From the NCBI RefSeq assembly GCF_000420325.1, contig NZ_ATUS01000005.1, positions 1 to 64,000 of the forward strand: a stretch of DNA of 64,000 bases, given 5' to 3'. The notes below the pieces were generated by a model. The model worked only from the letters and a program-made list of their open reading frames with translations. It searched no databases and was not told the DNA's origin. The translations under genes were made by a program, and so were the position numbers. Origin of the DNA: Spongiibacter tropicus DSM 19543. GTDB taxonomy: Bacteria; Pseudomonadota; Gammaproteobacteria; Pseudomonadales; Spongiibacteraceae. Shown one piece after another: positions 1 through 64,000 of the stretch (position 1 is its first letter; every line of letters begins with the position of its first letter).

Positions 1-26
1 TATAAGGGGTATCCATTTAGCTCCAC
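1..26 (+). repeat. IS terminal inverted repeat, left
   Basis: Starts tataaggggtatcca and is the inverted match of 1030-1055. The only difference is at the third base. It could extend left of the window, but the right copy stops matching at 1055. Confidence 0.85.
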
Positions 27-44
27 ATAGCGTATAACTACTGG

Positions 45-1022
45 ATGGATATCCATACTTTATCCCCGATTGCCGGCAAAGACTACCCCCAAAATTGGAA
101 TGCATTCCTGGACTGGTTTTCCACTGAGGATGCCTGTCTTGCTTATCTCGAAAAACTCCGTTGGCCAGAAGGCTTCGTGTGTCCATCCTGTGCCCTGGCG
201 GGGAAGCCGCATAGAGCGAATCGCGGTCGATTGATTTGTCGCCACTGTCGTTATCAAAGCTCTGTTACTGCCGGTACGATTTTTAGCAAGACGAGAACAC
301 CACTCCGAGTGTGGCTGGCGGCAGCATGGTATCTGACCAATCAGAAGCAAGGTGTAAGCGCGCTTGGCTTGCAGCGGGTATTAGGCTTGGGAAGCTACCA
401 GACAGCCTGGATGATTCTGCATCGGTATCGCCGGGCGATGATCAGGCCGGGTAGAGAAAAACTGCACGGTTTGGTCGAGGTCGATGAGACCTATCTGGAT
501 ATGACTGATGGCCGGCCGGGGGATAGAAGCAAGCGGAAAAGCCATACACAGCGCGTACTTATCATTCTTGCGGTGGAGATAAAGGAGCCCCAAGGCTTCG
601 GTCGGATTCGCTTGCGTCGCATTGATGATGACACGAAGGGTAATGTCCTGCCCTTTATCCAGAACTCAATAGAAACCGGCAGCCATGTCCGCACCGATGG
701 CGCGGGTATGTATGTGAAGCTACATGAGCTCGGTTACCAGCATGATCGAAAAGTCATGCTGGGTTCGGAAACGCCTGCACATACCTCAATGCCGGGCGTA
801 CACCGTGTCGCTTCACTGATTAAACGCTGGCTACTTGGCACCCATCATGGGGCTGTTCGGCCCGAACAACTTGACGCTTACCTTGATGAGTTCGTGTTCC
901 GATTTAATCGCCGTTCTTCAAGATCGCGAGGGATGTTGTTTTACCGATTGTTGCAGCAGGCTGTTGCAACTGAACCGGTGACTTACGAGAACGTCGTTGT
1001 GAGGAAGGCTAAGGAGGAATAA
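45..1022 (+). CDS. IS1595 family (ISXO2-like) transposase
   Basis: This 325-aa protein catalyses movement of the surrounding element. The N-terminal third carries a zinc ribbon (CPSC at about 46-49 and CRHC at about 65-68), typical of ISXO2-like transposases. The catalytic DDE/N-type domain follows, with VEVDETY near residue 146, RTDG near 217 and HRVASLIKRWLLGTHHG near 255. The C-terminus has the usual YLDEFVFRFNRR segment. Length and layout are normal for the family and no frameshift is visible, so the copy looks intact and possibly active. Confidence 0.92.
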   Translation: MDIHTLSPIAGKDYPQNWNAFLDWFSTEDACLAYLEKLRWPEGFVCPSCALAGKPHRANRGRLICRHCRYQSSVTAGTIFSKTRTPLRVWLAAAWYLTNQKQGVSALGLQRVLGLGSYQTAWMILHRYRRAMIRPGREKLHGLVEVDETYLDMTDGRPGDRSKRKSHTQRVLIILAVEIKEPQGFGRIRLRRIDDDTKGNVLPFIQNSIETGSHVRTDGAGMYVKLHELGYQHDRKVMLGSETPAHTSMPGVHRVASLIKRWLLGTHHGAVRPEQLDAYLDEFVFRFNRRSSRSRGMLFYRLLQQAVATEPVTYENVVVRKAKEE

Positions 1023-1029
1023 ATGAGAG

Positions 1030-1055
1030 GTGGAGCTAAATGGATACCCCTTTTA
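1030..1055 (-). repeat. IS terminal inverted repeat, right
   Basis: Inverted copy of 1-26, beginning 8 bases after the transposase stop codon. It defines the right border of the insertion sequence. Confidence 0.85.
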
Positions 1056-1057
1056 TC

Positions 1058-1066
1058 TATACAGTA
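1058..1066 (+). promoter_or_regulatory. Possible right half of a LexA (SOS) box abutting the IS
   Basis: The 9 bases tatacagta equal the right half of the LexA box at 29367-29375 and are followed by a similar ctgcgcgg tract. The left half would have been displaced by the IS, whose border is at 1055. This is an inference from similarity to the intact box at the other end of the prophage. Confidence 0.3.
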
Positions 1067-1192
1067 TTTTTACTGCGCGGCCCGAGTGAATAAAACGAGC
1101 ATAACGCGGAAACCGCTCGGGCGGGGTTGTGTCGATGGATGACAGTGCAGCATCGCCATTGAGAGGCGCGGTCGCAGCCGATGTCGCGGAGG

Positions 1193-1636
1193 TCATCCGG
1201 TTTTGCCTCGCTGAGCGGCGATCCGGAAAATCTGCATCAGATATTCGCGTTCCTCAGGACTTGCCTCCCGAAGCGTTTGCAAGAGTTCTTCTTCTTCTGG
1301 AGAGGTGCCGGGTGTGATGGTGTATTTTCCCTTGCTCTCACCTACGCCGGGCGTTTCCTGCGCACCGGTTATTTCCTCTTCAGCAATGTCCAAGCCTTCG
1401 GCCAAGTCTCTGATGCTGTAAAGGTCGGGGTGTGGGGCGTCCATCCAGCCTTTTGGTAGGCCGATCACGGTTTCTATTTTTCTTGCTGTTCGCGATCCGA
1501 AGCTTCCGAACCCGCCGCAGAGCTGGTTGATGTAGTTGGTGCCGATGTAGCCCAACTTTTCTGCGACAAAATTCCTGCTGTATTTGTGGTCAGCAAGATA
1601 GCGAATATTCAAGCGGCGACAGGTGTTTGCGTCCAT
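1193..1636 (-). CDS. Phage CI-like repressor without peptidase domain
   Basis: This 147-aa protein is read leftwards, divergently from the small Cro-like gene. The N-terminal part (about 1-65) has the size and pattern of a phage HTH repressor domain, with a segment like VAEKLGYIGTNYINQLCGGFGSFGSRTARKIE. The remainder is acidic and short, ending in a helix rich in Glu and Leu. No S24 LexA-type self-cleavage domain (Ser/Lys dyad) is present, so RecA-driven autocleavage is unlikely. A TATACT -10 lies only 6 bases before the ATG, suggesting a leaderless mRNA as for lambda cI. The assignment comes from position, size and fold pattern. Confidence 0.75.
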   Translation of the reverse strand: MDANTCRRLNIRYLADHKYSRNFVAEKLGYIGTNYINQLCGGFGSFGSRTARKIETVIGLPKGWMDAPHPDLYSIRDLAEGLDIAEEEITGAQETPGVGESKGKYTITPGTSPEEEELLQTLREASPEEREYLMQIFRIAAQRGKTG

Positions 1637-1642
1637 TGGGCG

Positions 1643-1714
1643 AGTATAAGCGTAGTAAATTACTAACCGTTATCAGCAAAACACTATTGACAGATATTAG
1701 TAAAACGCTATTAT
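1643..1714. promoter_or_regulatory. Divergent immunity promoters with three operator-like sites
   Basis: Three related 13-bp sites occur: 1653-1665 (tagtaaattacta, a perfect palindrome around one base), 1674-1686 (cagcaaaacacta) and 1698-1710 (tagtaaaacgcta). The last two sit in a 19-bp imperfect direct repeat at 1671-1689 and 1695-1713. A rightward promoter TTGACA (1687-1692), 16-bp spacer, TATTAT (1709-1714) is overlapped by the third site. The leftward -10 TATACT is at 1643-1648, next to the first site. The layout resembles the lambda OR region. Confidence 0.75.
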
Positions 1715-1743
1715 CTGCCTGTCGATAACGGAATTCTCAGGCT

Positions 1744-1986
1744 ATGACACCAAAACAGTTCTACCACGGCACATCGAAAGAGCAGTTGGCTCGCGTGTGT
1801 AGCGAAGCAAAAACGACTGTCGCTAACTTTAAGCAGATTGCTTTGGCTGGCGGCTCCTGCGGTAAAGGTCTGGCTGAGCGCCTGGCTAAGGCATCGGGCT
1901 ACGGAATGACCGAGATGGAAATTCTGTACCCGGAGCGTTATGAGCAATCTTCCTCTGTGCCTGATGCGCTGAAGTGCGCGTCATGA
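1744..1986 (+). CDS. Cro-like small HTH protein
   Basis: This 80-aa protein is the first gene of the rightward early operon, 29 bases after a good sigma-70 promoter. Residues about 10-60 (SKEQLARVCSEAKTTVANFK, then GKGLAERLAKASG) read as a helix-turn-helix of the YdaS/Cro type. It should bind the operators at 1653-1710 and oppose the divergent repressor. The function is inferred from position and size and no specific family was verified. Confidence 0.7.
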   Translation: MTPKQFYHGTSKEQLARVCSEAKTTVANFKQIALAGGSCGKGLAERLAKASGYGMTEMEILYPERYEQSSSVPDALKCAS

Positions 1987-2035
1987 GTCCACTGTATCTC
2001 ACGGCTGAGCCTCGCCGTCAGTCTCTTATTCGTTA

Positions 2036-2051
2036 CCCACTAATTGGTGGG
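2036..2051 (+). terminator. Possible early terminator hairpin
   Basis: CCCAC at 2036-2040 pairs with GTGGG at 2047-2051 and is followed by a short T-rich stretch. It lies just after the Cro-like gene, where a tR1-like attenuator would be expected. Confidence 0.35.
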
Positions 2052-2084
2052 GTGTTTTCCAAGCTCGGGTCTCGGGCGTTGTGT

Positions 2085-2109
2085 GCCTGCCCTGGTGGCG
2101 GGCTTTTTT
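2085..2109 (+). terminator. Intrinsic terminator in the early operon
   Basis: GCCTGCC (2085-2091) pairs with GGCGGGC (2097-2103) with one G-T pair, followed by six or more T. It precedes the gene starting at 2126, so the early transcript needs read-through or a fresh promoter. Confidence 0.65.
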
Positions 2110-2125
2110 ATTTGGGGGTGGGGTG

Positions 2126-2389
2126 ATGCGCGCGCCGATTGTTTGTCGGGCGGAGGTCGCTGTGGCTGGAGTGAGGTGCGCTATGACGGTGGAAGTTGAG
2201 CCTTCAGCTTTTGCAAGTCCAGAAGCATTTTCAGCATTTGAGTGTGTAGCTTCATCGCTTGAGGAAGTGTTGGTGAGGCAATCGGCTCAAATGCATTCAG
2301 TGCTTTATTCAAATGCTCAATCGTTTCGTCAAGCTGTTGAGTTTGCATGCGGTGAGGCTCTTAAAAAAAAGGTGGGTCGGGATGTTTAG
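2126..2389 (+). CDS. Small early phage protein of unknown function
   Basis: This is an 87-aa protein if translation starts at the ATG at 2126. An upstream in-frame start at 2081 would place the terminator hairpin inside the gene, so it is not preferred. The sequence has a beta-like N-terminus followed by helices and a basic tail ending KKKVGRDV. I do not recognise it. It is part of the rightward early operon. Confidence 0.5.
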   Translation: MRAPIVCRAEVAVAGVRCAMTVEVEPSAFASPEAFSAFECVASSLEEVLVRQSAQMHSVLYSNAQSFRQAVEFACGEALKKKVGRDV

Positions 2390-2398
2390 TGTAGCGCA

Positions 2399-2770
2399 TT
2401 GCTGGTGCGATTTTTTCGGTGGCTGCGGATTGTGATGCGGCGCGCTGACTGGCTTGCGCCGCCTAAGCGATTCCGGTCTCGGCAGTGTCGTCGGGGTGAG
2501 CGGGTGCGGCGGGCCAGAAGGGCGGCTGTCGAGCTCAAGTCGCTGGATGGTTATGTCGTCGATGTTGGGGCGCTTCGGATGGTTGTAGTTGAGGAGCTCC
2601 GGGTAGCAGGCAACCAAGCAGCCAGTGCTGATGCTGAGCTAGCAATGATGAGTGGCGTTTGGTTCAAGTCCAGCCTCACCGGAATGCTGTACCGAAGTTC
2701 TGATGCTGCGGGCGATGTGGATTGCGTTTTGGTAGATGGCGTTTGGTACGACAAGGGTCGTCTTCGTTGA
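2399..2770 (+). CDS. Hypothetical phage protein with arginine-rich N-terminus
   Basis: The longest form is 123 aa and starts at TTG (2399). An internal ATG at 2435 gives about 111 aa and may be the true start. The N-terminal 45 residues are very rich in Arg (RRADWLAPPKRFRSRQCRRGERVRRARR), suggesting nucleic-acid contact. The C-terminus is neutral and beta-rich (GVWFKSSLTGMLYRS). I do not recognise the family. Confidence 0.45.
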   Translation: MLVRFFRWLRIVMRRADWLAPPKRFRSRQCRRGERVRRARRAAVELKSLDGYVVDVGALRMVVVEELRVAGNQAASADAELAMMSGVWFKSSLTGMLYRSSDAAGDVDCVLVDGVWYDKGRLR

Positions 2771-2789
2771 GGTCTTAGGAGGGGTAGCT

Positions 2790-3059
2790 ATGTCTGGTAT
2801 TACGTTTAAAACCCCGATGCAGCGCCGGGTGCATCGGGAGTTGAGTAAGTATCCGGAGGGTGCGACGGCGCATGAGCTGCGGCTGGGTATTGGGCCGCAG
2901 GTGGCGTCGGGCGCGGTGTTGAATGCGCTGCGGATTATGGAGCAGTTGGGGCAGTGCCGGGTGGTTGGTGCCACGACGGACCCTGATCGCAAGAGCAGTT
3001 CGCAGGAGGTGGTGAATTTATACGCAGTGACTGAGCGAGTTGATGGGGTGGCGGCATGA
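2790..3059 (+). CDS. Small winged-helix-like phage protein
   Basis: This 89-aa protein starts at the ATG at 2790, which is preceded by a strong AGGAGGGG ribosome-binding site. Residues 8-50 (MQRRVHRELSKYPEGATAHEL, then SGAVLNALRIMEQLG) look like a winged helix with a recognition helix, and the end has a short beta wing (VNLYAVTE). It is probably a DNA-binding early protein. The next gene overlaps its stop codon (ATGA). Confidence 0.6.
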   Translation: MSGITFKTPMQRRVHRELSKYPEGATAHELRLGIGPQVASGAVLNALRIMEQLGQCRVVGATTDPDRKSSSQEVVNLYAVTERVDGVAA

Positions 3060-3259
3060 CGGCGCTGAAGAAGCCGAGGCGGGCGCGGCCAGATACGTGC
3101 CAGAAGGCGCTGGCGGCGCTGGGCGATTTGTCGCTGTGGCCTGAGTTGACGTCGCGGGTGCGCAAGTCGCGTTTGCGGGCGGTGGCCGCGCAGCAGGAGC
3201 GAGTGCAGGCGGTAGAGGATGCGCTGGCGGTGTCGCAGCGGCACGGGATTTACCGTTGA
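3056..3259 (+). CDS. Small basic phage protein, unknown function
   Basis: This 67-aa, largely helical and basic protein is coupled to the upstream gene by an ATGA overlap and to the next gene by an overlap of four bases. Tight packing in an early operon supports it as real. I do not recognise a family. Confidence 0.55.
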   Translation: MTALKKPRRARPDTCQKALAALGDLSLWPELTSRVRKSRLRAVAAQQERVQAVEDALAVSQRHGIYR

Positions 3260-3642
3260 GGCTGTTGATTACGGGTTGCGCTGACCCTTTGCGCTGGTAC
3301 GCGCCCCTGGTGGGGCAGGTGGTGCCGATGCTGGGGGATGTGGGGAATGAGTATCGCAGCCGGGAGCCCGGTGGGGCGGTGAATTTTGTTCAGTACGCGG
3401 ATGCGCGGCTGATTGCTGATGATGCCGACCCGGCGCTTGAGGCCTTGGCTGAGCTGGCAGATACGCTGGCGGCTGAGGTGGTAATGCATCGCGATGCGGC
3501 GGCAAAGGCGTTGCGGGCGGCATTGGTGTGCGAGCGTGGGGCGGCAGAGCTGCGGCAGACGTTGGCACGGTTTGAGAGGCAGCATGATGAGAATAATGAT
3601 GGGCCAGCAAGAGCAGATCGATTCGCTGACTCAGCGCCTTGA
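3256..3642 (+). CDS. Conserved-looking early phage protein (TGC-DP-RWYA motif)
   Basis: This 128-aa protein starts at TTG 3256. The N-terminal half has the pattern LLITGCADPLRWYAPLVGQ followed by SREPGGAVNFVQYADA, which I recall from small early proteins of other tailed phages without known function. The C-terminal half is helical and Glu/Arg-rich. It is translationally coupled to the upstream gene. Confidence 0.55.
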   Translation: MRLLITGCADPLRWYAPLVGQVVPMLGDVGNEYRSREPGGAVNFVQYADARLIADDADPALEALAELADTLAAEVVMHRDAAAKALRAALVCERGAAELRQTLARFERQHDENNDGPARADRFADSAP

Positions 3643-3856
3643 GGCGTCGCGCCGGTTGTTGGTGCAGGCGGACTATCAGCGGCAGGTGTACAAGTCGGTG
3701 GCGACGAATCGCCTTGAGGTGGTGCGCAACCGGCTGCGTGATGCGGCGGGTGTGAGCTGCGATGCACAGTTGGCGGATGAGTTGGTAGCGGCGATAGATC
3801 GCTCGCTGCAGATTATTGATGTGGATGGTGAGCTGCGGCAAAGGGTGACAGAGTGA
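3584..3856 (+). CDS. Coiled-coil early phage protein
   Basis: Several in-frame ATG codons (3584, 3587, 3596, 3599) can start a protein of 85-90 aa that overlaps the end of the preceding gene. It is almost wholly helical (QQEQIDSLTQRLEASRRLL, then EVVRNRLRDAAG), so probably a coiled coil. The partner is unknown. Which ATG is used cannot be decided from sequence. Confidence 0.5.
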   Translation: MMRIMMGQQEQIDSLTQRLEASRRLLVQADYQRQVYKSVATNRLEVVRNRLRDAAGVSCDAQLADELVAAIDRSLQIIDVDGELRQRVTE

Positions 3857-3915
3857 ATTTGCCAAGTGAAATAAATTGTCGTATGTTGGCGCCCGTATCA
3901 GCAAAATCTGGTACC

Positions 3916-4066
3916 GGGGTTAGCCTCCCGTTCAGAGCACGAGCGCAAAGGCGCTCATCCGAAGCGCTTTTTTTGTGCCCGCAGTTTATGGTGGGCGTCA
4001 TAGGGGCGACTTCGGTCGCGCCGGTTCTCGTGCCCGGTAAGGCTAACCCTGTGGCGCCTGCCACCC
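3916..4066 (+). ncRNA. C4-like antisense RNA region (candidate)
   Basis: This gene-free stretch is highly structured. GGGGTTAGCC (3916-3925) is the inverted match of GGCTAACCC (4041-4049). Between them are an intrinsic-terminator-like hairpin (3951-3974) and a UUCG-capped hairpin (GCGAC, TTCG, GTCGC around 4004-4017). GTGGC and GCCAC (about 4051-4064) form another stem. The combination recalls the C4 antisense RNA of P1/P7 (Rfam C4), in which the RNA pairs with a leader to control immunity or replication. The family call is from memory, not a search. Confidence 0.5.
3951..3974 (+). terminator. Intrinsic terminator hairpin within the C4-like region
   Basis: GCGCT (3951-3955) pairs with AGCGC (3963-3967), followed by seven T. 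It would end the early transcript after the gene ending at 3856, unless the upstream arm pairs with GAGCG at 3941-3945 instead. These alternative pairings suggest an attenuator. Confidence 0.6.
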
Positions 4067-4119
4067 AATCGATTAGCCTCGACGGTGGCGGCTCTCTCAA
4101 ATTGCACGAGGCCTCCATC

Positions 4120-4404
4120 ATGGAAAACCCTACCCAAGATCCGTCCGGATTAACCGATACCGAAGCTCTTTATGAGGCTATTCGCGACGTTAATAGCCTT
4201 GCCCAAGAGGGATTTTTGCAAGTTGCGGCGCTAGCCAGTTTGGTGGCGCTGCGGCTTGAGAGCGGTATTCAGTACGCCTGGCAGCTGGAAGAGTTGCGCT
4301 ATGCCTTACAGGTGATTCGCAGTCGATCGCTGGATGCGCGCAGCTGTATTTTGTGCATCGCGCAGGACTCTGGCTGCTTTGACGATGCCGAGGTGGGCCG
4401 ATGA
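4120..4404 (+). CDS. Small phage protein downstream of the C4-like region
   Basis: This is a 94-aa acidic helical protein if it starts at the ATG at 4120. The open frame reaches back to 3853, but that part coincides with the structured RNA region and reads unlike protein. The stop overlaps the next gene's ATG by four bases, so it is coupled to the replication gene. It ends in a Cys-containing segment (ARSCILCIAQDSGC). Function unknown. Confidence 0.6.
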   Translation: MENPTQDPSGLTDTEALYEAIRDVNSLAQEGFLQVAALASLVALRLESGIQYAWQLEELRYALQVIRSRSLDARSCILCIAQDSGCFDDAEVGR

Positions 4405-5375
4405 CGCTGCATATACGCCTTACTGAGGCAGAGCAGGAGGCGCTTAACAGCATGCCTAGCTCTGCCCGCGTTCTTTACATGCTAGGCCTGCGCCCCTATA
4501 TGGATTACGCCAGTGGAGTTGTTGGCGTGCAGCGCCGAATATCCTTGCAAGGTTTCCGCGAGCTTCTGGAATATGAGCCTGACAGGGGAAGTCGCTTAGG
4601 TGCGCGCTACACGCCAACCAAGGACGAGGTGCGCAATGAGGTGGATCGCCTGGTGAGGTCGGGGCTGCTTTTGCGCTTGCCTAAAAAGAAGCGCAATGAT
4701 CCGCTGGTATTCAAACTCCCGCTTGCTGATTGTGATGCCAAGCTCCGTCTTTATGAGGAACCCCATATGAACCCCATAGGGAGAACCCCAAACGGAGCGA
4801 CAAAGCACAAGACAAAGGAGAGCTGCAAAAACAGGGCTTTTAGTTCGCATTGCGCCACCAGCAGCGCCATAGATGACGCCACACCAGTTTCGGCAGACGA
4901 ACCCCATACCTCCGTATATCCGTTAAGTAATAATAATAACGCGCGCGAGGCTTCGCCCTCGGGTTTGGGCGCGCCTACTCATGGAAAAACATCGGTTGAT
5001 CAGTGGGAGCCTTGTTCTGAGACGTGGGGCATTCTGCGAGCGCAGGGCGTTGACCCGGTGTTCGCTCAGGAGAAGCTGCCAAGCTATCGAATTTATTGGC
5101 GGGACCGAGGCGAGGTTCGACATTCGTGGTCTTCGCATTTTGTGAATTACGTGATTGGTCAGTGGCGACGCTATGGCTGGCAGTGGAAGCAGGAGGTTGG
5201 CAATGAAGCAAGCAAGGTTCGATCAGGTGGCGGCAAAGGGCGAGAGAGCCTTGTTGACCGAGTTGAGCGCAAGTCAGAGGAGTGGCTGCGACGACGCCAT
5301 GCCGCCAGCGAGGCAGAGGGCGGAGTTATTGACGGCGAAGTTGTGGCCGAAAATGAGCCAAGCCTACGGGTATAA
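4401..5375 (+). CDS. Phage replication protein with DnaT-like C-terminal domain
   Basis: In this 324-aa protein, the N-terminal 115 residues contain a winged-helix-like region (VRNEVDRLVRSGLLLRL). A long polar linker with SNNNNA follows. Residues about 200-265 (WGILRAQGVDPVFAQEKLPSY, then WSSHFVNYVIGQW) match the DnaT ssDNA-binding domain found in phage primosome proteins. It probably loads or guides the replicative helicase together with the P-like protein in the next gene. An AT-rich stretch at about 4915-4945 inside the gene could be the origin, as in lambda O. Confidence 0.75.
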   Translation: MTLHIRLTEAEQEALNSMPSSARVLYMLGLRPYMDYASGVVGVQRRISLQGFRELLEYEPDRGSRLGARYTPTKDEVRNEVDRLVRSGLLLRLPKKKRNDPLVFKLPLADCDAKLRLYEEPHMNPIGRTPNGATKHKTKESCKNRAFSSHCATSSAIDDATPVSADEPHTSVYPLSNNNNAREASPSGLGAPTHGKTSVDQWEPCSETWGILRAQGVDPVFAQEKLPSYRIYWRDRGEVRHSWSSHFVNYVIGQWRRYGWQWKQEVGNEASKVRSGGGKGRESLVDRVERKSEEWLRRRHAASEAEGGVIDGEVVAENEPSLRV

Positions 5376-5721
5376 ATTTGCCAGCCAGTTTGGTGATGAG
5401 CCGAACGATGTGTGGATCGGTTCGCTGGCTGGGTTGAGTGGTGAGCAGCTGGCAGAGGGTTTGCGGCGGTGTGCCGAGTGCTATCCCCAGTGGCCCCCGG
5501 GCGCAATCGAGTTTAGGGCCCTTTGCTTAGGCAATGATCCGCGAAATGTTGACGGCAAGGGCAATGATGCAGGCTGGCAGCAGCGGGTAATGGCTAAACG
5601 CAGTGCTGAGCTGGATGCGGAGCTGGCTGAGCGTCGTTTGCGGCTAACTGATGGCAAGGCGAGGGCGCGTGCGAAAGCGGCGCGTGATTCGGTAATTCAG
5701 GCTATGCGGAGTGGTTTGTGA
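5203..5721 (+). CDS. Lambda P-like replication protein (helicase loader)
   Basis: This 172-aa protein starts at ATG 5203 with a strong AGGAGG site, nested in the end of the DnaT-like gene in another frame. The central segment (YGYKFASQFGDEPNDVWIGSL, then YPQWPPGAIEFRALCLG) is the signature region of phage replication protein P, which recruits host DnaB. The C-terminus is a basic helix. It is shorter than lambda P, since the N-terminal region is reduced. Confidence 0.75.
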   Translation: MKQARFDQVAAKGERALLTELSASQRSGCDDAMPPARQRAELLTAKLWPKMSQAYGYKFASQFGDEPNDVWIGSLAGLSGEQLAEGLRRCAECYPQWPPGAIEFRALCLGNDPRNVDGKGNDAGWQQRVMAKRSAELDAELAERRLRLTDGKARARAKAARDSVIQAMRSGL

Positions 5722-5909
5722 TGATGGGTTTTGAGGTGCTGTGTTTACTGGTGAGCAAGGCGCGCTCTTCCGAGGAGCTGAGCGTGGCGATGGACCTTGT
5801 GGAGCGTGCGATCGACGATGGCTTGGTGATGACTGATGCTGAGTGGTCGGTGTTTGAGTGCGTGGCGGCAGGCGTGAAGGTGCGCTTGCTTGCGACGATA
5901 GCAGCCTAG
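5721..5909 (+). CDS. Small early phage protein, unknown function
   Basis: This 62-aa helical protein has an ATG (5721) that overlaps the preceding stop codon by one base. It contains FEVLCLLVSKARS and a second acidic helix. I do not recognise it. Its position between the P-like gene and the candidate late regulator is where lambdoid phages carry nin-type genes. Confidence 0.5.
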   Translation: MMGFEVLCLLVSKARSSEELSVAMDLVERAIDDGLVMTDAEWSVFECVAAGVKVRLLATIAA

Positions 5910-5918
5910 GGGGTGGCA

Positions 5919-6434
5919 ATGATTCCGTGGGTGCAGGGTTTGTTGGAGCGTTGGGCGGCTGAGATGCGCGCTGAGGCGGCTGGGGCGCTTGGGCTGGCAT
6001 CGTCGCCTTCGTGGGTGGGTGGCGCGGCGCTAGGGCGGTATACGCGGGCGCGGCGGCGGCCTGATGGTCGTCGGGCATCGGTGTTGCGGGCGTCGTTGGG
6101 CGGCGGTTTGACGGCGAGCGGGGTGTCGAGTGGCCGAGGTGGGCCAAAGCAGGCGGTGCTGCGTGGGGATGTGGATAGGTTGGATCGGTTTGTGGGTGGT
6201 TTGCCTGCGGATGACCAGGCGCTGCTGGCGGTGATGTATGTGGAGGGCGCGCATTTGACGGAGGCGGAGAAGGCGGGGCGCTTGGGTGTTTCGGTGCCGA
6301 CGTTGTGGCGGCGGCTGGACCGGGTGCATGTGTCGATTGACCGGCATTTCCGCCCCGCGGTGTATGGCGAGGCGCTGGATGCGGGTTACGACGATGAGAC
6401 GGATCGGCTGATTTCGGCGTTGTTGGCGTCGTGA
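5919..6434 (+). CDS. Probable late-gene regulator (Q / antiterminator- or sigma-like)
   Basis: This is a 171-aa protein from ATG 5919, with a possible GTG start at 5913. The C-terminal half (LPADDQALLAVMYVEGAHLTE, then AEKAGRLGVSVPTLWRRLDRVH) has the helix-turn-helix pattern of phage antitermination Q / ArpU-like proteins, which resemble sigma region 4. It lies at the end of the early operon, just upstream of terminators at 6601 and 6671 that separate it from lysis and head genes. That is where Q acts in lambda. Direct proof is lacking. Confidence 0.65.
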   Translation: MIPWVQGLLERWAAEMRAEAAGALGLASSPSWVGGAALGRYTRARRRPDGRRASVLRASLGGGLTASGVSSGRGGPKQAVLRGDVDRLDRFVGGLPADDQALLAVMYVEGAHLTEAEKAGRLGVSVPTLWRRLDRVHVSIDRHFRPAVYGEALDAGYDDETDRLISALLAS

Positions 6435-6600
6435 CAAGTCGCGAATTAGGGATTTTTGAAATTATTTTTTGTGGGTTAAGTGCTTGTGGTGATTGGTGTT
6501 AGCGGGGTTATCCACATGGCATGGACATTTTGTCATCTTGCGGGAGTGATAGGCGCGAGGTAGTTTTGTGTCACGGTCGCCAGACGTGCACGCCGAGAGA

Positions 6601-6626
6601 ACCCAGCCATTGCGCTGGGTTTTTTT
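6601..6626 (+). terminator. Intrinsic terminator upstream of the late operon
   Basis: ACCCAGC (6601-6607) pairs perfectly with GCTGGGT (6614-6620) over a 6-base loop, followed by T at 6621-6626. Confidence 0.85.
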
Positions 6627-6670
6627 ATGTCTGCGTTTTGGTGCGGATCCTGTCAGCAGTAACCCCCGTT

Positions 6671-6692
6671 GCCCCTGTATTGGGGCTTTTTT
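6671..6692 (+). terminator. Second intrinsic terminator upstream of the late operon
   Basis: GCCCC (6671-6675) pairs with GGGGC (6682-6686), followed by six T. It lies 18 bases before the holin start, so the late genes depend on read-through or antitermination. Confidence 0.8.
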
Positions 6693-6709
6693 GGTTTTGG
6701 AGTGTGTGG

Positions 6710-6937
6710 ATGTCGCCAGACAAGGCTTCGACAGTGGGAAGTTATGCAGCGTCTGCGGTGACGACGCTGGCCGGTCTGACGATCAACGAGTGGGTGGCGA
6801 TTGGTGGTTTGTTGATAGGTGCTGCGACGTTCGCGGTGAATGTTTGGTTTCGGCATGAGCAGCTGAAGATTCAGCGTGATAAAGCGCGGGCAGATGCGCG
6901 ACTGGCATTGAATGCAGAGGCAGGGCAGGGAGAGTGA
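6710..6937 (+). CDS. Holin-like single-pass membrane protein (HP1 type)
   Basis: This 75-aa protein starts at the ATG at 6710. The N-terminus is small-residue-rich and soluble. One hydrophobic span (WVAIGGLLIGAATFAVNVWF) follows, then a charged amphipathic tail (KIQRDKARADARLALNAEAG). This layout matches the short HP1/P2-group holins that time lysis by making pores in the inner membrane. It is the first gene after the tandem terminators. Confidence 0.65.
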   Translation: MSPDKASTVGSYAASAVTTLAGLTINEWVAIGGLLIGAATFAVNVWFRHEQLKIQRDKARADARLALNAEAGQGE

Positions 6938-6939
6938 CG

Positions 6940-7293
6940 ATGAAGAATCTTTGGTCAAGCACGGTTAAGTGCTTGTGGTTGGTGGCGATGTTGCTGGTGG
7001 TGCCAGTGGCGTTGGCGATGGATGTTGATGCGGCAGAGGCTGCGGCGGCGGTTGTGCAGGTGGCGGCGTCGGCTGGTTGGCTGGGGTCGATGGGTACCTG
7101 GTTGGGCTATGGCGTGACGGCTGTGGGTGCGGCGTCGTTGGTGGTTCAGGGTTTGTCGATGGTGACAGGCATGACGCCGAGCAAGGCTGATGATGAGTTT
7201 ATCAACGGCGCCTATCGATGGTTGGCGCGGGCGCAGCGTTGGCTGGACCGGTTGGCGCTGAATCCCCCGGCATCGAAGGCGCGGCGGCGGTAG
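6940..7293 (+). CDS. Phage membrane protein in the lysis region
   Basis: This 117-aa protein starts at the ATG at 6940. It has a signal-like or transmembrane N-terminus (LWLVAMLLVVPVALAMDV), a second hydrophobic region at about 47-77, and a basic soluble C-terminus ending in KARRR. It may be a holin accessory or spanin-type protein. No lipobox Cys is seen, so the spanin idea is weak. Confidence 0.5.
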   Translation: MKNLWSSTVKCLWLVAMLLVVPVALAMDVDAAEAAAAVVQVAASAGWLGSMGTWLGYGVTAVGAASLVVQGLSMVTGMTPSKADDEFINGAYRWLARAQRWLDRLALNPPASKARRR

Positions 7294-7299
7294 ACAGTG

Positions 7300-7626
7300 A
7301 TGGCTGACGGTAAGGGTTTGATTGAGGTGCGCGTTGATTGCGCACTGACGCCTGAGCGGCGTGAATGGCTGCAAGAGCAGTTTGCTTTGGTGGCTGAGCA
7401 AGCGGGCTTTGTTTCTGTGGTGCTTGAGCCTGGCGTTGAGATGTCGGTGCATCATGATCTGTCGCCGTTGGTTGCTGCGATGGAGCGGCAAACCGCGATG
7501 GTTGGCGAGCTGGTAGAGCTGAATCAGGCCGTGCTCTCTGAGCTGCTGGCTGGTGATTGTGTTGATGTTGATGATCCGGATGGCTTGGGGATGCCGGTCT
7601 ATCTGGATGGGTCGCCGGTAGAGTAA
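7300..7626 (+). CDS. Small acidic phage protein, unknown function
   Basis: This 108-aa protein starts at ATG 7300, with a GTG just before it. It has a ferredoxin-like or beta-alpha start (LIEVRVDCALTPERREWLQE), a helical middle and an acidic end. Its stop overlaps the next gene's ATG by one base. It sits between lysis genes and the HNH nuclease. Not recognised. Confidence 0.5.
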   Translation: MADGKGLIEVRVDCALTPERREWLQEQFALVAEQAGFVSVVLEPGVEMSVHHDLSPLVAAMERQTAMVGELVELNQAVLSELLAGDCVDVDDPDGLGMPVYLDGSPVE

Positions 7627-8006
7627 TGCCGGGTAAGGCAAGTCGCTGGTGTGGTCGCTGTCAGGCGGTGCACGTTGGTGAGTGTCCTGAGCGTAAGCCG
7701 TTTGAGCGCAAGCGGGCTGGCAATGCTTCGGGGCGAGGTGGCAGCAAGTGGCGCAATAAGCGGCGCGAGATCTTTGAGCGTGACAACTATCTTTGTCAAA
7801 TCCATTTGGAGCGCGGTGAGTTGGAGCCGGTGACGCTGCATGGCGAACGGCACGGCGTGTGCGATCACATTATTCCCTCGGCAGATGGCGGTACGGATGC
7901 GGACGGAAACCTGCAGACAATTTGCCAAGCCTGCGACAAGGAAAAAACCCAGGCGGAGTCGCAGATGGGGAGGGGTGGGGCAAAACCTTGGAGCTTTTCC
8001 CCCTGA
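7626..8006 (+). CDS. HNH endonuclease next to terminase
   Basis: This 126-aa protein has paired Cys at the N-terminus (CGRCQ), the core CDHIIP with a following GGT, and the Asn/Cys part NLQTICQACDKEKT. HNH proteins beside P27-type small terminases assist cos cleavage and packaging in HK97-like phages. In the usual motif a His follows the CxxC (CxxCH). Here it is Asp (CQACD), a change in the third metal or structural position that may affect activity. The gene directly precedes the candidate cos region. Confidence 0.8.
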   Translation: MPGKASRWCGRCQAVHVGECPERKPFERKRAGNASGRGGSKWRNKRREIFERDNYLCQIHLERGELEPVTLHGERHGVCDHIIPSADGGTDADGNLQTICQACDKEKTQAESQMGRGGAKPWSFSP

Positions 8007-8073
8007 CACCGCCCCCCCCGTGCAATTTTTGCCTAGGGGCAATTGAAAAGAAATTCACCACCTGTTTGGTGGT
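8001..8073. other. Candidate cos (packaging) region
   Basis: This gap between the HNH and small terminase genes holds a run of eight C (8012-8019), an AT-rich patch and a 6-bp stem hairpin (ACCACC 8057-8062 with GGTGGT 8068-8073). Phages with HNH plus P27 terminase usually have cos here. The exact cut site cannot be read from sequence alone. Confidence 0.4.
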
Positions 8074-8084
8074 TGGAGTGAGGT

Positions 8085-8549
8085 ATGGCGGGTCGATACC
8101 CCAATGACAATACGGTGAAACACCCGGCGTTTCAAGAGGGTGCGGACAAGGCTGCCGAAAATGAGGCGCTGCACCAGCAGAAGGCTGATGAGCTGGCGCC
8201 TGCGGAGTTGACTGAGTTGGAGCGCAAGGTGTGGAACCGGCTTGCCCCCGAGCTGAGCCGACTCAGCCGATTGAAGCCTCACTTTGTTGATTTCATCGCA
8301 CAGTACTGTGTGGTGAAGGTGCGCATGGATGAGCTGCGCAGCGAGCTTGATGCAGAGCAGTGGTCGTATGTAACGCATGGCCGTCACGGCGTGCAGTGGA
8401 AGAGCCGACCGGAGGTGGCCCAGCTGAACGACGATTGGCGCAAGTGGAACTCCCTGGTTGCGCAGTTGGGCTTGTCGCCAGCTACCGAGCTGCGTTTCAA
8501 CGACCGGCAGGGCTCGCTGTTTGACGATGACGACTTCGGCGGCATCTGA
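8085..8549 (+). CDS. Terminase small subunit, P27 family
   Basis: This 154-aa protein has the family layout: a short N-terminal region, then ELTELERKVWNRLAPELSRLSRLK, a helical middle with DFIAQYC, and the C-terminal LNDDWRKWNSLVAQLGLSPATELRF that marks P27 small terminases. It recognises the packaging site and delivers DNA to the large subunit, which overlaps its end by 23 bases. The acidic tail is FDDDDFGGI. Confidence 0.9.
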   Translation: MAGRYPNDNTVKHPAFQEGADKAAENEALHQQKADELAPAELTELERKVWNRLAPELSRLSRLKPHFVDFIAQYCVVKVRMDELRSELDAEQWSYVTHGRHGVQWKSRPEVAQLNDDWRKWNSLVAQLGLSPATELRFNDRQGSLFDDDDFGGI

Positions 8550-10278
8550 CCACCTCGCCGACATCGAGCTTTATTGCCGGCAGGTGCTCACTGGCGAGCG
8601 TCCGGCCTGCAAATGGGAGCGGCTTGCCGTGCAACGGCATGTGGATGATCTGGCGCGCCAGAACACTGACGATTTCCCCTACGTCTTCGATGTAGAAAAG
8701 GCTTGCCGGGTTATCAACTTTGGTCAGCTTTTTCCGCATGTAAAGGGTAAGTGGGCGCGCGGTACCGGTCTGTCAAATCGTATCAGGCTGGAGCCGTGGC
8801 AGAAGTTCAACTTCGCCTGCATCTTCGGGTGGGTGCATGCGACAACGCGGTTGCGCCGATTCCGCATCGTATTTCTGATCGTTCCGCGAAAGAACGCCAA
8901 GTCTGTCAAAGCGTCGATCATCGGCCTCTACATGCTCGTGGAGGATGGCGAGTACGGCGCCGAGGTGTACTGCGGTGCTACCAGCGAAAAGCAAGCATGG
9001 GAAGTCTTCCGCCCCGCGAAAAAGATGGTCGAGAAAAAGCCCAGCTACCGGCGCCGGTACGGTGTAAGCGTCCATGCCAAGCGCCTGGAGTGTGACTCGG
9101 TTGGGCGTGACGGTAATGGCCGCATCGTTGCCATGCCAGACGGCAGCCGTTTTGAGCCTGTCATCGGCAAGCCGGGCGACGGGGCGTCACCTAGCTGCGC
9201 AATCCTCGACGAGGTGCATGAGCATCAGGACGACACGCTCTACGACACCATGCTCACTGGCATGGGGGCGCGAGAGCAGCCACTGTTGGTCATGATTACC
9301 ACGGCGGGGTCGAACATTGCCGGGCCGTGTTACGCCACTCAGCAGGAAGTGCAGCGCGTGCTGGAGGGTGAGCAGAACGACGAACTCTACGGGATGATCT
9401 ACACCATCGACGATCCCGAATCCGAGTGGATGACCGATACCGGGATCATCAAGGCAAACCCCAATGCGGGTGTCTCGGTTGGTATCGACTACCTGCGTGC
9501 CCGTGTCGAAGACGCAAAGCGCAGTCCGCGTAAGCGCAGCATTGTGCTCACCAAGCACTTCAACGTCTGGGTCACTGCAAAGAATGCCTGGCTCAACATG
9601 CTCTACTGGAACAAGGCTGCCGATCACAGCTTGGCCCCGGACGACTTCGAGGGTGAGACCTGCGGGCTAGGGTTGGATCTGTCTGAGGTCGACGACCTCA
9701 CCGCCGCGGTCAAAGCCTTTCGGCGTGAAGTCGATGGCGAGGATCACTACTACTTCTTTGGGCGGTACTACACCACTGAAGCCAAAGTGGAAGATCACGA
9801 CCATTACGACGGATGGGTACAGGGCGGCCACCTGGTGGAGTGCGATGGTGAAACCATCGACTACACCGAAGTGGAAGAGCACATCGAAGAAGACGCTGAG
9901 ATCTTCAGTATCCCGCGCGTTTTCTACGACCCGACCGGAGCGGCGCACCTCGCGCAGCGCCTGCAGCAAGGTCAGCACGAAATTGAGCCGGTAAAGGTGG
10001 CTCAGAACTACACCAACTTCACGGCCCCGATGCGCGAATTTGAGCGACTGCTCAAGGCGGGCCGGATTCACCACGACGGCAATCCCTGCCTCGCGTGGAT
10101 GATGGGCAACGTCGTCGCGAAGGAAACCGACGACGGCAAGATGATGCGGCCCGTCAAGGAAAACCGAGAAAGCAAAATAGACGGCGCCGTTGCGTTGCTG
10201 CTCGCCTTCATCGGCGTGTACCAGCCAGCCGACGACGATGACATCGACGACTTCCTGATGGACCCCATTATCGTATGA
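8527..10278 (+). CDS. Terminase large subunit (ATPase and nuclease)
   Basis: This is a 583-aa protein from ATG 8527. The open frame reaches back to 8458, but that stretch reads as the shadow of the small subunit. The ATPase domain has a Walker A-like loop IVPRKNAKS near residue 118-126 (Lys-Asn-Ala instead of Lys-Asn-Gly) and Walker B AILDEV near 225-230. The C-terminal nuclease domain includes GLGLDLSEVDDLTA and a later acidic cluster (FYDPTGA). Size and layout are those of HK97-group terminases. The stop overlaps the portal start by four bases. Confidence 0.93.
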   Translation: MTTSAASDHLADIELYCRQVLTGERPACKWERLAVQRHVDDLARQNTDDFPYVFDVEKACRVINFGQLFPHVKGKWARGTGLSNRIRLEPWQKFNFACIFGWVHATTRLRRFRIVFLIVPRKNAKSVKASIIGLYMLVEDGEYGAEVYCGATSEKQAWEVFRPAKKMVEKKPSYRRRYGVSVHAKRLECDSVGRDGNGRIVAMPDGSRFEPVIGKPGDGASPSCAILDEVHEHQDDTLYDTMLTGMGAREQPLLVMITTAGSNIAGPCYATQQEVQRVLEGEQNDELYGMIYTIDDPESEWMTDTGIIKANPNAGVSVGIDYLRARVEDAKRSPRKRSIVLTKHFNVWVTAKNAWLNMLYWNKAADHSLAPDDFEGETCGLGLDLSEVDDLTAAVKAFRREVDGEDHYYFFGRYYTTEAKVEDHDHYDGWVQGGHLVECDGETIDYTEVEEHIEEDAEIFSIPRVFYDPTGAAHLAQRLQQGQHEIEPVKVAQNYTNFTAPMREFERLLKAGRIHHDGNPCLAWMMGNVVAKETDDGKMMRPVKENRESKIDGAVALLLAFIGVYQPADDDDIDDFLMDPIIV

Positions 10279-11579
10279 CTAAGCGAGCGAACAAGCCCGG
10301 CCGCATCAAATCAGCCGTGCTTGGGTGGCTGGGTGTGCCCATCGAGCTGACCGACGAAGCATTCTGGGCGGCGTGGGGCGGTGGCCAGTCATCGGCGGGG
10401 CAATCCGTCAACGAGCGCACGGTAATGACGCTATCGGCGGCATGGGCCTGTACGCGCTTGATCTCGGAAACCATCGCAACCATCCCGGTGCGGCTCTACG
10501 AGCGCACGCCGGGTGGTCGCAAGCTGGCCGACAGCCACCCGCTGTATCCGTTGTTGCATAGTCGCCCCAATGCCCAGTCAACCGCCACCACCTACTGGGA
10601 GGCCAAAGTTGCGGCCATGCTGTTGCGCGGGAATGGCTTTTCAGAAAAGCAGTACCTGGGTAATCGGCTGGTCGGCGTGAAATTCCTGGTGCCGTCGCGT
10701 TGCAAATTGCAGTACGACGCTCGGAGTCGAATTGAAATTCGGTATACCGAGTTTAACGGGCGGCAGCGTGTCATTCCTGAGGAGCGCTTGTTCCACGTGC
10801 CGGGCTTTTCGCTCGATGGGCGCTGGGGGCTGTCGGCGATCTCCTACGGTGCCGGGGTATTTGGCAGCGCGCTGGCAGCGGCTGAAGCCTCCAACAAAAC
10901 CTTCGAAAACGGCTTGTCGCCGACCGTTGCGTTCACTCTCGAAAAAGTCCTGAAGAAAGAGCAGCGGGCAGATTTTCGCGACAGCTTGAAAGAAGTAACG
11001 GGCGCACTGAATGCCGGTAAATCACCGCTATTGGAAGGGGGTATGGATGCCAAGGTCATCGGCATCAAGCCCAGCGACGCCCAGTTACTGGAGTCGCGCA
11101 ACTTCTCGGTGGAGGAAGTGTGTCGTTGGTTTCGCGTCGATCCGTCGATGGTGGGTCACGGCAATAAAGACAGCAACTGGGGCACAGGGCTCGAGCAAAA
11201 GCTCATTGCCTTCCTCACCTTTACCCTGCGCCCTTGGCTAACGCGCATTGAGCAGGCGGTTAACAAAGAGCTGCTTAGCCCGACAGAGCAGCTGCGCTAC
11301 TACGTTGAGTTTTCCATCGAGGGCCTGCTGCGTGCCGACAGCGCGGGCAGGGCAGCGTTTTACTCCGTCATGGTCAACAACGGCATATTCACCCGCGACG
11401 AAGTGCGGGCGCTGGAGAATATGCCGCTCAAAGGTGGCAATGCATCTGTGCTTACGGTGCAGAGCGCTATGGCGCCGCTCGACAGCATTGGTGCGGCTAC
11501 AGAGGGCGACCGGGCGCGGGCGGCGCTCAAGGCCTGGCTGGATGATCAAGAACCTGAAGGACTCCCCAATGAGCAATAG
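10275..11579 (+). CDS. Portal protein, HK97 family
   Basis: This 434-aa protein forms the dodecameric DNA entry ring of the capsid. Family features include AWACTRLISETIATIPVRLYE near 55-75, the HPLYPLLHSRPNA segment, and FRVDPSMVGHGNKDSNWGTGLE in the C-terminal half. The gene is nested tightly between terminase (4-base overlap) and protease (11-base overlap). Confidence 0.93.
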   Translation: MTKRANKPGRIKSAVLGWLGVPIELTDEAFWAAWGGGQSSAGQSVNERTVMTLSAAWACTRLISETIATIPVRLYERTPGGRKLADSHPLYPLLHSRPNAQSTATTYWEAKVAAMLLRGNGFSEKQYLGNRLVGVKFLVPSRCKLQYDARSRIEIRYTEFNGRQRVIPEERLFHVPGFSLDGRWGLSAISYGAGVFGSALAAAEASNKTFENGLSPTVAFTLEKVLKKEQRADFRDSLKEVTGALNAGKSPLLEGGMDAKVIGIKPSDAQLLESRNFSVEEVCRWFRVDPSMVGHGNKDSNWGTGLEQKLIAFLTFTLRPWLTRIEQAVNKELLSPTEQLRYYVEFSIEGLLRADSAGRAAFYSVMVNNGIFTRDEVRALENMPLKGGNASVLTVQSAMAPLDSIGAATEGDRARAALKAWLDDQEPEGLPNEQ

Positions 11580-12426
11580 CAAATTTGCAGCCCTGCGTCC
11601 GCAGGCTTCGCTGAGTCGTGGCGACATCCGTTTCGACCTTATCCCTAAGGCGCTGGAAAGCTGGTCACCGGGTGTTCGTGCTGCGGGTAATGACGAAAAC
11701 AGCATCAGCATTTTCGATGCTATCGGCGAAGACTACTGGACCGGCGAGGGCGTCACCGCCAAGCGCATCTCCGCTGCCCTGCGCAGCATTGGCGATCGCG
11801 ACGTGGTGGTGAACATCAACTCTCCGGGCGGCGATATGTTCGAGGGCTTGGCGATCTACAGCCTGCTTAAAGAGCACCCCGGCAACGTCACTGTGCGCAT
11901 TCTCGGGCTGGCGGCGTCTGCGGCGTCCATCATCGCGATGGCGGGCGACGATATCCAAATTGCCCGAGCTGGGTTTTTAATGATTCACAACGCGTGGATC
12001 TGCGTTTGCGGCAACCGCAACGACCTGCGGGAATTTGCCGAATACCTTGAGCCTTTCGACCAGTCGATGGCCGATATTTACACCGCTCGCACCGGTGAGG
12101 ATATCGATGCCATCAAGACGTTGATGGATGCAGAAACATGGATCGGCGGCCAGGCCGCCATCGAGCAAGGCTTTGCCACCGCGCTGCTGCCATCAGACGC
12201 CATTGAAGAAGACGAAAGCCCCGAGGCTCGGGCCGTGGCGAAGGTCGATCTAATTCTGGCAAAGGCGGGCATGCCGCGCTCGCAACGCCGTCAACTGATC
12301 AAAGAAATCAAAACCAGTACGCCAAGCGCTGCTGGTGGTGATACGCCTGGCGCTATCACACCCGACATGCAAAACGCTGTCGTCTCAACTGCGGGCGCTA
12401 TGCCCCGTCTTTCCTTTTCTGTGTGA
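11569..12426 (+). CDS. Head maturation protease, ClpP/S14-like
   Basis: This is a 285-aa protein from ATG 11569, overlapping the portal end. The ClpP fold is clear: VNINSPGGDMFEGLAIYSLL, then the nucleophile region AASAASIIAMAGD and the catalytic-His region FLMIHNAW. It should cleave the scaffold part of the capsid protein during maturation. The C-terminal 60 residues form a linker rich in Pro, Thr and Gly. Confidence 0.9.
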   Translation: MSNSKFAALRPQASLSRGDIRFDLIPKALESWSPGVRAAGNDENSISIFDAIGEDYWTGEGVTAKRISAALRSIGDRDVVVNINSPGGDMFEGLAIYSLLKEHPGNVTVRILGLAASAASIIAMAGDDIQIARAGFLMIHNAWICVCGNRNDLREFAEYLEPFDQSMADIYTARTGEDIDAIKTLMDAETWIGGQAAIEQGFATALLPSDAIEEDESPEARAVAKVDLILAKAGMPRSQRRQLIKEIKTSTPSAAGGDTPGAITPDMQNAVVSTAGAMPRLSFSV

Positions 12427-12436
12427 GGTATCACCT

Positions 12437-13810
12437 ATGAAGCTAACAGCAACGAATCTGCTGTCGGTTATTTCAATCGCAGCGCTGGGGCCGTTCACCT
12501 TTGGTGTATCGGTAACATCCATTCTCTGGGCGGCCGCCGTGGTCGCGATTGCCGCGCTCTGCACCGAGCGCGGCGTGTCGGTCAAGCGAGGGGCTTTTGG
12601 CCAGCTCGGCGAAGTCGGTGCGCTGGAGAAAGAATACAAGCAGGTGCAGGCCGATCTGAAAAAAGTCGGCGACGACCTGAAAAGCTACGCGGAGCAGTCG
12701 AAAAAAGAACTGGCTGGCCATCAGCAGCTCAGCGCTGAAACGAAAGAAAGCGTCGACAAACTGCTGGTCACTCAGGGCGAACTCAACGCCCGCCTGCAGG
12801 CTGCAGAACAGCTTATCGTGTCGCTGGATGGTGGCGGTCAACCGGCCAAGGTCAAAACGGCGGGCATGAAGGTTGTCGAGTCCGATGAGTTCAAGGCTGA
12901 GGCGGACAAAATCAACCGCGCCAAGGGCTCTTTCTCGGTGGCGGTGCAGGCTGCTATTACATCTGACCCCGGTTCTGCGGGTGATTTGATTGAGCCGACG
13001 CGCGTGCCGGGTGTTGTGGGTTTGCCTGAGCGGCGACTGACCATCCGTGACTTGCTGAACTGGGGGCGCACCCAATCCAACAGTATTGAATTTGTCCGTG
13101 AAACGGGCTTCGCGAACAATGCTGATGTGGTGGGCGAGAACCCCTCTGGCGGTAAACCCGAATCTGGTATCACCTTTGAGCTGGATGATGCCAAGGTTGC
13201 CACCATTCCTCACTGGATTCAGGCCTCCAAGCAGGTGCTGAGCGATGCCTCTATGTTGGCGTCGTACATCGATGGCCGGCTGATGTATGGCCTCAAGCTC
13301 AAGGAGGAGCTCCAGCTCCTGAAGGGCTCGGGTGTGGGGCTGAATATCAACGGCCTGTACACCCAGGCGTCAGCCTATGCCAATCCCGGTGTAACGGTGC
13401 AAGACGAAACCTTCATCGACCGCCTTCGTATCGCCATGCTGCAAGTGCAGTTGGCGGAGTATGCGGCCGACGGCATCGTGCTGAACCCAATTGACTGGGC
13501 GCAAATCGAGCTGACCAAGGACAACGAGGCGCGCTACCTGTTTGCGAACCCTAACGCCCTGGCGGGGCCGACGCTCTGGGGTCTGCCTGTTGTGGCTACG
13601 CAATCGATGGACGCCGATGAGTTCATGGCCGGCGCCTTCCGCATGGGTGCGCAGGGATGGGATCGCGAAGATGCGAGCATCACCGTGTCGACGCAGGACC
13701 GCGACAACTTCATTAAAAACATGGTCACCATCCTGTGTGAGGAGCGCGTGGCGCTCACGGTTTACCGCCCCGAGGCCTTTGTTAAAGGTCAGTTGTCACT
13801 CGGTTCGTAG
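12437..13810 (+). CDS. Major capsid protein, HK97 fold, with unusual hydrophobic N-terminus
   Basis: This is a 457-aa protein from ATG 12437. Residues about 55-145 form the coiled-coil delta (scaffold) domain (KEYKQVQADLKKVGDDLKSY and on). The HK97-fold shell domain follows, with TSDPGSAGDLIEPTR near 174, LRIAMLQVQLAEYAADGIVLN, and the C-terminal NMVTILCEERVALTVYRPEAF. The first 45 residues are oddly hydrophobic, with two membrane-like stretches (LLSVISIAALGPFTFGV and SILWAAAVVAIAALC). A downstream GTG start is possible. The protease in the preceding gene should remove this region together with the delta domain. Confidence 0.9.
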   Translation: MKLTATNLLSVISIAALGPFTFGVSVTSILWAAAVVAIAALCTERGVSVKRGAFGQLGEVGALEKEYKQVQADLKKVGDDLKSYAEQSKKELAGHQQLSAETKESVDKLLVTQGELNARLQAAEQLIVSLDGGGQPAKVKTAGMKVVESDEFKAEADKINRAKGSFSVAVQAAITSDPGSAGDLIEPTRVPGVVGLPERRLTIRDLLNWGRTQSNSIEFVRETGFANNADVVGENPSGGKPESGITFELDDAKVATIPHWIQASKQVLSDASMLASYIDGRLMYGLKLKEELQLLKGSGVGLNINGLYTQASAYANPGVTVQDETFIDRLRIAMLQVQLAEYAADGIVLNPIDWAQIELTKDNEARYLFANPNALAGPTLWGLPVVATQSMDADEFMAGAFRMGAQGWDREDASITVSTQDRDNFIKNMVTILCEERVALTVYRPEAFVKGQLSLGS

Positions 13811-13829
13811 CGGCGGTTGGTGGTTCTAA

Positions 13830-13854
13830 GGCGGGGCCCTGGCCCCGCCTTTTT
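13830..13854 (+). terminator. Strong intrinsic terminator after the capsid gene
   Basis: A perfect 9-bp stem, GGCGGGGCC (13830-13838) with GGCCCCGCC (13841-13849), is followed by five T. It would lower transcription of later genes relative to the capsid gene. Confidence 0.85.
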
Positions 13855-13868
13855 GTATTGGGGGAATT

Positions 13869-14141
13869 ATGCTGGTCACAGCTTTATCCAGTTTTGAGCA
13901 CGGTGGTTCTCGAAAGCGCGGTGTCAGCTTTGATGTGTCGCCGCAAGTGGCTAAGCAGCTTGCGCGGGCAGGGCTGGTTCGTATTGCTGATTCCCGCCCT
14001 GTGGGGGCCGTTGGCAAACCGTTGTCTGCATCGCCAGCGGCCCCAGCCTCACCGCAGACGACTGCGAGAAAGTCCGCCAATGGCGGGACGCGGCGCCGCA
14101 AAGCCGAGGCGTCATCGTCACAAACACCACTTATCGAATAG
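13869..14141 (+). CDS. Small protein after capsid, overlapping the glycosyltransferase-like frame
   Basis: This 90-aa protein's first 43 residues (LVTALSSFEHGGSRKRGVSF, then VSPQVAKQLARAGLVRI) look like the small structural protein often found after HK97-type capsid genes. The rest is low-complexity and basic (SASPAAPASPQTTARKSANG, then GTRRRKAEASS). That low-complexity part overlaps a second open frame whose translation is strongly protein-like (CIASGPSLTADDCEKV), so the tail of this protein may be partly a by-product of the overlap. See the finding on a possible -1 frameshift. Confidence 0.6.
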   Translation: MLVTALSSFEHGGSRKRGVSFDVSPQVAKQLARAGLVRIADSRPVGAVGKPLSASPAAPASPQTTARKSANGGTRRRKAEASSSQTPLIE

Positions 14142-14155
14142 CGCCGTGGGCGGAT

Positions 14156-15910
14156 GTGCTCTACGCCATGGATCGCGCCTGGTGGCGTGAGCATGACGGC
14201 GCGCTCGGTGAGTTCAGTGGTCAGTGCGTGGCACCGGTAGCAGATTGCCCGAGTGCAGAGCATGTTAATTTTGCGAGCGGCCGTAACAGTGGCGCCGGGG
14301 CGATGGCTCTTGCGGAGCGTTTCGGTGCTCGGCGCATAATCTTGCTGGGTTACGACTGCAAAATCTCTGGCGGCAAAACCCACTGGCATGGTGATCACCC
14401 AAAGCCACTGGGTAATGCGGGCTCTGTTGGGAAGTGGCCTGCTCAGTTTGCAGATATGGCCGGTCAGCTGGGCCATGTGGATATTGTCAATGCCACCCGC
14501 GATACCGCGTTAAAGCATTGGCCGGAAGTGAGTTTAGAGCAGGCGCTCGCGAGTGAGGTCTGTCCGGCTCACAGCGGCAGCCCTTTTCTCATCGTCTCGG
14601 CGGCCACTGCTGGGAGTCGCTACGTCGAGTGTCTGGACCGGCAGCGTGCCAAACACGGCGCAGAGGTGTTTTTGGGGTTGGAAGTGCCCGATCGGGGAAG
14701 CTGGGCTGAAAACACAAAGATCAAGCCAGCGGCTATCTTGTCAGCCCTGGGGCGGTCGATACATGTGCTGTGGGTGGATGCTGACTGCGATGTGTCGCCG
14801 CCGTCTGAGCTGCCTCCCGGTGAGTGGGATATCTGTACAACGGAGAACATCCATCCTACTCACAAAAACCGGATCAGCGCGGCGTTTATCTTATTCAAGG
14901 ATACGCCTGCCACTCGTCAGTTTCTGGCGGATTGGGCGGTGTTGAATCAAACAGCTAAAAAGGATCATCCCGCGTTTGTATCTGCGCTCCGGCGTGCCAG
15001 TAATTTGCGCGTAGGTGATATGACGGTCTGGTTGAAGGGATTGCATACCATCAATGCTTTCGCGCGGGACCGTGGGGAATTCGTTTCTTGCGGTGTCGAC
15101 ACGTCGATGCGGATAAATGTCATGCCCTGCCGCATGCCGCTAAAAGGTGGCGAGTGGCCGCAATTGCTCCGAAAGGGAATGGAGTCAGTCGGCGACAAGG
15201 TCCGTTTCTCGCAGGCGGTAGGTGATGACGACCTGCACGTGTTTTGGGGGATGCGGAGATCGTGGGGCAAGGCCGCTCTGCAGTCTGGTAAGAAGTGCCT
15301 CGTTGTAGAGCGGGCCTATCTGGGCGATCGCTTCAAGTGGCATGCTCTTGGTTTTAATGGCCTGAATGGCTTGGCAGATTTCTGCAACGAAAGCGTGCCT
15401 GATGATCGTTGGCGTAAATATTGGCGCCACACCGCCGAGCCCTGGAAGGAGTCGGGCGACTATGCCCTGATTATTGGGCAGGTTCCTGGTGATGCTGCAT
15501 TGCGGGGCTTGGATGTTGGCGAGTGGGTTGGTTCGGTGGTAGAGGAGGCGAGGCAGCGATTCGGAAAGGTGTATTTTCGTCCGCATCCGCTGGCTCGTAA
15601 GCCTGTTCGTGTACCGGGTGTTGAGGTTATGGGTGGTGACTTGGCTAAGGCGCTGAGCGGCGCTTCGGCAGTGATTACGTATAACAGCAATACAGCGGTC
15701 GATGCGGTGATGGCGGGTGTGCCCGCTATTTGTTTCGATCGCGGCTCCATGGCGTGGGACGTTTGTAGCCACAGCATAAGCGAGCCGCTATATCGCGGAG
15801 ACCGGGATGACTGGGGGCGGAAAATTGCCTATGCCCAGTGGTTGCCGGAAGAGCTGAGCAGCGGGGCTGCGTGGCGGCATTTGAGGGAATCTGTATGGCA
15901 GCCTTGTTGA
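14156..15910 (+). CDS. Three-part DUF115-like / glycosyltransferase-like phage protein
   Basis: From the first canonical start (GTG 14156) the protein has 584 aa. Coding signal continues upstream in frame to about 13991 and includes CIASGPSL, a nucleotide-loop motif of DUF115/MptE-like phage proteins. The N-terminal part (to about 130) has IILLGYD and HWHGDHPK, as in that family. Residues about 140-310 resemble a nucleotide-sugar transferase with VDADCDV as a candidate DxD. Residues about 340-570 resemble capsule-synthesis glycosyltransferases, with FRPHPL then NSNTAVDAVMAGVPAICFD. It may glycosylate the virion or the host surface. Its place inside the head operon is unusual. Confidence 0.65.
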   Translation: MLYAMDRAWWREHDGALGEFSGQCVAPVADCPSAEHVNFASGRNSGAGAMALAERFGARRIILLGYDCKISGGKTHWHGDHPKPLGNAGSVGKWPAQFADMAGQLGHVDIVNATRDTALKHWPEVSLEQALASEVCPAHSGSPFLIVSAATAGSRYVECLDRQRAKHGAEVFLGLEVPDRGSWAENTKIKPAAILSALGRSIHVLWVDADCDVSPPSELPPGEWDICTTENIHPTHKNRISAAFILFKDTPATRQFLADWAVLNQTAKKDHPAFVSALRRASNLRVGDMTVWLKGLHTINAFARDRGEFVSCGVDTSMRINVMPCRMPLKGGEWPQLLRKGMESVGDKVRFSQAVGDDDLHVFWGMRRSWGKAALQSGKKCLVVERAYLGDRFKWHALGFNGLNGLADFCNESVPDDRWRKYWRHTAEPWKESGDYALIIGQVPGDAALRGLDVGEWVGSVVEEARQRFGKVYFRPHPLARKPVRVPGVEVMGGDLAKALSGASAVITYNSNTAVDAVMAGVPAICFDRGSMAWDVCSHSISEPLYRGDRDDWGRKIAYAQWLPEELSSGAAWRHLRESVWQPC

Positions 15911-16233
15911 TACCGCTTGAGGATATCAAGCGCCATCTGCGGTTTTCCGATTTGTCGCCCGACTCCGAGCTGGACCCGTACCTTGAGGGCCTGCTCGATG
16001 CGGCCGTGGACTACTGCAGTAACTATCTCGGGCGGCCCATTCCGTGGGTGGACGATGATGGTGATAGCAATTCGCCGTCGGAGGTTTTTCCGGCGTCTGT
16101 GCGCCAGGCTATTCTGATCGTGATCGCAGAGCTGGACCAAAATCGAGAGCAGCGAGCTGTGGGTGTGAGTATTGATGAATTACCCACGGTAACTAATTTT
16201 CTGCACTTTTACCGCGTGGGGCTGGGTGTATGA
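15895..16233 (+). CDS. Head-tail connector protein (gp6-like)
   Basis: This is a 112-aa protein from ATG 15895, overlapping the end of the glycosyltransferase-like gene. The pattern LEDIKRHLRFSD, then LLDAAVDYCSNYLGRPI and PASVRQAILIVIAELDQNR, is typical of HK97 gp6-like connectors that join portal and tail. The stop overlaps the next start by four bases. Confidence 0.85.
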   Translation: MAALLIPLEDIKRHLRFSDLSPDSELDPYLEGLLDAAVDYCSNYLGRPIPWVDDDGDSNSPSEVFPASVRQAILIVIAELDQNREQRAVGVSIDELPTVTNFLHFYRVGLGV

Positions 16234-16580
16234 GGCTGGGTCCGTTGCGGCATCGCGTGCAGTTTCAGCGGCGACAGAGTGTGCAGAACCCGGTATCGGG
16301 CGCGAAGGAATCCGTCTGGGTTGATGCCTTCAAGGCGTGGTGTTCCATCGAATACCTGAGCGTGCGCGAATTTGTTAGCGCCTCTGCCGAGCGTGCGGAG
16401 ATTACCGCTCGTATCAAAACACGGTTTCGCGACGACATTCCCAGCGATGTGAATCGGCTGGCGAACATGCGGGCCAAGCATGGCGGCAAGGTTTACAACC
16501 TGCATGGCGCGCTGCCAGATCCTCGCTCGGGACGCGAATACCTCACCATGCCCGTAAGTGAGGGGGTTAACGATGGCTGA
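16230..16580 (+). CDS. Head-tail adaptor (SPP1 gp16-like)
   Basis: This 116-aa protein starts LGPLRHRVQFQRR, continues with VWVDAFKAWCSIEYLSVREF, and ends with a GREYLTMPVSEG strand. This is the pattern of phage head closure or adaptor proteins with an SPP1 gp16-like barrel. It lies between the gp6-like connector and the gp10-like protein, as in many HK97-type phages. Confidence 0.85.
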   Translation: MRLGPLRHRVQFQRRQSVQNPVSGAKESVWVDAFKAWCSIEYLSVREFVSASAERAEITARIKTRFRDDIPSDVNRLANMRAKHGGKVYNLHGALPDPRSGREYLTMPVSEGVNDG

Positions 16581-17112
16581 CGGCGTCGATTTTTCCCTTA
16601 CCGGCATGGATGGCGTGCTGGGCAAAATGCGCGAGCTGAAGGTGGATGCGCGTTTGAAGGGTGGGCGGTTTGCGGCCCGTAAAGCGGCGCAGGTGATGCT
16701 GGCGGCGGCGCAGGAGAATGCCAGCCGGATCGATGATCCGGCAACGGCAAACAGTATCGAGAAGAATCTGGCGCTGCGTTTTTCTGGTCGGCGGTTTAAG
16801 CAAACCGGCGACATTATGTTTCGCGTGGGGGTGATGGGCGGGGCGCGCAGCTATGCCGACACCAAGGAAAATCGGCGCAAGTCGCGGGTAGGTGCCCGCT
16901 ATCGTACCGATGGCGACAAGTCGAATCCGGGCGGTGATACCTGGTACTGGCGACTGGTGGAGCTGGGAACGTCGCGTATGCCTGCTAACCCGTTTATGCG
17001 TCCGGCGCTGGAGCGCAATATCAGCCAGGTAATCGATACCTTCGCTACGCAGTACGACAAGGCGCTGGATCGCGCCATTCGCCGCGCTAAAAAGCTGCAG
17101 GAGAAAGGCTGA
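16573..17112 (+). CDS. HK97 gp10-like tail completion protein
   Basis: This 179-aa protein starts at ATG 16573, with a GTG at 16558 as an alternative. It begins DFSLTGMDGVLGKM and has a helical middle and the family end WRLVELGTSRMPANPFMRPALE, which is highly characteristic of HK97 gp10-like proteins. It is probably needed for tail joining or tail tube completion. The stop codon overlaps the next ATG by one base. Confidence 0.88.
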   Translation: MADGVDFSLTGMDGVLGKMRELKVDARLKGGRFAARKAAQVMLAAAQENASRIDDPATANSIEKNLALRFSGRRFKQTGDIMFRVGVMGGARSYADTKENRRKSRVGARYRTDGDKSNPGGDTWYWRLVELGTSRMPANPFMRPALERNISQVIDTFATQYDKALDRAIRRAKKLQEKG

Positions 17113-17489
17113 TGTACCCGCCCATCTTTTTGGTCTGCGCTGCGGTGCCTGCGGTAACCGCGGTGCTGGGGGTGGAGCCGGTTCGTCTGTGGCCGTTTGA
17201 TTCGGCCCCGGCTCAGGGCGACGACTTTTATGCGTTGCCCTACGCCGTGTGGCAGACCGTTGGCGGCTCGCCCGAGAACTACATTGATACAACGCCAGAT
17301 ATCGACTCGCACACCCTGCAAGTCGATGTTTATGACCTTAATGCCAGCTCGGCGCGCGGCGCTGCCGAGGCTCTGCGCAACGCCATAGAGCCACATGCGC
17401 ACATCGTGTCGTGGCGCGGCGAAAGTTTTGAGCGCGATACCCAGCTGTATCGCTATTCCTTTGATGTCGACTGGTGGGTGCCTCGTTAA
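17112..17489 (+). CDS. Tail terminator / completion protein (DUF3168-like)
   Basis: This 125-aa protein has PYAVWQTVGGSPENYID in the middle and ESFERDTQLYRYSFDVDWW at the end, as in DUF3168/gp17-like proteins that cap the tail. Position between the gp10-like protein and the tail tube agrees. The family was recognised from these motifs, not from a search. Confidence 0.8.
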   Translation: MYPPIFLVCAAVPAVTAVLGVEPVRLWPFDSAPAQGDDFYALPYAVWQTVGGSPENYIDTTPDIDSHTLQVDVYDLNASSARGAAEALRNAIEPHAHIVSWRGESFERDTQLYRYSFDVDWWVPR

Positions 17490-17506
17490 GGCGCTGCACC
17501 TTGTCA

Positions 17507-17525
17507 CCCGCTGCGGCGGGCTTTT
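17507..17525 (+). terminator. Weak terminator before the tail tube gene
   Basis: CCCGC (17507-17511) pairs with GCGGG (17516-17520), followed by C and five T. The short stem suggests partial termination. Confidence 0.5.
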
Positions 17526-17552
17526 TCAAACCCCCTGTAGAGGACAACCACC

Positions 17553-18041
17553 ATGAGTAAGCTAACTCAGGGCACGCAGCTCTATGTTATCGACCCGCGC
17601 GGCAGCGAGCCTGTTGTGCTGGAGATTAATTGCATCACCGGCTTCAATCCCGGTGGTGCGCCCAAGTCGCAAATCGACGACACCTGTCTGGACGAAACCG
17701 AGGCAATGCGCTATCGCGCTGGGCTCAAGGCGCCGGGGCAGGCCACAATCAACCTGAATGCCGACCCCACAAATGCCTCGCATGTGGCGCTGTATGAGCT
17801 GTATGACGATCCCCTTGTGGAAGACCTGCATTGGGTAGTCGGCTGGAGCGATGGCAAGGATATTCCGCCAACCATCGACAGCAATGGTGAATTCGAGCTG
17901 CCGACAACGCGCACCTGGTTTGGCTTCGACGGCTATATCGCCGACTTCCCCTTCGATCATCAGGGCAACACCGTGGTGGCCACGGCGGCGACCGTTCAGC
18001 GCAATGGTGCCGGTCGCTGGGTGCGTAAGGTGGTGGTGTAA
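17553..18041 (+). CDS. Major tail tube protein
   Basis: This 162-aa protein begins SKLTQGTQLYVID and is beta-rich, with the typical GFDGYIADFPFD segment of lambda-V-like tube proteins. A good ribosome site (GTAGAGGA) precedes the ATG. Position just before the G/GT frameshift pair and the tape measure gene is diagnostic. Confidence 0.87.
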   Translation: MSKLTQGTQLYVIDPRGSEPVVLEINCITGFNPGGAPKSQIDDTCLDETEAMRYRAGLKAPGQATINLNADPTNASHVALYELYDDPLVEDLHWVVGWSDGKDIPPTIDSNGEFELPTTRTWFGFDGYIADFPFDHQGNTVVATAATVQRNGAGRWVRKVVV

Positions 18042-18042
18042 T

Positions 18043-18402
18043 ATGGATCTGACGCTGGATGGCCTGAAAAAGATGGGGGCCTTCACCGGTGCGCCGGTGA
18101 AGAAAGAAGTGGAGTGGAAAAGCGGTGGCGAGAGCTATTCCGGTACGGTCTATGTGCGTATGTTGTCATTCCACTCCGCAAAAACTGATCTGCTGGCGGC
18201 TGGTGGCCGGGTTGACCAGGTGGCGGGGCGCATTGCGGCCTGCATCTGCGATGCGGAGGGTAAATCGATTTTTACGCCCGAAGATATCACCGGCGAAGCT
18301 GATCCGGCGCGTGGGCCAATGGATGGCAATCTAGCCATTGCCTTGCTGGGTGCAATAGGCGAGGTCAATAATCTGGCGGGAAAGCCGAAAGCCACCCACT
18401 AA
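18043..18402 (+). CDS. Tail assembly chaperone G-like
   Basis: This 119-aa protein starts one base after the tail tube stop codon. It is the short product of a lambda G/GT-type pair. Near its end, codons read GCG-GGA-AAG, giving the slippery heptamer GGGAAAG (18378-18384) in the correct zero frame. The chaperone coats the tape measure protein during tail assembly. Confidence 0.88.
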   Translation: MDLTLDGLKKMGAFTGAPVKKEVEWKSGGESYSGTVYVRMLSFHSAKTDLLAAGGRVDQVAGRIAACICDAEGKSIFTPEDITGEADPARGPMDGNLAIALLGAIGEVNNLAGKPKATH

Positions 18403-18692
18403 ACAGCGAGGATGAATTGTGGCACGAGCTGGTGCTGTGCGGTGTGGGTGGTCGGACCATCGCCGAAGCGCAACACCGAATGAGCTACAAGGAGTTTTTG
18501 CGCTGGGCGGAGTACCGGGCATTGCGGGGTAGCCTGCATATCGGCATGCGGGTAGAGGGCGGCATTGGGATGCTGGCGGCAATGTATGCCAATGCTCATA
18601 GCAAATATGGGGGCTACTCTGCCTACGACTTTGCGCCGCACCTCGAAGAGCCGGAAATCTCGCTAGAGCAAGCCATGGAGCGCTGGCAGTGA
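18043..18692 (+). CDS. GT fusion chaperone made by programmed -1 frameshift
   Basis: Slipping back one base on GGGAAAG (18378-18384) leads into an open frame that runs through 18417 to the stop at 18692. The fusion has about 216 aa: 114 from G, then 102 in the -1 frame. The heptamer is identical to that of lambda. The T part has ELWHELVLCGVGGRT and a DUF4035-like EFLRWAEYRAL segment, and binds the tape measure in known systems. The T part has no good start codon of its own apart from a TTG at 18417 with no clear ribosome site. Confidence 0.85.
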
Positions 18693-18733
18693 TATTGTAA
18701 CGTTTGCAGGAAATATCATTACAGGAGGTTGTT

Positions 18734-19048
18734 GTGTCCAAGGGTTTGTGGATATTCGTGGTGGCAGTTTTGTCTTGCGGTCATATTGCCGCAGATACAG
18801 AAAATCGATACTCGTTATGTAAGCAAATGTCCGACGTGGCGGGCATGGTGATGGAGAATAGGCAGGAGGGGGTGCTGATGTCCGAGCTTATGGCATTGGC
18901 GGATAGTAGTTTCTCCGGGCTTTTGGAGGATATAGCTTCTGCTGCTTATTCAAAGCCGAGGTACAGTACAGAAAAAATGCAGAAACGCGCTATTGTGGAC
19001 TTTCAGAATGATGTCTATTTGGGCTGCGTTACCAATCTAAAGGATTGA
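18734..19048 (+). CDS. Secreted small phage protein (probable moron)
   Basis: This is a 104-aa protein from GTG 18734, with AGGAGG at 18723-18728. The N-terminus is a Sec signal peptide (KGLWIFVVAVLSCGHIAA), so the mature part of about 80 residues should be periplasmic. It has two Cys (YSLCKQM and LGCVTN) that could form a disulfide. Codon use is more AT-rich than its neighbours, and its own terminator follows. Insertion between chaperone and tape measure is not part of the standard tail module. A role in superinfection exclusion or host envelope change is possible but unproven. Confidence 0.65.
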   Translation: MSKGLWIFVVAVLSCGHIAADTENRYSLCKQMSDVAGMVMENRQEGVLMSELMALADSSFSGLLEDIASAAYSKPRYSTEKMQKRAIVDFQNDVYLGCVTNLKD

Positions 19049-19064
19049 TGCTAATTTAAGTTTC

Positions 19065-19088
19065 AAACCCGCTAAGGCGGGTTTTTTT
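19065..19088 (+). terminator. Intrinsic terminator after the secreted moron
   Basis: CCCGC (19068-19072) pairs with GCGGG (19077-19081) over a TAAG loop, extended by A-T pairs, with seven T. Confidence 0.8.
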
Positions 19089-19105
19089 ATGTCTGGAGAA
19101 AATGC

Positions 19106-21346
19106 ATGGCCACAAAAAGCCTTGGGCAGCTCACCATTGATCTGATCGCGCGCGTCGGCGGATTCACCGGTGGTTTGTCCAAGGCTGAGCGTGATGCCGA
19201 CCAGTGGAAAAAGAAGGTCAAGAAGCACGTTGGTGAGGTTGGCCAAGCGTTTGCGTTAACGGCAGGCGCAACGCAGGCGGCGCTTACGGCAATCACTGTG
19301 TCTACCGTGAATACGGCTACTGAGGTTGCCCAGCTATCTGCCCTTGCTAATACCGGTACCACAGAGTTTCAGAAGTATGCCTCTGCGGCCAAGGTGGTGG
19401 GTGTTGAGCAGGATAAGCTCGCTGATATCTTCAAAGATACCAACGACAAGATTGGCGACTTCATTCAGACCGGCGGCGGTCCGCTGCAGGATTTCTTCGA
19501 CAATATCGCGCCGCAAGTCGGTGTGACCGTTGAGCAGTTTAAGCGGCTGTCTGGCCCGGAGGCGCTCGGGCTTTATGTGTCGAGCCTGGAAAAAGCGGGC
19601 GCGTCGCAGAATGAGATGACCTTCTACATGGAGGCCATTGCCTCTGATGCGACCTTGTTGCTGCCCCTGCTGCGAAATAACGCTGAGGGGTTCCGGCTGC
19701 TGGGCGATGAGGCCGAGCGGGCGGGGGCAATACTCGATGAGGATGCGATCAAGTCCGCCAATGAGCTGAATGCGGCCATGCACCTTATGCAGCTCGGTGT
19801 TGGTGGGATTAAAACTGAGATTGGCACCGAGCTGGTGCCAGTAATGGCGACCTTTGCCGAGGAGCTGTTGTCGGTTTCGGCGGGTGGCACGCTCGCTGAG
19901 GATGTGGCGGGCACTCTGGCGCAAACGCTCAAGTTGCTCGGTTTGGCGGCTATTGGTGCTTTTGGTGGGTTGCAGTTGGTAGGCAAGGGGGCGGCTGGCG
20001 TAGCTGCTCTCAGGGCGTCCGCTACGGATGGCGGAAAGTGGTATGAGTCATTTTTTGGTCCGCTCGCCATAAAGCGATACATCGATAACTGGGGTAAGTT
20101 CAAAGCCACGGCCGGTGCGGTTGCGGACGACCTTGAGGCGACAGCTGATCAATATGTGGAATTAATCCAGCGCATCTATGCGGGTGGCGAGCGTGAAGGC
20201 GACGATGCCGAAGCCATGCGTGAAAAGTTGCAGTTGATCTCCGGGCTGTTGACAGATTTCCGGAATAGCGCCGGAGGTGCTGGGGCGTCGGGTGAGATCG
20301 ACGCAACAACGCAAAAACTGATCGACCAGGCCGCTGTGCTTGAGTCGCAGAATCAGTTGCTGCGATTGGGTTACGAGCTTGAGGACGCCAAATTCATCGC
20401 GGCCTACCAGCACGCCGACGAAATGACGCAGGCGCTGATGGCGCAGGAGCGTCAGCAGCGCGCCATTCTCGACGCGAAATCTGAAGAGCAAGAATTATTG
20501 GATGCCTTCAGTGCGGCGAACGACGAGCGCATTGCGGAGCAAATCGATGCAAATCGCAGTTTCTGGGATGAATACCTGCGGGCAGCCGAGGAGGCGCTTA
20601 CGCAGGTTGATGAGCTTGCGCTGTCGACCATTGAGAATATGTCGTCGGGCTTCGGTAATGCGCTGGAGAGCATCGTTTTCGATTTTACCAATGTGAGCGA
20701 TGCCTTTGATCAGCTGATGGAAACCTTGGCTCGCTCCACCGTGAACGCGCTTGGGAAAATGGCGGCGGAGTGGCTGGCGTATCAGGCGGTCCAGTTGCTT
20801 GTCGGGTCGGCGGGGCAGGCGGGGGCTGTGGCTGCTGTTTCCTCTGAAGCTCAGACAGGGGTGTTGTTGGCTGGGATCCATGCTTATTCTTCGACGGCGG
20901 CCATTCCTGTGGTGGGGCCTGCGGCAGCTCCGGCTGCAATGCAGCAGGCTATCTCCGTTACGAGTCCTCTGGCCTCTGCGGCAGCAGCGGCAGCGGCGGC
21001 AGGGTATGCCGGCGCCTTCGATAACGGCGGCCATATTCCTGCTGGTAGTTTTGGCCTGGTGGGCGAGAAGCGGGCCGAGTTTGTTATGGGGCCGGCAGAT
21101 GTGATCAGTGGTCAAAAAACGCAGGCCGTGCTCGACCGTGTGGCGAGTGATCGCGCCGCGAATGATGCATCCGCCGCGGTGGCGCCGGTAGTGGTTTACA
21201 TCAACGGCGTTGCCCAGCCGGTAGATATCGACATGATCCGCAACGGCGCGCGTGAAGTGGTCATCGAGGAGGTCAGCAACAAGGCCAGTAAAACGATGCG
21301 ATCGCTCAAGGCGCAAACCAATGTGCGCCCCAAGGGTAAGTATTGA
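19106..21346 (+). CDS. Tail tape measure protein
   Basis: This 746-aa, mostly helical protein starts ATKSLGQLTIDLIARVGGFT, as in lambda H-like tape measures. It has coiled-coil stretches at about 20-60 and 440-540, and two hydrophobic regions (about 275-305 and 555-635). The end is basic (KASKTMRSLKAQTNVRPKGKY). It sets tail length. At the usual 1.5 angstrom per residue a tail of roughly 110 nm is predicted (inference). Confidence 0.92.
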   Translation: MATKSLGQLTIDLIARVGGFTGGLSKAERDADQWKKKVKKHVGEVGQAFALTAGATQAALTAITVSTVNTATEVAQLSALANTGTTEFQKYASAAKVVGVEQDKLADIFKDTNDKIGDFIQTGGGPLQDFFDNIAPQVGVTVEQFKRLSGPEALGLYVSSLEKAGASQNEMTFYMEAIASDATLLLPLLRNNAEGFRLLGDEAERAGAILDEDAIKSANELNAAMHLMQLGVGGIKTEIGTELVPVMATFAEELLSVSAGGTLAEDVAGTLAQTLKLLGLAAIGAFGGLQLVGKGAAGVAALRASATDGGKWYESFFGPLAIKRYIDNWGKFKATAGAVADDLEATADQYVELIQRIYAGGEREGDDAEAMREKLQLISGLLTDFRNSAGGAGASGEIDATTQKLIDQAAVLESQNQLLRLGYELEDAKFIAAYQHADEMTQALMAQERQQRAILDAKSEEQELLDAFSAANDERIAEQIDANRSFWDEYLRAAEEALTQVDELALSTIENMSSGFGNALESIVFDFTNVSDAFDQLMETLARSTVNALGKMAAEWLAYQAVQLLVGSAGQAGAVAAVSSEAQTGVLLAGIHAYSSTAAIPVVGPAAAPAAMQQAISVTSPLASAAAAAAAAGYAGAFDNGGHIPAGSFGLVGEKRAEFVMGPADVISGQKTQAVLDRVASDRAANDASAAVAPVVVYINGVAQPVDIDMIRNGAREVVIEEVSNKASKTMRSLKAQTNVRPKGKY

Positions 21347-21849
21347 TGATTGGGGCACTTGAGCAGGCGTATGCCAGTGCGGTGCAAACGCCGGTGCTGA
21401 CGGTGCGGCTGGTGTCGCCGGGACTGACGGGCGGGTCGATTGCCTTTGCGCAAAGCTATCGCGATTTGACGGCTACCCTGGAAGATGGTGTGACGTCGGT
21501 GGTATTTGAGGCCAGCGGTGCGGCCATCGACTGGCCGAAAGCCGGTGTCGAGGGCGCGGAAGATATTGGTGTGCGCCTGGAGAATGTGAGCCAGCGTGCG
21601 CGGCATGAGATCAAGGCGGCCAAGGCCTATTACCGGCAAACCGGGCATAGCGTGCGGATGGAGCTGCGCCAGTATTTGCCGAGCGATCTGTCGGCGCCGG
21701 TGGGTGGTATTTATAAGGCGTTGGTGACGGATACGCAGGTGGATCGCAATGTAGCGCAGATTAAGGGCGCCTTTCATTTGATGATCGATATGGTGTATCC
21801 GCGCCGTCGTTACTACGCGGCGAAGTATCCGGGCTTGGAATATGCCTGA
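21346..21849 (+). CDS. DUF1833 family minor tail protein
   Basis: This 167-aa protein has an ATG (21346) that overlaps the tape measure stop. The pattern ALEQAYASAVQTPVLTVRLVS, with later beta strands and DMVYPRRRYYAAKYPGLEYA at the end, fits DUF1833 proteins. These lie between tape measure and NlpC/P60 genes in many siphoviruses and are probably part of the tail tip. Confidence 0.75.
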   Translation: MIGALEQAYASAVQTPVLTVRLVSPGLTGGSIAFAQSYRDLTATLEDGVTSVVFEASGAAIDWPKAGVEGAEDIGVRLENVSQRARHEIKAAKAYYRQTGHSVRMELRQYLPSDLSAPVGGIYKALVTDTQVDRNVAQIKGAFHLMIDMVYPRRRYYAAKYPGLEYA

Positions 21850-22234
21850 TCGGGCGGCGCTACGGCGCTTTCGGCATTGGCAATATCGCGACCCGGGCGC
21901 CAACTGCAGCGACTACGTAGCCGCGTTTCTGAGCGCCTTTACCTCGTTAACGGCAGATGACTACCCGGTAGGAGTGGTGTCGGCGCGCGATGGTCTGCGC
22001 AAGGCGCGGGCGCATGAGCGTGTGGTGCAGCTTTTTGAGGCCTGTGAGCCTCGCGATTTTGCCTTGGCCTGTCAGTACATCGGTCGCGTGTTTGTGCATG
22101 TGGGCGTGGTGTTTGGCGGGCAGGTGTGGCACACCGGCGCGGCCACCGGCACGGTGGTGGAAAGCGTCGAGCATTTTGAGCGTCGCGGCCAGCATGGCGG
22201 CACGCGTTACTGGATACACAAGAAACTCCTCTGA
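21842..22234 (+). CDS. NlpC/P60-like tail tip protein
   Basis: In this 130-aa protein a candidate catalytic Cys lies in GANCSDYVAAFL near residue 22, and a His in VFVHVGVVFGGQVWHTG (HVG, then WH) in the second half. This is the order of NlpC/P60 and related Cys peptidases that open the cell wall during infection. It is short for the class and was not matched to one subfamily. Confidence 0.7.
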   Translation: MPDRAALRRFRHWQYRDPGANCSDYVAAFLSAFTSLTADDYPVGVVSARDGLRKARAHERVVQLFEACEPRDFALACQYIGRVFVHVGVVFGGQVWHTGAATGTVVESVEHFERRGQHGGTRYWIHKKLL

Positions 22235-24753
22235 TGGCATCTATTGCGATTTACGACCAGCTGGGCGACTCGCTTGGCAGCTTCCGTGCGCCTGTTGGTT
22301 GCACGCTGGCGGCCTGGTTGGCCGAGCAGGCGCCCAGCTATACCGATTTGCCGGTGCCGCCCTACCTGGCGGAATTGAACGGTCAGGCGTGGGAGTATGC
22401 AGACCACGCGCGGCGTCCGCTCGCTGAGGCGGACCATGTAGTGCTCACGCTGCGTGCGCGTGATCCGGTCACGCTGGCAGTGAACTACCTGATTGCCGAT
22501 ACCGCCTACCAGGTGTACCGGGCAATCAACCTTGATATTCCCGGCTATCAGAGCAGCACGCCAGAGGGGGCGAGTAGCTACAACCTCAATGTGCGGGCGA
22601 ACCGCGCGCGCCTCAATGGCATTATTCCGGAGATTGCAGGGAGCTTTCCGCGCTACCCGGATTTGCTCACGGGCATTCGCCGCGTTTACGAAGATCAAAA
22701 GGAAGTGCTTTACCTCGCGTATCCGCTGGGGGTGGGGCGGTATAACACCGGTCTGGCGAATGTGTACGTGGGCGAGACGACGGCGGCCCTCTACAACGAT
22801 GCGTTAACGGCCAACTTCTATGGCCCCGGCGATGACCTGGGTGCTGACGAAGCGGCGCAGAACTGGGTAACCAGCGTGGAGATTGGCGGAAGTCGCAGTG
22901 CGTCTGGGCTTGAGCTGATTTACGAGGCCGGTGCTGAACTGATTTGCGATCTGGCAGAGACTGAGATCGTGGTAATAGGCGAAGGCGGGCTGCCAGTCAG
23001 TTCAGACTTTGACGCGGGTGAGGTGATAGAGATTAGCACCGGCCCAGATGCGGTGGTGGGCTACTACTACATCACCGCCAAAGAGGTGTCCTCTCCCTAT
23101 GCCATGACAGTGGATCGACTGTTGTCGGCCAGTGCCAGCGATGTGGACCCGGATTGGCAAGGCTTCTCCCCGGTAGGTGAGGTGGCTTACGAGGACATTG
23201 CGCTCGATATCGACCGCGTGCCCAGCGTGGATGCCGGGCCTTGGTCCAACTGGTACAGCGTGGGAGTGGATGGCCGCGATACGCTGGCCGTGGAAGTGGA
23301 TTACCGATTCCCGGCGGGTTTGCTGCGGGTTACCGGTGGCGGGTCAGATGTGGCCTACACCGTGAAATTTGAAGTGCAACTCGATTACGATGGCGCGCCC
23401 AGCCCGGAAAGTGTGCTGCTTGAGCATACCGACAAAACCCGCGATGCCCTGTTGTACACCTGGCGCGATGACTTCGCTGGCCCGCGCTCCGGCGTGCGGG
23501 TGCGTTTTCGCCGGCATACGCGTTCGCATACCAGCCTGCGCTATACCGACAATCTGGAAATTGTGCAGGTAAAAGCCCGGCTGCCGCAGGCCAACAGTTA
23601 CGACGATGTATCGGTAATGACCTTGCGCATGGTGGGTACCAACACCTTGGCGGCCAGTGCCGAGAATAAAATCAACATTCGCGGCGACAGCCGTCTGCTG
23701 CCAACGCTCGCGAACCTTAAAGACCATCTGGAAAACGGCACGCCGCTGGTGTACTCGGCCACCAGCAGTATTGCGCGTTTCGTCTGCTGGACCCTGTTCG
23801 ACATGCTGGGTGACGAAGCGCTGGATGCGATCGACTGGGCGCGCTTCGGCGAGCTGGAAACCTTGTGGGAAAGTCGCGGTGACACGCTGAATGGCGAATT
23901 CACCGACGAAACCACCCTGTGGGAGGCGCTGCGCCTGATGCTGGCGCCCGGCTTTGCAGAGCCGCTGCCGCGCGAAGGTCGAGTCACGGCGGTGCGCAAG
24001 CAGTCCGGAACCGTCGACGACATCAGGCATTTTTACACGCCAGACGTGATGCTGGGTGAGGGCGTGCAGTGGTCAGAAAGTTGGTACAACGACGCCGAGC
24101 CCGACGGCATCGATATTGAAATTATCGACCCCGATACCGGCAAGGCCAAGGTCGTGGAGTGTCGCCTGCCGGGCGACCTTGGCGGCAAGCCAAAGCGTAT
24201 TCAGCTCATTGGTGTAACCGATGAGGTGCAGGCCTGGCGCTACGGTATGCGTGAGCGGCGACGCCTGTTTTATAAGCCCGGCAGCCTGTCGTTTGATACC
24301 GAGCTGGATGGCCTCAACAGCTTGCCCGGCGACTTTATCGCCGTCGCCAGTGATCTCGACCTTGAGCAATACGGTGTTGTGCGCGGCTTTGATGATGTCG
24401 ATGTCGTCACGCTAGATCGCGTGCTGGAGTGGAGCGGTGCGGGGCCGTTCTTCATCGCCTTTCGCAAAGACACCGGCCGCATGTCAGATCTGTTTGAAGT
24501 GCAGGCCGTCTCTGCTCAGTCGCGCGCCGTGCGTCTGCTGGCGCCCAGTAACCTCGATTTTACTTTTGCTCTCGATCCGTCACTGGAGCCGACTTGCTAC
24601 AGCTTCGGTACCGAAGACGAGTGGGCGTCGCTGGCGGTGGTCACCGAGATATCGCCCACGGGTTTTGGCGATGGCAAGCCGCGTGTCTCCATCGTTGCCG
24701 AAGAATACGTGGCGGAGATCTACGCCGACGACAACAACCTGCCGCCCAGCTGA
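22234..24753 (+). CDS. Tail tip / host specificity protein (J-like)
   Basis: This 839-aa protein starts with a ubiquitin-like region (SIAIYDQLGDSLGSFRAPVG) resembling the I domain of lambdoid tips. It continues with the tip scaffold RARLNGIIPEIAGSFPRYPDL and several beta-sandwich regions. It is translated directly after the NlpC-like gene. It forms the central tip that contacts the receptor. The C-terminal part lacks a long fibre, consistent with separate fibre genes downstream. Confidence 0.8.
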   Translation: MASIAIYDQLGDSLGSFRAPVGCTLAAWLAEQAPSYTDLPVPPYLAELNGQAWEYADHARRPLAEADHVVLTLRARDPVTLAVNYLIADTAYQVYRAINLDIPGYQSSTPEGASSYNLNVRANRARLNGIIPEIAGSFPRYPDLLTGIRRVYEDQKEVLYLAYPLGVGRYNTGLANVYVGETTAALYNDALTANFYGPGDDLGADEAAQNWVTSVEIGGSRSASGLELIYEAGAELICDLAETEIVVIGEGGLPVSSDFDAGEVIEISTGPDAVVGYYYITAKEVSSPYAMTVDRLLSASASDVDPDWQGFSPVGEVAYEDIALDIDRVPSVDAGPWSNWYSVGVDGRDTLAVEVDYRFPAGLLRVTGGGSDVAYTVKFEVQLDYDGAPSPESVLLEHTDKTRDALLYTWRDDFAGPRSGVRVRFRRHTRSHTSLRYTDNLEIVQVKARLPQANSYDDVSVMTLRMVGTNTLAASAENKINIRGDSRLLPTLANLKDHLENGTPLVYSATSSIARFVCWTLFDMLGDEALDAIDWARFGELETLWESRGDTLNGEFTDETTLWEALRLMLAPGFAEPLPREGRVTAVRKQSGTVDDIRHFYTPDVMLGEGVQWSESWYNDAEPDGIDIEIIDPDTGKAKVVECRLPGDLGGKPKRIQLIGVTDEVQAWRYGMRERRRLFYKPGSLSFDTELDGLNSLPGDFIAVASDLDLEQYGVVRGFDDVDVVTLDRVLEWSGAGPFFIAFRKDTGRMSDLFEVQAVSAQSRAVRLLAPSNLDFTFALDPSLEPTCYSFGTEDEWASLAVVTEISPTGFGDGKPRVSIVAEEYVAEIYADDNNLPPS

Positions 24754-24765
24754 GGGAGAGCCGTA

Positions 24766-25227
24766 GTGGAAACCTGGCCCGATATTCTGCCCAAGCCCCA
24801 GCGTGGTTACAGCATCCAGCCCAATAGCGGCGGCGTGCTGCGCAGCGAGTTCAGCACGGGGCGCGCGCGTCAGCGGCTTGTGTCGGATGTGCGTGACGAT
24901 ATTTTCCCGCTGGAGTGGCTGCTCCAGCCAAATCACCTGGTGATTTTTGAGCACTTTATAGGCGTGCTGTGCCGCAAAGCCGACTGGTTTAACGGCCCCT
25001 ACCACGACGGTGAAGGCCTCAAATCCGGCGTGCTCCGCCTTGTGAGTGGCCGCTGGCAGGTGCAGCAGGTAAGGAATGGAAACCTGTTCCGCGTTTCCGC
25101 CAATGTGGAAGTGCAAGACCGGCAGTTCGACGAATACGGCGTGCTGGCCGCCTATCTCTATCCCAACACCATCGATCAATACCTGGGCAATCTCGACGAT
25201 GCCTGGGACAACTGGTACACGGAGTAA
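24766..25227 (+). CDS. Minor tail protein
   Basis: This 153-aa protein starts at GTG 24766, 12 bases after the tip gene. The start METWPDILPKPQRGYSIQP and the segment MEWLL-like FPLEWLLQPNHLVIFEHF resemble small tail proteins next to tips in other siphoviruses. No enzymatic motif is visible. Confidence 0.65.
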   Translation: METWPDILPKPQRGYSIQPNSGGVLRSEFSTGRARQRLVSDVRDDIFPLEWLLQPNHLVIFEHFIGVLCRKADWFNGPYHDGEGLKSGVLRLVSGRWQVQQVRNGNLFRVSANVEVQDRQFDEYGVLAAYLYPNTIDQYLGNLDDAWDNWYTE

Positions 25228-25233
25228 CCCCGC

Positions 25234-27225
25234 ATGGCCGATGAATACACCAATGCCCAAAAGCTCGCTGCGGTAACGGCTGCCTTTGAAGAGATGTTCA
25301 AGGGCGACGACGCTACCGACGTGACCTACGACGGCGAAACCAAGCCGAGCGTAGAAAAGCGCTTTAAGCACATTATTGATGACTACGGCAACATCGTGGA
25401 TCTGACGGCGGCGGCTGAGGCGGCGGCTACTGGCTCTCAGGCTGCGGCCTTGCAAGCCGCGGGCGCGGGGCATGTTTATGCAGATACGACCTCGGCTCAG
25501 AGTAACGGTGTGCTCTCAGCATTAATCAATAGTGGCGGTACTGGCGGTACTGACGGTCAGTATGATGTTTCGGTAACTGGTGATGGTGGCGGGGCGCTAT
25601 ATCGCGCGGTGGTATCGGGTGGCGCCATCGTGTTGATGCAAAAAGTCAGCGCGGGAGCCAATTACACTGCAGCAGCCTTTGATTTTTCTGGTATCGCTGG
25701 GCTCAGTGGGCACGATGTGGATGCCGTGCTTGGGCAGAACCGGGCGCCGGGTGAGCTTTATCTGGTGCCCATCTCGGGTGGGAATGGTGCTGCCCGCTAC
25801 TATAAAAATAATGCTGGAACGCCGTACACGGAAGACGATTGGGTGTTGGCGTCGTCAGCAGTGGTGCAGTCGTTGTTCGCTGAATATTCGGTGGAGTCAT
25901 CTTACATTCCTCTTTTCAAAACCGCTGATGACAGGGTTCCGCTCTGGTTGGAGAACTTTAAGCTTGCAGCGAAGGGGTTGTCCGACGGATTGCTATCCAG
26001 TATCGAAGCCTACCTGGCTGAATTGGGCGCAACTATCACTGAGGGGGAGCCTGGATATCCTGACTTTACGATTCTGACGGCTGACGACAAGGTCATCTTT
26101 CGTTATCAGGATGGCGTTGCCTACTATTACGGTAAGGCGCCAAATGTTGGGGCTGTAGATAGTCGTCCCCGCGGAGCTAGTCTGTTTGCATATAAAACCG
26201 CGATTGCCAAGGCTATTGAGGGTGCTGGCAATGCAATAAAAGTTGCGCTCACGGGTGACTCCTGGCGCGAGCGGTGGCTCATTCCTCAGCGCATCGCTGA
26301 CAAGGGGTATGCGGCTTACGGACGGGGGGCAGATGGGTGGTTGTCAGTATCGTCCACAGACGACGCGGAGGGTATAGGGTCTCGCAAGCCGCTGAACGAT
26401 GCGATTCTGGTCCGCTCTGGATGGACGCTGACCGACATTAGTGAGGCTGCGAAAACAGGGCTGCTTGCGCCTGATGGGCATCGCATTGCGTGCAGCAACA
26501 CTGCGGGTACTTTGACCTACTACGGAATTCGTGCAGTCACCCTGAATATCTACTATCTGGATAATGAGGGTGATTTCCGGTACCGAGTGGATGGCGGGGC
26601 CTGGGCAACGGTGAATGCCGGGGTATCTGGCACTACAGCTAAAATTGAGATTACCGGACTTTCTGCGCTCGGTACGCATACGCTCGAAATTGATACCTCG
26701 GTTAACACTGGCACGGTCACGCTGTTTGGATTCTACGCGACAGGAATCGCGGGGTTTGAGGCATCGAAAATTGCTAATAGTGGGGCGACGGCGCCGCAGT
26801 ATGCCTCCATTGCCGCTGATGAGAGTGTGCAGTACATCCTGCAGGATATTGGCTTCGATCTGGTTGAGGCTTGTCTTGGTACCAATGATTTTAACCAAGG
26901 GGTGTCGCTGGCGAGCTATCGCTCAGGGCTTGAGGCGCTGGGTGGTGCCTATCAAGGTGCTCGGGCAGAGACCGGCATTGTTATCACTTCTCCACCGGTT
27001 TGTAACACAACCGGCACTTACCCTATGTCGTCCTACCGCGACAAAGCCGCCGAGGCGGTAAAGGCGCTGGATTGCGAGCATTTCGATCTGTATTCCCGGT
27101 TCGCCGACTTTGAGGCCATGGATGGCCTTGGGGTGTGGGGTGATGATTTTCATCTTAATTACATTGGTGGTCGCCTCAATGCTGAGGAGTTAGCCGCCGA
27201 GTTTTTACTTCCTTTTGAGGTATAA
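25234..27225 (+). CDS. Tail fibre with SGNH hydrolase (esterase) domain
   Basis: This 663-aa protein has an N-terminal attachment part with an Ala-rich helical stretch, then a beta-rich stem. From about residue 335 there is an SGNH/GDSL hydrolase: block I TGDSWRE with Ser343, block III GTND at 549-552, and block V DDFH with Asp637 and His640. A beta-sandwich insert (about 425-505) lies within it. Such fibres often remove acetyl or other ester groups from surface glycans. Position after the tip gene fits a receptor-binding depolymerase or deacetylase. Confidence 0.8.
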   Translation: MADEYTNAQKLAAVTAAFEEMFKGDDATDVTYDGETKPSVEKRFKHIIDDYGNIVDLTAAAEAAATGSQAAALQAAGAGHVYADTTSAQSNGVLSALINSGGTGGTDGQYDVSVTGDGGGALYRAVVSGGAIVLMQKVSAGANYTAAAFDFSGIAGLSGHDVDAVLGQNRAPGELYLVPISGGNGAARYYKNNAGTPYTEDDWVLASSAVVQSLFAEYSVESSYIPLFKTADDRVPLWLENFKLAAKGLSDGLLSSIEAYLAELGATITEGEPGYPDFTILTADDKVIFRYQDGVAYYYGKAPNVGAVDSRPRGASLFAYKTAIAKAIEGAGNAIKVALTGDSWRERWLIPQRIADKGYAAYGRGADGWLSVSSTDDAEGIGSRKPLNDAILVRSGWTLTDISEAAKTGLLAPDGHRIACSNTAGTLTYYGIRAVTLNIYYLDNEGDFRYRVDGGAWATVNAGVSGTTAKIEITGLSALGTHTLEIDTSVNTGTVTLFGFYATGIAGFEASKIANSGATAPQYASIAADESVQYILQDIGFDLVEACLGTNDFNQGVSLASYRSGLEALGGAYQGARAETGIVITSPPVCNTTGTYPMSSYRDKAAEAVKALDCEHFDLYSRFADFEAMDGLGVWGDDFHLNYIGGRLNAEELAAEFLLPFEV

Positions 27226-27228
27226 CGC

Positions 27229-27981
27229 ATGGGCATTTATAAACACCCAATCATTCGTCTGGGCGCTAACGCCAATGATCCCGCTTTGCCAGCCCTTTCC
27301 GGGTTTCTCCGCTATGTGCCCGAGGATGATTTGCTAGATTTTTGGACCGCTCAGGCGGGGCTTGATTTGAGTGATGCCGCGCCTGTTGTGAGTTGGACTG
27401 GCGTAAAGGGTACTGTGGCAGCTCAAGCCGATGCGGCAAAGCGGCCTGTGTTTGATGTTGATGGCGTCGCGTCTGGGTACCCGGCAGTGGTCGGCGATGG
27501 AAGCGACGATATACTGCAGACATCGATAGTTCCGCCAGCCCAAGGAGTGCTCGGTATTGCCTTTAAAACCCCTGCATCGTTGAGTGGGGTGAAGGTATTA
27601 ATGGGATCGTATGGTGGTAGCGCCACATCTGCTCTGGCAATTGGGTTTAATGGTACTGAGCTCGCAGCTCAGGTGGGTGACCAGAATTTCACAACACTCA
27701 AAGGCGGCGCGTTGGCTGCTGATACGAGCTATGTGGCAACATTGTCTTGGGATGACGCAAATTGCTATCTCAGGCTGGATGGTGACCAGGTTGCATCTGC
27801 TGCTTGGGGCGGCTCGCTAGGTACCGCAGTGCTGGGATTGCTGGGGCGTAACGCGGGGTCTCCCAATTACAACACATTGGCTCGGCTGGGCTCGGCTGGG
27901 ATTTATGACGCATTTAAATCGGGCGTTGGTATGAGTGACATCGAAAATGGCTTGGCGAAGTCGATTGGGGTTGTGATCTGA
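27229..27981 (+). CDS. LamG/concanavalin-like fibre or adhesin protein
   Basis: This 250-aa protein starts 3 bases after the fibre gene stop. It is beta-rich, with features of a LamG jelly roll: LLDFWTAQAGLDLSD at the start, then a GVLGIAFKTP strand and DDANCYLRLDGDQVASAAW near the end. It may bind a glycan and act as a second fibre module. A 10-bp tandem duplication (ctcggctggg twice near 27882-27901) encodes a repeated LGSAG-like step. Confidence 0.65.
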   Translation: MGIYKHPIIRLGANANDPALPALSGFLRYVPEDDLLDFWTAQAGLDLSDAAPVVSWTGVKGTVAAQADAAKRPVFDVDGVASGYPAVVGDGSDDILQTSIVPPAQGVLGIAFKTPASLSGVKVLMGSYGGSATSALAIGFNGTELAAQVGDQNFTTLKGGALAADTSYVATLSWDDANCYLRLDGDQVASAAWGGSLGTAVLGLLGRNAGSPNYNTLARLGSAGIYDAFKSGVGMSDIENGLAKSIGVVI

Positions 27982-28031
27982 CAGTCCTTCGGGGGGCTAA
28001 TGGGGGGGCATTTGTTGGGAAAAGGGTGCGG

Positions 28032-28934
28032 ATGAAATTAATACTATTTGGCGCTGGCGCCAGCTATGGAAGCGTAGATGTCTATCCAGCTCCGCCGCCG
28101 CTAGGGGTTAGCCTCTTTGATAGCATGCTTTCTACGAGTGAGGTTGCGCAGCGAATCCCTGCTGACATACAGGATGTTTTTCGTGAGGATTTCGAGAGGG
28201 GTATGGCGAAATTGATCGAGCATACCGACAACGGCGTTTTCGAGTTTCAGAGAGATTTGGCTCGTTATCTGGTTGAGTTTGAGGCTGGAAGAGATAATAT
28301 TTATTGTCAATTTTTGCGCGCTTTTGGCGCGAATGTGGTGTATGCAAGTTTGAATTACGACTTGCTTTTGGAGGAATCCGCAGAACACTTGGGTCTGGGG
28401 GTGTATTACAAGTCCACGAAAAGGCCCGGCTATGTAAATATAGTTAAGCCACATGGGTCCTGTAATTTCTGGCCGGATGCAGCGCTAGGAAAGATAAACA
28501 TGGTTGGTTCCTACGGCAACGGAGGGGCCGACCTTAGGGTTCCGTTGCAAGCTCTCCCTCCGCCCGATGCTAGGCGTCGGTGCAGAAACGAGGTGGGGAT
28601 GGGGCCTGCGATCGCCCAGTATGCCAAAGGTAAGCGCTACAACGTAACTGGCGACTTAATAGATCATCAGCAGGCGGCATTCCAAGACATTATTCGACGT
28701 GCGTCAGGAATTGGAGTAATTGGTGTTAGGGTTCATCAGGCCGATGGTCATATTTGGGGTGAGCTTGCCGAGACTGCAGCCAATCTGTGGTATGTGGGTT
28801 TTGATAAAGACCGCGCAGCGTTTGACGTTTGGAAGGCCGATGTCGGAAAAAGTAATGCCTACTTTATCGAATCAGATTTTGAGGGCTGTATCGGGAAGTT
28901 ATATAGAAGAATGTTTGGGCGGAGGTCGAATTAG
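28032..28934 (+). CDS. SIR2-like domain protein (prophage accessory, possible defence)
   Basis: This is a 300-aa protein from ATG 28032. The NAD-binding start FGAGASYGS (about 6-14), the ASLNYDLLLEESAE segment near 105-118 and KPHGSCNF near 138-145 are the marks of SIR2-like (SIR2_2 type) domains. Many SIR2 proteins in defence systems deplete NAD+ upon infection. No partner gene (Argonaute, HerA, Dsr-type extension) is next to it, and it lies at the end of the late region, a common moron site. Base composition is more AT-rich than the structural genes. Confidence 0.75.
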   Translation: MKLILFGAGASYGSVDVYPAPPPLGVSLFDSMLSTSEVAQRIPADIQDVFREDFERGMAKLIEHTDNGVFEFQRDLARYLVEFEAGRDNIYCQFLRAFGANVVYASLNYDLLLEESAEHLGLGVYYKSTKRPGYVNIVKPHGSCNFWPDAALGKINMVGSYGNGGADLRVPLQALPPPDARRRCRNEVGMGPAIAQYAKGKRYNVTGDLIDHQQAAFQDIIRRASGIGVIGVRVHQADGHIWGELAETAANLWYVGFDKDRAAFDVWKADVGKSNAYFIESDFEGCIGKLYRRMFGRRSN

Positions 28935-29028
28935 ATTTTTTATGCGGTTGAAGGTCATTCAAATAAACCTTCCGCCAGTTTTCTCTCCGGAAAAGCGGTG
29001 TCAGGTATTGCCCTTTGTTTCGGCCTAT

Positions 29029-29355
29029 CTATCTCGGTACCAGTACGGGCCTGCCGTCTCCCAATACACAATAAACGCCCTTGGCGGTCAGACACCCCTG
29101 AATCGCTAATCCCTTGGGTATATCGCGCCATTTTGGAAAGCGCTGATCTGCTGATACGCTGTAGTAAGCAATGTCCAGCTTCACCGGCTTTGCGTTCGGC
29201 TTTCCCCTGGCGTCCTCTATGTCGATATAGCCTAGCCATTTCACCCGCTTGAAATCCCCGTTCTTAAGAAGTACGGGCGCCACGTCGAATTTCGGTGTCC
29301 CGAATTCTGGTAGCTCGGTCATGCAGGCGTTGAACTGGTAGCGAAGGTTTATCAT
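29029..29355 (-). CDS. LexA-controlled small protein of unknown function (antirepressor candidate)
   Basis: This 108-aa protein starts at ATG 29355, or 97 aa from an internal ATG at 29322. No good ribosome site is seen for either. It is compact and mixed alpha/beta (KFDVAPVLLKNGDFKRVKWLG, then GYIDIEDARGKP) and ends GDGRPVLVPR. A LexA box lies directly upstream (29356-29375) and is shared with the divergent SRAP gene. Because the CI-like repressor lacks a self-cleavage domain, an SOS-induced antirepressor is needed, and this gene is one candidate. No family was recognised. Confidence 0.6.
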   Translation of the reverse strand: MINLRYQFNACMTELPEFGTPKFDVAPVLLKNGDFKRVKWLGYIDIEDARGKPNAKPVKLDIAYYSVSADQRFPKWRDIPKGLAIQGCLTAKGVYCVLGDGRPVLVPR

Positions 29356-29375
29356 ATATGTATAAATATACAGTA
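29356..29375. promoter_or_regulatory. LexA (SOS) box in a divergent promoter
   Basis: The core reads aTGT-ataaatat-ACAG (29358-29373), and 16 or 17 of 20 positions fit the E. coli consensus taCTGTatatatatACAGta. Only the C of CTGT is changed in the core. It lies between a leftward 108-aa gene and the rightward SRAP peptidase gene, so both should be induced by DNA damage. Confidence 0.78.
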
Positions 29376-29410
29376 TATTGCTGCGCGGGCAATGGGGTAG
29401 CCTTGCAAAT

Positions 29411-30067
29411 ATGTGTGGCGGATATTCACTCAGAAAAAGCCAGGCGAGCTGGCAGCGGGCTTTCGGGTTTTCCCTCGATGATGGGACGGGCTCTGACCGG
29501 GTGATGGTTCGCCCTGGAGAGCTGATTCCGCTAGTGCGCGCCGGTGAGGGAGGGGTGGAGAAGGCGGATCTGCTATGGGGACGTACGACGGCTCGCATGC
29601 CTCGGCCAATCATCAATGCCCGCGCTGAAACTATTTTTGAAAAGCCTACCTTCAAGCGCGCCATCCTTGAGCGGCGCTGCCTGATACCCGCCGACGGTTG
29701 GTATGAATGGGTGCCTGAAGTAGATGGCCCGCTCTCTGCGCAACAAGCCCGCGAGCTCGGTCTAACTCGTGCCGGAAAGCGGCGCAAGTACTACAAGTTC
29801 TCAGGCGGCGAGACTTTCTTTTTCGCCGGTATCTACGGCAACGGCCAAGTCAAGCGAGGCGGCCAATGGCTGCCCGCCGAAGCTGCTATCATCATCACCA
29901 CCGAAGCCTGTCTCCAAATCCATGAAAGCGGCCACCGCCGTCAGCCCGTCATTCTCAAGCCCGACCAATTCGATGATTGGCTAAGCCCTGAGCGCGGTGA
30001 TGTGAGCGAAATCAGCACAGCGCTGCAAAGCCGCGAATATAACAATCTGATTATCGAATCTCAGTAA
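29411..30067 (+). CDS. SOS-response-associated peptidase, SRAP/HMCES (YedK-like)
   Basis: This is a 218-aa protein from ATG 29411. The initiator Met is followed by the conserved Cys2 (CGGYS), which crosslinks to abasic sites. Other family marks are INARAETIFEKPTFK, the Glu region ADGWYEW, and the His region ESGHRRQPVIL. It shields abasic sites in single-stranded DNA, which fits a phage that replicates during SOS. A LexA box is upstream. It is the last prophage gene before attR. Confidence 0.9.
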   Translation: MCGGYSLRKSQASWQRAFGFSLDDGTGSDRVMVRPGELIPLVRAGEGGVEKADLLWGRTTARMPRPIINARAETIFEKPTFKRAILERRCLIPADGWYEWVPEVDGPLSAQQARELGLTRAGKRRKYYKFSGGETFFFAGIYGNGQVKRGGQWLPAEAAIIITTEACLQIHESGHRRQPVILKPDQFDDWLSPERGDVSEISTALQSREYNNLIIESQ

Positions 30068-30105
30068 TAAGTCGAGCTAAAACATTGGCTTAGCGCGGTG
30101 TTCAT

Positions 30106-30156
30106 GCCACCTTGACATGGTGGGGGTCGGTGGTTCGAGTCCACTCGGTCGTACCA
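30106..30156 (+). other. Displaced 3' half of tRNA-Val(GAC): prophage attR
   Basis: The sequence holds the anticodon stem-loop (CCACC, TTGACAT, GGTGG at 30107-30123), the variable region, a T arm (GGTGG, TTCGAGT, CCACT) and an acceptor end CGGTCGT followed by A and CCA. It matches the 3' half of tRNA-Val(GAC) genes. No 5' acceptor strand or proper D arm precedes it. It is therefore the copy displaced by integration. The intact gene, beginning with a strand complementary to CGGTCGT, should lie left of the window at attL. Confidence 0.88.
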
Positions 30157-30163
30157 ATATTTA

Positions 30164-30192
30164 TAAAAAAGCCCGCATACAGCGGGCTTTTT
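30164..30192. terminator. Bidirectional terminator after the tRNA fragment
   Basis: GCCCGC (30171-30176) pairs with GCGGGC (30182-30187), with A-run before and T-run after. It was probably the original terminator of tRNA-Val and now serves also for the leftward nasR operon. Confidence 0.85.
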
Positions 30193-30216
30193 TATTTCAT
30201 GCGGTTTATCACCGCG

Positions 30217-31506
30217 TCAGCCATCCAGCATTTCCGCCACACTGATCACATTGGCAGCAACATCGACCATACGTTTATTGTTGCTCATCGCCGCCTCGCG
30301 TAGCTGTCGGTAGGCCTGTTCCTCAGTGATGTTGCGTGACTTGATCAAAATCCCCTTCGCTTTATCAATCAGTTTGCGTTCTTCCAGCGTCTGCCGGGCC
30401 TGCCCCAGCGCATCGTTCAGCTCGCGAAGACGTTCCGCCTGATGCTGCACCAGGTCGAAAATACTGCGGGCGACCCGCACGTTGACGCCGGGGCCAATAC
30501 TGAGCGTCGTGTCGGCGTTATCGTCTTCATCGCCGAGCGAGGATAGCGGTACGGTGTCGCTGAGCGTTGCCAGTTGACGGTGATGCTGCTGCAGGTCCAT
30601 TTCTGCGGCGTCGATCTTCGCCTCGCAGAGTGTCAGCAGCTCCTGAGCCAGACGTTGTTCGCAGCGCTGCATGGCGTCAATACGGTGGGTGGTCAGTTCA
30701 TACCAGATCTCGGCCATTGTGGTGGGCAACTGTTCGCCGGGTTCGTAGCGTCGAATCATCTGGCGCATGCGCGCCAGCTCTGAGTAGCTACTGTCATTGG
30801 TCTGGGATTCCCAGCAATGCAGGGCGTCAGTACTGGCGACATCACTAAAAATATCCAGGCAGCGCTGTTGCGCATATTGCAGGCCGTTCAGTCGGTCGAT
30901 GATGTTTTTGCTGAATTCGCCGGCACTGAAACCAATCACTCCCCATGCGCGTTCCTGCCCGGCATATTCTTTACCCTGCAAAAAATTAAACATGGCGACC
31001 AGAGCCTGGGTAATTTGTGGGTCGCCGGAAATATCTGCTGCCTCGAAGATCAGCGCCAGCAGGTCGGCAATCAGCTGGTTGTATTCATCGGTATTGTTGG
31101 CGGCGGCGATTTCCCTTGCATTAACCTGCTGGCGAAGGGCGTCCAAGCTGTCGAGCCGGTGCAAAACCACGGCGATACGGTTGAGCAGCGTGGCCGCGCT
31201 CGTCATGGAATTCAGTTCAAGGCTGTCCAGTGCTTCGCGAAAGGCATCTACGGCAAAGGTACTCAAGCCGAGCTGGTGCGCCCGTGTATCGCCGCCCCGC
31301 GATCCCCGAGAGACCAGGTAGATATTGCTGAGTCCGCGCTCGCGCTGAAGTTCGTGTATAAGTGCGGTCACGTGCGTGACAAGGCCGCAGCTGAGTTCGA
31401 GCTGTTTGAGAGAGTGGATTTCTGCCTGCTTGGCGGCAAGCAAAAAGTCCTGGCTGCTTAACTGGCTGGCTGACATGGATTCTGGCCGGGGTTGCGTATT
31501 GGTCAT
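30217..31506 (-). CDS. nasR: Nitrate/nitrite-responsive antiterminator (NIT + ANTAR)
   Basis: In this 429-aa protein, residues about 25-310 form the helical NIT sensor (LVTHVTALIHELQRERGLSN with the conserved RERGLS step). Residues about 360-425 form the ANTAR RNA-binding domain (RKLIDKAKGILIKSRNITEE, then EAYRQLREAAMSNNKRMVDV). When nitrate or nitrite binds, NasR binds leader RNA and blocks terminators. The matching RNA targets are present before nasA (35029-35111) and nrtA (44202-44287). The gene is last in the nasA-cobA-nasR operon, so it probably raises its own expression. An AGGTG ribosome site precedes the ATG. Confidence 0.93.
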   Translation of the reverse strand: MTNTQPRPESMSASQLSSQDFLLAAKQAEIHSLKQLELSCGLVTHVTALIHELQRERGLSNIYLVSRGSRGGDTRAHQLGLSTFAVDAFREALDSLELNSMTSAATLLNRIAVVLHRLDSLDALRQQVNAREIAAANNTDEYNQLIADLLALIFEAADISGDPQITQALVAMFNFLQGKEYAGQERAWGVIGFSAGEFSKNIIDRLNGLQYAQQRCLDIFSDVASTDALHCWESQTNDSSYSELARMRQMIRRYEPGEQLPTTMAEIWYELTTHRIDAMQRCEQRLAQELLTLCEAKIDAAEMDLQQHHRQLATLSDTVPLSSLGDEDDNADTTLSIGPGVNVRVARSIFDLVQHQAERLRELNDALGQARQTLEERKLIDKAKGILIKSRNITEEQAYRQLREAAMSNNKRMVDVAANVISVAEMLDG

Positions 31507-31552
31507 AGTGGCACCTCCATTCTAGTTGGCTTTGCCGAGTGCAGAAAGGCCC

Positions 31553-32332
31553 TCAGGCGACGGCTTCATCAAGTTGTGCAGCGGGTTTGGCGAAGCGCGT
31601 GACGTCACCCACGATGATCAGTCCGGCATCGTCATTTTGCGCCTGTGCCGCTAATGTCGGCAGTTCGTCGAGTCGACCGCACAGTAATTGCTGGTTGGGT
31701 CGACTGCCATTGAGGATGAGGGCCACCGGTGTTTGTGGTAGCAAGCCTTCTTGAAGCAGACGTGCCTGAATAGATGCCGCCTGCCGTAGCCCCATGTAAA
31801 ACACCCGTGTTGGGAGCTGGGCATTGTCAGGTGCAGGCGCTTGCTGACGGTGGCCGCTCTCCAGAATCAGAGAGTTGCCCCAGTCCCGATGGGTGAGGGG
31901 GATATTCACCGCCGCAGCGCAGGCAATGGCGGCACTGATGCCGGGCACGATGGAGACGGTAATGCCGCGTTGCTGCAGGTAGTCCATCTCTTCACCGCCG
32001 CGACCAAATACAAAGGGATCGCCGCCTTTCAATCGCACTACGCGAGGATATTTCTTTGCGCAGCGGTACAGCAGACGATTGATTTCCTCTTGCGACAGTT
32101 TGTGGGCGCCACAGCGTTTGCCAACGTGGACGCGGCGACTGGCGCTGGGGATATAGGCCAAAATCTCCGGGCTGATCAAACTGTCATAGAGCACAACATC
32201 CGCAGACTCGATCAAGCGAACGGCCTTCAGCGTCAGTAACTCCGGGTCGCCGGGGCCAGCGCCTACCAGCCAGACGCGATTGCCGGAATGTGTGGGTTGA
32301 TTCGGTCCAGTCATCATGGTGTTGTTCCTCAT
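31553..32332 (-). CDS. cobA: Uroporphyrinogen-III C-methyltransferase (siroheme synthesis)
   Basis: This 259-aa protein has an ATG that overlaps the nasA stop by four bases (ATGA). It has VWLVGAGPGDPELLTLKA at the start, VRLKGGDPFVFGRGGEE and the PGISAAIACAA segment, all standard for SUMT. It methylates uroporphyrinogen III to precorrin-2, the precursor of siroheme used by nitrite reductase NirB, encoded divergently. Co-transcription with nasA ties cofactor supply to nitrate use. Confidence 0.94.
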   Translation of the reverse strand: MRNNTMMTGPNQPTHSGNRVWLVGAGPGDPELLTLKAVRLIESADVVLYDSLISPEILAYIPSASRRVHVGKRCGAHKLSQEEINRLLYRCAKKYPRVVRLKGGDPFVFGRGGEEMDYLQQRGITVSIVPGISAAIACAAAVNIPLTHRDWGNSLILESGHRQQAPAPDNAQLPTRVFYMGLRQAASIQARLLQEGLLPQTPVALILNGSRPNQQLLCGRLDELPTLAAQAQNDDAGLIIVGDVTRFAKPAAQLDEAVA

Positions 32333-34992
32333 GCAGATTCGGCGGTGATCGCGCACTGCGTCTCAATCAAGCCGGTTAGCTCAGGCAGGCAGGAGCCGCA
32401 ATTCGTGCCGCATTTCAGCGCCTTGCCGAGCGCGGCCGTTGTGTCGCAGCCGTTGGCAATTGCTTGCCGAATGGCGGTTTCTCCCACCTGAAAGCAAGAG
32501 CAAATAATGGCACCACTGTCCTGACTGCCTTCCCGTGGTCGCCCGGCCAGCAGCGCCAGTCGTTCCGGGTCACTGATAGACGTCGACGTGAAACACTCCA
32601 ACAGCCAACGCCGGTTCCCCAGCTCTACGCGGTGGTCTCGGTGGGTGAAGAGCAGACATTGCAGCTGGCCCTGTTCAACGCCAACCAGCCGATAGTGTTG
32701 TTCAGCGTTGTCGTGGACATGTAGCCATTCGATCCCCGGAAATTGACGCTGCAGGGTCTGGAGAAGCCCGTCGGCACTGCCCGCATCTGCCAGTTCGTAG
32801 GCGTGGTAATCCGCGCTTCGGTTATAGGCCCAGTAATCGCAGGGCAATGGGCCGATATCCCTGCGGCTGAGCAGAAAGCCGTAGTAGCGTGCCGGGTAGG
32901 GCGAGACGTCCACGCGACCGGCTTTCAGCGCTGGCTGGCCGGAGTGCGGGTCGCGATCACTGGTGATCAGCGTGCAGACGCGTGCGCGACTGGCATAGCG
33001 GCTGGTCCAGTGCATGGGTGCAAACAGCTCACCGGGGCGCTGACGCTCGTCCTTGGTAATACGAACACGCAGCAAGCTGCGGGCCTGTGTATTCGACAAC
33101 GCGACGATCTGGCCATCGATAATGCCCCGCTGTGCAGCATCGATGGGATGCATATCCACATAGGGCTCAGGGCTGTGCTGGGTGAGCCGCGCAGATTTTC
33201 CGGTGCGGGTCATGGTGTGCCAGTGGTCGCGGATGCGGCCAGTGTTGAGCAACAGTGTGTCACCACTGCTTGAAAGCGGTGCCTGTGCTCGAACGGGAAT
33301 CAGCCGGGCTTTTCCATTCGGCGTATAGAAACGGCCGTCATCGAAAAAGCGCGCACGGCCTTGAGGGTATTTGGCATTGACCGGCCACTGTACCGGCAGC
33401 ATCGCGTCGTAGTCGGTTTGGGAAAGCCCGATGAGCCCCGACAGGTCAAAGTCGCGCTGCCCGTGATTTTCGAAGCCCGACAGACGGGCGTGCTCGTCGA
33501 AGATATCGGCGGGATGTTGGTAGTTGAAGGCATCGCTAAAGCCCAGGCGCTGACCGACCTGAGAAACGATCCACCAGTCCGGGCGGGCCTCACCCGGCGC
33601 GCTCAGGAAAGGACGTTGCCGGGAAATGCGACGCTCTGAATTCGTCACCGTGCCGTTTTTCTCCCCCCAGCTTGCGGCTGGCAGCAGGATGTCGGCGGCC
33701 GCGGTGGTATCGGTGTATCGCATGCAATCCGATACCACCACCATCTCGCAGTGCTGCAGGGCAGCGCGCACGGTGTCGGAATCGGGCATGCTTACCAGTG
33801 GATTGGTGGACATGATCCACAGAAATTTGATGCGCCCTTCGGCGACGGCCTGAAACAGCTCAACGGCTTTCAGTCCCGCGTGTTTGGCGATATTCGGTGA
33901 CTGCCAGAAGCGCTGCACTCGGTCTGCGTCATCGTCGCCGAAGTCCATATGGGCAGCCAATTGATTGGCGAGCCCCCCTACCTCCCGGCCACCCATCGCA
34001 TTGGGCTGGCCGGTAATCGAAAAAGGGCAGGCTCCGGGTTTGCCGATGCGGCCGGTCGCCAGATGGACATTAATAATGGCGTTGGCTTTGTCGCTGCCAT
34101 CGCGGCTCTGATTCACGCCTTGGGAGAATACGGTGACGGTGCGCGGCGTTTCTTTGAACCAGTAAAAGAACTGGGCAAGCGCGGAGGGCGTGACGCCGAT
34201 GGTTTGTGCAAGCTGCTCATCATACTGTGTGGCGTCTAGTGTCGTTTCCCAGCCTTCACAGTGTTGCTGAAGAAAGGCTTCGTTGGTGGCCCGCTCGTTG
34301 TGCAGGTAGCGCAGCAAACCGTTAAACAGCAGGGTATCACTGCCGGGCCTGATCGGCAGGTGAAGGTCGGCGATATCACAGGTCGCGGTGCGCCGTGGAT
34401 CAATCACCACAATCTTCATCTCGGGGCGGGCGGCCTTGGCTGCCGCGATGCGCTGGTAAACAATCGGGTGGGCCCAGGCGGTATTGCTGCCGACCAGTAC
34501 CAGCAAGTCGGCGGCTTCCAAATCTTCGTAGCAGCCGGGGACGGTATCGCTGCCGAAGGCGCGTTTGTGGGCGACTACCGCAGAGGCCATGCAAAGCCGA
34601 GAGTTGGTGTCCATATTGGCGCTGCCGACAAAGCCCTTCATCAGCTTGTTGGCAACGTAGTAGTCTTCGGTGAGTAGCTGCCCAGAGCCATAAAAGGCCA
34701 CGGCATCCGGGCCGTGATCGGCGATCACCTGCTTCATCTTGTCGGCAACGGCTTGCAGGGCGGCGTCCCAGCTCGCGGGCTCGCCGTGAATCAGCGGGGT
34801 AAGCAGGCGCTCGTCGTGGTCCAGCGTTTCATGCAATGCCGAACCTTTCACACACAGCCGACCATAGTTCGCGGGGTGGTTGTCGATGCCTTTCACCGGC
34901 TGAACACGACCATCGCAAACCGATACCTCAACGCCGCAGCCCACGCCACAGTAGGGACAGGTGGTATGGCTTGTGGTGGTGTCGGTCGTCAT
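32329..34992 (-). CDS. nasA: Assimilatory nitrate reductase catalytic subunit
   Basis: This 887-aa protein's N-terminal [4Fe-4S] motif is CPYCGVGCGVEV plus GRLCVKG. A molybdopterin (bis-MGD) core follows, with MDTNSRLCMASAV and FSQGVNQSRDGSDK. The C-terminal 60 residues are a BFD-like [2Fe-2S] domain (CSCFQVG and CGTNCGSC), as in NasA of gammaproteobacteria. It reduces nitrate to nitrite in the cytoplasm. The electron donor is probably the FAD protein at 38485-39735. Expression should follow sigma-54 and NasR antitermination. Confidence 0.95.
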   Translation of the reverse strand: MTTDTTTSHTTCPYCGVGCGVEVSVCDGRVQPVKGIDNHPANYGRLCVKGSALHETLDHDERLLTPLIHGEPASWDAALQAVADKMKQVIADHGPDAVAFYGSGQLLTEDYYVANKLMKGFVGSANMDTNSRLCMASAVVAHKRAFGSDTVPGCYEDLEAADLLVLVGSNTAWAHPIVYQRIAAAKAARPEMKIVVIDPRRTATCDIADLHLPIRPGSDTLLFNGLLRYLHNERATNEAFLQQHCEGWETTLDATQYDEQLAQTIGVTPSALAQFFYWFKETPRTVTVFSQGVNQSRDGSDKANAIINVHLATGRIGKPGACPFSITGQPNAMGGREVGGLANQLAAHMDFGDDDADRVQRFWQSPNIAKHAGLKAVELFQAVAEGRIKFLWIMSTNPLVSMPDSDTVRAALQHCEMVVVSDCMRYTDTTAAADILLPAASWGEKNGTVTNSERRISRQRPFLSAPGEARPDWWIVSQVGQRLGFSDAFNYQHPADIFDEHARLSGFENHGQRDFDLSGLIGLSQTDYDAMLPVQWPVNAKYPQGRARFFDDGRFYTPNGKARLIPVRAQAPLSSSGDTLLLNTGRIRDHWHTMTRTGKSARLTQHSPEPYVDMHPIDAAQRGIIDGQIVALSNTQARSLLRVRITKDERQRPGELFAPMHWTSRYASRARVCTLITSDRDPHSGQPALKAGRVDVSPYPARYYGFLLSRRDIGPLPCDYWAYNRSADYHAYELADAGSADGLLQTLQRQFPGIEWLHVHDNAEQHYRLVGVEQGQLQCLLFTHRDHRVELGNRRWLLECFTSTSISDPERLALLAGRPREGSQDSGAIICSCFQVGETAIRQAIANGCDTTAALGKALKCGTNCGSCLPELTGLIETQCAITAESA

Positions 34993-35028
34993 GGCTTGTG
35001 CTCTCGTTGTGCGCTGCTGAAAACAGGC

Positions 35029-35111
35029 AAAAAAAAGGCGCTCGCAGCTAAAGCTGCGAGCGCCAATGCTCTATCAAACAGAAGAAAATCCGGGGTACCT
35101 ACATTGGTACC
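35029..35111 (-). promoter_or_regulatory. NasR-responsive antitermination leader of nasA
   Basis: Read leftwards, hairpin P1 is GGTACC, loop AATGTA, GGTACC (35111-35094). Hairpin P2 is GAGC, loop ATTGGC, GCTC (35071-35058). Both hexaloops have A1 and G4, the signature of ANTAR targets. P2 uses bases of the 5' arm of a perfect 12-bp terminator stem (35064-35037, tetraloop) followed by eight T. P2 and terminator cannot form together, so NasR binding should cause read-through. Confidence 0.88.
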
Positions 35112-35145
35112 AGAACACCATCGCTGATATTCCTGCTGGTGAATA

Positions 35146-35161
35146 TTCAAGAACAGTGCCA
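35146..35161 (-). promoter_or_regulatory. Sigma-54-like promoter of nasA-cobA-nasR
   Basis: Read leftwards: TGGCAC, five bases, TTGAA. The -24 part is perfect, and the -12 part has GA in place of GC. It would start RNA near 35134, about 20 bases before ANTAR hairpin P1. Confidence 0.6.
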
Positions 35162-35223
35162 GCTTTATTCATCCCGAAAAGCCTTCCAAATTGCGCCGGA
35201 AGCGGTCATTTGAGGGTGGTGTG

Positions 35224-35240
35224 TGCCTGTTTTTTGGGCA
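35224..35240. promoter_or_regulatory. Possible NtrC-type enhancer site
   Basis: The inverted repeat TGCC...GGCA, 17 bases long, lies between the divergent sigma-54-like promoters, where NtrC sites would be expected. The match to the NtrC consensus is only partial. Confidence 0.3.
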
Positions 35241-35348
35241 TGTTTTGCATGTTGTGCCTGATACGAGTGCGTATCTGACGCTGCAGTGAAAGCGCCTCTG
35301 ACGCCATTTACATTGCAAAACAGGGGAGTTAGGACAAATCTGGCCAAC

Positions 35349-35364
35349 TGGCACTGCTATTGCT
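35349..35364 (+). promoter_or_regulatory. Sigma-54 promoter of nirBD
   Basis: TGGCAC (35349-35354), five bases, TTGCT (35360-35364). GG and GC have exact -24/-12 spacing. The start should be near 35375. Unlike nasA and nrtA, I find no ANTAR hairpin pair with terminator before nirB. Confidence 0.75.
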
Positions 35365-35471
35365 TAAACCCTGTCGATACCATTTGTGGCAATGGCGCCT
35401 CACTCTGGTAGAGCAGCGACGCAACACATAGGAGATATGAACCCATGACCTGCTAAATAGAGAGAGACGCC

Positions 35472-38051
35472 ATGAGTAAGATGCGCATTGTCGTTGTCGG
35501 CAACGGAATGGTTGGCCACAACTTCCTTACTACCCTCGCTCGTTCTGAGCACGCGCAGCACATCGACCTGCTCGTTTTTTCCGAAGAACCCCGCCTCGCC
35601 TACGACCGAGTACAGCTAAGCAGCTATTTTTCTGGTGCCACGGCAGATGATCTTGCCATGGGAGATGCAGAGGAATATGCGGCGCTCGGTATCCGCTTTG
35701 TTACTGACGACCGTGTCGCGCAGATCGACACCACCCAGAAACGCATTACCACGGCCTCGGGCCGCCAGGAAGACTACGACAAGCTGGTCTTGGCGACGGG
35801 TTCCTATCCCTTTGTGCCGCCGATTCCCGGTAAAGACCAGCCGCATTGCCTCGTCTATCGCACTATCGAAGATCTTGAGGCGATTTCTGCATCCGCCGCG
35901 GTGTCGAAAACCGGTGTGGTGGTCGGCGGTGGTCTGCTCGGTCTGGAGGCCGCCAATGCCCTGAAACAGGCGGGACTGGAAACGCATGTGGTGGAATTTG
36001 CGCCGCAGCTAATGGCAGTGCAGCTCGACGAGGGCGGTGGTGCCAGGCTGCGCAGCAAGATCGAAGCGCTGGGGGTGCAGGTGCACACCGGCAAAAATAC
36101 CCAGGAAATCACCGGCGGAGAGAACAGCCGCTACTGCATGCAGTTTGCCGATGGCAGCCAACTGGAAACCGACATGATCCTGTTTTCGGCGGGCATCCGC
36201 CCACGGGATGATCTGGCCCGCGAAACCGGACTGGCGATCGGTGAGCGGGGCGGCATTGTGATCGACGATTACTGCCAGACTTCCGCCGCCGATATCTATG
36301 CCATTGGCGAATGCGCCCTGTGGAACCAACGCATCTTCGGTCTGGTTGCCCCCGGCTATCAGATGGCGAGGGTGGCAGCGGCACATATCGAAGCGGCAAT
36401 TAGTGGCGACGAGCCGTCGAGCCAGTTTCAAGGCGCTGATATGAGCACTAAGTTGAAACTGCTGGGCGTGGACGTGGCGTCGATTGGTGATGCGCAAGGG
36501 CGCACTGACGGTGCGGTCAGCTACGTGTTCAGTGATGAGCGCGCCGATGTTTACAAGCGTCTCACCGTCTCTGCCGATGGCAAGCAACTGCTCGGTGCGG
36601 TACTGGTTGGCGACGTCGACAGCTATACCACACTGCTGCAAATGATGTTGAACAAGATGCCCATCGGTGGTGATCCTGCGGCCCTGTTGTTGCCCAATGA
36701 TGTGGGGGCTGCACCGTCGATCGGACTGGCCGCATTGCCGGACACCGCGCAGATTTGCTCCTGCTTCGATGTCAGCAAAGGCGACCTCTGCGCCGCCATT
36801 GAGGGGGGCTGCCACGAGCTGGGCGAACTGAAAGCCCTGACCAAGGCCTCCACTGGCTGCGGGGGCTGCGCCGCGTCGGTCAAACAACTGCTGGACAGTG
36901 AGCTGTCTGCATTGGGTGTGGAGGTGAACACCGATCTCTGTGAGCACTTCCCCCATACGCGCCGCGAGCTGGCCGACCTGATTCGCGTTAAAGGCTACAC
37001 CCGTTTCAACGAGGTACTGGCGGCTCACGGTAGCGGTCATGGCTGCGAAATCTGTAAGCCGACCATCGGTTCTATTCTGGCCTCCCTGCACAATGCCTAT
37101 GTGCTGGAAGACGAGCTGATGCCCCTGCAGGATACCAACGACATCTACCTGGGTAATATGCAGAAGGACGGTACCTATTCCATTGTGCCGCGCGTGCCGG
37201 CGGGCGAAATCACCCCGGAGCGTTTAATTGTGCTCGGCGAAGTAGCGCGGGACTACGATCTGTACACCAAGATTACCGGCGGTCAACGAGTGGATTTATT
37301 TGGCGCCCAGCTCCACGAGCTGCCGGACATCTGGGAGCGGCTGATTGCCGCCGGGTTTGAAACCGGCCACGCCTACGGCAAGTCGGTGCGCACGGTGAAA
37401 TCCTGCGTGGGCAGCACCTGGTGCCGTTACGGTGTGCTGGATTCGGTGTCGATGGCGATTGCCATTGAAGAGCGTTACAAGGGCCTGCGCTCGCCGCATA
37501 AACTCAAGTTTGCGGTGTCGGGCTGTACTCGGGAGTGTGCTGAGGCACAGTCCAAGGACATCGGCGTGATCGCTACCGAAAAGGGCTGGAATCTATATGT
37601 TTGCGGCAACGGTGGTATGCGCCCTCGCCACGCCGATCTGTTCGCCACCGAGCTGGATGACGACACGCTGATTCGCTATATCGACCGGGTATTGATGTTC
37701 TATGTTCGCACCGCTGACCGCCTGCAGCGCACCTCGGTGTGGCTGGAGAATCTTGAAGGCGGGCTCGATTATCTGCGCGAGGTGGTCATCGACGATAGCC
37801 TTGGACTTGCCGAGGAATTGGAAGCCTCGATGACCCGTGTGATTGCCAATTACCAATGCGAGTGGAAAACCACGGTGGAAGACCCCGAGAAGCGCAAGCG
37901 TTTCCGACACTTCGTGAATGCCGATGCTGCCGATTCTCGCTTGCAGTACGTGCGCGAGCGCGGCCAGCGCCGCCCAGCCACCGATGCGGAACGCCGTGCG
38001 GCCGATACTCATTCTGAAAACCCCGAATCACTTGCTGTGGAGTTGCGCTAA
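35472..38051 (+). CDS. nirB: Nitrite reductase [NAD(P)H] large subunit
   Basis: This 859-aa protein begins with an FAD/NAD reductase part (VVVGNGMVGHN at the start, VVGGGLLGLEAANALKQAG near 150). A BFD-like [2Fe-2S] segment follows (CSCFDVSKGDL, then CGGC). The sirohaem/[4Fe-4S] reductase part has CVGSTWC and later CTREC as cluster ligands. It reduces nitrite to ammonium in the cytoplasm. It is coupled to nirD by a TAATG overlap, and siroheme comes from the divergent cobA. Confidence 0.96.
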   Translation: MSKMRIVVVGNGMVGHNFLTTLARSEHAQHIDLLVFSEEPRLAYDRVQLSSYFSGATADDLAMGDAEEYAALGIRFVTDDRVAQIDTTQKRITTASGRQEDYDKLVLATGSYPFVPPIPGKDQPHCLVYRTIEDLEAISASAAVSKTGVVVGGGLLGLEAANALKQAGLETHVVEFAPQLMAVQLDEGGGARLRSKIEALGVQVHTGKNTQEITGGENSRYCMQFADGSQLETDMILFSAGIRPRDDLARETGLAIGERGGIVIDDYCQTSAADIYAIGECALWNQRIFGLVAPGYQMARVAAAHIEAAISGDEPSSQFQGADMSTKLKLLGVDVASIGDAQGRTDGAVSYVFSDERADVYKRLTVSADGKQLLGAVLVGDVDSYTTLLQMMLNKMPIGGDPAALLLPNDVGAAPSIGLAALPDTAQICSCFDVSKGDLCAAIEGGCHELGELKALTKASTGCGGCAASVKQLLDSELSALGVEVNTDLCEHFPHTRRELADLIRVKGYTRFNEVLAAHGSGHGCEICKPTIGSILASLHNAYVLEDELMPLQDTNDIYLGNMQKDGTYSIVPRVPAGEITPERLIVLGEVARDYDLYTKITGGQRVDLFGAQLHELPDIWERLIAAGFETGHAYGKSVRTVKSCVGSTWCRYGVLDSVSMAIAIEERYKGLRSPHKLKFAVSGCTRECAEAQSKDIGVIATEKGWNLYVCGNGGMRPRHADLFATELDDDTLIRYIDRVLMFYVRTADRLQRTSVWLENLEGGLDYLREVVIDDSLGLAEELEASMTRVIANYQCEWKTTVEDPEKRKRFRHFVNADAADSRLQYVRERGQRRPATDAERRAADTHSENPESLAVELR

Positions 38052-38377
38052 TGACTGCCTGGATAGATGTTTGTGCCGTTTCGGATATTGTACCGGACAC
38101 CGGTGTGTGTGCCCTGTTGGGCGATGAGCAGGTGGCGGTATTTCGCTTTGGAGACAGCGAGGTTTACGCCATCAGCAATTTTGACCCCTGTGGTGAGGCC
38201 AATGTGCTGTCCCGCGGCATCGTCGGCTCTATTGGCGAGCGCAAGGTGGTGGCGTCGCCATTGTACAAACAGCATTTTGATTTACGTAGCGGCGAGTGTC
38301 TGGAAGCGCCCGAGAAATCGGTCCGCGCTTACCCGGTGCGACTGACAGGCGAGCGTATCGAAGTCGCTGCAAACTGA
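38051..38377 (+). CDS. nirD: Nitrite reductase [NAD(P)H] small subunit
   Basis: This 108-aa Rieske-like protein starts TAWIDVCAVSDIVPDTGVCA and lacks the cluster-binding Cys/His pairs, as usual for NirD (SNFDPCGEANVLSRG instead of CxH). It ends in a beta strand with YPVRLTGERIEV. It forms the complex with NirB. A strong terminator follows. Confidence 0.94.
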   Translation: MTAWIDVCAVSDIVPDTGVCALLGDEQVAVFRFGDSEVYAISNFDPCGEANVLSRGIVGSIGERKVVASPLYKQHFDLRSGECLEAPEKSVRAYPVRLTGERIEVAAN

Positions 38378-38396
38378 GTTCCAATGCGTGCTTGAC

Positions 38397-38418
38397 GGCC
38401 CCTTCGGGGGCCTTTTTT
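38397..38418 (+). terminator. Intrinsic terminator after nirBD
   Basis: GGCCCC (38397-38402), TTCG loop, GGGGCC (38407-38412), then six T. It separates nirBD from the convergent nrt operon. Confidence 0.9.
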
Positions 38419-38484
38419 ATGGGCGCAGGATAGCGATAGCCGGTGGATCAGATAGAAGGGGAGTGATTGCCGGTGGAAGAGGGG

Positions 38485-39735
38485 TCAGGCGATGCCGTCG
38501 CAATAGGCGCGGCCAAACAGCAACTGCTGACGCAGTGGCGCGACTGACTGCCCGGACTCCAGTAACTCGGCATACCAGAGGCTGTCTCGTATATCGCCCA
38601 GGCAGAGAAGGCCGATCAGTCGGGAGTTCCGCAACAGCAGTTTTTTATACACGCCCCGCGCCGGATCGCTCAAACACAGACAATCGTCGCCGGGTTCGGC
38701 AATAAACTGTCCCATGCTGTGTACATCCAGCCCCGAGACTTTCAGTTTAGTCAGGTGTTGCCGTTCGCTGTAGCGTGCGGCGTGGTCACCACGAAGCTGC
38801 GCGGCGAGAATCCGGACCTGATCCCAGATGGGGGCGACCAAGCCGTAGCTATTGCCATCAAACTCGCAGCATTCGCCAATGGCGAAGACCCGGTCGGCGC
38901 TGCTTTGCAAGGCCGTATCGACGACAATGCCGCGATTCACCGTCAATCCGGCCTGCTGCGCTAGCTCGGTATTGGCGTGAATGCCTGTGGCGAAGACCAG
39001 TAAGTCGGCGTTCAATTCCCGCATGACGCCCTGCCGGTTCAGCGCCAGCCCGCGCAGTTCGCCGCTCGCGTTGTGCAGAACAGCAGTGGGGCTAACGCCG
39101 GTCATCACCTCAATGCCGCGTTGCGCCAGCGCATCGCACAGCAGTGCGGCGGCCTCACTATCCAGTTGCCGGTTCATCAACACCGGATTGCGGTGCAGCA
39201 GGGTGACGGACAGGCCACGTTGACGCAGGCCCACCGCGGCCTCTATGCCCAGTAATCCGCCGCCGACGACGATCGCGCGCTTGGCGTTTTCTCCCGCACG
39301 AAGCAGGGCGTCTACATCGCGTAGTGAGCGAAAGCCGTAAACGGCCGGGTGATCGATGCCGGGCAGGGTGGGCAAGGCGCTGCGACTGCCGGTGGCAATC
39401 ACCAGTTGGTCGTAGCACAGTGTGTCGCCATTTTCGGCATAAACGCGCTGCTGTTGCGTATCGATGCGACTGACCGGCCAGGGTGACAGGCGCCGAACGC
39501 GCCGGGCCCGATACCAGTGCTCGTCGTGTGGAGTGATGGTGTCGAGTGAGACCTCACCCGCCAGCAGCGGTGACAGCATAATGCGGTTGTAGTGCGCAAC
39601 GCCTTCGTCATCCAGCAGCAGAATTTCACTGAAGGGATGTTGAAGGTCGAGCTCTTCCAGCAGGCGGTTGGCCGCCAGGCCGCTGCCGATAATCAGCAGG
39701 CGGTTGCTGGCGGGGGAGGACAGTTGCTCAGTCAT
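38485..39735 (-). CDS. FAD/NAD(P)H oxidoreductase, probable electron donor for NasA
   Basis: This 416-aa protein has two dinucleotide folds (LLIIGSGLAANRLLEEL at the N-terminus and AIVVGGGLLGIEAAVGLRQRG near 145) plus FAIGECCEF, as in the NirB N-terminal half and rubredoxin-reductase-like proteins. It lacks the sirohaem part. It is the last gene of the nrt operon, 3 bases from the porin gene. NasA needs a small reductase to pass electrons from NAD(P)H, and this is the natural candidate (NasB/NasC-like). Confidence 0.8.
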   Translation of the reverse strand: MTEQLSSPASNRLLIIGSGLAANRLLEELDLQHPFSEILLLDDEGVAHYNRIMLSPLLAGEVSLDTITPHDEHWYRARRVRRLSPWPVSRIDTQQQRVYAENGDTLCYDQLVIATGSRSALPTLPGIDHPAVYGFRSLRDVDALLRAGENAKRAIVVGGGLLGIEAAVGLRQRGLSVTLLHRNPVLMNRQLDSEAAALLCDALAQRGIEVMTGVSPTAVLHNASGELRGLALNRQGVMRELNADLLVFATGIHANTELAQQAGLTVNRGIVVDTALQSSADRVFAIGECCEFDGNSYGLVAPIWDQVRILAAQLRGDHAARYSERQHLTKLKVSGLDVHSMGQFIAEPGDDCLCLSDPARGVYKKLLLRNSRLIGLLCLGDIRDSLWYAELLESGQSVAPLRQQLLFGRAYCDGIA

Positions 39736-39738
39736 TGC

Positions 39739-40884
39739 TCACAGGCTGAATTGCAGCCACAGCCAGAAGCGGCGAGTGTCGTTGCCCAGGTCTTTGGCGC
39801 TGTAGTCGGCGAATTTGGCGCCCACGGTATAGCGCTCGGCCAGCTTCATGGTGGCCAGCAGGTCGATTTCATCGCCGTAGCGGTCGCTGCCTTCCATCGC
39901 GGCGAAGTCGTGGTAGTGGGCGGCCAGCTTGACCTTGCCCAGTTTGCCTCCGACTTTCAGGTAGCGGTCATCCAGACCGTTGGCGGGTGTCGCCAAAAAC
40001 ACATCCGCCCAGCCGTTGAAAGCGTGTTTGGTGGCCAGCGGGGTTTGAAAGCCGTATTGGCCGTCGTCGCTGCCCAGACGCTCGTTGCCGAGGGTCAGGC
40101 TGACGCCGGACACGGACGTGCCAATGTCGGCAACGAGGTAATCGGCATCAAAGTCGGCGCCCCCGGTGTCGGCGCGTTGCTGGGCATATTCCGCACGATA
40201 CGTCAGTTTCTGGTCGCCGAGGACGACACTGCCGTCGATGCGCAGACCGGTCGTGTCGTTTCTTGCACCGCTGTCGTCGTCCTCCAGCAGGTAGCTGTAG
40301 CCGCCGACAGACAGCGTCTCAAATTGATAACTGGCATTCAGCAGATGGCTGTCGGTATCGGCGTCAAATTTTTTCAGAATGCTGTGGACTTCATCAATGA
40401 AGGCATACTGAACGGTGAACTTGCCCTGCTGGTAGCGCAGGCTCGCCGCGTCGTAGGTCTGTTCATTGGCTCTCCAGCCGACGTTGCCGATAAAGCGAGC
40501 ATTGTCGAAGATCAGCCGCTGACGGCCGACAACAGCCTTAAAACCGCCTTGTTTGTATTGCAGTTGCGCGCGATTCCACTCGCTGAATTGAGGGTCGGCA
40601 ATCACGTCGTAGCCGGGATTCTCCGGTGCGAAATCATCGAGGGCCAGGACGCCGGCCTCGTACTCGGCCAGTACGCTGAAACCGGCGTATTCAGCACTTT
40701 TGAAACCTACGGCGATATCGGCAAGCGCGGCGTCGGCTTTGTCATTGTCGGCCGGATCGTCGATGTCGGCATGTTCGTAACGCAGTTTTATATCGCTGTA
40801 AAAGCTGCCCAAATCCGATATTTCGGCCAGACTCGGCTGGCTGCACAGCAGGGCTGCTGCGCAGAGAGAGAGCGTGTATTTCAT
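39739..40884 (-). CDS. Outer-membrane porin, alginate-export type, in nitrate operon
   Basis: This 381-aa protein has an N-terminal signal peptide (KYTLSLCAAALLCSQPSLA), then repeated amphipathic strands. The strand GFKAVVGRQRLIFDNARFIG near 110-130 is the mark of alginate-export/OprE-like porins, and the C-terminus ends in Phe-Ser-Leu. It probably lets nitrate through the outer membrane, based on operon position. Substrate preference is inferred. Confidence 0.8.
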   Translation of the reverse strand: MKYTLSLCAAALLCSQPSLAEISDLGSFYSDIKLRYEHADIDDPADNDKADAALADIAVGFKSAEYAGFSVLAEYEAGVLALDDFAPENPGYDVIADPQFSEWNRAQLQYKQGGFKAVVGRQRLIFDNARFIGNVGWRANEQTYDAASLRYQQGKFTVQYAFIDEVHSILKKFDADTDSHLLNASYQFETLSVGGYSYLLEDDDSGARNDTTGLRIDGSVVLGDQKLTYRAEYAQQRADTGGADFDADYLVADIGTSVSGVSLTLGNERLGSDDGQYGFQTPLATKHAFNGWADVFLATPANGLDDRYLKVGGKLGKVKLAAHYHDFAAMEGSDRYGDEIDLLATMKLAERYTVGAKFADYSAKDLGNDTRRFWLWLQFSL

Positions 40885-40905
40885 GGTGTTGTCTCCATTG
40901 GCGGC

Positions 40906-41745
40906 CTAGGCCGCGGCCTCACACTTTTTTGGCTGGGTGGTTTGTGGTGCCGGGGTCTGCGCTTCTGGTGAGCGCTGTTTTTCATAGAGGAAACTCAGCA
41001 CGCGTTGGCGGTACTGGTTGTACAGCGGATCATTGGCCAGACCGACCCGGTCGCGGGGGCGGTGAAGGCCGATGTCCAGGATTTCGCCGATGCTCGCGGC
41101 GGGGCCGTTACTCATCATCACAATGCGGTCGGACAGCAGTACGGCTTCATCCACATCGTGAGTAATCATGATGACGGTGTTGTTGAGCTGGCGCTGAATG
41201 CGCATCAGCGAATCCTGCAGGTGGGCGCGGGTCAGGGCGTCCAGTGCACCGAATGGCTCGTCCATCAGTAATACTTCCGGCTGCATGGCCAGTGCCCGGG
41301 CAATGCCGACCCGCTGCTTCATACCACCTGAGATTTCGTCCGGGCGTTTATGCAGCGCGTGATCCATTTGCACCAGCTCGAGGTTGTGCTCGATCCATTC
41401 ACGCATTTCGGCCCGGGTCTTTTTGCCTTTGAAGACCCGCTTGACTGCCAGCTCAACGTTTTCATAGGCGGTGAGCCAGGGCAGCAGCGAATGGTTTTGA
41501 AAGACCACCGCGCGCTCCGGTCCGGGTTCGTTGACTTCCTTTCCGTTCAGCACCACGCCACCTTCGGTCGCCTGGTGCAGGCCGGCGACAATGTTCAGCA
41601 CGGTGGACTTGCCACAGCCGGAGTGGCCGATCAGCGAGATAAACTCGCCTTTTTCAATTTTCAGATTGACCTTTTGCAGGGCGCAAAAAGGTCCTTTGGG
41701 TGTCGGGAATTCGATGCCGACATCGCTGAGTTCGAGTAATGCCAT
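40906..41745 (-). CDS. nrtD: Nitrate ABC transporter ATP-binding protein
   Basis: This 279-aa protein has Walker A GHSGCGKST, the Q-loop region, the signature ISGGMKQRVGIARALA (first residue Ile rather than Leu), Walker B LLMDEPFGALD and the switch HDVDEAVLLSDR. It powers nitrate import with NrtB. The tail of about 25 residues is Pro/Gln-rich and lacks an NrtC-like sensor domain. Confidence 0.93.
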   Translation of the reverse strand: MALLELSDVGIEFPTPKGPFCALQKVNLKIEKGEFISLIGHSGCGKSTVLNIVAGLHQATEGGVVLNGKEVNEPGPERAVVFQNHSLLPWLTAYENVELAVKRVFKGKKTRAEMREWIEHNLELVQMDHALHKRPDEISGGMKQRVGIARALAMQPEVLLMDEPFGALDALTRAHLQDSLMRIQRQLNNTVIMITHDVDEAVLLSDRIVMMSNGPAASIGEILDIGLHRPRDRVGLANDPLYNQYRQRVLSFLYEKQRSPEAQTPAPQTTQPKKCEAAA

Positions 41746-41768
41746 GATGTTGTCCTCTCGCTGTTGGC

Positions 41769-42773
41769 TTATCGCAGGGTGGCGGCTTTGTCCCAGGACA
41801 CGAGTCGCTGCAACATCAGCATGGCGCGGTCCAGCAGAAAGCCGATCAGACCAATAGTGAGCACCGCGACCATGATGCGGCCGAGTGATGATGAGCTGCC
41901 GTTCTGAAATTCGTCCCAGACGAATTTCCCCAGTCCCGGGTTTTGCGCCAGCATTTCGGCGGCGATCAGTACCATCCAGGCGATGCTCAGCGACAGTCGC
42001 AGGCCGGTGAAAATCATTGGAATGGCCGATGGCAATACAATCTTGCGCACGTGCTCAAGGTAGCTCAGACGCAGCACGCGGCTGACGTTGGCGAGGTCGT
42101 CGGGAATCGATACCACACCTACAGCGGTGTTGATCAACGTGGGCCACAGACAGCAGAGCATGACGGTGATCATCGAGGTGATAAACGACTTGGGCAGCAG
42201 CGGATCGTCACTGACATACAGCGCCGAGACCAGCATGGTGACCAGCGGCAACCAAGCCAGCGGCGAGATCGGTTTGAAGACCTGAATCAGCGGGTTGAAG
42301 GCGCTGTGCAGGCTGCTGCTGAGGCCGATAACAATGCCGAGCGGAATCGCGAGCAGTGACGCCAGCACAAAGCCACTCATCACCGTTATCAGACTGGTGC
42401 CGATCTGATCGAAAAAGGTAGGCTTGCCGGTGTAGTCGCGAATTTTGGGCTCGTAGCTGGGGTCTTTCGCCACACGTTCGGCATTGCGTTTTTCCTGGCG
42501 CTCATAAAACGCGGCAGCGCGCTCCCGTTCCCGCTCGTGTTCACTGATCAGCCCCTGAGCCTGATGGTAAACTTCGGCGGGACCGGGAAATTTACCCAGC
42601 GAGGTGTCAATATTGCTGGCCGCGGTGTGCCAGAGCATGAGAAAGACCAGAATACCCGCCAGCGGAATAAGCAGCCGGCTGAACAGCATCTGGCTGTTCT
42701 GGACAAGGTTTTCTCCCTTGGCCATTTTGGCCAAGGGCTCCAGCCAGGCGGGCAGTGTCGAGACGTTAATCAT
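41769..42773 (-). CDS. nrtB: Nitrate ABC transporter permease
   Basis: In this 334-aa inner membrane protein, a first span near 30-50 is followed by a charged region with many Glu and Arg (about 75-110). Five spans then follow, including the EAA loop LANVSRVLRLSYLEHVRKIVLPSAIP. It forms the translocation channel with NrtD. Confidence 0.92.
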   Translation of the reverse strand: MINVSTLPAWLEPLAKMAKGENLVQNSQMLFSRLLIPLAGILVFLMLWHTAASNIDTSLGKFPGPAEVYHQAQGLISEHERERERAAAFYERQEKRNAERVAKDPSYEPKIRDYTGKPTFFDQIGTSLITVMSGFVLASLLAIPLGIVIGLSSSLHSAFNPLIQVFKPISPLAWLPLVTMLVSALYVSDDPLLPKSFITSMITVMLCCLWPTLINTAVGVVSIPDDLANVSRVLRLSYLEHVRKIVLPSAIPMIFTGLRLSLSIAWMVLIAAEMLAQNPGLGKFVWDEFQNGSSSSLGRIMVAVLTIGLIGFLLDRAMLMLQRLVSWDKAATLR

Positions 42774-42793
42774 GGATAGGTTCTCCCCAGCCC

Positions 42794-44167
42794 TCAGAGG
42801 GCTTCTTTGCCTTTCAGGCCAATCGGGAATTTCTCCAGATAGGCGTTGGGCTTGCTGCCGTCGTAGGTGATGTTGTCGATAAAGTCGGCTTGCGGTGGCT
42901 TGAAGCCGCTTTCGGTATCGAAGTCAGGAAAGTCGCTGGCGCTCAGCACACCTTCGGCGATCAGCTCTTTGGCGGCAGCGGCGTAGATATCGGGACGGTA
43001 TACCTTGCGGGCGATGTCCATGTACCAGCTATCGGGTTTGGCCTCGGCAATCTGTCCCCAGCGGCGCATCTGGGTGAGATACCAGATGGCATCGGAGTAG
43101 TAGGGGTAGGTAGCGAAGTGGCGGAAGAAAACGTTGAAGTCGGCGGCGTCGCGGCGGTCGCCCTTCTCGAATTCAAAGCTGCCGGTCATGGAGTTGGCAA
43201 TGACTTCGCGGTCGGCACCGACATAGCGCGGCATGGCGAGCATCTTCACGGCTTCGTCGCGGTTGGCATTGTCGTTCTCATCGAGCCAGGCGGCAGCGCG
43301 GATCAGCGCTTTGACCACTTTGCGGTGAGTAATGGGGTATTTTTCCGCCCAGGTCTGGCTGACACCAAACACCTTTTCAGGATTGTTCTTCCAGATCTGG
43401 TAGTCGGTGACGACCGGCACGCCGATCCCCTTGAACAGCGCCTGCTGGTTCCAGGGTTCACCTACGCAATAGCCTTGAATCGTGCCGGCTTCGAGGGTGG
43501 CGGGCATCTGCGGTGGCGGCGTCACTGACAACAGTACATCAGCATTGAGCTGGCCGGAGTTATCGCCTTTTTGCGGCGCGTAATAACCGGGGTGAATCCC
43601 GCCGGCCGCCAGCCAGTAACGCAGTTCATAGTTGTGGGTAGAGACCGGGAAGACCATCCCCATGCGGAAGCGCTCACCGGCCTTGGCGTAGTCCGACACC
43701 ACGGGTTTCAGTGCCGCCGCGCTGATAGGATGCTGAGGCTTGCCATCTTCACGCTTGGACACATGGGGCTTCATCTGCTCCCATACACGGTTGGCAACAG
43801 TAATGGCGTTGCCGTTCAGATCCATGCTGAATGCAGTAATGATATGCGCTTGTGTACCGTAGCCGATGGTGGCCCCCAGAGGCTGACCGGCCAGCATATG
43901 TGCGCCGTCCAGTTGTCCGTCGATGACGCGGTCGAGCAATACTTTCCAGTTGGCCTGGGCCTCCAGCCGCACGTACAGGCCTTCGTCCTCGAAGAAGCCT
44001 TTTTCATAGGCCACCGCCAGTGGCGCCATGTCAGTGAGCTTGATAAACCCGAAGGTTAATTCTTCTTTCTCCGGGTAATCCTCGGCAACTGCCACGATTG
44101 AAGTCAGTGCAATCACCAGTGTTGCGCAGCAGTGGAGCCGGCGGCGTAGGGCCTTGAAGCCAGGCAT
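42794..44167 (-). CDS. nrtA: Nitrate-binding protein of ABC transporter
   Basis: This is a 457-aa protein from ATG 44167, preceded by an AAGGGGGA ribosome site. A signal peptide ([15 protein letters not shown]) is followed by [21 protein letters not shown] and [20 protein letters not shown], typical of NrtA/CmpA solute-binding proteins. It captures nitrate or nitrite in the periplasm. It is the first gene of nrtA-nrtB-nrtD-porin-oxidoreductase. Confidence 0.93.
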
Positions 44168-44201
44168 AGTGTCCCCCTTTAGGGCCCACAAAAATGCGGG
44201 C

Positions 44202-44287
44202 AAAAAAAAAAGGCGCGCCGACGAAATCTCGTCGGCAGCGCCTTTGCTGAATATCTGTTGGATAACGGCGGTTTCTACGTTGAAACC
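44202..44287 (-). promoter_or_regulatory. NasR-responsive antitermination leader of nrtA
   Basis: Read leftwards, P1 is GGTTTC, loop AACGTA, GAAACC (44287-44270). P2 is CAGC, loop AAAGGC, GCTG (44249-44236). Both hexaloops have A1 and G4. P2 overlaps the 5' arm of a terminator (44242-44212, GGCGC/GCGCC with inner CCGACGA/TCGTCGG) followed by ten T. The same architecture as the nasA leader makes this a second NasR target. Confidence 0.87.
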
Positions 44288-44299
44288 TGATCACAACTA

Positions 44300-44315
44300 T
44301 TCAAGGCTTGTGCCA
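44300..44315 (-). promoter_or_regulatory. Sigma-54-like promoter of the nrt operon
   Basis: Read leftwards: TGGCAC, five bases, TTGAA. It matches the nasA promoter including the unusual GA at -12. It lies 12 bases before ANTAR hairpin P1. Confidence 0.6.
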
Positions 44316-44493
44316 ATATTCTGTTTGTCCAGTATTTTTCGGCTAAATCCTATAAAAATGCCGACATCTGTGCTGATTTGATGTTTTTTTGAAGGTGGTC
44401 TGCCGGTTGGGCTTGTGGGGTGCCCGCGCAGTTTTCGTGCGCGAAGCAAAAAAGCGGTGCGCTATTTCGGCGCAGTGTGACACGGCGGTGCGT

Positions 44494-45237
44494 CTAGGAT
44501 TTGAAGCGCTGCCAGATTCGGTCGGGCAGATGGCCCAACAGTGGCCGGAACAGTGTCCAGGGAAAACGGGGCACAAACACATCTTTCCGACGCGCGAGAA
44601 TCGCCTTCGCCATTTCACTTGCGGCTTTTTCAGCTGAAATGGCGAAGGGGTAGCGGTCGATGTTCTCCATGATCTCGGTTTTGATAAAGCCGGGTCGTAT
44701 CTGGGTGACGTCGATATGCTTATCTTTGTGCTCAATGCGCAGCGCATCGAGATACATGGAAATTCCAGCTTTGGAGGCGCAGTAGGCTGCTTGGCTGGGG
44801 ATGGCCTGCAGGGAGGCCAATGAAGAAATGCCAACAATCTGACCCTGCCCGCGCTTCAGGAAATAAGCCACTGCAGCGTTGGCGGTGGCCATGGCACCGA
44901 GTAGATTCGTGCGGATAATGGCTGTTTCGTCAGCTAACTGACCGTGACCGACACGGGTGAAATTGTTGATGCCGGCATTGATGATTACACTGTCTACCCC
45001 GCCCAGTGCCGCGAATAGATCGAGCAGGCTGAGTTCTACGCTGTCGGTGTCGTCCACATCCAGTCTGGCGATGTGGACCTCGACACCAGTCTGCTGCTGC
45101 AGTTCGACTTGCAATGTTTCCAGCGCTTCCAGACGCCGTCCTGTGAGTCCAAGTCGGCAACCCCGTTTGGCGAATTCCCATGCAAGCGCTTTGCCGATGC
45201 CTGCGCTGGCACCGGTGATGATCAGAGTGTGAGACAC
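44494..45237 (-). CDS. Short-chain dehydrogenase/reductase
   Basis: This 247-aa protein has the NAD(P) motif TGASAGIGKAL near 8-18, NAGINNF near 89, and the catalytic Ser in GISSLASLQAIPSQ with YCASKAG (Tyr/Lys). It resembles SDRs acting on lipid or aromatic alcohols. The substrate cannot be told. It starts 29 bases after the TonB receptor stop, so the two form one operon under the operator at 47700. Confidence 0.88.
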   Translation of the reverse strand: MSHTLIITGASAGIGKALAWEFAKRGCRLGLTGRRLEALETLQVELQQQTGVEVHIARLDVDDTDSVELSLLDLFAALGGVDSVIINAGINNFTRVGHGQLADETAIIRTNLLGAMATANAAVAYFLKRGQGQIVGISSLASLQAIPSQAAYCASKAGISMYLDALRIEHKDKHIDVTQIRPGFIKTEIMENIDRYPFAISAEKAASEMAKAILARRKDVFVPRFPWTLFRPLLGHLPDRIWQRFKS

Positions 45238-45266
45238 GTTTTTCTCCTGTTTACGGCGGTGGCGGG

Positions 45267-47627
45267 TCAGAAGTAACGGCGCGCGGTCAGTCCAGCACTG
45301 AACGGCGCAATAGTGAAGGCCTGATAGGAGCCCTCGCTTGCGCCGATATTGCGATCGACTTGTGTGTGGACATTGGCCGGTGCGGTTTGGGCGATAGCGT
45401 CTTCATCACTCAGGTTTTTCCCCCATATGGCAATATCCCATTGAGCATTCTGCCATCCCAGACGAAGATTGGTGATGCCGTAGGCCTCGGTTTCGGCGCG
45501 GGGGTCCAGAGAGGCACTGTTATTGGCGCTACCGTTGTAGAGGTAGTCTAGTCGCGCATAGAACTCACCGGAAAACAGCGGGCGGTAGTAGTTCAGGGCG
45601 ATATTTCCTTTGAATCGGGTCGCTGAGGGCAGGCTCTCGCCGCTGAGGTCGCACTGCCCCAATGCGTTGTCTGGATTTCTACCGTAGTAGCACTGGCCGC
45701 CAGTGTATTCGTCGTAAATGGTATCAATGTAGGCTAGGTTGATATTGGCGACCAGCGAGGGCGTGAGGATAAAAGTGGAGTCGATTTCTACACCGCTAAC
45801 CGTCACCAGCTCGGCATTGTTCACCACGAAAATCAGACCGGCATAGCTGGCATTCTGAAAGTCTTCATACTCGGTGTAAAAAGCTGCCGCGTTTACTCGC
45901 GCCCGTTTGTCGAGAAACTCACTCTTCAGACCGATCTCGTAATTGGTGACGTTCTCCTCTCCGTAGGGACGAGATTCGCCGGTGGCCGTGCCGTTCTGCA
46001 GGCTGAAGCCTCCGGCCTTGAAGCCAGTGGAAATTGCGCCATAAAGCATAGTGTCAGTGCTGAGAAAATAGTTGCTTGAGAGCGAGCCTGTGACCGCTTC
46101 AAAATCGAGGGTGTCATCGTAGTTATTGCCGTCGGGGGTAACGCTACATAGCAGGTTGGTATTCAGCGGCGGAACGCAGCCCAGCGCCGATAGCTGATTG
46201 GATTGGTCGATGCGACCGTGTTTCTTCTCGTAGGAATAGCGCAGACCCAGTGACAGTTGCCACTGCTCTGAAAGCGTCAGGTCGTATTTGTTAAAGACGC
46301 CAAGACTTTCAGTTTGCTGTTTAACGTAGTAGTCGCCGCGATCACCGGCAACGCCCAGCGCGGGGATGGTCAACGGTAGGAGGTTAATCGGCAGCAGTCC
46401 TTGAGAAACCTGATAGTCAAATACCGCGTCGCCATAGGCGGCGATATCCTGCTGTGCAATAAATTCCGACAGTTCGCGATCACCGCGGATAAACGTATTT
46501 TCGTAGTAGAACAAGCCGGCCAGCCAGTTCAGGCGAGCATTGTCGTTGGACGCAAAACGCAGTTCCTGCGAAAACGAGTGCCCGTTCTGTACATCGAGGA
46601 AGTCGGCAAGCTGCAGGCTTTGCTGTTCCACATCGTTCACGCCATTGGCACTTTCGTAGTCGTCGTAGCTGCTGATGGCTGTCAGCGTCACCTTGTCGAA
46701 GGCGTATTCCAGTTTAAGGATGACATCGTTGCTTTCACTGTCGAAGGTGGTGTTATCGCGATATTCCACTTTGCGGTCGGTGGGATCATTGGCAATGCTC
46801 AGGCGGCCGCCAGCATTGGCGATAATTTCCCGGGCCGCTTCGCTCAGATAGACATCGCCGCTCATTGGATTCATGTCTTTCTCACTATAGCCGACAATCA
46901 GCCGGGCACTGAGTCGGTCGCTGAAGTCGGCCTGCAACTGGGCGCGAATGGCGCGGCTGTCCTGGGTGTCACTGTCGGCACCTGCGGTGTTGTCAATCCA
47001 CGCATCGCGATGGGTTTCCACCAGGCTTAGCCGCCCGCGCAACCAATGATTAAAAGGGCCGCTGATCGAGGTTTTGAGCTGTTGCAGATTGTCACTGCCG
47101 AGAGTGGCTTCCACCATGCCCTCAAGGCTTTCGCTGGGCGCTTTGGTAGTCACGCTGATCACCCCGGCGGTGACGTTTTTACCGTGCAGGGTACTCTGCG
47201 GCCCCTTGAGGACTTCCACCGATTGCACATCGGCCAGGTCGCCAATACCCATCCCGGAGCGCGATCGAAATGCGCCATCGATAAACAGGCCGGTAGCCGG
47301 TTCGAAGGTCGGGATGTTCCCGGCATTGCCGATATTGCGGATGCGGAAGGTGGCCGACAGCGGACTGATATTGGTCAATACAATCAGTGAGGGCACCTGG
47401 GCAGCGATGTCGGCAATATCGTTGAAACCGATGTCGTCGAGCTGATCGGCGGTGATCGCCGACACCGCGACCGGCACGTCCTGGAGATTCTCGGAACGCT
47501 TCTGCGCAGTAACGATCACTTCTTCGAGCTGGGGCGCAGCCAGCGCGGCGTGATTAACGGCCAGCGCCAGTGCCGTGCCAAGCAGTTTTGGCCTGCTATA
47601 GAAGGGTTTTTTGCGGAAAGATGTCAT
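45267..47627 (-). CDS. TonB-dependent outer-membrane receptor
   Basis: This is a 786-aa protein from ATG 47627. A signal peptide (PKLLGTALALAVNHAALA) is followed by the TonB box-like EEVIVTAQKR, the plug domain (DVPVAVSAITADQLDDIGFND, with VEVLKGPQSTLHGKN) and a 22-strand-type barrel ending in an aromatic. The plug style is that of receptors often linked to uptake of hydrophobic or aromatic compounds rather than siderophores. It leads an operon with the SDR and faces the DsbA-like gene across the TetR-type operator. Confidence 0.92.
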   Translation of the reverse strand: MTSFRKKPFYSRPKLLGTALALAVNHAALAAPQLEEVIVTAQKRSENLQDVPVAVSAITADQLDDIGFNDIADIAAQVPSLIVLTNISPLSATFRIRNIGNAGNIPTFEPATGLFIDGAFRSRSGMGIGDLADVQSVEVLKGPQSTLHGKNVTAGVISVTTKAPSESLEGMVEATLGSDNLQQLKTSISGPFNHWLRGRLSLVETHRDAWIDNTAGADSDTQDSRAIRAQLQADFSDRLSARLIVGYSEKDMNPMSGDVYLSEAAREIIANAGGRLSIANDPTDRKVEYRDNTTFDSESNDVILKLEYAFDKVTLTAISSYDDYESANGVNDVEQQSLQLADFLDVQNGHSFSQELRFASNDNARLNWLAGLFYYENTFIRGDRELSEFIAQQDIAAYGDAVFDYQVSQGLLPINLLPLTIPALGVAGDRGDYYVKQQTESLGVFNKYDLTLSEQWQLSLGLRYSYEKKHGRIDQSNQLSALGCVPPLNTNLLCSVTPDGNNYDDTLDFEAVTGSLSSNYFLSTDTMLYGAISTGFKAGGFSLQNGTATGESRPYGEENVTNYEIGLKSEFLDKRARVNAAAFYTEYEDFQNASYAGLIFVVNNAELVTVSGVEIDSTFILTPSLVANINLAYIDTIYDEYTGGQCYYGRNPDNALGQCDLSGESLPSATRFKGNIALNYYRPLFSGEFYARLDYLYNGSANNSASLDPRAETEAYGITNLRLGWQNAQWDIAIWGKNLSDEDAIAQTAPANVHTQVDRNIGASEGSYQAFTIAPFSAGLTARRYF

Positions 47628-47699
47628 GGCGGAGTCCCTGTTATCCGGGCGCCGACTGCGGCCCGATTTGTTGTTATTTTGGGCCACGCTATCACAGGG

Positions 47700-47714
47700 T
47701 TTACACTGTGTAAA
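47700..47714. promoter_or_regulatory. TetR-type operator, copy 1
   Basis: TTTACACTGTGTAAA is a perfect palindrome around a central T. It lies between the divergent TonB receptor and DsbA-like genes. The only close copy I found is at 53661-53675. It is the probable target of the TetR protein at 50716-51363. Confidence 0.78.
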
Positions 47715-47760
47715 TAAAATTGCTAGTATCGTTCCGTTGAATAAAAAAACATGGTGTGCC

Positions 47761-49035
47761 ATGACAATGCCGACTAAGGCGAGATGTAAGGCCCGTATCA
47801 TTCAGGGGGTGGCGGGCGGATATGCGCTGCTGCAGTCGCGCCGTGCGGCTCGTGAGAATGCGCAGGATGAGCTGGAGTTTTACTATGCGGTGGGTGATCC
47901 GCATTCACACCTGGCTGCGCAGTTGCTGCCGCGACTGCAGGCGCAGAGTAAGTTAACGATTCGCCTGCGACTGGTCTCCCAGCAGCAAAGCCCCATCTAC
48001 CCTGAAATTGACAAGCAGCGGCGCTTTGCTCTGAACGATGTGCCGCGTTTGGCCTCGGCGTATGGGCTGCAAACCGTGCCGATGAACGGCCCGCCTGATG
48101 ACGCTTTAACGACTCAGGCTAACACTTATCTGATGGCGGCCGACTCCCTTGAGGATTTCATACGGCGTGAGTGGCAAGTGGCCAGTGTGTTGTTTTCCGG
48201 ACAGGGCGACTTGCCCGTTGGCGACACCAAATCGGCAACTGACGTCGAAGAAACATTGCAGGCCAATAACCTGCGACGCGAACGGCTGGGGCACTACCTG
48301 CCTGCAATGTGGCAGTTTCGCGGCGATTGGTTCTGGGGTGTCGATCGCGTCGATGCGCTGCTGGCAGCTCTGAATCGGGCTGGGCTGTATGAGGGCCCGC
48401 TGACCTTGCTCTGCCATGCGAATAAAGCAGACCTTGGGGAGACGCCATCGGCCGGGACGCCACTGGAGTTCTTTTTCAGTTTTCGCAGCCCATATTCCTA
48501 TCTGGCTGCCGTGCAGTTGCAGCGTCGCTTGTCCTCCATGACGTTGCCCCTGTCAGTGCGACCGGTCCTGCCGATGGCCATGCGTGGCTTTAATATTCCC
48601 CTGGCCAAGCGTATGTACATTGTTCACGACGCGGGCCGGGAGGCAAAGCGTTTGGGGGTTCCTTTCGGGCTGATCAGTGACCCTATCGGTGAAGGCGCTT
48701 TGCGTTGTTTGAAAGTGTTCAGTCTGGCAGAGAGCCCGCCGCAGCAACTCGATTTCCTGGTGGAAGCGGGGCGGTGCGCTTGGGCAGAGGCCATTGATCT
48801 GGCTACTGACCGGGGGTTGCGAACCGTCTGCCAGCGGGTGGGTATCGAGTGGGCCGCCGCGCAGCGCTGTCTGACCGAGCCGCTGCCTGCCTATGCCCAG
48901 AATAACCTCGATGCGCTGCTGGATATGGGGTTTTGGGGCGTGCCGAGTTTTCGCCTCGGGCAGTTCACCAGTTGGGGGAATGATCGCATGTGGATGCTGG
49001 ATGAGTTGCAGCGCCGCGCAATGCCGTCTGATTGA
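47761..49035 (+). CDS. Tandem DsbA-like / HCCA-isomerase-type protein
   Basis: This is a 424-aa protein from ATG 47761. Two thioredoxin-fold DsbA-like domains occur in a row. The first (about 38-200) has LEFYYAVGDPHSHLAAQLLPR. The second (about 235-420) has LEFFFSFRSPYSYLAAVQLQRR, with MRGFNIPLAKRMYIVHDAGRE, matching 2-hydroxychromene-2-carboxylate isomerase/GST kappa. No CxxC is present, so it is not a disulfide oxidase. The first domain looks degenerate. It is first in an operon with a sulfatase and TetR. Confidence 0.82.
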   Translation: MTMPTKARCKARIIQGVAGGYALLQSRRAARENAQDELEFYYAVGDPHSHLAAQLLPRLQAQSKLTIRLRLVSQQQSPIYPEIDKQRRFALNDVPRLASAYGLQTVPMNGPPDDALTTQANTYLMAADSLEDFIRREWQVASVLFSGQGDLPVGDTKSATDVEETLQANNLRRERLGHYLPAMWQFRGDWFWGVDRVDALLAALNRAGLYEGPLTLLCHANKADLGETPSAGTPLEFFFSFRSPYSYLAAVQLQRRLSSMTLPLSVRPVLPMAMRGFNIPLAKRMYIVHDAGREAKRLGVPFGLISDPIGEGALRCLKVFSLAESPPQQLDFLVEAGRCAWAEAIDLATDRGLRTVCQRVGIEWAAAQRCLTEPLPAYAQNNLDALLDMGFWGVPSFRLGQFTSWGNDRMWMLDELQRRAMPSD

Positions 49036-49057
49036 ATCACAACGCTAGGAAATAATA

Positions 49058-50698
49058 ATGAAAAAAATCCTGCTCTCAATGCTGTTGATACTGTTACTGC
49101 TGGTGGCCGCGGTCTGGCCTCATCGCGGCGAATGGCTGCTGCGGGCGGTGATCGGACTGGATAATCTCCGGCACCCGGTGGCAGAGAATCAGCCGGTTCA
49201 CTGGCGGCAGGGAGAGGCCGCGCCCGGCGATCAGCGCCCCAATGTCATTCTGATTGTGGCGGATGATCTGGGTTTTAACGACATTAGCTTTCACCGCGGT
49301 GAGCAGGCGACCCTGCCGACACCGGCGATTGATGCTCTGGCCAGCCAGGGTGTGTCGTTCAGCAGCGCCTACGCAGGCAATGCCGTTTGTGCGCCGTCCC
49401 GGGCGATGCTGATGACCGGGCGTTATTCCACGCGCTTTGGCTTTGAGTTCACCCCGGCGCCGCGTAGCTTCGCCAAAATGTTCAAGATATTGCCGCAACC
49501 CCCCGGCGCCCTGCATCCGCCCGAGGTGGATATGGCGGCGGTAGACCGCTTGCCACCGTTTCAGTCCCTGGGCATGCCCGGCGAGGAAATTACGCTGGCA
49601 GAGCAGCTTCAGGCGGCGGGTTATCACACCCTGCATATTGGCAAGTGGCATTTGGGGCGGGACCAAGGCATGCGTCCCGAGCATCAAGGCTTCGATGAAA
49701 GCCTGCTGATGGAGAGCGGTCTGTACCTGCCAGTGGATGATCCGCAGGTGGTCAATGCCCGGCAGGGTTTCGATCCGCTGGACCGGGCGATCTGGCTGAG
49801 AATGCGTTATGCCGCGTCCTATAACGGTAGCCAACCCTTTGCCCCCAGCGGCTACCTGACGGATTACTACACCGATCAAGCGGTGAGTGCGATCGCGGCA
49901 AATAAGGATCGACCATTTTTCCTATACCTCGCCCACTGGGGCGTGCACTCACCATTGCAGGCGTTGAAAGCTGACTACGATGCGCTGTCGCATATTCAGG
50001 ATCATCGCCTGCGCGTGTACAGTGCCATGCTGCGCGCACTCGACCGCAGTGTGTCGAGGGTGATGCAGTCCTTGGTAGACAACGGTATCGACGACAATAC
50101 CCTGGTGATTTTTACCAGCGACAACGGTGCACCGGGCTATCTGGGTTTGCCGGACTTGAACGCACCGTTCCGTGGCTGGAAACTGAGCTTTTTTGAGGGA
50201 GGTGTGCGCGTGCCGTTTTATCTGCGCTGGCCGAAGCAGCTATCATCGGGCTTGCAGTATGATGCGCCGGTTTCCCATCTGGACGTGTTTGCCACAGTGG
50301 CTGCGGCTGTGGGTATCGCGCTGCCCCAGGACCGGGTGATGGACAGCGTGAATTTGCTGCCCTATGTGAACGCCGATATTCAGGGGCCTCCCCACGACGC
50401 GATTTTCTGGCGGGAGGGAGCTTATCAGGGCATGCGTGCCGGTGACTGGAAGCTGATGCGCTCGCCCAAGCCGCGTAAAATTTGGCTGTACAATCTCAAG
50501 GACGATCCGCTGGAAGCACAGAACCTTGCCGCAGAATACCCGCAGCAGGTAGCTGACATGGCCGCGCAACTGGACGAACACAACCGCCAGCAGCAGCCTT
50601 CGCGCTGGCCCTCAATCGTCAGCCTGCCCGTGCTGATCGATAAAACCATGGCTGACCCGGCCTCGGCAGAAGATGAATATATTTACTGGCCAAACTGA
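49058..50698 (+). CDS. Sulfatase (alkaline phosphatase superfamily), membrane-anchored
   Basis: In this 546-aa protein an N-terminal anchor or signal (LLSMLLILLLLVAAVWP) is followed by NVILIVADDLGFND, with metal-binding Asp pair. The formylglycine motif is CAPSR with Cys111, Pro113 and Arg115, followed by MLMTGRY. HIGKWHLG and FTSDNGAPG complete the active site. It hydrolyses a sulfate ester outside the cytoplasm. It lies 22 bases after the DsbA-like gene. Confidence 0.92.
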   Translation: MKKILLSMLLILLLLVAAVWPHRGEWLLRAVIGLDNLRHPVAENQPVHWRQGEAAPGDQRPNVILIVADDLGFNDISFHRGEQATLPTPAIDALASQGVSFSSAYAGNAVCAPSRAMLMTGRYSTRFGFEFTPAPRSFAKMFKILPQPPGALHPPEVDMAAVDRLPPFQSLGMPGEEITLAEQLQAAGYHTLHIGKWHLGRDQGMRPEHQGFDESLLMESGLYLPVDDPQVVNARQGFDPLDRAIWLRMRYAASYNGSQPFAPSGYLTDYYTDQAVSAIAANKDRPFFLYLAHWGVHSPLQALKADYDALSHIQDHRLRVYSAMLRALDRSVSRVMQSLVDNGIDDNTLVIFTSDNGAPGYLGLPDLNAPFRGWKLSFFEGGVRVPFYLRWPKQLSSGLQYDAPVSHLDVFATVAAAVGIALPQDRVMDSVNLLPYVNADIQGPPHDAIFWREGAYQGMRAGDWKLMRSPKPRKIWLYNLKDDPLEAQNLAAEYPQQVADMAAQLDEHNRQQQPSRWPSIVSLPVLIDKTMADPASAEDEYIYWPN

Positions 50699-50715
50699 CA
50701 GGACACCACGCTGAG

Positions 50716-51363
50716 ATGGCGGAGAAAAAAACGGCAAAGCGGAATTACCTGAATCGGCAGCAGCGCCGACAGCAGCTACTGGACACGGCGGCGTCGATTG
50801 TTGACGAGCAGGGTTGGTCGGGGCTGACCATGATTTCGCTGGCCGAGCGGGCCGAGGTGAGTCGCCAACTGATCTACCAGCATTTTACGGCCATTGATGA
50901 GTTGTTGCTGGAAACCATCAAGTACTTGTTTGGCAGTCTGTATCAGGACTCGCAGGCCGATTTTAATCAGCAGCCTAGCGATATTGAGCAGGCGGTACAG
51001 GCCCAGCACCGTCACTATCACGAGGACTTGTCTGCCGGGCGGGTGCGTGCCCTGTGGACGATTCTGTTCACCCCCTATAACGCCAATGAACCCATTGCCA
51101 AAGCGGCGCGTATGATTCGCCGTCTCAGCGCCGATGTGCCTGCCGCCGCAATACCGGGCCTGGTGGGCGTAGAATTGGCCGATGATCAGCGGCGGCAAAT
51201 TGGTTTCATGATCGACATGCTGTTCTGGGGCAGTTATAGCCTGGTGAGCGATGGCGAGATGGATGAAGACAGTGCGCTTGAGCTGCTGTTGTGGATGCTG
51301 CGGCGCTTCAAGTCCGGTGAGTCGGCGGGCCTGCCGCCAGCATTTCGCAAATCCGCCAAATAA
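50716..51363 (+). CDS. TetR-family transcriptional regulator of the sulfatase cluster
   Basis: In this 215-aa protein the N-terminal HTH (QQLLDTAASIVDEQGWSGLT, then ISLAERAEVSRQLIYQHFTA) is typical TetR. The C-terminal ligand-binding part is helical and unspecific. It is third in the DsbA-like/sulfatase operon, 17 bases after the sulfatase. The two palindromes at 47700-47714 and 53661-53675 are its likely operators, giving control over four units around it. Confidence 0.9.
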   Translation: MAEKKTAKRNYLNRQQRRQQLLDTAASIVDEQGWSGLTMISLAERAEVSRQLIYQHFTAIDELLLETIKYLFGSLYQDSQADFNQQPSDIEQAVQAQHRHYHEDLSAGRVRALWTILFTPYNANEPIAKAARMIRRLSADVPAAAIPGLVGVELADDQRRQIGFMIDMLFWGSYSLVSDGEMDEDSALELLLWMLRRFKSGESAGLPPAFRKSAK

Positions 51364-51373
51364 TCCAGGGCTA

Positions 51374-52489
51374 TCACGCGGCGACCCGACAGATGGCCGT
51401 GCCCGCTTTTTCCAGCCGCCAAGGTATCGTGCTTTTTAGCAGGGGCAAAAAGCCGGTGTCGGCAAGCAGGATGTCGGCACGGTGCTGCTGTTCCTCTGAC
51501 AGCGTCCGGTAGGCAATTGCTACCCGCTGTAATTTCCAGGCCACATAGGTCGAACTGGCCGCAGTTACCTCAACGCCCTCAATGCTCGCTGGTGCCGGCC
51601 CGAAGGACGCGGGGAGGATGTCGCTGTCATTGCTGGCAATACCCTCGGCGACGGCCCGCCATGTGGTCTCGGCCATGGTGGCAAATGGCGCTGCGAGTTT
51701 GGCGAGAAATGCAGGCAGTTGCGGATCGTTGCACAATTCGCCATCGCTGGCTTCTCCCGCCGCAGCGTGCATACGCATCATCCACATCGACAGCTTCGTG
51801 CAGTGGCGCCGCAGGTGTTCCCCGGCCTCGCAGGGGTCCATATACAGATGGCCGAACAGGCCGTTCATCATTGCTACATCGGCAAGGCAGGGGCGGTTGC
51901 CAAGCAGGAAACGCTGCTGACTCAGGCGCTGTTCCAGTGTGTCCAATATGCGGTGGGTGAGCTTTCTGCTGAGGGTCTGTACCTCGTCCCGGTCCTGTCC
52001 CAGTTTGCGCACTTTGGCCTGAATACCTTCGGCGACCAGTTCAGAGACCCCTTCGGCCTGCGCGCGCAGTTCGGCGTCGTCGAGATCGGTGTGCAAGACC
52101 GTTTGAAACATACCGAGTGCCCACTGGCGAGTGTCTTCTGGAATCCAGCGGTAGTAGATGAACGGGGCGACAAAAAACTCATCGCAGAGCGTTTCGAGCA
52201 GCAGGCAGGCCACGGTGAGTACCGGGTCGTCGGGCGTCAGTGGGCGCTCAGGGTGACGTCGTTCAAGGGTTTCGACGATATCGCAACTGTCGTTCAGCAG
52301 CTCACCGTCAGGGCAGAAAACCACCGGAAATTTGGCTTCGCCGGTGCGTGGCATCACTTCCTGAAAAAGAGCCTGAAAATTGCTCGCCCGCTCCGTGTAG
52401 GGCAGGCGTTTGTACTGCAGGCAGGCGCGGACCTTGGCGGAGTAGTAGGAATATTGTGTGGCGATCAGAATATAGTCTTGCTGAGGCAT
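51374..52489 (-). CDS. Glutathione S-transferase-like protein with long C-terminus
   Basis: In this 371-aa protein residues 1-80 form a GST N-domain (YILIATQYSYYSAKVRACLQYK, then EAKFPVVFCPDGELLNDSCDIVETLER with the conserved Pro and SCDI segment). A helical C-domain follows to about 230 and an extra region of about 140 residues beyond the usual GST length, ending in basic and Ala residues. It is second in the MBL-GST operon. It could conjugate or isomerise an intermediate using glutathione. Confidence 0.82.
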   Translation of the reverse strand: MPQQDYILIATQYSYYSAKVRACLQYKRLPYTERASNFQALFQEVMPRTGEAKFPVVFCPDGELLNDSCDIVETLERRHPERPLTPDDPVLTVACLLLETLCDEFFVAPFIYYRWIPEDTRQWALGMFQTVLHTDLDDAELRAQAEGVSELVAEGIQAKVRKLGQDRDEVQTLSRKLTHRILDTLEQRLSQQRFLLGNRPCLADVAMMNGLFGHLYMDPCEAGEHLRRHCTKLSMWMMRMHAAAGEASDGELCNDPQLPAFLAKLAAPFATMAETTWRAVAEGIASNDSDILPASFGPAPASIEGVEVTAASSTYVAWKLQRVAIAYRTLSEEQQHRADILLADTGFLPLLKSTIPWRLEKAGTAICRVAA

Positions 52490-52515
52490 AGTGGCGTCCG
52501 AATTCAGTAATGGAT

Positions 52516-53598
52516 TTACCGCAGGGAGTCTGTGCGAATAGCCGTGCTGTTGGCGGGCAGGCTGAAGAAGTCGCCGTCGCGGGTAATGCTGATGGGGCCG
52601 TTGTAGTGCTCAGCGCTTCCCTGAATAAACAGTTTTTCCAGGTAGCGCAGCGGCAGGCCAGGAACGATGTGGTTCAGTGCCAGGTAGTGCGCCCCGGCGG
52701 CCTGGGCAATGTCCGCGGCCTGCTGCGGGGTGGTGTGGTAGTCGAGTATGTCTTCGGAAATCTGGGCCATGTGCTCGACTCCCACGGCACTGGCGGCGCG
52801 CTGCATCACATTCACTAATTGTGGTGATAGCGCTTCGTGAAGTAGCAGGTCTGCGTCTTCTGCTAGGGCTTGAACATTGGCGCTTTTGCGGGTGTCGCCG
52901 GAAATCACCACGCTGCGGCCTTTGTAGTCAAAGCGATAACCCACGGCATTGGGTACGGGATAATGGTCGACCCCAAAGGCGGTAATGCGCAAGCCGTCCC
53001 GCTCAAGAAGCAGCGAGCGCTCCCCGTTGTTAATTGCCGCAAAGGGGCGGGCGAGAAGTCCGGCGCCGGAGGGCAATACTGTTTTGGTGCCGTGGTGGTC
53101 GATGCGGTATTGGGTATCCTGGGCGTAAGCCTGATTAAAACCGTCGACAATTTGTTCTACCCCTGGTGGGCCGTAGACATCCAACGGCTTGGCCTGATGG
53201 CCACCTGCCCATCGCTGAACGGAAAGCTCGCCCAGCGCATCAATATGGTCGGAGTGAAAGTGAGTGAGTAGCACGGCACTGGCACGACCCGCAGATAGCC
53301 CTGCTGGGCCGAGATTGCGAATACTGCCACTGCCAGCGTCGACGATGTAAAGCTGCTTGCCTGCGATAACCGCAGTGCAGGGACCAGCGCGGTGCGGGTC
53401 GGGAATCGGCGAGCCTGCCCCGCAGATGTACACATGCAGACCGTCGGGTAATTCACTCATAAAGTGGTTACTGAGAGTGCCTTCAACCTGGCGCTGCATA
53501 GCGCGTAAAACGAGCTGGTTGCCGGCTTGCCAGATGAATACTGCGCTGACGACGAATAATAGCAGGAGGCTCAGGCCGAATTTGGAACGTGTTGTCAT
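52516..53598 (-). CDS. Membrane-anchored metallo-beta-lactamase-fold hydrolase
   Basis: This is a 360-aa protein from ATG 53598. An N-terminal membrane span (FGLSLLLLFVVSAVFIW) is followed by a hydrolase with THFHSDHIDALGE (HxHxDH) near 112-124, GDTRKS and a late His (LALNHIVPG). This type resembles RNase Z/arylsulfatase-like MBL proteins. It would act on the periplasmic side. It leads an operon with the GST and is divergent from sulfatase 2. Confidence 0.85.
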   Translation of the reverse strand: MTTRSKFGLSLLLLFVVSAVFIWQAGNQLVLRAMQRQVEGTLSNHFMSELPDGLHVYICGAGSPIPDPHRAGPCTAVIAGKQLYIVDAGSGSIRNLGPAGLSAGRASAVLLTHFHSDHIDALGELSVQRWAGGHQAKPLDVYGPPGVEQIVDGFNQAYAQDTQYRIDHHGTKTVLPSGAGLLARPFAAINNGERSLLLERDGLRITAFGVDHYPVPNAVGYRFDYKGRSVVISGDTRKSANVQALAEDADLLLHEALSPQLVNVMQRAASAVGVEHMAQISEDILDYHTTPQQAADIAQAAGAHYLALNHIVPGLPLRYLEKLFIQGSAEHYNGPISITRDGDFFSLPANSTAIRTDSLR

Positions 53599-53660
53599 TG
53601 GATTATTCTCGTTGTTATTAATGGCCATGACTGGACAGTTCGCGACATTCTGCATTAAAG

Positions 53661-53675
53661 TTTACATTGTGTAAA
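53661..53675. promoter_or_regulatory. TetR-type operator, copy 2
   Basis: TTTACATTGTGTAAA differs from copy 1 at a single base. It lies 63 bases before the MBL start and 82 before sulfatase 2, so it can control both divergent operons. Confidence 0.78.
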
Positions 53676-53756
53676 TAATTGTGTGGGCGCCGCCGATACG
53701 TCAGGCCGGCGGCGCTCGACGCAAGCAGTAATGCATAACAATAACGATACGAGGAC

Positions 53757-55502
53757 ATGCCTGTGCTGAGGCGAACCCTATACTGCGGCCTGCTGTTGAT
53801 GGCGCCTGTGCTCGCACAGGCGGCGCCACCGAACATTGTGCTGATTCTGGCCGATGATCTCGGCTTTACCGACATTCAGCCCTTTGCCAGCGAAATTGCC
53901 ACCCCCAGTCTGGCGGCACTGGCAGATAACGGCATTCGTTTCACCAACCACCATGTGGCGGCAAGCTGCGCACCGACCCGGGCAATGCTGCTGACCGGCG
54001 TGGACAGTCACCTGAACGGCGTGCCGAATATTCCCGAGGCCATGCCACCCAGTCAGCGGGGCCGTAATGGCTATGATGGCGTGCTGTCTCATCGGGTGCA
54101 GACGGTGGCAACACTGCTGCGCGAACACGGATATCACACCTATGTTTCGGGCAAGTGGCATTTGGGCAAGGATGCGAGTCGTTTGCCAGATCAGCGCGGC
54201 TTTGAGCGCAGTGTGATTCTGGCAGACAGCGGTGCAGATAACTGGTCCCAGCGCCCCTATCTGCCCATGTACCGCACGGCGCAGTGGTACAAGGACGGGC
54301 AACCCCATCAGTTGCCGAATGAGTTTTATTCTTCGGAATACATCGTCGACCAGGCAATAGCGCAGATTGATAGTCAACATGGCGATGGTCAGCCGTTTTT
54401 TTCCTACGTAGCGTTTCAGGCCGTACATATTCCCGTACAGGTGCCCGCCGCGTACCGGGCCATGTATGAAAGCCATTATCAGCAGGGTTGGTCGGCACTG
54501 CGCGAGCAGCGCTACCGGGCAGCGGTGGCGGCTGGGTTAGTGCCGCCTTCCACCGCGTTGACTGCAATGAATAGCACGGCGGATTGGATGGCGCTCAGTA
54601 ATGCGCAGCAGCGCGATTGGGCGCGACGCATGGCGGTGTATGCGGGGATGGTGCAGGCGATGGACCACCACATAGGCCGTTTGGTCGAGCATCTGAAAAC
54701 GCTGGGGGAATACGACAACACTGTGTTTGTGTTCATGTCGGATAACGGCCCTGAGCCCGCCGACCCGGTCGCCCGCTTTGGCCTGCCTTTTGTGCTGTGG
54801 ATGAAGGCCATGGGCTTCAATACTGACTATGGCACCTTGGGTGAACGCGATAGCTATGTGGTGATTGGTCCCGGCTTTGCCAGCGCGGCGGCCTCGCCGT
54901 TGTCCTACTACAAATACTATGCTGGGGAAGGTGGGCTGAGAGTGCCGATGATTATTGCCGGGGCCGGCGTTGCAGCACCGGGGCGGCAGTCACCAGCGCT
55001 GACCCATGTGACTGATATTGTGCCGACGTTGTTAGACCTCAGTGGCGCTGCGCCGCCGGGAGACGACTACTATCAGCCCTCTGGCAAGAGCTTGTTGCCG
55101 GTGCTCGCCGACCAACGTGAGCGCGTGCGGGGGGAAGACGATGCGCTTGGCTACGAACTGGGTGGCAATGCCGCGCTGTTCAAGGGTGACTATAAACTGG
55201 TGAAAAACCTTCCTCCTGCGGGAGACGGCCGCTGGCATTTATATAACATTGTCAGTGATCCGGGAGAGAGCCGAGACCTGAGTGAGAGCATGCCGGAGCG
55301 TCTGGCCGCCATGTTGGCCGATTATGAGGATTATGCTCGGCGCAACGGTGTATTGGCCGTGCCGGATGGTTATGATCAGCTTCAGCAAGTGAGTTGGAAT
55401 TCGATTATGGCGAGAAAAACAGAGTGGCTATCGGCAGGGTTGCTGCTGTTCGTACTGGTGTACGGCGGGCTTCTCTGGCGGCGTAAGCGGCTGCGGGGAT
55501 AA
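53757..55502 (+). CDS. Second sulfatase, C-terminally membrane-anchored
   Basis: In this 581-aa protein a signal peptide (YCGLLLMAPVLAQAAP) is followed by NIVLILADDLGFTDI. The formylglycine motif CAPTR has Cys71, Pro73 and Arg75, and is followed by AMLLTG. VSGKWHLGKD and FMSDNGPEP are present. Near the end there is a transmembrane segment (LSAGLLLFVLVYGGLLW) and a basic tail. The different anchor and active-site surroundings suggest a substrate or step different from sulfatase 1. The stop overlaps the cytochrome start. Confidence 0.92.
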   Translation: MPVLRRTLYCGLLLMAPVLAQAAPPNIVLILADDLGFTDIQPFASEIATPSLAALADNGIRFTNHHVAASCAPTRAMLLTGVDSHLNGVPNIPEAMPPSQRGRNGYDGVLSHRVQTVATLLREHGYHTYVSGKWHLGKDASRLPDQRGFERSVILADSGADNWSQRPYLPMYRTAQWYKDGQPHQLPNEFYSSEYIVDQAIAQIDSQHGDGQPFFSYVAFQAVHIPVQVPAAYRAMYESHYQQGWSALREQRYRAAVAAGLVPPSTALTAMNSTADWMALSNAQQRDWARRMAVYAGMVQAMDHHIGRLVEHLKTLGEYDNTVFVFMSDNGPEPADPVARFGLPFVLWMKAMGFNTDYGTLGERDSYVVIGPGFASAAASPLSYYKYYAGEGGLRVPMIIAGAGVAAPGRQSPALTHVTDIVPTLLDLSGAAPPGDDYYQPSGKSLLPVLADQRERVRGEDDALGYELGGNAALFKGDYKLVKNLPPAGDGRWHLYNIVSDPGESRDLSESMPERLAAMLADYEDYARRNGVLAVPDGYDQLQQVSWNSIMARKTEWLSAGLLLFVLVYGGLLWRRKRLRG

Positions 55503-57745
55503 TGGTGCGGCATGTTATCGCAGCCTGTTGGCTGTTTATTGCTTTGTTTTGTGGCACTGCCCGTGCCGAATTCTCATTGACGGTCAATCAGCCAGAAAGC
55601 TGTGCTGGCTGCCATCAGGTACAGTTCAGCCAGTGGCAGGCGTCCCAGCATGCCGAGGCCATGCAGCCCACCAGTTCAAAGACGGTACTGGGCAATTTCG
55701 ATGGCCAATCGCTGACGCATGCCGGCGTGCGCTATCGCTTTCTGGAAGCGGAAGGGCGTTACCAGATTGCTCTGACAGCGCCGGATCAGCCGGAACGCCT
55801 ATTCGATGTTCGCTACACCTTCGGGGTGTATCCCTTGCAACAGTATCTGGTCGACCTGCCGGGCGGGCGTTTGCAGGCCCTGCCTGTTGCCTGGGACAGT
55901 CGCCGTGCGGCAGAAGGTGGTCAGCGTTGGTACGGGCTGGATTCCGATCTGGGCTGGGATCACTACGCGTTTACCTGGAATACCAGTTGTGCGGAATGCC
56001 ATTCCACCGGGGTGGAGAAGGGGTATGACGCTGCGCAGAATCGTTTTGACACCCACTGGCAATTCGTCAATGTGAGCTGTCAGGCCTGCCACGGGAATGC
56101 AGAAGGTCACCAGCAGTGGCTGCGCAATCAGCAGCCCTCGTCGGTGGCGCATTCGGGGTTTGCGGCGACGCTGGCGGAGCGGGGCAGTTGGTATCTGCCC
56201 GAGAAGGCCAGTATTGCCCGGCGTCGGGACCGGCCCGATGGGGGCCAGCTTTCCGCCTGCGGCCAGTGCCACAGTCTGGGTACTCGTATCGACAGCTGGC
56301 AACCGGGTTCGCAGCTCGACGATCACCTCAGCCTGATGTTGCCGAATACACCGCTTTATCACCTCGATGGTCAGATTGATGCGGAGGTCTTTGTCGCGGG
56401 GTCTTTTCGGCAAAGCAAGATGCACGACGCGGGGGTGGTCTGCAGCGACTGCCATAATCCGCACTCACTGACACTGCGGGCGGAGGGCAACGCACTGTGC
56501 AGTCAGTGTCATCTACCCGATCATTACGATCGGCCCGCGCATCACGGTCACCCGGAACACAGCCGCGGTGCGCAATGTGTGAATTGCCACATGCCCGCAA
56601 CAGTGTATATGGGCGTGGACGCGAGGCGCGATCACCGTTTCGGTATTCCCAGTCCGGCCCTTAGTAAGTCGATTGGCGTGCCCAATGCCTGCAGCCAGTG
56701 TCATGTCGATAAAAGCCCCGACTGGCTGATTGCCGGAATGCCGGGTAGCACAACGCAGGCAGACGCTGTGTCACTTTGGCTGCACCAGCTTGATCGCGGC
56801 GAGATCACGGCGCTGCCCCGTTTACTGGATTACGTTTCCACTGCCAATGGACACCGCTTTCGGCAGGCCAGGGTGATGGCAGCGTTGGGGGCGCAGATAG
56901 ATGATCCCGCGCTGACCGAGCTGGCGCGTCGCAAGCTGCGGAGTCATGACCCCGCCCTCCAGCGGGCGGCGGTGGAGATTCTTGAGCGTCTGCCTCTGGA
57001 CGACCGCCTGTTGATGCTGTTGCCCCATCTGGATGAGCCGGTCAAATCGGTGAGGCTGGCGGTTGCCAGGGTGCTGGCTGAAGGATTGGTCCGGGGAGAT
57101 CTGAGTGATGCGGATCGTCAGCGCCTGTCCCGGCGAGTGAAAGAATACCGGCAGTCCTTGCAGCGCAATGCCGATCATCCGGCATCGCAAATGGCGTTGG
57201 GGAATTTATCGTTGGCAATGGGCGAGGAGGAGGCAGCAGAAAATGCCTACCGGCAGGCTCTGCGGATTGATGTGTCGTATTCCCCGGCCTCGATTAATCT
57301 TGCGGACTTGTACCGGCAGCGCGGCGACGAAGCAAAGGCCCAACAGATACTGCTTGCTGCACGACAGCTAGCGGATGACGCTGCGATTTCCTATGCACTG
57401 AGTATGAGCTACTTCCGTCAGCGTAAGCTTGATGACGGCCTTGACGCGATTAGTCACGCAGTGACATTGGCGCCAATGAACAGCGATTACGTGTATGCCC
57501 AGGCGGTGGCGCTGGAGCAATCCGGTCAGCCCCTGGAGGCCATAGCCGCGCTTGAGCGAGCTCTGAAACGACAGGGCGAGCGTCGCCAGCTAGTGGAATT
57601 ACTCAGTCTGTATGCGGTGAATTATCAGTCACCGGCTGAGGCGTTGCCCCACGTTTTGCGCTGGCGAACGCTGGCGCCGGATGACCGTCGAGCTGCAGCG
57701 ATTGAACAAGGTCTGCGCAGACAGCTTGCTCGGCCCACCCAATAG
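55502..57745 (+). CDS. Octaheme c-type cytochrome with HEAT and TPR repeats
   Basis: This 747-aa protein has a signal peptide and eight CxxCH motifs in the first 410 residues (CAGCH, CAECH, CQACH, CGQCH, CSDCH, CSQCH, CVNCH, CSQCH). A HEAT-like region follows (about 470-540), then TPR repeats (about 560-735). It is a periplasmic electron-transfer protein, perhaps with a scaffold role. One-base overlap with the sulfatase stop indicates a joint operon. A redox link to sulfate-ester turnover has no clear precedent known to me. Confidence 0.88.
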   Translation: MVRHVIAACWLFIALFCGTARAEFSLTVNQPESCAGCHQVQFSQWQASQHAEAMQPTSSKTVLGNFDGQSLTHAGVRYRFLEAEGRYQIALTAPDQPERLFDVRYTFGVYPLQQYLVDLPGGRLQALPVAWDSRRAAEGGQRWYGLDSDLGWDHYAFTWNTSCAECHSTGVEKGYDAAQNRFDTHWQFVNVSCQACHGNAEGHQQWLRNQQPSSVAHSGFAATLAERGSWYLPEKASIARRRDRPDGGQLSACGQCHSLGTRIDSWQPGSQLDDHLSLMLPNTPLYHLDGQIDAEVFVAGSFRQSKMHDAGVVCSDCHNPHSLTLRAEGNALCSQCHLPDHYDRPAHHGHPEHSRGAQCVNCHMPATVYMGVDARRDHRFGIPSPALSKSIGVPNACSQCHVDKSPDWLIAGMPGSTTQADAVSLWLHQLDRGEITALPRLLDYVSTANGHRFRQARVMAALGAQIDDPALTELARRKLRSHDPALQRAAVEILERLPLDDRLLMLLPHLDEPVKSVRLAVARVLAEGLVRGDLSDADRQRLSRRVKEYRQSLQRNADHPASQMALGNLSLAMGEEEAAENAYRQALRIDVSYSPASINLADLYRQRGDEAKAQQILLAARQLADDAAISYALSMSYFRQRKLDDGLDAISHAVTLAPMNSDYVYAQAVALEQSGQPLEAIAALERALKRQGERRQLVELLSLYAVNYQSPAEALPHVLRWRTLAPDDRRAAAIEQGLRRQLARPTQ

Positions 57746-57775
57746 AAAAAAACACCGCCAGATAAGGATAAGAAA

Positions 57776-58162
57776 ATGAAAAAATTGCTAAGTGGTCTGC
57801 TGTGGGGGATTGGGCTGTTATTTATGCTGCTGGGACTGCGCTGGCTGATTGATCCACAGGCGTCTGCCGATACATTGGGTATGGTCTTGTCAGACGGGGT
57901 GGGGCGCAGCTCGCAGATTGGGGATTTCGGCGCCTTCTTTTTCACGGGTGGGCTGTGGGTCTTGCTTGGCGTCTGGCGCAAGGCGCCGGTATTTCTCTAT
58001 GTCGCGGCGACCACACTGGGTAGCGCTGCGTTGTTTAGATTGATTGCCTGGGCGGCTCAGGGCGCGGCGCTGACAGTGGACATGATCGCGGTGGAAGTGG
58101 TGATCGCCGCGATTCTGTTACTGGCTGCGCGTCTGAACTCCCGGCTCGGTACGGCCCGCTGA
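57776..58162 (+). CDS. Small integral membrane protein (DUF4345-like)
   Basis: In this 128-aa protein four hydrophobic spans (about 4-24, 48-66, 73-91, 98-118) fill the sequence. The short polar link after span 1 (DPQASADTLGMVLSDGVG) recalls DUF4345-type proteins. It follows the cytochrome by 30 bases with an AGGATAAG ribosome site, so probably ends the same operon. Function unknown. Confidence 0.7.
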   Translation: MKKLLSGLLWGIGLLFMLLGLRWLIDPQASADTLGMVLSDGVGRSSQIGDFGAFFFTGGLWVLLGVWRKAPVFLYVAATTLGSAALFRLIAWAAQGAALTVDMIAVEVVIAAILLLAARLNSRLGTAR

Positions 58163-58171
58163 TCTTTGGGG

Positions 58172-58765
58172 TCAGCGCGCTTCAAAGGCGTCGGCCCGAT
58201 TGAGGTTGCGAAACTGTGCGGCCATGTCGCGGCAGTCTAAAGCATGGGCTTGAGCCTGTTCATACCAGCCATACACGCTGCGCTTTCCCGCTTCCAGATA
58301 TGCCTGAAGGTTGGTCAGCAGTTCCGGGCGGCGTTCGAGCAGGGCATATAAATACTGGCCGCGCTCGCCGTCGTGGGCGTAGCGCACAGGCGTTTGCGGA
58401 TGGCTAGAAGCCAGTCGTTGATAAAGCCCGTCGGGTGGCTGGGGATTGTCGCAGGGGACAATGAGTAGCTGCCGGTATCGCGCGGCCTGCAGGCCGCGGA
58501 GAATACCCGCCAGGGGGCCCGGATAATCAGCTAGCACGTCGGCCAGCGGCGTACCAAAATCCGCGTAGCGCTCGGCATTGCGGTTGCAGCTGATCAGCAC
58601 TTCATCGGCCAGCGGCGCATAGCATTCGTGCACGGCGCTGATAAGGGGGCGCCCCTGCCAGTTCAAGAGTCCCTTGTCTTGGCCGCCGACGCGCTCGCCG
58701 CGTCCCCCAGCCAGAATCAGCAGCGAGAGACCGTCTTGCGCGATGAAATGCCCGTTTGAGCGCAT
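58172..58765 (-). CDS. mobA: Molybdenum cofactor guanylyltransferase
   Basis: In this 197-aa protein the start contains LLILAGGRGERVGGQDKGLL, the nucleotide-binding signature of MobA, followed by GPLAGILRGLQ and VPCDNPQPP. It attaches GMP to molybdopterin to make MGD, needed by NasA encoded 24 kb away. It converges with the small membrane protein gene. Confidence 0.94.
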   Translation of the reverse strand: MRSNGHFIAQDGLSLLILAGGRGERVGGQDKGLLNWQGRPLISAVHECYAPLADEVLISCNRNAERYADFGTPLADVLADYPGPLAGILRGLQAARYRQLLIVPCDNPQPPDGLYQRLASSHPQTPVRYAHDGERGQYLYALLERRPELLTNLQAYLEAGKRSVYGWYEQAQAHALDCRDMAAQFRNLNRADAFEAR

Positions 58766-58859
58766 CGTGAAATCCTCTACCCAGTGTCGCGATGGTAGGC
58801 GGTGGCTGTGCTATGATGCCAGCGTTTTTTTGCCAGATGTTGCCGAGACACTACACGCC

Positions 58860-59534
58860 ATGACCAGCCTGCTAGCCATCGACGCTGCCACCGAAGCCTG
58901 CTCGGTGGCACTGCTGCGCGACGGCGAAATTCGTGAAGACTTCCGCATGTTGCCCCGGGCACACACCCGGTATTTATTGCCGATGGTGGACGAGATGCTG
59001 TCCTCTGCGGGAGTGACGCTCGCCCAGCTCGACGGTCTGGCGTTTACCGCCGGACCGGGGTCGTTTACCGGTTTGCGCGTTGCCATCGCCACGGTGCAGG
59101 GGCTGGCTTTTGCCGCGGATTTGCCAGTGCTGCCGGTGTCGACGTTGGCGTCCATGGCGCAGCACTATATGAATACCGATCAGCCCGATGAGGGCAGTTT
59201 GCTGATGCCGATAATTGATGCTCGTATGGATGAACTCTATGTCGGCCGCTACGTCTGCCGGAATGGCTTTGTCGAGGCCGTTTGTGATGATGCGCTGCTC
59301 GCGCCCGCTGCGGTTGGCGACTTGGCTGCGGTTGCCGTGGGTTTGGGTGAGGGCTGGGAATACGCTGAGCGGTTTGATGGCGCAGCACCCGCAAGGCTTG
59401 ATACCTCGGTGCTACCCCATGCTGCATCAGCACTGACGCTGGCCGAACGCGATTATCTGGCAGGCAAATTGCTGCCTGCCGAACAGGCTCAGCCGGTCTA
59501 CCTGCGCGACAGTGTTGCCTGGCAAAAAGCGTAA
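58860..59534 (+). CDS. tsaB: tRNA threonylcarbamoyladenosine biosynthesis protein
   Basis: This is a 224-aa protein from ATG 58860. It starts LLAIDAATEACSVALLRDG and has FTAGPGSFTGLRVAIATVQGLA, the classic TsaB signature. With TsaD and TsaE it makes t6A at position 37 of ANN-decoding tRNAs. The upstream in-frame part to 58674 is antisense to mobA and is not used. Confidence 0.95.
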   Translation: MTSLLAIDAATEACSVALLRDGEIREDFRMLPRAHTRYLLPMVDEMLSSAGVTLAQLDGLAFTAGPGSFTGLRVAIATVQGLAFAADLPVLPVSTLASMAQHYMNTDQPDEGSLLMPIIDARMDELYVGRYVCRNGFVEAVCDDALLAPAAVGDLAAVAVGLGEGWEYAERFDGAAPARLDTSVLPHAASALTLAERDYLAGKLLPAEQAQPVYLRDSVAWQKA

Positions 59535-59570
59535 TCACGACCCTCTAATCACTAACAAGGACGCTTATTA

Positions 59571-60371
59571 ATGGATGCATTGCAGGCCGTGATTCTGGCC
59601 GCTATACAGGGGCTCACTGAATTTCTGCCCATTTCCAGTTCGGGCCATCTGGTGTTGCCGCAGACCCTGCTGGGTTGGGAGGATCAGGGACTGGCTTTCG
59701 ATGTGGCTGTGCATGTTGGCTCGCTGCTGGCGGTGCTGGCTTATTTCTACCGCGATGTGATCAATCTGCTGGGTGCCTGGGGCAACAGTCTGCTCACCCG
59801 GCAGCAGAGCGATGACAGCCGTCTGGCGTGGATGGTGATTGTGGCGACCCTGCCGGCGGTGGTGGCAGGGCTGTTGCTCAACGATGTGATCGAACAGCAT
59901 CTGCGCGGCGGTCTGGTGCTGGCAACGACCACGCTGGTGTTTGGCGTGGTGCTGGGTGTAGTGGACCGGTACTCCAGTCACCGCCGCCATCTGGTGGATG
60001 TGGGCCTGCGCATTGCTCTGATCGTCGGTTTTGCTCAGGCGCTGGCGCTGATCCCCGGCACTTCGCGCTCGGGGATCACCATGACCGCGGCACTGCTGGT
60101 GGGCCTGAGCCGCAGTGATGCCGCACGTTTCTCTTTTCTGCTGTCGATGCCGATCATTGCCGCCGCGGGCAGCTACAAATTGTTGGAGCTGCTGGAGAGC
60201 AGCCACCCGGTGCCCTGGGATCTGCTGGGTATTGGTTTTGTGGTATCAGCGGTCACCGCCTATGCCTGCATCAGCGTCTTCATGCGCTGGGTGGAGCGTA
60301 TTGGCATGATGCCCTTTGCCATTTACCGGGTGTTGCTGGCCGCTGTGATTTACGCCGTGGTACTGTCCTGA
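59571..60371 (+). CDS. uppP: Undecaprenyl-diphosphate phosphatase
   Basis: This 266-aa inner membrane protein has several spans. Two active-site motifs are clear: EFLPISSSGHLVLPQ near 17-31 and PGTSRSGITMTAALLVG near 162-178. It recycles undecaprenyl carrier lipid for cell-wall and glycan synthesis. AGGACG is the ribosome site. Confidence 0.96.
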   Translation: MDALQAVILAAIQGLTEFLPISSSGHLVLPQTLLGWEDQGLAFDVAVHVGSLLAVLAYFYRDVINLLGAWGNSLLTRQQSDDSRLAWMVIVATLPAVVAGLLLNDVIEQHLRGGLVLATTTLVFGVVLGVVDRYSSHRRHLVDVGLRIALIVGFAQALALIPGTSRSGITMTAALLVGLSRSDAARFSFLLSMPIIAAAGSYKLLELLESSHPVPWDLLGIGFVVSAVTAYACISVFMRWVERIGMMPFAIYRVLLAAVIYAVVLS

Positions 60372-60410
60372 GGGGTTGATCTTCACTCGGCGGGTAATGG
60401 GGGAAAGCAT

Positions 60411-61295
60411 ATGAACGTCGCCTTTTTGGGCCTGGGGGTAATGGGGTTTCCGATGGCGGGGCACTTGCATCGTGCCGGTGTAGACCTGCGGGTGTACAAC
60501 CGCAGCCCGGAGAAGGCCCAGCGCTGGAACGATGAATATGCCCCGCTGGCAGCGGCCAGTGTTGCCGATGCCGTCAGTGACCGCGATGTGGTCGCGGTTT
60601 GCCTAGGCGCCGACGAGGATGTGCGCGAAGTGCTCTGCGGCGGGGACGGGGTTTTCGCCCATTTGCCTGCGGGCGGGGTCGTCGTTGACCATTCCACTAC
60701 CTCGGCGGAGCTGGCGCGCGATATGGCGGCGGCTGCGGCGGAGTCCGGGCATCAGTTCATCGATGCGCCGGTGTCCGGTGGGCAGGCGGGCGCGGAGGCT
60801 GGCAAGCTCACCGTGATGGCCGGTGGTGATGCCGACGCCTTCAGCCGCATTGAGCCTGTTTTACAGTGCTATGCGGCTCGCTATCGTCGTCTGGGTGAGA
60901 CCGGCAGTGGTCAGCTTGCCAAAATGGTCAATCAGATTTGTATCGCCGGGCTATTGCAGGGGTTGTCAGAAGCCATGCATTTCGGTCAGCAGGCGGGACT
61001 GGATATGGCGGCTGTGGTCGATGTGATCGGCGCGGGCGCCGCGCAGTCCTGGCAAATGGATAACCGCGCTGCCACCATGTTGCAGGGCGAATTTGATTTC
61101 GGTTTTGCGGTGGACTGGATGCGTAAGGATCTGCGTTACGTGCTGGATGAAGCGCGCCGTCAGTCCGTCAGCCTGCCGGTGACCGCCCTGGTGGATCAGT
61201 TCTACGCGCAGGTGCAGAACCTTGGCGGCGGTCGCAAAGATACTTCCAGCCTGCTGCTGGCCTTGCAGGCCAGTCAGGCGAAAGCACAGGATTAA
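60411..61295 (+). CDS. Beta-hydroxyacid dehydrogenase (3-hydroxyisobutyrate/tartronate semialdehyde type)
   Basis: In this 294-aa protein the NAD(P) motif [15 protein letters not shown] is at the start, the substrate segment [22 protein letters not shown] near 117-138, and the catalytic Lys region [14 protein letters not shown] near 165-178. The exact hydroxyacid cannot be told. It precedes apeB by 2 bases. Confidence 0.9.
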
Positions 61296-61297
61296 TC

Positions 61298-62575
61298 ATG
61301 GATAAACACGCGTTTAATGACAAACTCATTGCTTTCCTCGATGCCAGTCCGACGCCGTTCCATGCGTCGGCCAACATGGCGGAGGCGCTGCGGGAAGCGG
61401 GATTTATCGAGTTGGATGAACGTCAGGATTGGGCGCTGGAAGCGGGTAAGGGCTATTTCTGTCTGCGCAATGGTTCTTCGGTGGTGGCGTTTCGGGTCGG
61501 CAAAAGTGATGTGGCTGAATCCGGCTGGCATATGGTGGGCGCCCATACCGACAGTCCCTGTCTGAAGGTGAAACCCAACCCGGTTCTGCATCGCAAAGGC
61601 TATTTTCAGTTGGGTGTGGAAGTATACGGTGGGGCGCTGCTCAACCCCTGGTTTGACCGCGACCTTGGTCTGGCTGGCCGGGTCAGCTACCGCAGCAGCA
61701 ACGGCAGTTTGCGCAGTGCTTTGCTCAATACCGATCGCGCCATCGGCATCGTGCCGAGCCTGGCGATTCACCTGGATCGCGAGGCGAACAACAACCGCAC
61801 AGTGAACCCGCAGACCGACCTGCCGGTGTTAATCAGTCAGGCGGAGTCTGCGCCTGACTTCAAAGCCCTGCTGAAAAATCTGTTGGCAGAGCAGGGCTGT
61901 GACGATGTCGAGGCGGTGTTGGATTACGAACTGAGTTTCTATGATGTGCAGGGCGCGGCACTGGTCGGTTTTAATCGCGAGTTTATCGCCAGTGCGCGGC
62001 TCGATAATCTGCTGTCTTGTTTTATCGGTTTGCAGGCGCTGTTGCTGGCCCCTGCCGACAAGCACAGTGTGTTGGTCTGCAATGACCACGAAGAAGTGGG
62101 CAGTATGTCCAGCAGCGGTGCTCAGGGACCGATGCTGGAGTCGACGCTGCGCCGCATTGCCGGGGATGAAAGCCGTTGGCAGCGAGCGATTGCGCACTCC
62201 ACCATGATCTCGGCGGACAATGCCCACGGCATCCACCCCAATTTCAGTGATCGCCACGACGCCAATCACGGCCCGCTGCTTAATCAGGGTGCGGTGATCA
62301 AAATCAACGTTAACCAGCGCTATGCCACCAACAGCGAAACCAGTGCGATGTTCCGTCATCTCTGTGAGCAGCAGGGGCAACCGGTTCAGAGTTTTGTGGT
62401 GCGCAGCGATATGGCTTGTGGCAGCACTATCGGGCCCATTACCGCGTCGGCCATCGGCGTGGCGACGCTGGATATCGGCGTGCCGACCTTTGCCATGCAC
62501 TCCATCCGCGAGCTGGCGGGCAGTGACGATGCGGTGGGCTTGAGTCAGGTCTTGGCGGCGTTCTACTCGCGCTGA
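61298..62575 (+). CDS. apeB: M18 family aminopeptidase
   Basis: This 425-aa protein has metal-binding motifs [13 protein letters not shown] (His-Thr-Asp), [18 protein letters not shown] and [11 protein letters not shown], with a final His in FAMHSIRE. This is the M18 zinc aminopeptidase pattern. Length is usual. It releases N-terminal residues from cytoplasmic peptides. Confidence 0.95.
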
Positions 62576-62598
62576 GAAAGGCGCTACGCTTGCTTGAG

Positions 62599-62633
62599 AA
62601 GTGCGCTGAGCTTGCCTTATAAGTGCGCTGAGC
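62599..62633. repeat. Short direct repeat in intergenic region
   Basis: AAGTGCGCTGAGC occurs at 62599-62611 and again at 62621-62633 in the gap between convergent apeB and the thioesterase gene. Related pieces (aaggcgc, gcgct) surround it. No T-run is present, so it is not a clear intrinsic terminator. Confidence 0.5.
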
Positions 62634-62644
62634 GCTAAGGCGCG

Positions 62645-63061
62645 TCAGGCGCTGGTCGACGGGGGAATCGCATAGGTTCCCACCGCGTGCGCGACAGGTT
62701 CATCGCTACCTTCGGAATAGAGGTAGACCTCGCCAGTGGCGAGCAAGCGCCCGGCTTTCAGTAGTTTGCAGCGGCCGATAATGGTTTTTCCCGCCGCAGG
62801 CTTACGCAGGAAATTTATATTGAGGTTGGTGGTGACGGCCAGCGGCACAATGCCGATGTGCCCGAGGATGGCCACGTAGAGCGCCAAGTCGGCAACACTC
62901 ATCAGGGTCGGGCCGGAGACGGTGCCGCCGGGGCGAAGGTGCGCATCATCCACCGGCAGAGATACCGTCGCACTCAGCTCGCCAATCTCATCAACAAGAC
63001 AGTGACTCTGCGGGAACTCTGCGGCAATGAATGCCGCAACCTCATCTTTGCTGGCTGTCAT
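62645..63061 (-). CDS. PaaI-type hotdog thioesterase
   Basis: This 138-aa protein's central helix region is PGGTVSGPTLMSVADLALYVAI (catalytic Asp in VADLA), followed by AVTTNLNINFLRKP, the usual hotdog thioesterase pattern. It probably hydrolyses an acyl-CoA. It lies 29 bases after the upstream enoyl-CoA hydratase gene, so likely one operon. Confidence 0.88.
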   Translation of the reverse strand: MTASKDEVAAFIAAEFPQSHCLVDEIGELSATVSLPVDDAHLRPGGTVSGPTLMSVADLALYVAILGHIGIVPLAVTTNLNINFLRKPAAGKTIIGRCKLLKAGRLLATGEVYLYSEGSDEPVAHAVGTYAIPPSTSA

Positions 63062-63090
63062 GGTGGACTCTCGACGGCATGCGATCCGGA

Positions 63091-63882
63091 TTACTCGCCT
63101 TTGAAAGCCGGTTTGCGGCGCTCGATAAATGACGCGAGTCCCTCGCGACCATCGGCCGTGCCAATACAGCGCGAAATACCCCGGCTTTCCAGTTCAAGCT
63201 GGGTTTCCAGACTGGTTTCATAGCTGCCCAGCAGCAGGCGGCGGACTTCGCCGTAGGCTTCGGTGGGGCCATTGGCAATCTGCGCAGCCAGCTTCCCAGC
63301 TTCTTCCGTCAGGGCATCATCGGCAACGACTTTAGTGAGCAGCCCCCATTCCAGCGCTTCGTCGGCGCTCAGAACGCGGTTGGTAAAAATCAGTTCCTGG
63401 GCGCGGCGCAGGCCGACCAGTTTTGGCAGCAGGGCCGTGGCGCCGCCATCGGGGCTGACCGCAATGCCGGTATAGGCCATGGTGAATTTGGCTTTCTCCG
63501 ATGCAACGACCAGATCACCGGCCATTGCCAGACTGAAACCGGCACCCGCTGCGGTGCCATTTACGGCGACAATCAGCGGTGCGCGCATGCGGGCAAAACG
63601 GCTGCTGGCAGCATGCAGATGGGCGGTAATATCTTTGATCAGTTGCGGGGCCTTATCTTGCGCGGCGTGAAAGCTGGCAACATCGCCGCCGGCACAGAAC
63701 ATCTTGCCCTCGGCGGTCAGCACGACGGCGCGAATCTCACTGTCGCTGTCGCAGAGGATGGCGGTCTGCATCAGTTCTTGCCCCATTTTGAGGTTAATGC
63801 TGTGCGCGGCATCGGGACGATTCAGGGTGATGGTGGCAACGCCATTGGCTTTTTCAAAACGAAGGGTTTCAAACTGACTCAT
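63091..63882 (-). CDS. Enoyl-CoA hydratase/isomerase family protein
   Basis: This is a 263-aa protein from ATG 63882. The crotonase fold is shown by GVATITLNRPDAAHSINLKMG, the oxyanion segment AEGKMFCAGGDVASFH and AVNGTAAGAGFSLAMAGDLVVA. One of the usual catalytic Glu positions is Asp or Gly here (TGIAVSPDGG), so it may be an isomerase or another crotonase member rather than a hydratase. Confidence 0.88.
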   Translation of the reverse strand: MSQFETLRFEKANGVATITLNRPDAAHSINLKMGQELMQTAILCDSDSEIRAVVLTAEGKMFCAGGDVASFHAAQDKAPQLIKDITAHLHAASSRFARMRAPLIVAVNGTAAGAGFSLAMAGDLVVASEKAKFTMAYTGIAVSPDGGATALLPKLVGLRRAQELIFTNRVLSADEALEWGLLTKVVADDALTEEAGKLAAQIANGPTEAYGEVRRLLLGSYETSLETQLELESRGISRCIGTADGREGLASFIERRKPAFKGE

Positions 63883-63982
63883 TGCTATCCGGTTCCGATT
63901 TTCTGGGAGAGACGGGAGAGTAGAACAGCGCTGCTGTCGGGTCAACGAGCGCGTATACTGCCGCTTTTGCCCGGAGTTGCCG

Positions 63983-64000
63983 ATGCGTTGCCTGCTGCTA
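63983..64000 (+). CDS. Possible start of a rightward gene, cut by the window end
   Basis: An ATG at 63983 preceded by CGGAG opens a frame of six codons (MRCLLL) to the end of the window. Divergent placement from the enoyl-CoA hydratase and TATACT at about 63953 as a possible -10 support it weakly. Confidence 0.3.

Follow-up and report, generated by a model that had tools for sequence, protein, structure and literature searches.

A sulfatase gene cluster with paired palindromic operators and a multiheme cytochrome that may act in sulfatase activation

Organization of the cluster

The window analyzed here, a stretch of 64,000 nt, contains a cluster of ten protein-coding genes and two copies of a palindrome, here termed operators 1 and 2. 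The Pfam domain search agreed with the gene types assigned to the cluster in a first-pass annotation, and the features are as follows.

44494..45237, minus strand: SDR oxidoreductase (PF00106, E 7e-44), encoded second in the TonB operon
45267..47627, minus strand: TonB-dependent receptor (PF00593, PF07715)
47700-47714, no strand: predicted operator 1, TTTACA-NNN-TGTAAA, TTTACACTGTGTAAA, in the interval between the TonB receptor and tandem DsbA/HCCA-like genes
47761..49035, plus strand: tandem DsbA/HCCA-isomerase/kappa-GST-like protein (DsbA2), 424 aa (PF01323 in the C-terminal half)
49058..50698, plus strand: S1 sulfatase A (PF00884, E 2e-52), N-terminal hydrophobic segment, CAPSR motif
50716..51363, plus strand: TetR regulator (PF00440, E 9e-10), encoded third in the operon that follows operator 1
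51374..52489, minus strand: GST-like protein, 371 aa (PF13417, E 4e-13)
52516..53598, minus strand: MBL-fold hydrolase (PF12706/PF00753), N-terminal hydrophobic segment, HFHSDH motif
53661-53675, no strand: predicted operator 2, TTTACA-NNN-TGTAAA, TTTACATTGTGTAAA, in the interval that separates the MBL gene from the sulfatase B gene
53757..55502, plus strand: S1 sulfatase B, PAS-type (PF00884, E 1e-59), CAPTR motif, C-terminal hydrophobic segment
55502..57745, plus strand: octaheme c-type cytochrome with HEAT/TPR region, eight CXXCH motifs, signal-like N terminus
57776..58162, plus strand: 128-aa hydrophobic protein, probably a membrane protein, with no Pfam match and with relatives in several clusters

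Three gene starts were reassigned. Judged by eye from the sequence and relatives, the TonB receptor probably starts at 47627, where the listed reading frame reaches 47801, and the DsbA-like gene would start at 47761; the MBL gene probably starts at 53598, as in its relatives at loci L041 and L042. With these starts, both palindromes are intergenic.

Among the best 80 of 175 matches, close relatives of the TonB receptor occurred only in Zhongshania/Spongiibacteraceae, with 62-87% identity at nine named loci and 30% for the next best. A literature search, with most subscription journals outside its coverage, found no paper that mentions both Zhongshania and sulfatase. Regarding occurrence of the gene set elsewhere, the core is kept in the family, but the SDR and the 371-aa GST do not belong to it; their orthologues are found in four clusters, and the SDR has orthologues in three clusters other than this one.

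A conserved palindrome at two divergent promoters

A TetR regulon of four operons, with the palindrome in both divergent promoter regions of the cluster, had been proposed from the first reading, and both copies were confirmed. Allowing up to three mismatches, the window contains four strand-matches against 0.97 expected, all four belonging to operators 1 and 2, and these are the only places within two mismatches in the whole genome of 3,947,342 bases. A looser pattern, TTTACRNNNTGTAAA, was rejected as a genome-wide regulon search since it was not specific: with one mismatch it gave 3 forward and 6 reverse matches in this genome, compared with 3 and 8 for a reversed-pattern control.

The palindromes could be read as merely back-to-back -35 elements. 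TTTACA resembles TTGACA, each copy overlaps a -35-like hexamer (on the plus strand at operator 1 and the minus strand at operator 2), and on one strand each has a -10-like hexamer at a suitable spacing. Because the half-site is itself a -35-like hexamer, the half motif alone is weak evidence, and it is the conserved second arm that counts. TTTACA-NNN-TGTAAA was found at the matching promoters in all eight genomes that carry the TetR gene (this one and seven others), even at 37-38% TetR identity, and both arms are kept at all 17 sites, with positions 1, 3, 4, 5 and their mirror positions invariant. One genome (G020, locus L043) has a second site 21 bp from the first, and in another (G006, locus L092) a site is present at the relocated TonB gene. 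At TonB-paralogue loci of two genomes, G002 and G010, neither a site within two mismatches nor a TetR gene was found. Given this pattern, we consider a promoter-only origin of the palindromes extremely improbable.

The TetR protein has the TetR_N helix-turn-helix domain (PF00440, 38.6 bits against a cut-off of 24), and the palindrome upstream of its own operon, operator 1, is conserved along with the regulator in the eight genomes. Footprinting across these genomes strongly supports the regulon, with binding as a prediction: a TetR-type repressor would act on the palindrome at the two divergent promoters and keep the four operons down until a sulfated small molecule, or its product, lifts repression.

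Sulfatases and the predicted pathway

Sulfatases A and B combine PF00884 with the C/S-x-P/A-x-R motif of S1 (type I) sulfatases. The MBL protein has an MBL domain and an HxHxDH motif, and its closest solved chain, 8gyg (E 1.7e-31), is named arylsulfatase; it also matches RNase Z and GntH models, both below their cut-offs. As it most resembles an MBL-fold arylsulfatase, the cluster probably encodes three sulfatases. Sulfatase B is closest to the Pseudomonas PAS-type arylsulfatase 1hdh (E 3.5e-106). Unlike these two relatives, the sulfatases described here share a single TetR regulon with a TonB uptake gene and genes for enzymes of the glutathione type. The top PDB sequence matches of DsbA2 are HCCA isomerases (E about 1e-7).

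A sulfated molecule would enter via the TonB receptor and be desulfated in the periplasm by the two S1 sulfatases and the MBL-fold arylsulfatase, and the desulfated core may then be processed by the GST, the SDR and the tandem HCCA/kappa-GST-like protein, acting in the cytosol. The substrate and the glutathione chemistry are guesses. The earlier suggestion of a sulfated, perhaps aromatic, substrate is plausible in light of the arylsulfatase-like sulfatase B and MBL protein, and among the proteins of the cluster, ten in all, Pfam detected no enzyme that degrades polysaccharides (neither a glycoside hydrolase nor a polysaccharide lyase); against it, the known proteins nearest to sulfatase A are carrageenan sulfatases. 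Despite that likeness, a polysaccharide utilization locus was dropped as a reading, as the ten proteins include no carbohydrate-active genes. We also set aside a chlorosulfolipid or sulfated bromophenol as the substrate, because the genes that had prompted it occur near DsbA2 in relatives and not in the present cluster. In relatives, GST genes and an alpha/beta-hydrolase, dehalogenase-like by impression, lie near DsbA2.

Absence of a recognizable sulfatase maturase

S1 sulfatases have two identified activators, FGE (SUMF1; PF03781), a copper-dependent aerobic maturase, and anSME (TIGR03942), a radical-SAM enzyme that is cytosolic. This genome encodes four S1 sulfatases, all of the Cys type with a CxPxR motif, but neither PF03781 nor the radical SAM/SPASM sulfatase-maturase model had a match in it. 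The octaheme cytochrome likewise has no PF03781 match, and so lies outside the FGE family by that test.

A comparable situation has been described in E. coli, where Benjdia reportedly inferred a third sulfatase maturation system in 2007. To our knowledge E. coli has no such octaheme cytochrome, and its system is therefore probably a different one. A passage in PMC6189696 also mentions this third system. As in the reading proposed here, Cys-type sulfatases are activated in E. coli without FGE or anSME; the machinery there is unnamed.

The cytochrome shares eight c-type hemes with the octaheme cytochromes HAO, octaheme tetrathionate reductase and MccA. It differs from them in having a HEAT/TPR tail and, between the first two hemes, a conserved segment, and in lacking CXXCK, which was found in none of 48 homologues. 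Its score against the octaheme tetrathionate reductase model TIGR04315 was 24 bits, below the membership cut-off of 375. A structure prediction from five aligned sequences gave a mean pLDDT of 53.5, with residues 147-470 below 50 and no usable model of the heme region. Six homologue matches with apparent internal stops could have been read as decay, and this was rejected for five (G018, G080, G021, G071 and G130), whose frames are open with eight CXXCH motifs; only the gene in G007 is interrupted.

Linkage of the cytochrome to sulfatases

An S1 sulfatase adjoins the cytochrome gene in 13 of 40 further loci. In plasmid regions, a sulfatase lies within three genes of the cytochrome in 11 of 13 and within two genes in 10 of 13, while none was seen near it in the other two regions viewed. 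FGE also often adjoins an S1 sulfatase, in at least 5 of 12 FGE genomes. Adjacency of cytochrome and S1 gene spans Gammaproteobacteria, Alphaproteobacteria and one Bacteroidota record, and the linked enzymes are varied (SulfA-like, PAS-like, CTAGR, CTPGR and an 800-aa type) and occur in unrelated contexts. Those with a readable motif keep the Cys, except in Aureibacter, where the nearby sulfatase is split with its motif unread and another sulfatase is of the Ser type.

Across 145 genomes, the cytochrome was present in 54 of 77 with S1 sulfatases versus 2 of 68 without, so that 54 of its 56 carriers have S1 sulfatases. When labels were permuted within families the co-occurrence persisted (54 observed versus 46.0 +/- 1.8; 0 of 20000 permutations). 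In two genomes, G018 and G080, the cytochrome gene is intact and there is no S1 match at E <= 1e-50. The link between the cytochrome and S1 sulfatases is well supported.

Among genomes with S1 sulfatases, the cytochrome is rarer where FGE occurs (3 of 12 FGE carriers versus 51 of 65 others, p 0.0006). Within families, 3 joint carriers were observed versus 6.5 (148 of 20000 permutations); in the family of the present organism alone, p was 0.08. Of the three, G001 and G094 have both genes, and the cytochrome gene of G007 contains a nonsense codon. Nine S1 genomes, including G016 and G004, have FGE without a cytochrome match. The two sulfatases also occur in Z. marina, which has FGE but not the cytochrome. 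G017 and G016 form a near-minimal pair, both with only sulfatases A and B at E <= 1e-50: in G017 these are accompanied by the cytochrome but not FGE, and in G016 by FGE but not the cytochrome. In S. meliloti the cytochrome is plasmid-borne, and a passage in PMC6189696 assigns that species a putative FGE. By the cut-offs used, in a survey that covered these two genes, 14 of the 77 S1 genomes had neither, including G043 (nine S1 matches) and G070 (eight), whose sampled sulfatases (six and four, respectively) keep the Cys.

It is possible that these patterns reflect lifestyle, with the FGE result as noise, given that only 12 genomes have FGE and related genomes are not independent. The control gene DsbA2 was also associated with S1 when families were ignored (p 0.005). 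The cytochrome signal survives permutation within families, however, whereas DsbA2 then shows neither an S1 nor an FGE effect, and the physical adjacency recurs in the three groups above. We regard the lifestyle explanation as very unlikely. A general partnership of the cytochrome with DsbA2 genes was dropped because DsbA2 shows no association with S1 inside families.

A proposed role in sulfatase activation

The cytochrome had initially been taken for an oxidase of the pathway. Octaheme proteins are usually redox enzymes, and this one has promoters in common with the pathway genes; as a respiratory or catabolic partner, it would accept electrons from the desulfated product, such as a phenol or a hydroquinone, or from some other step in the periplasm, and an unrelated maturase would cover the absence of FGE. 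That 14 S1 genomes have neither system suggests that there may be yet another maturase. However, the cytochrome is linked to such varied S1 sulfatases in unrelated contexts that one common product is implausible, and a catabolic role does not fit its rarity alongside FGE. This role is fairly unlikely, and the cytochrome probably does not serve the pathway as an oxidase; the same two observations make it more likely that it acts on the sulfatases themselves.

It may do so in another capacity than as a formylglycine generator, through Cys redox, cofactor delivery or chaperoning, together with another maturase. Sulfatase linkage and partial FGE exclusion are also consistent with this, and the TPR/HEAT region fits protein binding, but the nine S1 genomes with FGE and no cytochrome are better explained if one protein takes over the entire function of the other than by an accessory role. 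We consider an accessory function distinctly unlikely.

We propose instead that the cytochrome is a periplasmic sulfatase-activating factor able to replace FGE. As an exported factor rather than a catabolic enzyme, it would make S1 sulfatases active: most likely, the HEAT/TPR part would hold the unfolded sulfatase, and the Cys of C-x-P/A-x-R would be converted to formylglycine at the heme domain. For the cytochrome we infer export, formylglycine chemistry and an electron source, as we infer DNA binding for TetR and a substrate for the pathway. The role would be common to FGE and anSME, with a protein unrelated to FGE; judged by eye, FGE begins with an export-signal-like sequence in Z. marina (L177) and in G020 (L179), as the cytochrome does. 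In titles and abstract starts of mostly non-subscription literature, we found no published link of such a cytochrome, heme or TPR protein to formylglycine or sulfatases.

The cytochrome with its HEAT/TPR tail may thus be a third, heme-based exported formylglycine-generating system, evolutionarily interchangeable with FGE and distributed across Gammaproteobacteria and Alphaproteobacteria as well as on at least one plasmid from Bacteroidota; we advance this tentatively, at somewhat less than even confidence. The reading as a whole, a TetR regulon with a desulfation pathway and a cytochrome replacing FGE, falls just short of an even chance.

Four Cys-type sulfatases without an FGE or anSME match in their own genome represent a gap that was reportedly raised for E. 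coli in 2007. The regulon offers a genetically simple and presumably inducible test system, and two related species in which the same pair of enzymes apparently has different activators constitute a natural swap experiment. If the cytochrome matures sulfatases, it would be the activator so far missing for many of these enzymes and a new aid to aldehyde-tag chemistry and to making sulfatases in active form; multiheme cytochromes would acquire a new role, in the modification of proteins.

Gene cluster and probable TetR regulon

Both palindromic operators proposed in the first-pass annotation are present where it placed them:

47700-47714, operator 1, TTTACA-NNN-TGTAAA palindrome
53661-53675, operator 2, palindrome of the same form
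55502-57745, + strand, octaheme c-type cytochrome with HEAT/TPR region

Pfam bore out the annotated gene types, namely SDR, TonB receptor, DSBA-like protein (DsbA2), S1 sulfatase A (SulfA), TetR, GST, MBL and S1 sulfatase B (SulfB). The cytochrome gene product matched cytochrome and TPR models, whereas one small cluster protein had no Pfam match. Gene spacing is compatible with the four operons claimed: TonB-SDR, DsbA2-SulfA-TetR, MBL-GST and SulfB-cytochrome-membrane protein. Upstream of the cluster, positions 35472-44203 encode, besides a nitrite/sulfite-reductase-like protein, an ABC transporter whose binding protein is of the NMT1 type; this looks like ordinary nitrate assimilation.

The cluster genes were searched for in 145 genomes, the own genome and 144 relatives, among them Zhongshania aliphaticivorans BC9_2A (G017), Z. 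marina ZX-21 (G016), Z. aquimaris (G008), Zhongshania sp. BJYM1 (G005), a Zhongshania MAG (G003) and a Spongiibacteraceae MAG (G020). The own genome shares its genus with G016 and G017. Own genome included, TetR was matched in 8 (E <= 1e-15), the TonB receptor in 10 (E <= 1e-120) and DsbA2 in 50 (E <= 1e-20). Gene order is common to four clusters (the window, L041, L042 and L043), with the cytochrome missing from L042 and L043, and SDR and 371-aa GST orthologues were found only in these four. Rearranged sets with both sulfatases, the cytochrome and TetR occur at L058, L061, L062 and the split L063/L064, mostly together with TonB, MBL and the membrane protein; subsets in L057, L060, L065, L066 and L073 lack TetR. 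DsbA2, the tandem DsbA/HCCA-like protein of window 47761-49035, recurs at loci L044-L080, and in several places its neighbors include genes for a GST, an acyl-CoA ligase and an acyl-CoA dehydrogenase.

Allowing up to two mismatches, TTTACAYTGTGTAAA matches nothing but the two operators across all 7 contigs of the genome (3,947,342 bases), each of them on both strands. In all eight TetR genomes the motif was found at matching promoters. Counting both strands of the 17 sites, positions 1, 3, 4 and 5 never vary, nor do their mirror positions. In G006 the TonB gene lies ~1.47 Mb from the other cluster genes, and a motif site stands upstream of it (L092). G002 and G010, which had no TetR match in the genome search, have no site within two mismatches at their TonB-paralogue loci (L093, L094, L101); the G002 cluster (L065) has a two-mismatch site between sulfatase A and the cytochrome. 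A further 1.29 Mb of other loci (L106-L176) contained three sites within one mismatch, and two further such sites lie in L053 and L074. At each operator a half-site overlaps a -35-like hexamer on one strand and is thus compatible with simple repression. The TetR regulon is very probably real.

In Z. antarctica, Z. aquimaris and BJYM1 (L101, L102, L103), a TonB paralogue (62-63%) and SulfB homologues (53-55%) lie within ~10 kb, and the vicinity of the TonB gene lacks a close palindrome; this may be a sister locus for sulfate esters that is controlled differently.

Substrate of the pathway

The first-pass annotation had described the substrate as sulfated and perhaps aromatic or lipid-like. No carbohydrate-active enzyme was found among the ten cluster proteins, which makes a small, perhaps aromatic sulfate ester our best guess. 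SulfB is nearest to the Pseudomonas-type arylsulfatase 1hdh (E 3.5e-106), and the top match of the MBL, which keeps HFHSDH, is the MBL-fold chain 8gyg (E 1.7e-31), whose name is given as arylsulfatase. For DsbA2, the matches were to HCCA isomerases (E ~1e-7) and kappa GST (0.002). Against this reading, the nearest relatives of SulfA are carrageenan S1 sulfatases, followed at lower rank by steryl-sulfatase, and this does not favor a small substrate. These SulfA relatives slightly lowered our confidence, and we predict that the substrate is probably a small sulfate ester.

Linkage of the cytochrome to S1 sulfatases

According to PMC6189696, S1 sulfatases require formylglycine, into which a Cys or Ser residue in the C/S-x-P/A-x-R motif is converted. 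All four S1 sulfatases of the own genome carry CxPxR, and at E <= 0.001 this genome had no match to FGE (PF03781) or to anSME (TIGR03942, searched in the own genome alone).

At 40 further cytochrome loci, a set that omits some carriers and includes short contigs, the cytochrome directly adjoins an S1 sulfatase gene in 13 and has one no more than three genes away in 15, as scored with a profile partly built from these same neighbors. Since S1+ genomes (those with an S1 match) hold 1 to 12 matches, we estimate chance adjacency at about a percent or less. FGE itself adjoins an S1 match in at least five of 12 FGE genomes by coordinates (G001, G007, G108, G063, G097).

Cytochrome relatives were present in 142 plasmid records, of which 13, picked for variety, were viewed. 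A sulfatase lies at most two genes away in ten (Rhizobium binae, Methylocystis, two Pseudoalteromonas, R. indicum, two Vibrio, Roseibium, Methylosinus OB3b and Sinorhizobium meliloti); one viewed Vibrio record is unannotated. In Aureibacter tunicatorum (L322, 3442-9193), a split sulfatase lies three genes from the cytochrome, with cytochrome b N-terminal and Rieske genes between them, a gene row that hints at quinol-derived electrons passing to the octaheme cytochrome. Alteromonas sp. 76-1 (L319) and Qingshengfaniella (L323) are counter-examples, with no sulfatase within 7 kb. In Vibrio sp. SCSIO 43139 (L320), octaheme cytochrome, TetR regulator and arylsulfatase genes are adjacent, possibly a minimal version of the regulon.

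Distribution of cytochrome and FGE

Carriers were counted for the cytochrome at E <= 1e-30 (56/145), for S1 at E <= 1e-50 (77/145; the own genome's fourth sulfatase fell under this cut-off) and for true FGE at E <= 1e-55 with a profile from ten proteins that all have the catalytic Cys pair (12/145). The cytochrome occurs in 54/77 S1+ versus 2/68 S1- genomes (Fisher p 8e-19, families ignored) and FGE in 12/77 versus 0/68. Among S1+ genomes, 51 have the cytochrome only, nine FGE only, three both (G001, G007, G094) and 14 neither; the cytochrome is thus in 3/12 FGE carriers versus 51/65 others (p 0.0006), and within the own family in 2/5 versus 9/10 (p 0.08).

Permutation within families used the 136 genomes of readable family, the omitted nine having none of the three genes. 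The S1-cytochrome link held (54 observed versus 46.0 +/- 1.8 expected; 0/20000), as did the FGE-cytochrome exclusion (3 versus 6.5; 148/20000). DsbA2, used as a control, is associated with S1 when families are ignored (p 0.005) and showed neither effect within them (S1, 35 versus 32.9, 2642/20000; FGE, 6 versus 6.0). Families f1, f16, f24, f39 and f42 each include both cytochrome-only and FGE-only members.

PF03781 is broad, with matches in 110/145 genomes. Among 19 fetched regions, the Cys pair was present in two (G097, G124), both already FGE carriers; 11 have a comparable stretch lacking it, and in six a motif scan found no such stretch. This inspection took in nine of the 14 S1+ genomes that had neither FGE nor cytochrome and left out G033, G085, G128 and G132; another, G009, had no PF03781 match. 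Sulfatases were sampled from genomes with FGE, with the cytochrome and with neither; the motif aligned in 39/40 fetched regions, with Cys in 39/39; three from G043 deviate from C-x-P/A-x-R (CAHTR, CSLTR, CQQTR). G043, G070, G131 and G132 (L327-L339) have Cys-type S1 sulfatases with neither FGE nor cytochrome at these cut-offs, which may be due to anSME, to gaps in the assemblies or to a further system.

Z. marina and Z. aliphaticivorans form a near-minimal pair: each has exactly two S1 matches (E <= 1e-50), SulfA and SulfB of the cluster. The searches found the cytochrome and no FGE in Z. aliphaticivorans, and FGE (E 8e-151) and no cytochrome in Z. marina, where ~0.2 kb is left between SulfB and the membrane protein; on visual comparison, part of this stretch looks similar to the 3' end of the Z. 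aliphaticivorans cytochrome gene. FGE without a cytochrome match was likewise found in the 70%-complete MAG G020. G007 has FGE next to its sole S1 match, and an early nonsense codon breaks its cytochrome reading frame.

Proposed role of the cytochrome

The cluster cytochrome has eight CXXCH motifs, as do 46 of 48 homologous ORFs (L219 has six and L247 seven); CXXCK occurs in none of the 48. Conservation covers the octaheme region rather than the HEAT/TPR tail and includes, between the first and second hemes, the segment PLQQYL...WD.R....GGQRW, for which we found no known family.

The S1+ genomes with neither gene, the three with both (one interrupted) and the two with cytochrome but no S1 match make the exclusion partial. 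S. meliloti, whose viewed plasmid carries the cytochrome, has a putative FGE according to PMC6189696. Different compartments or a further maturation system could explain such cases.

We are confident that the cytochrome is functionally linked to S1 sulfatases. Linkage to sulfatases of several kinds suggests that its target is the enzymes and not a single product, and its partial exclusion with FGE that it does the same job. Aerobic formylglycine formation calls for O2 together with a reductant, or else for a net withdrawal of electrons. A multiheme cytochrome could in principle serve this redox need, and the HEAT/TPR tail might hold the unfolded sulfatase. We tentatively propose, at slightly less than even chances, that the cytochrome generates formylglycine.
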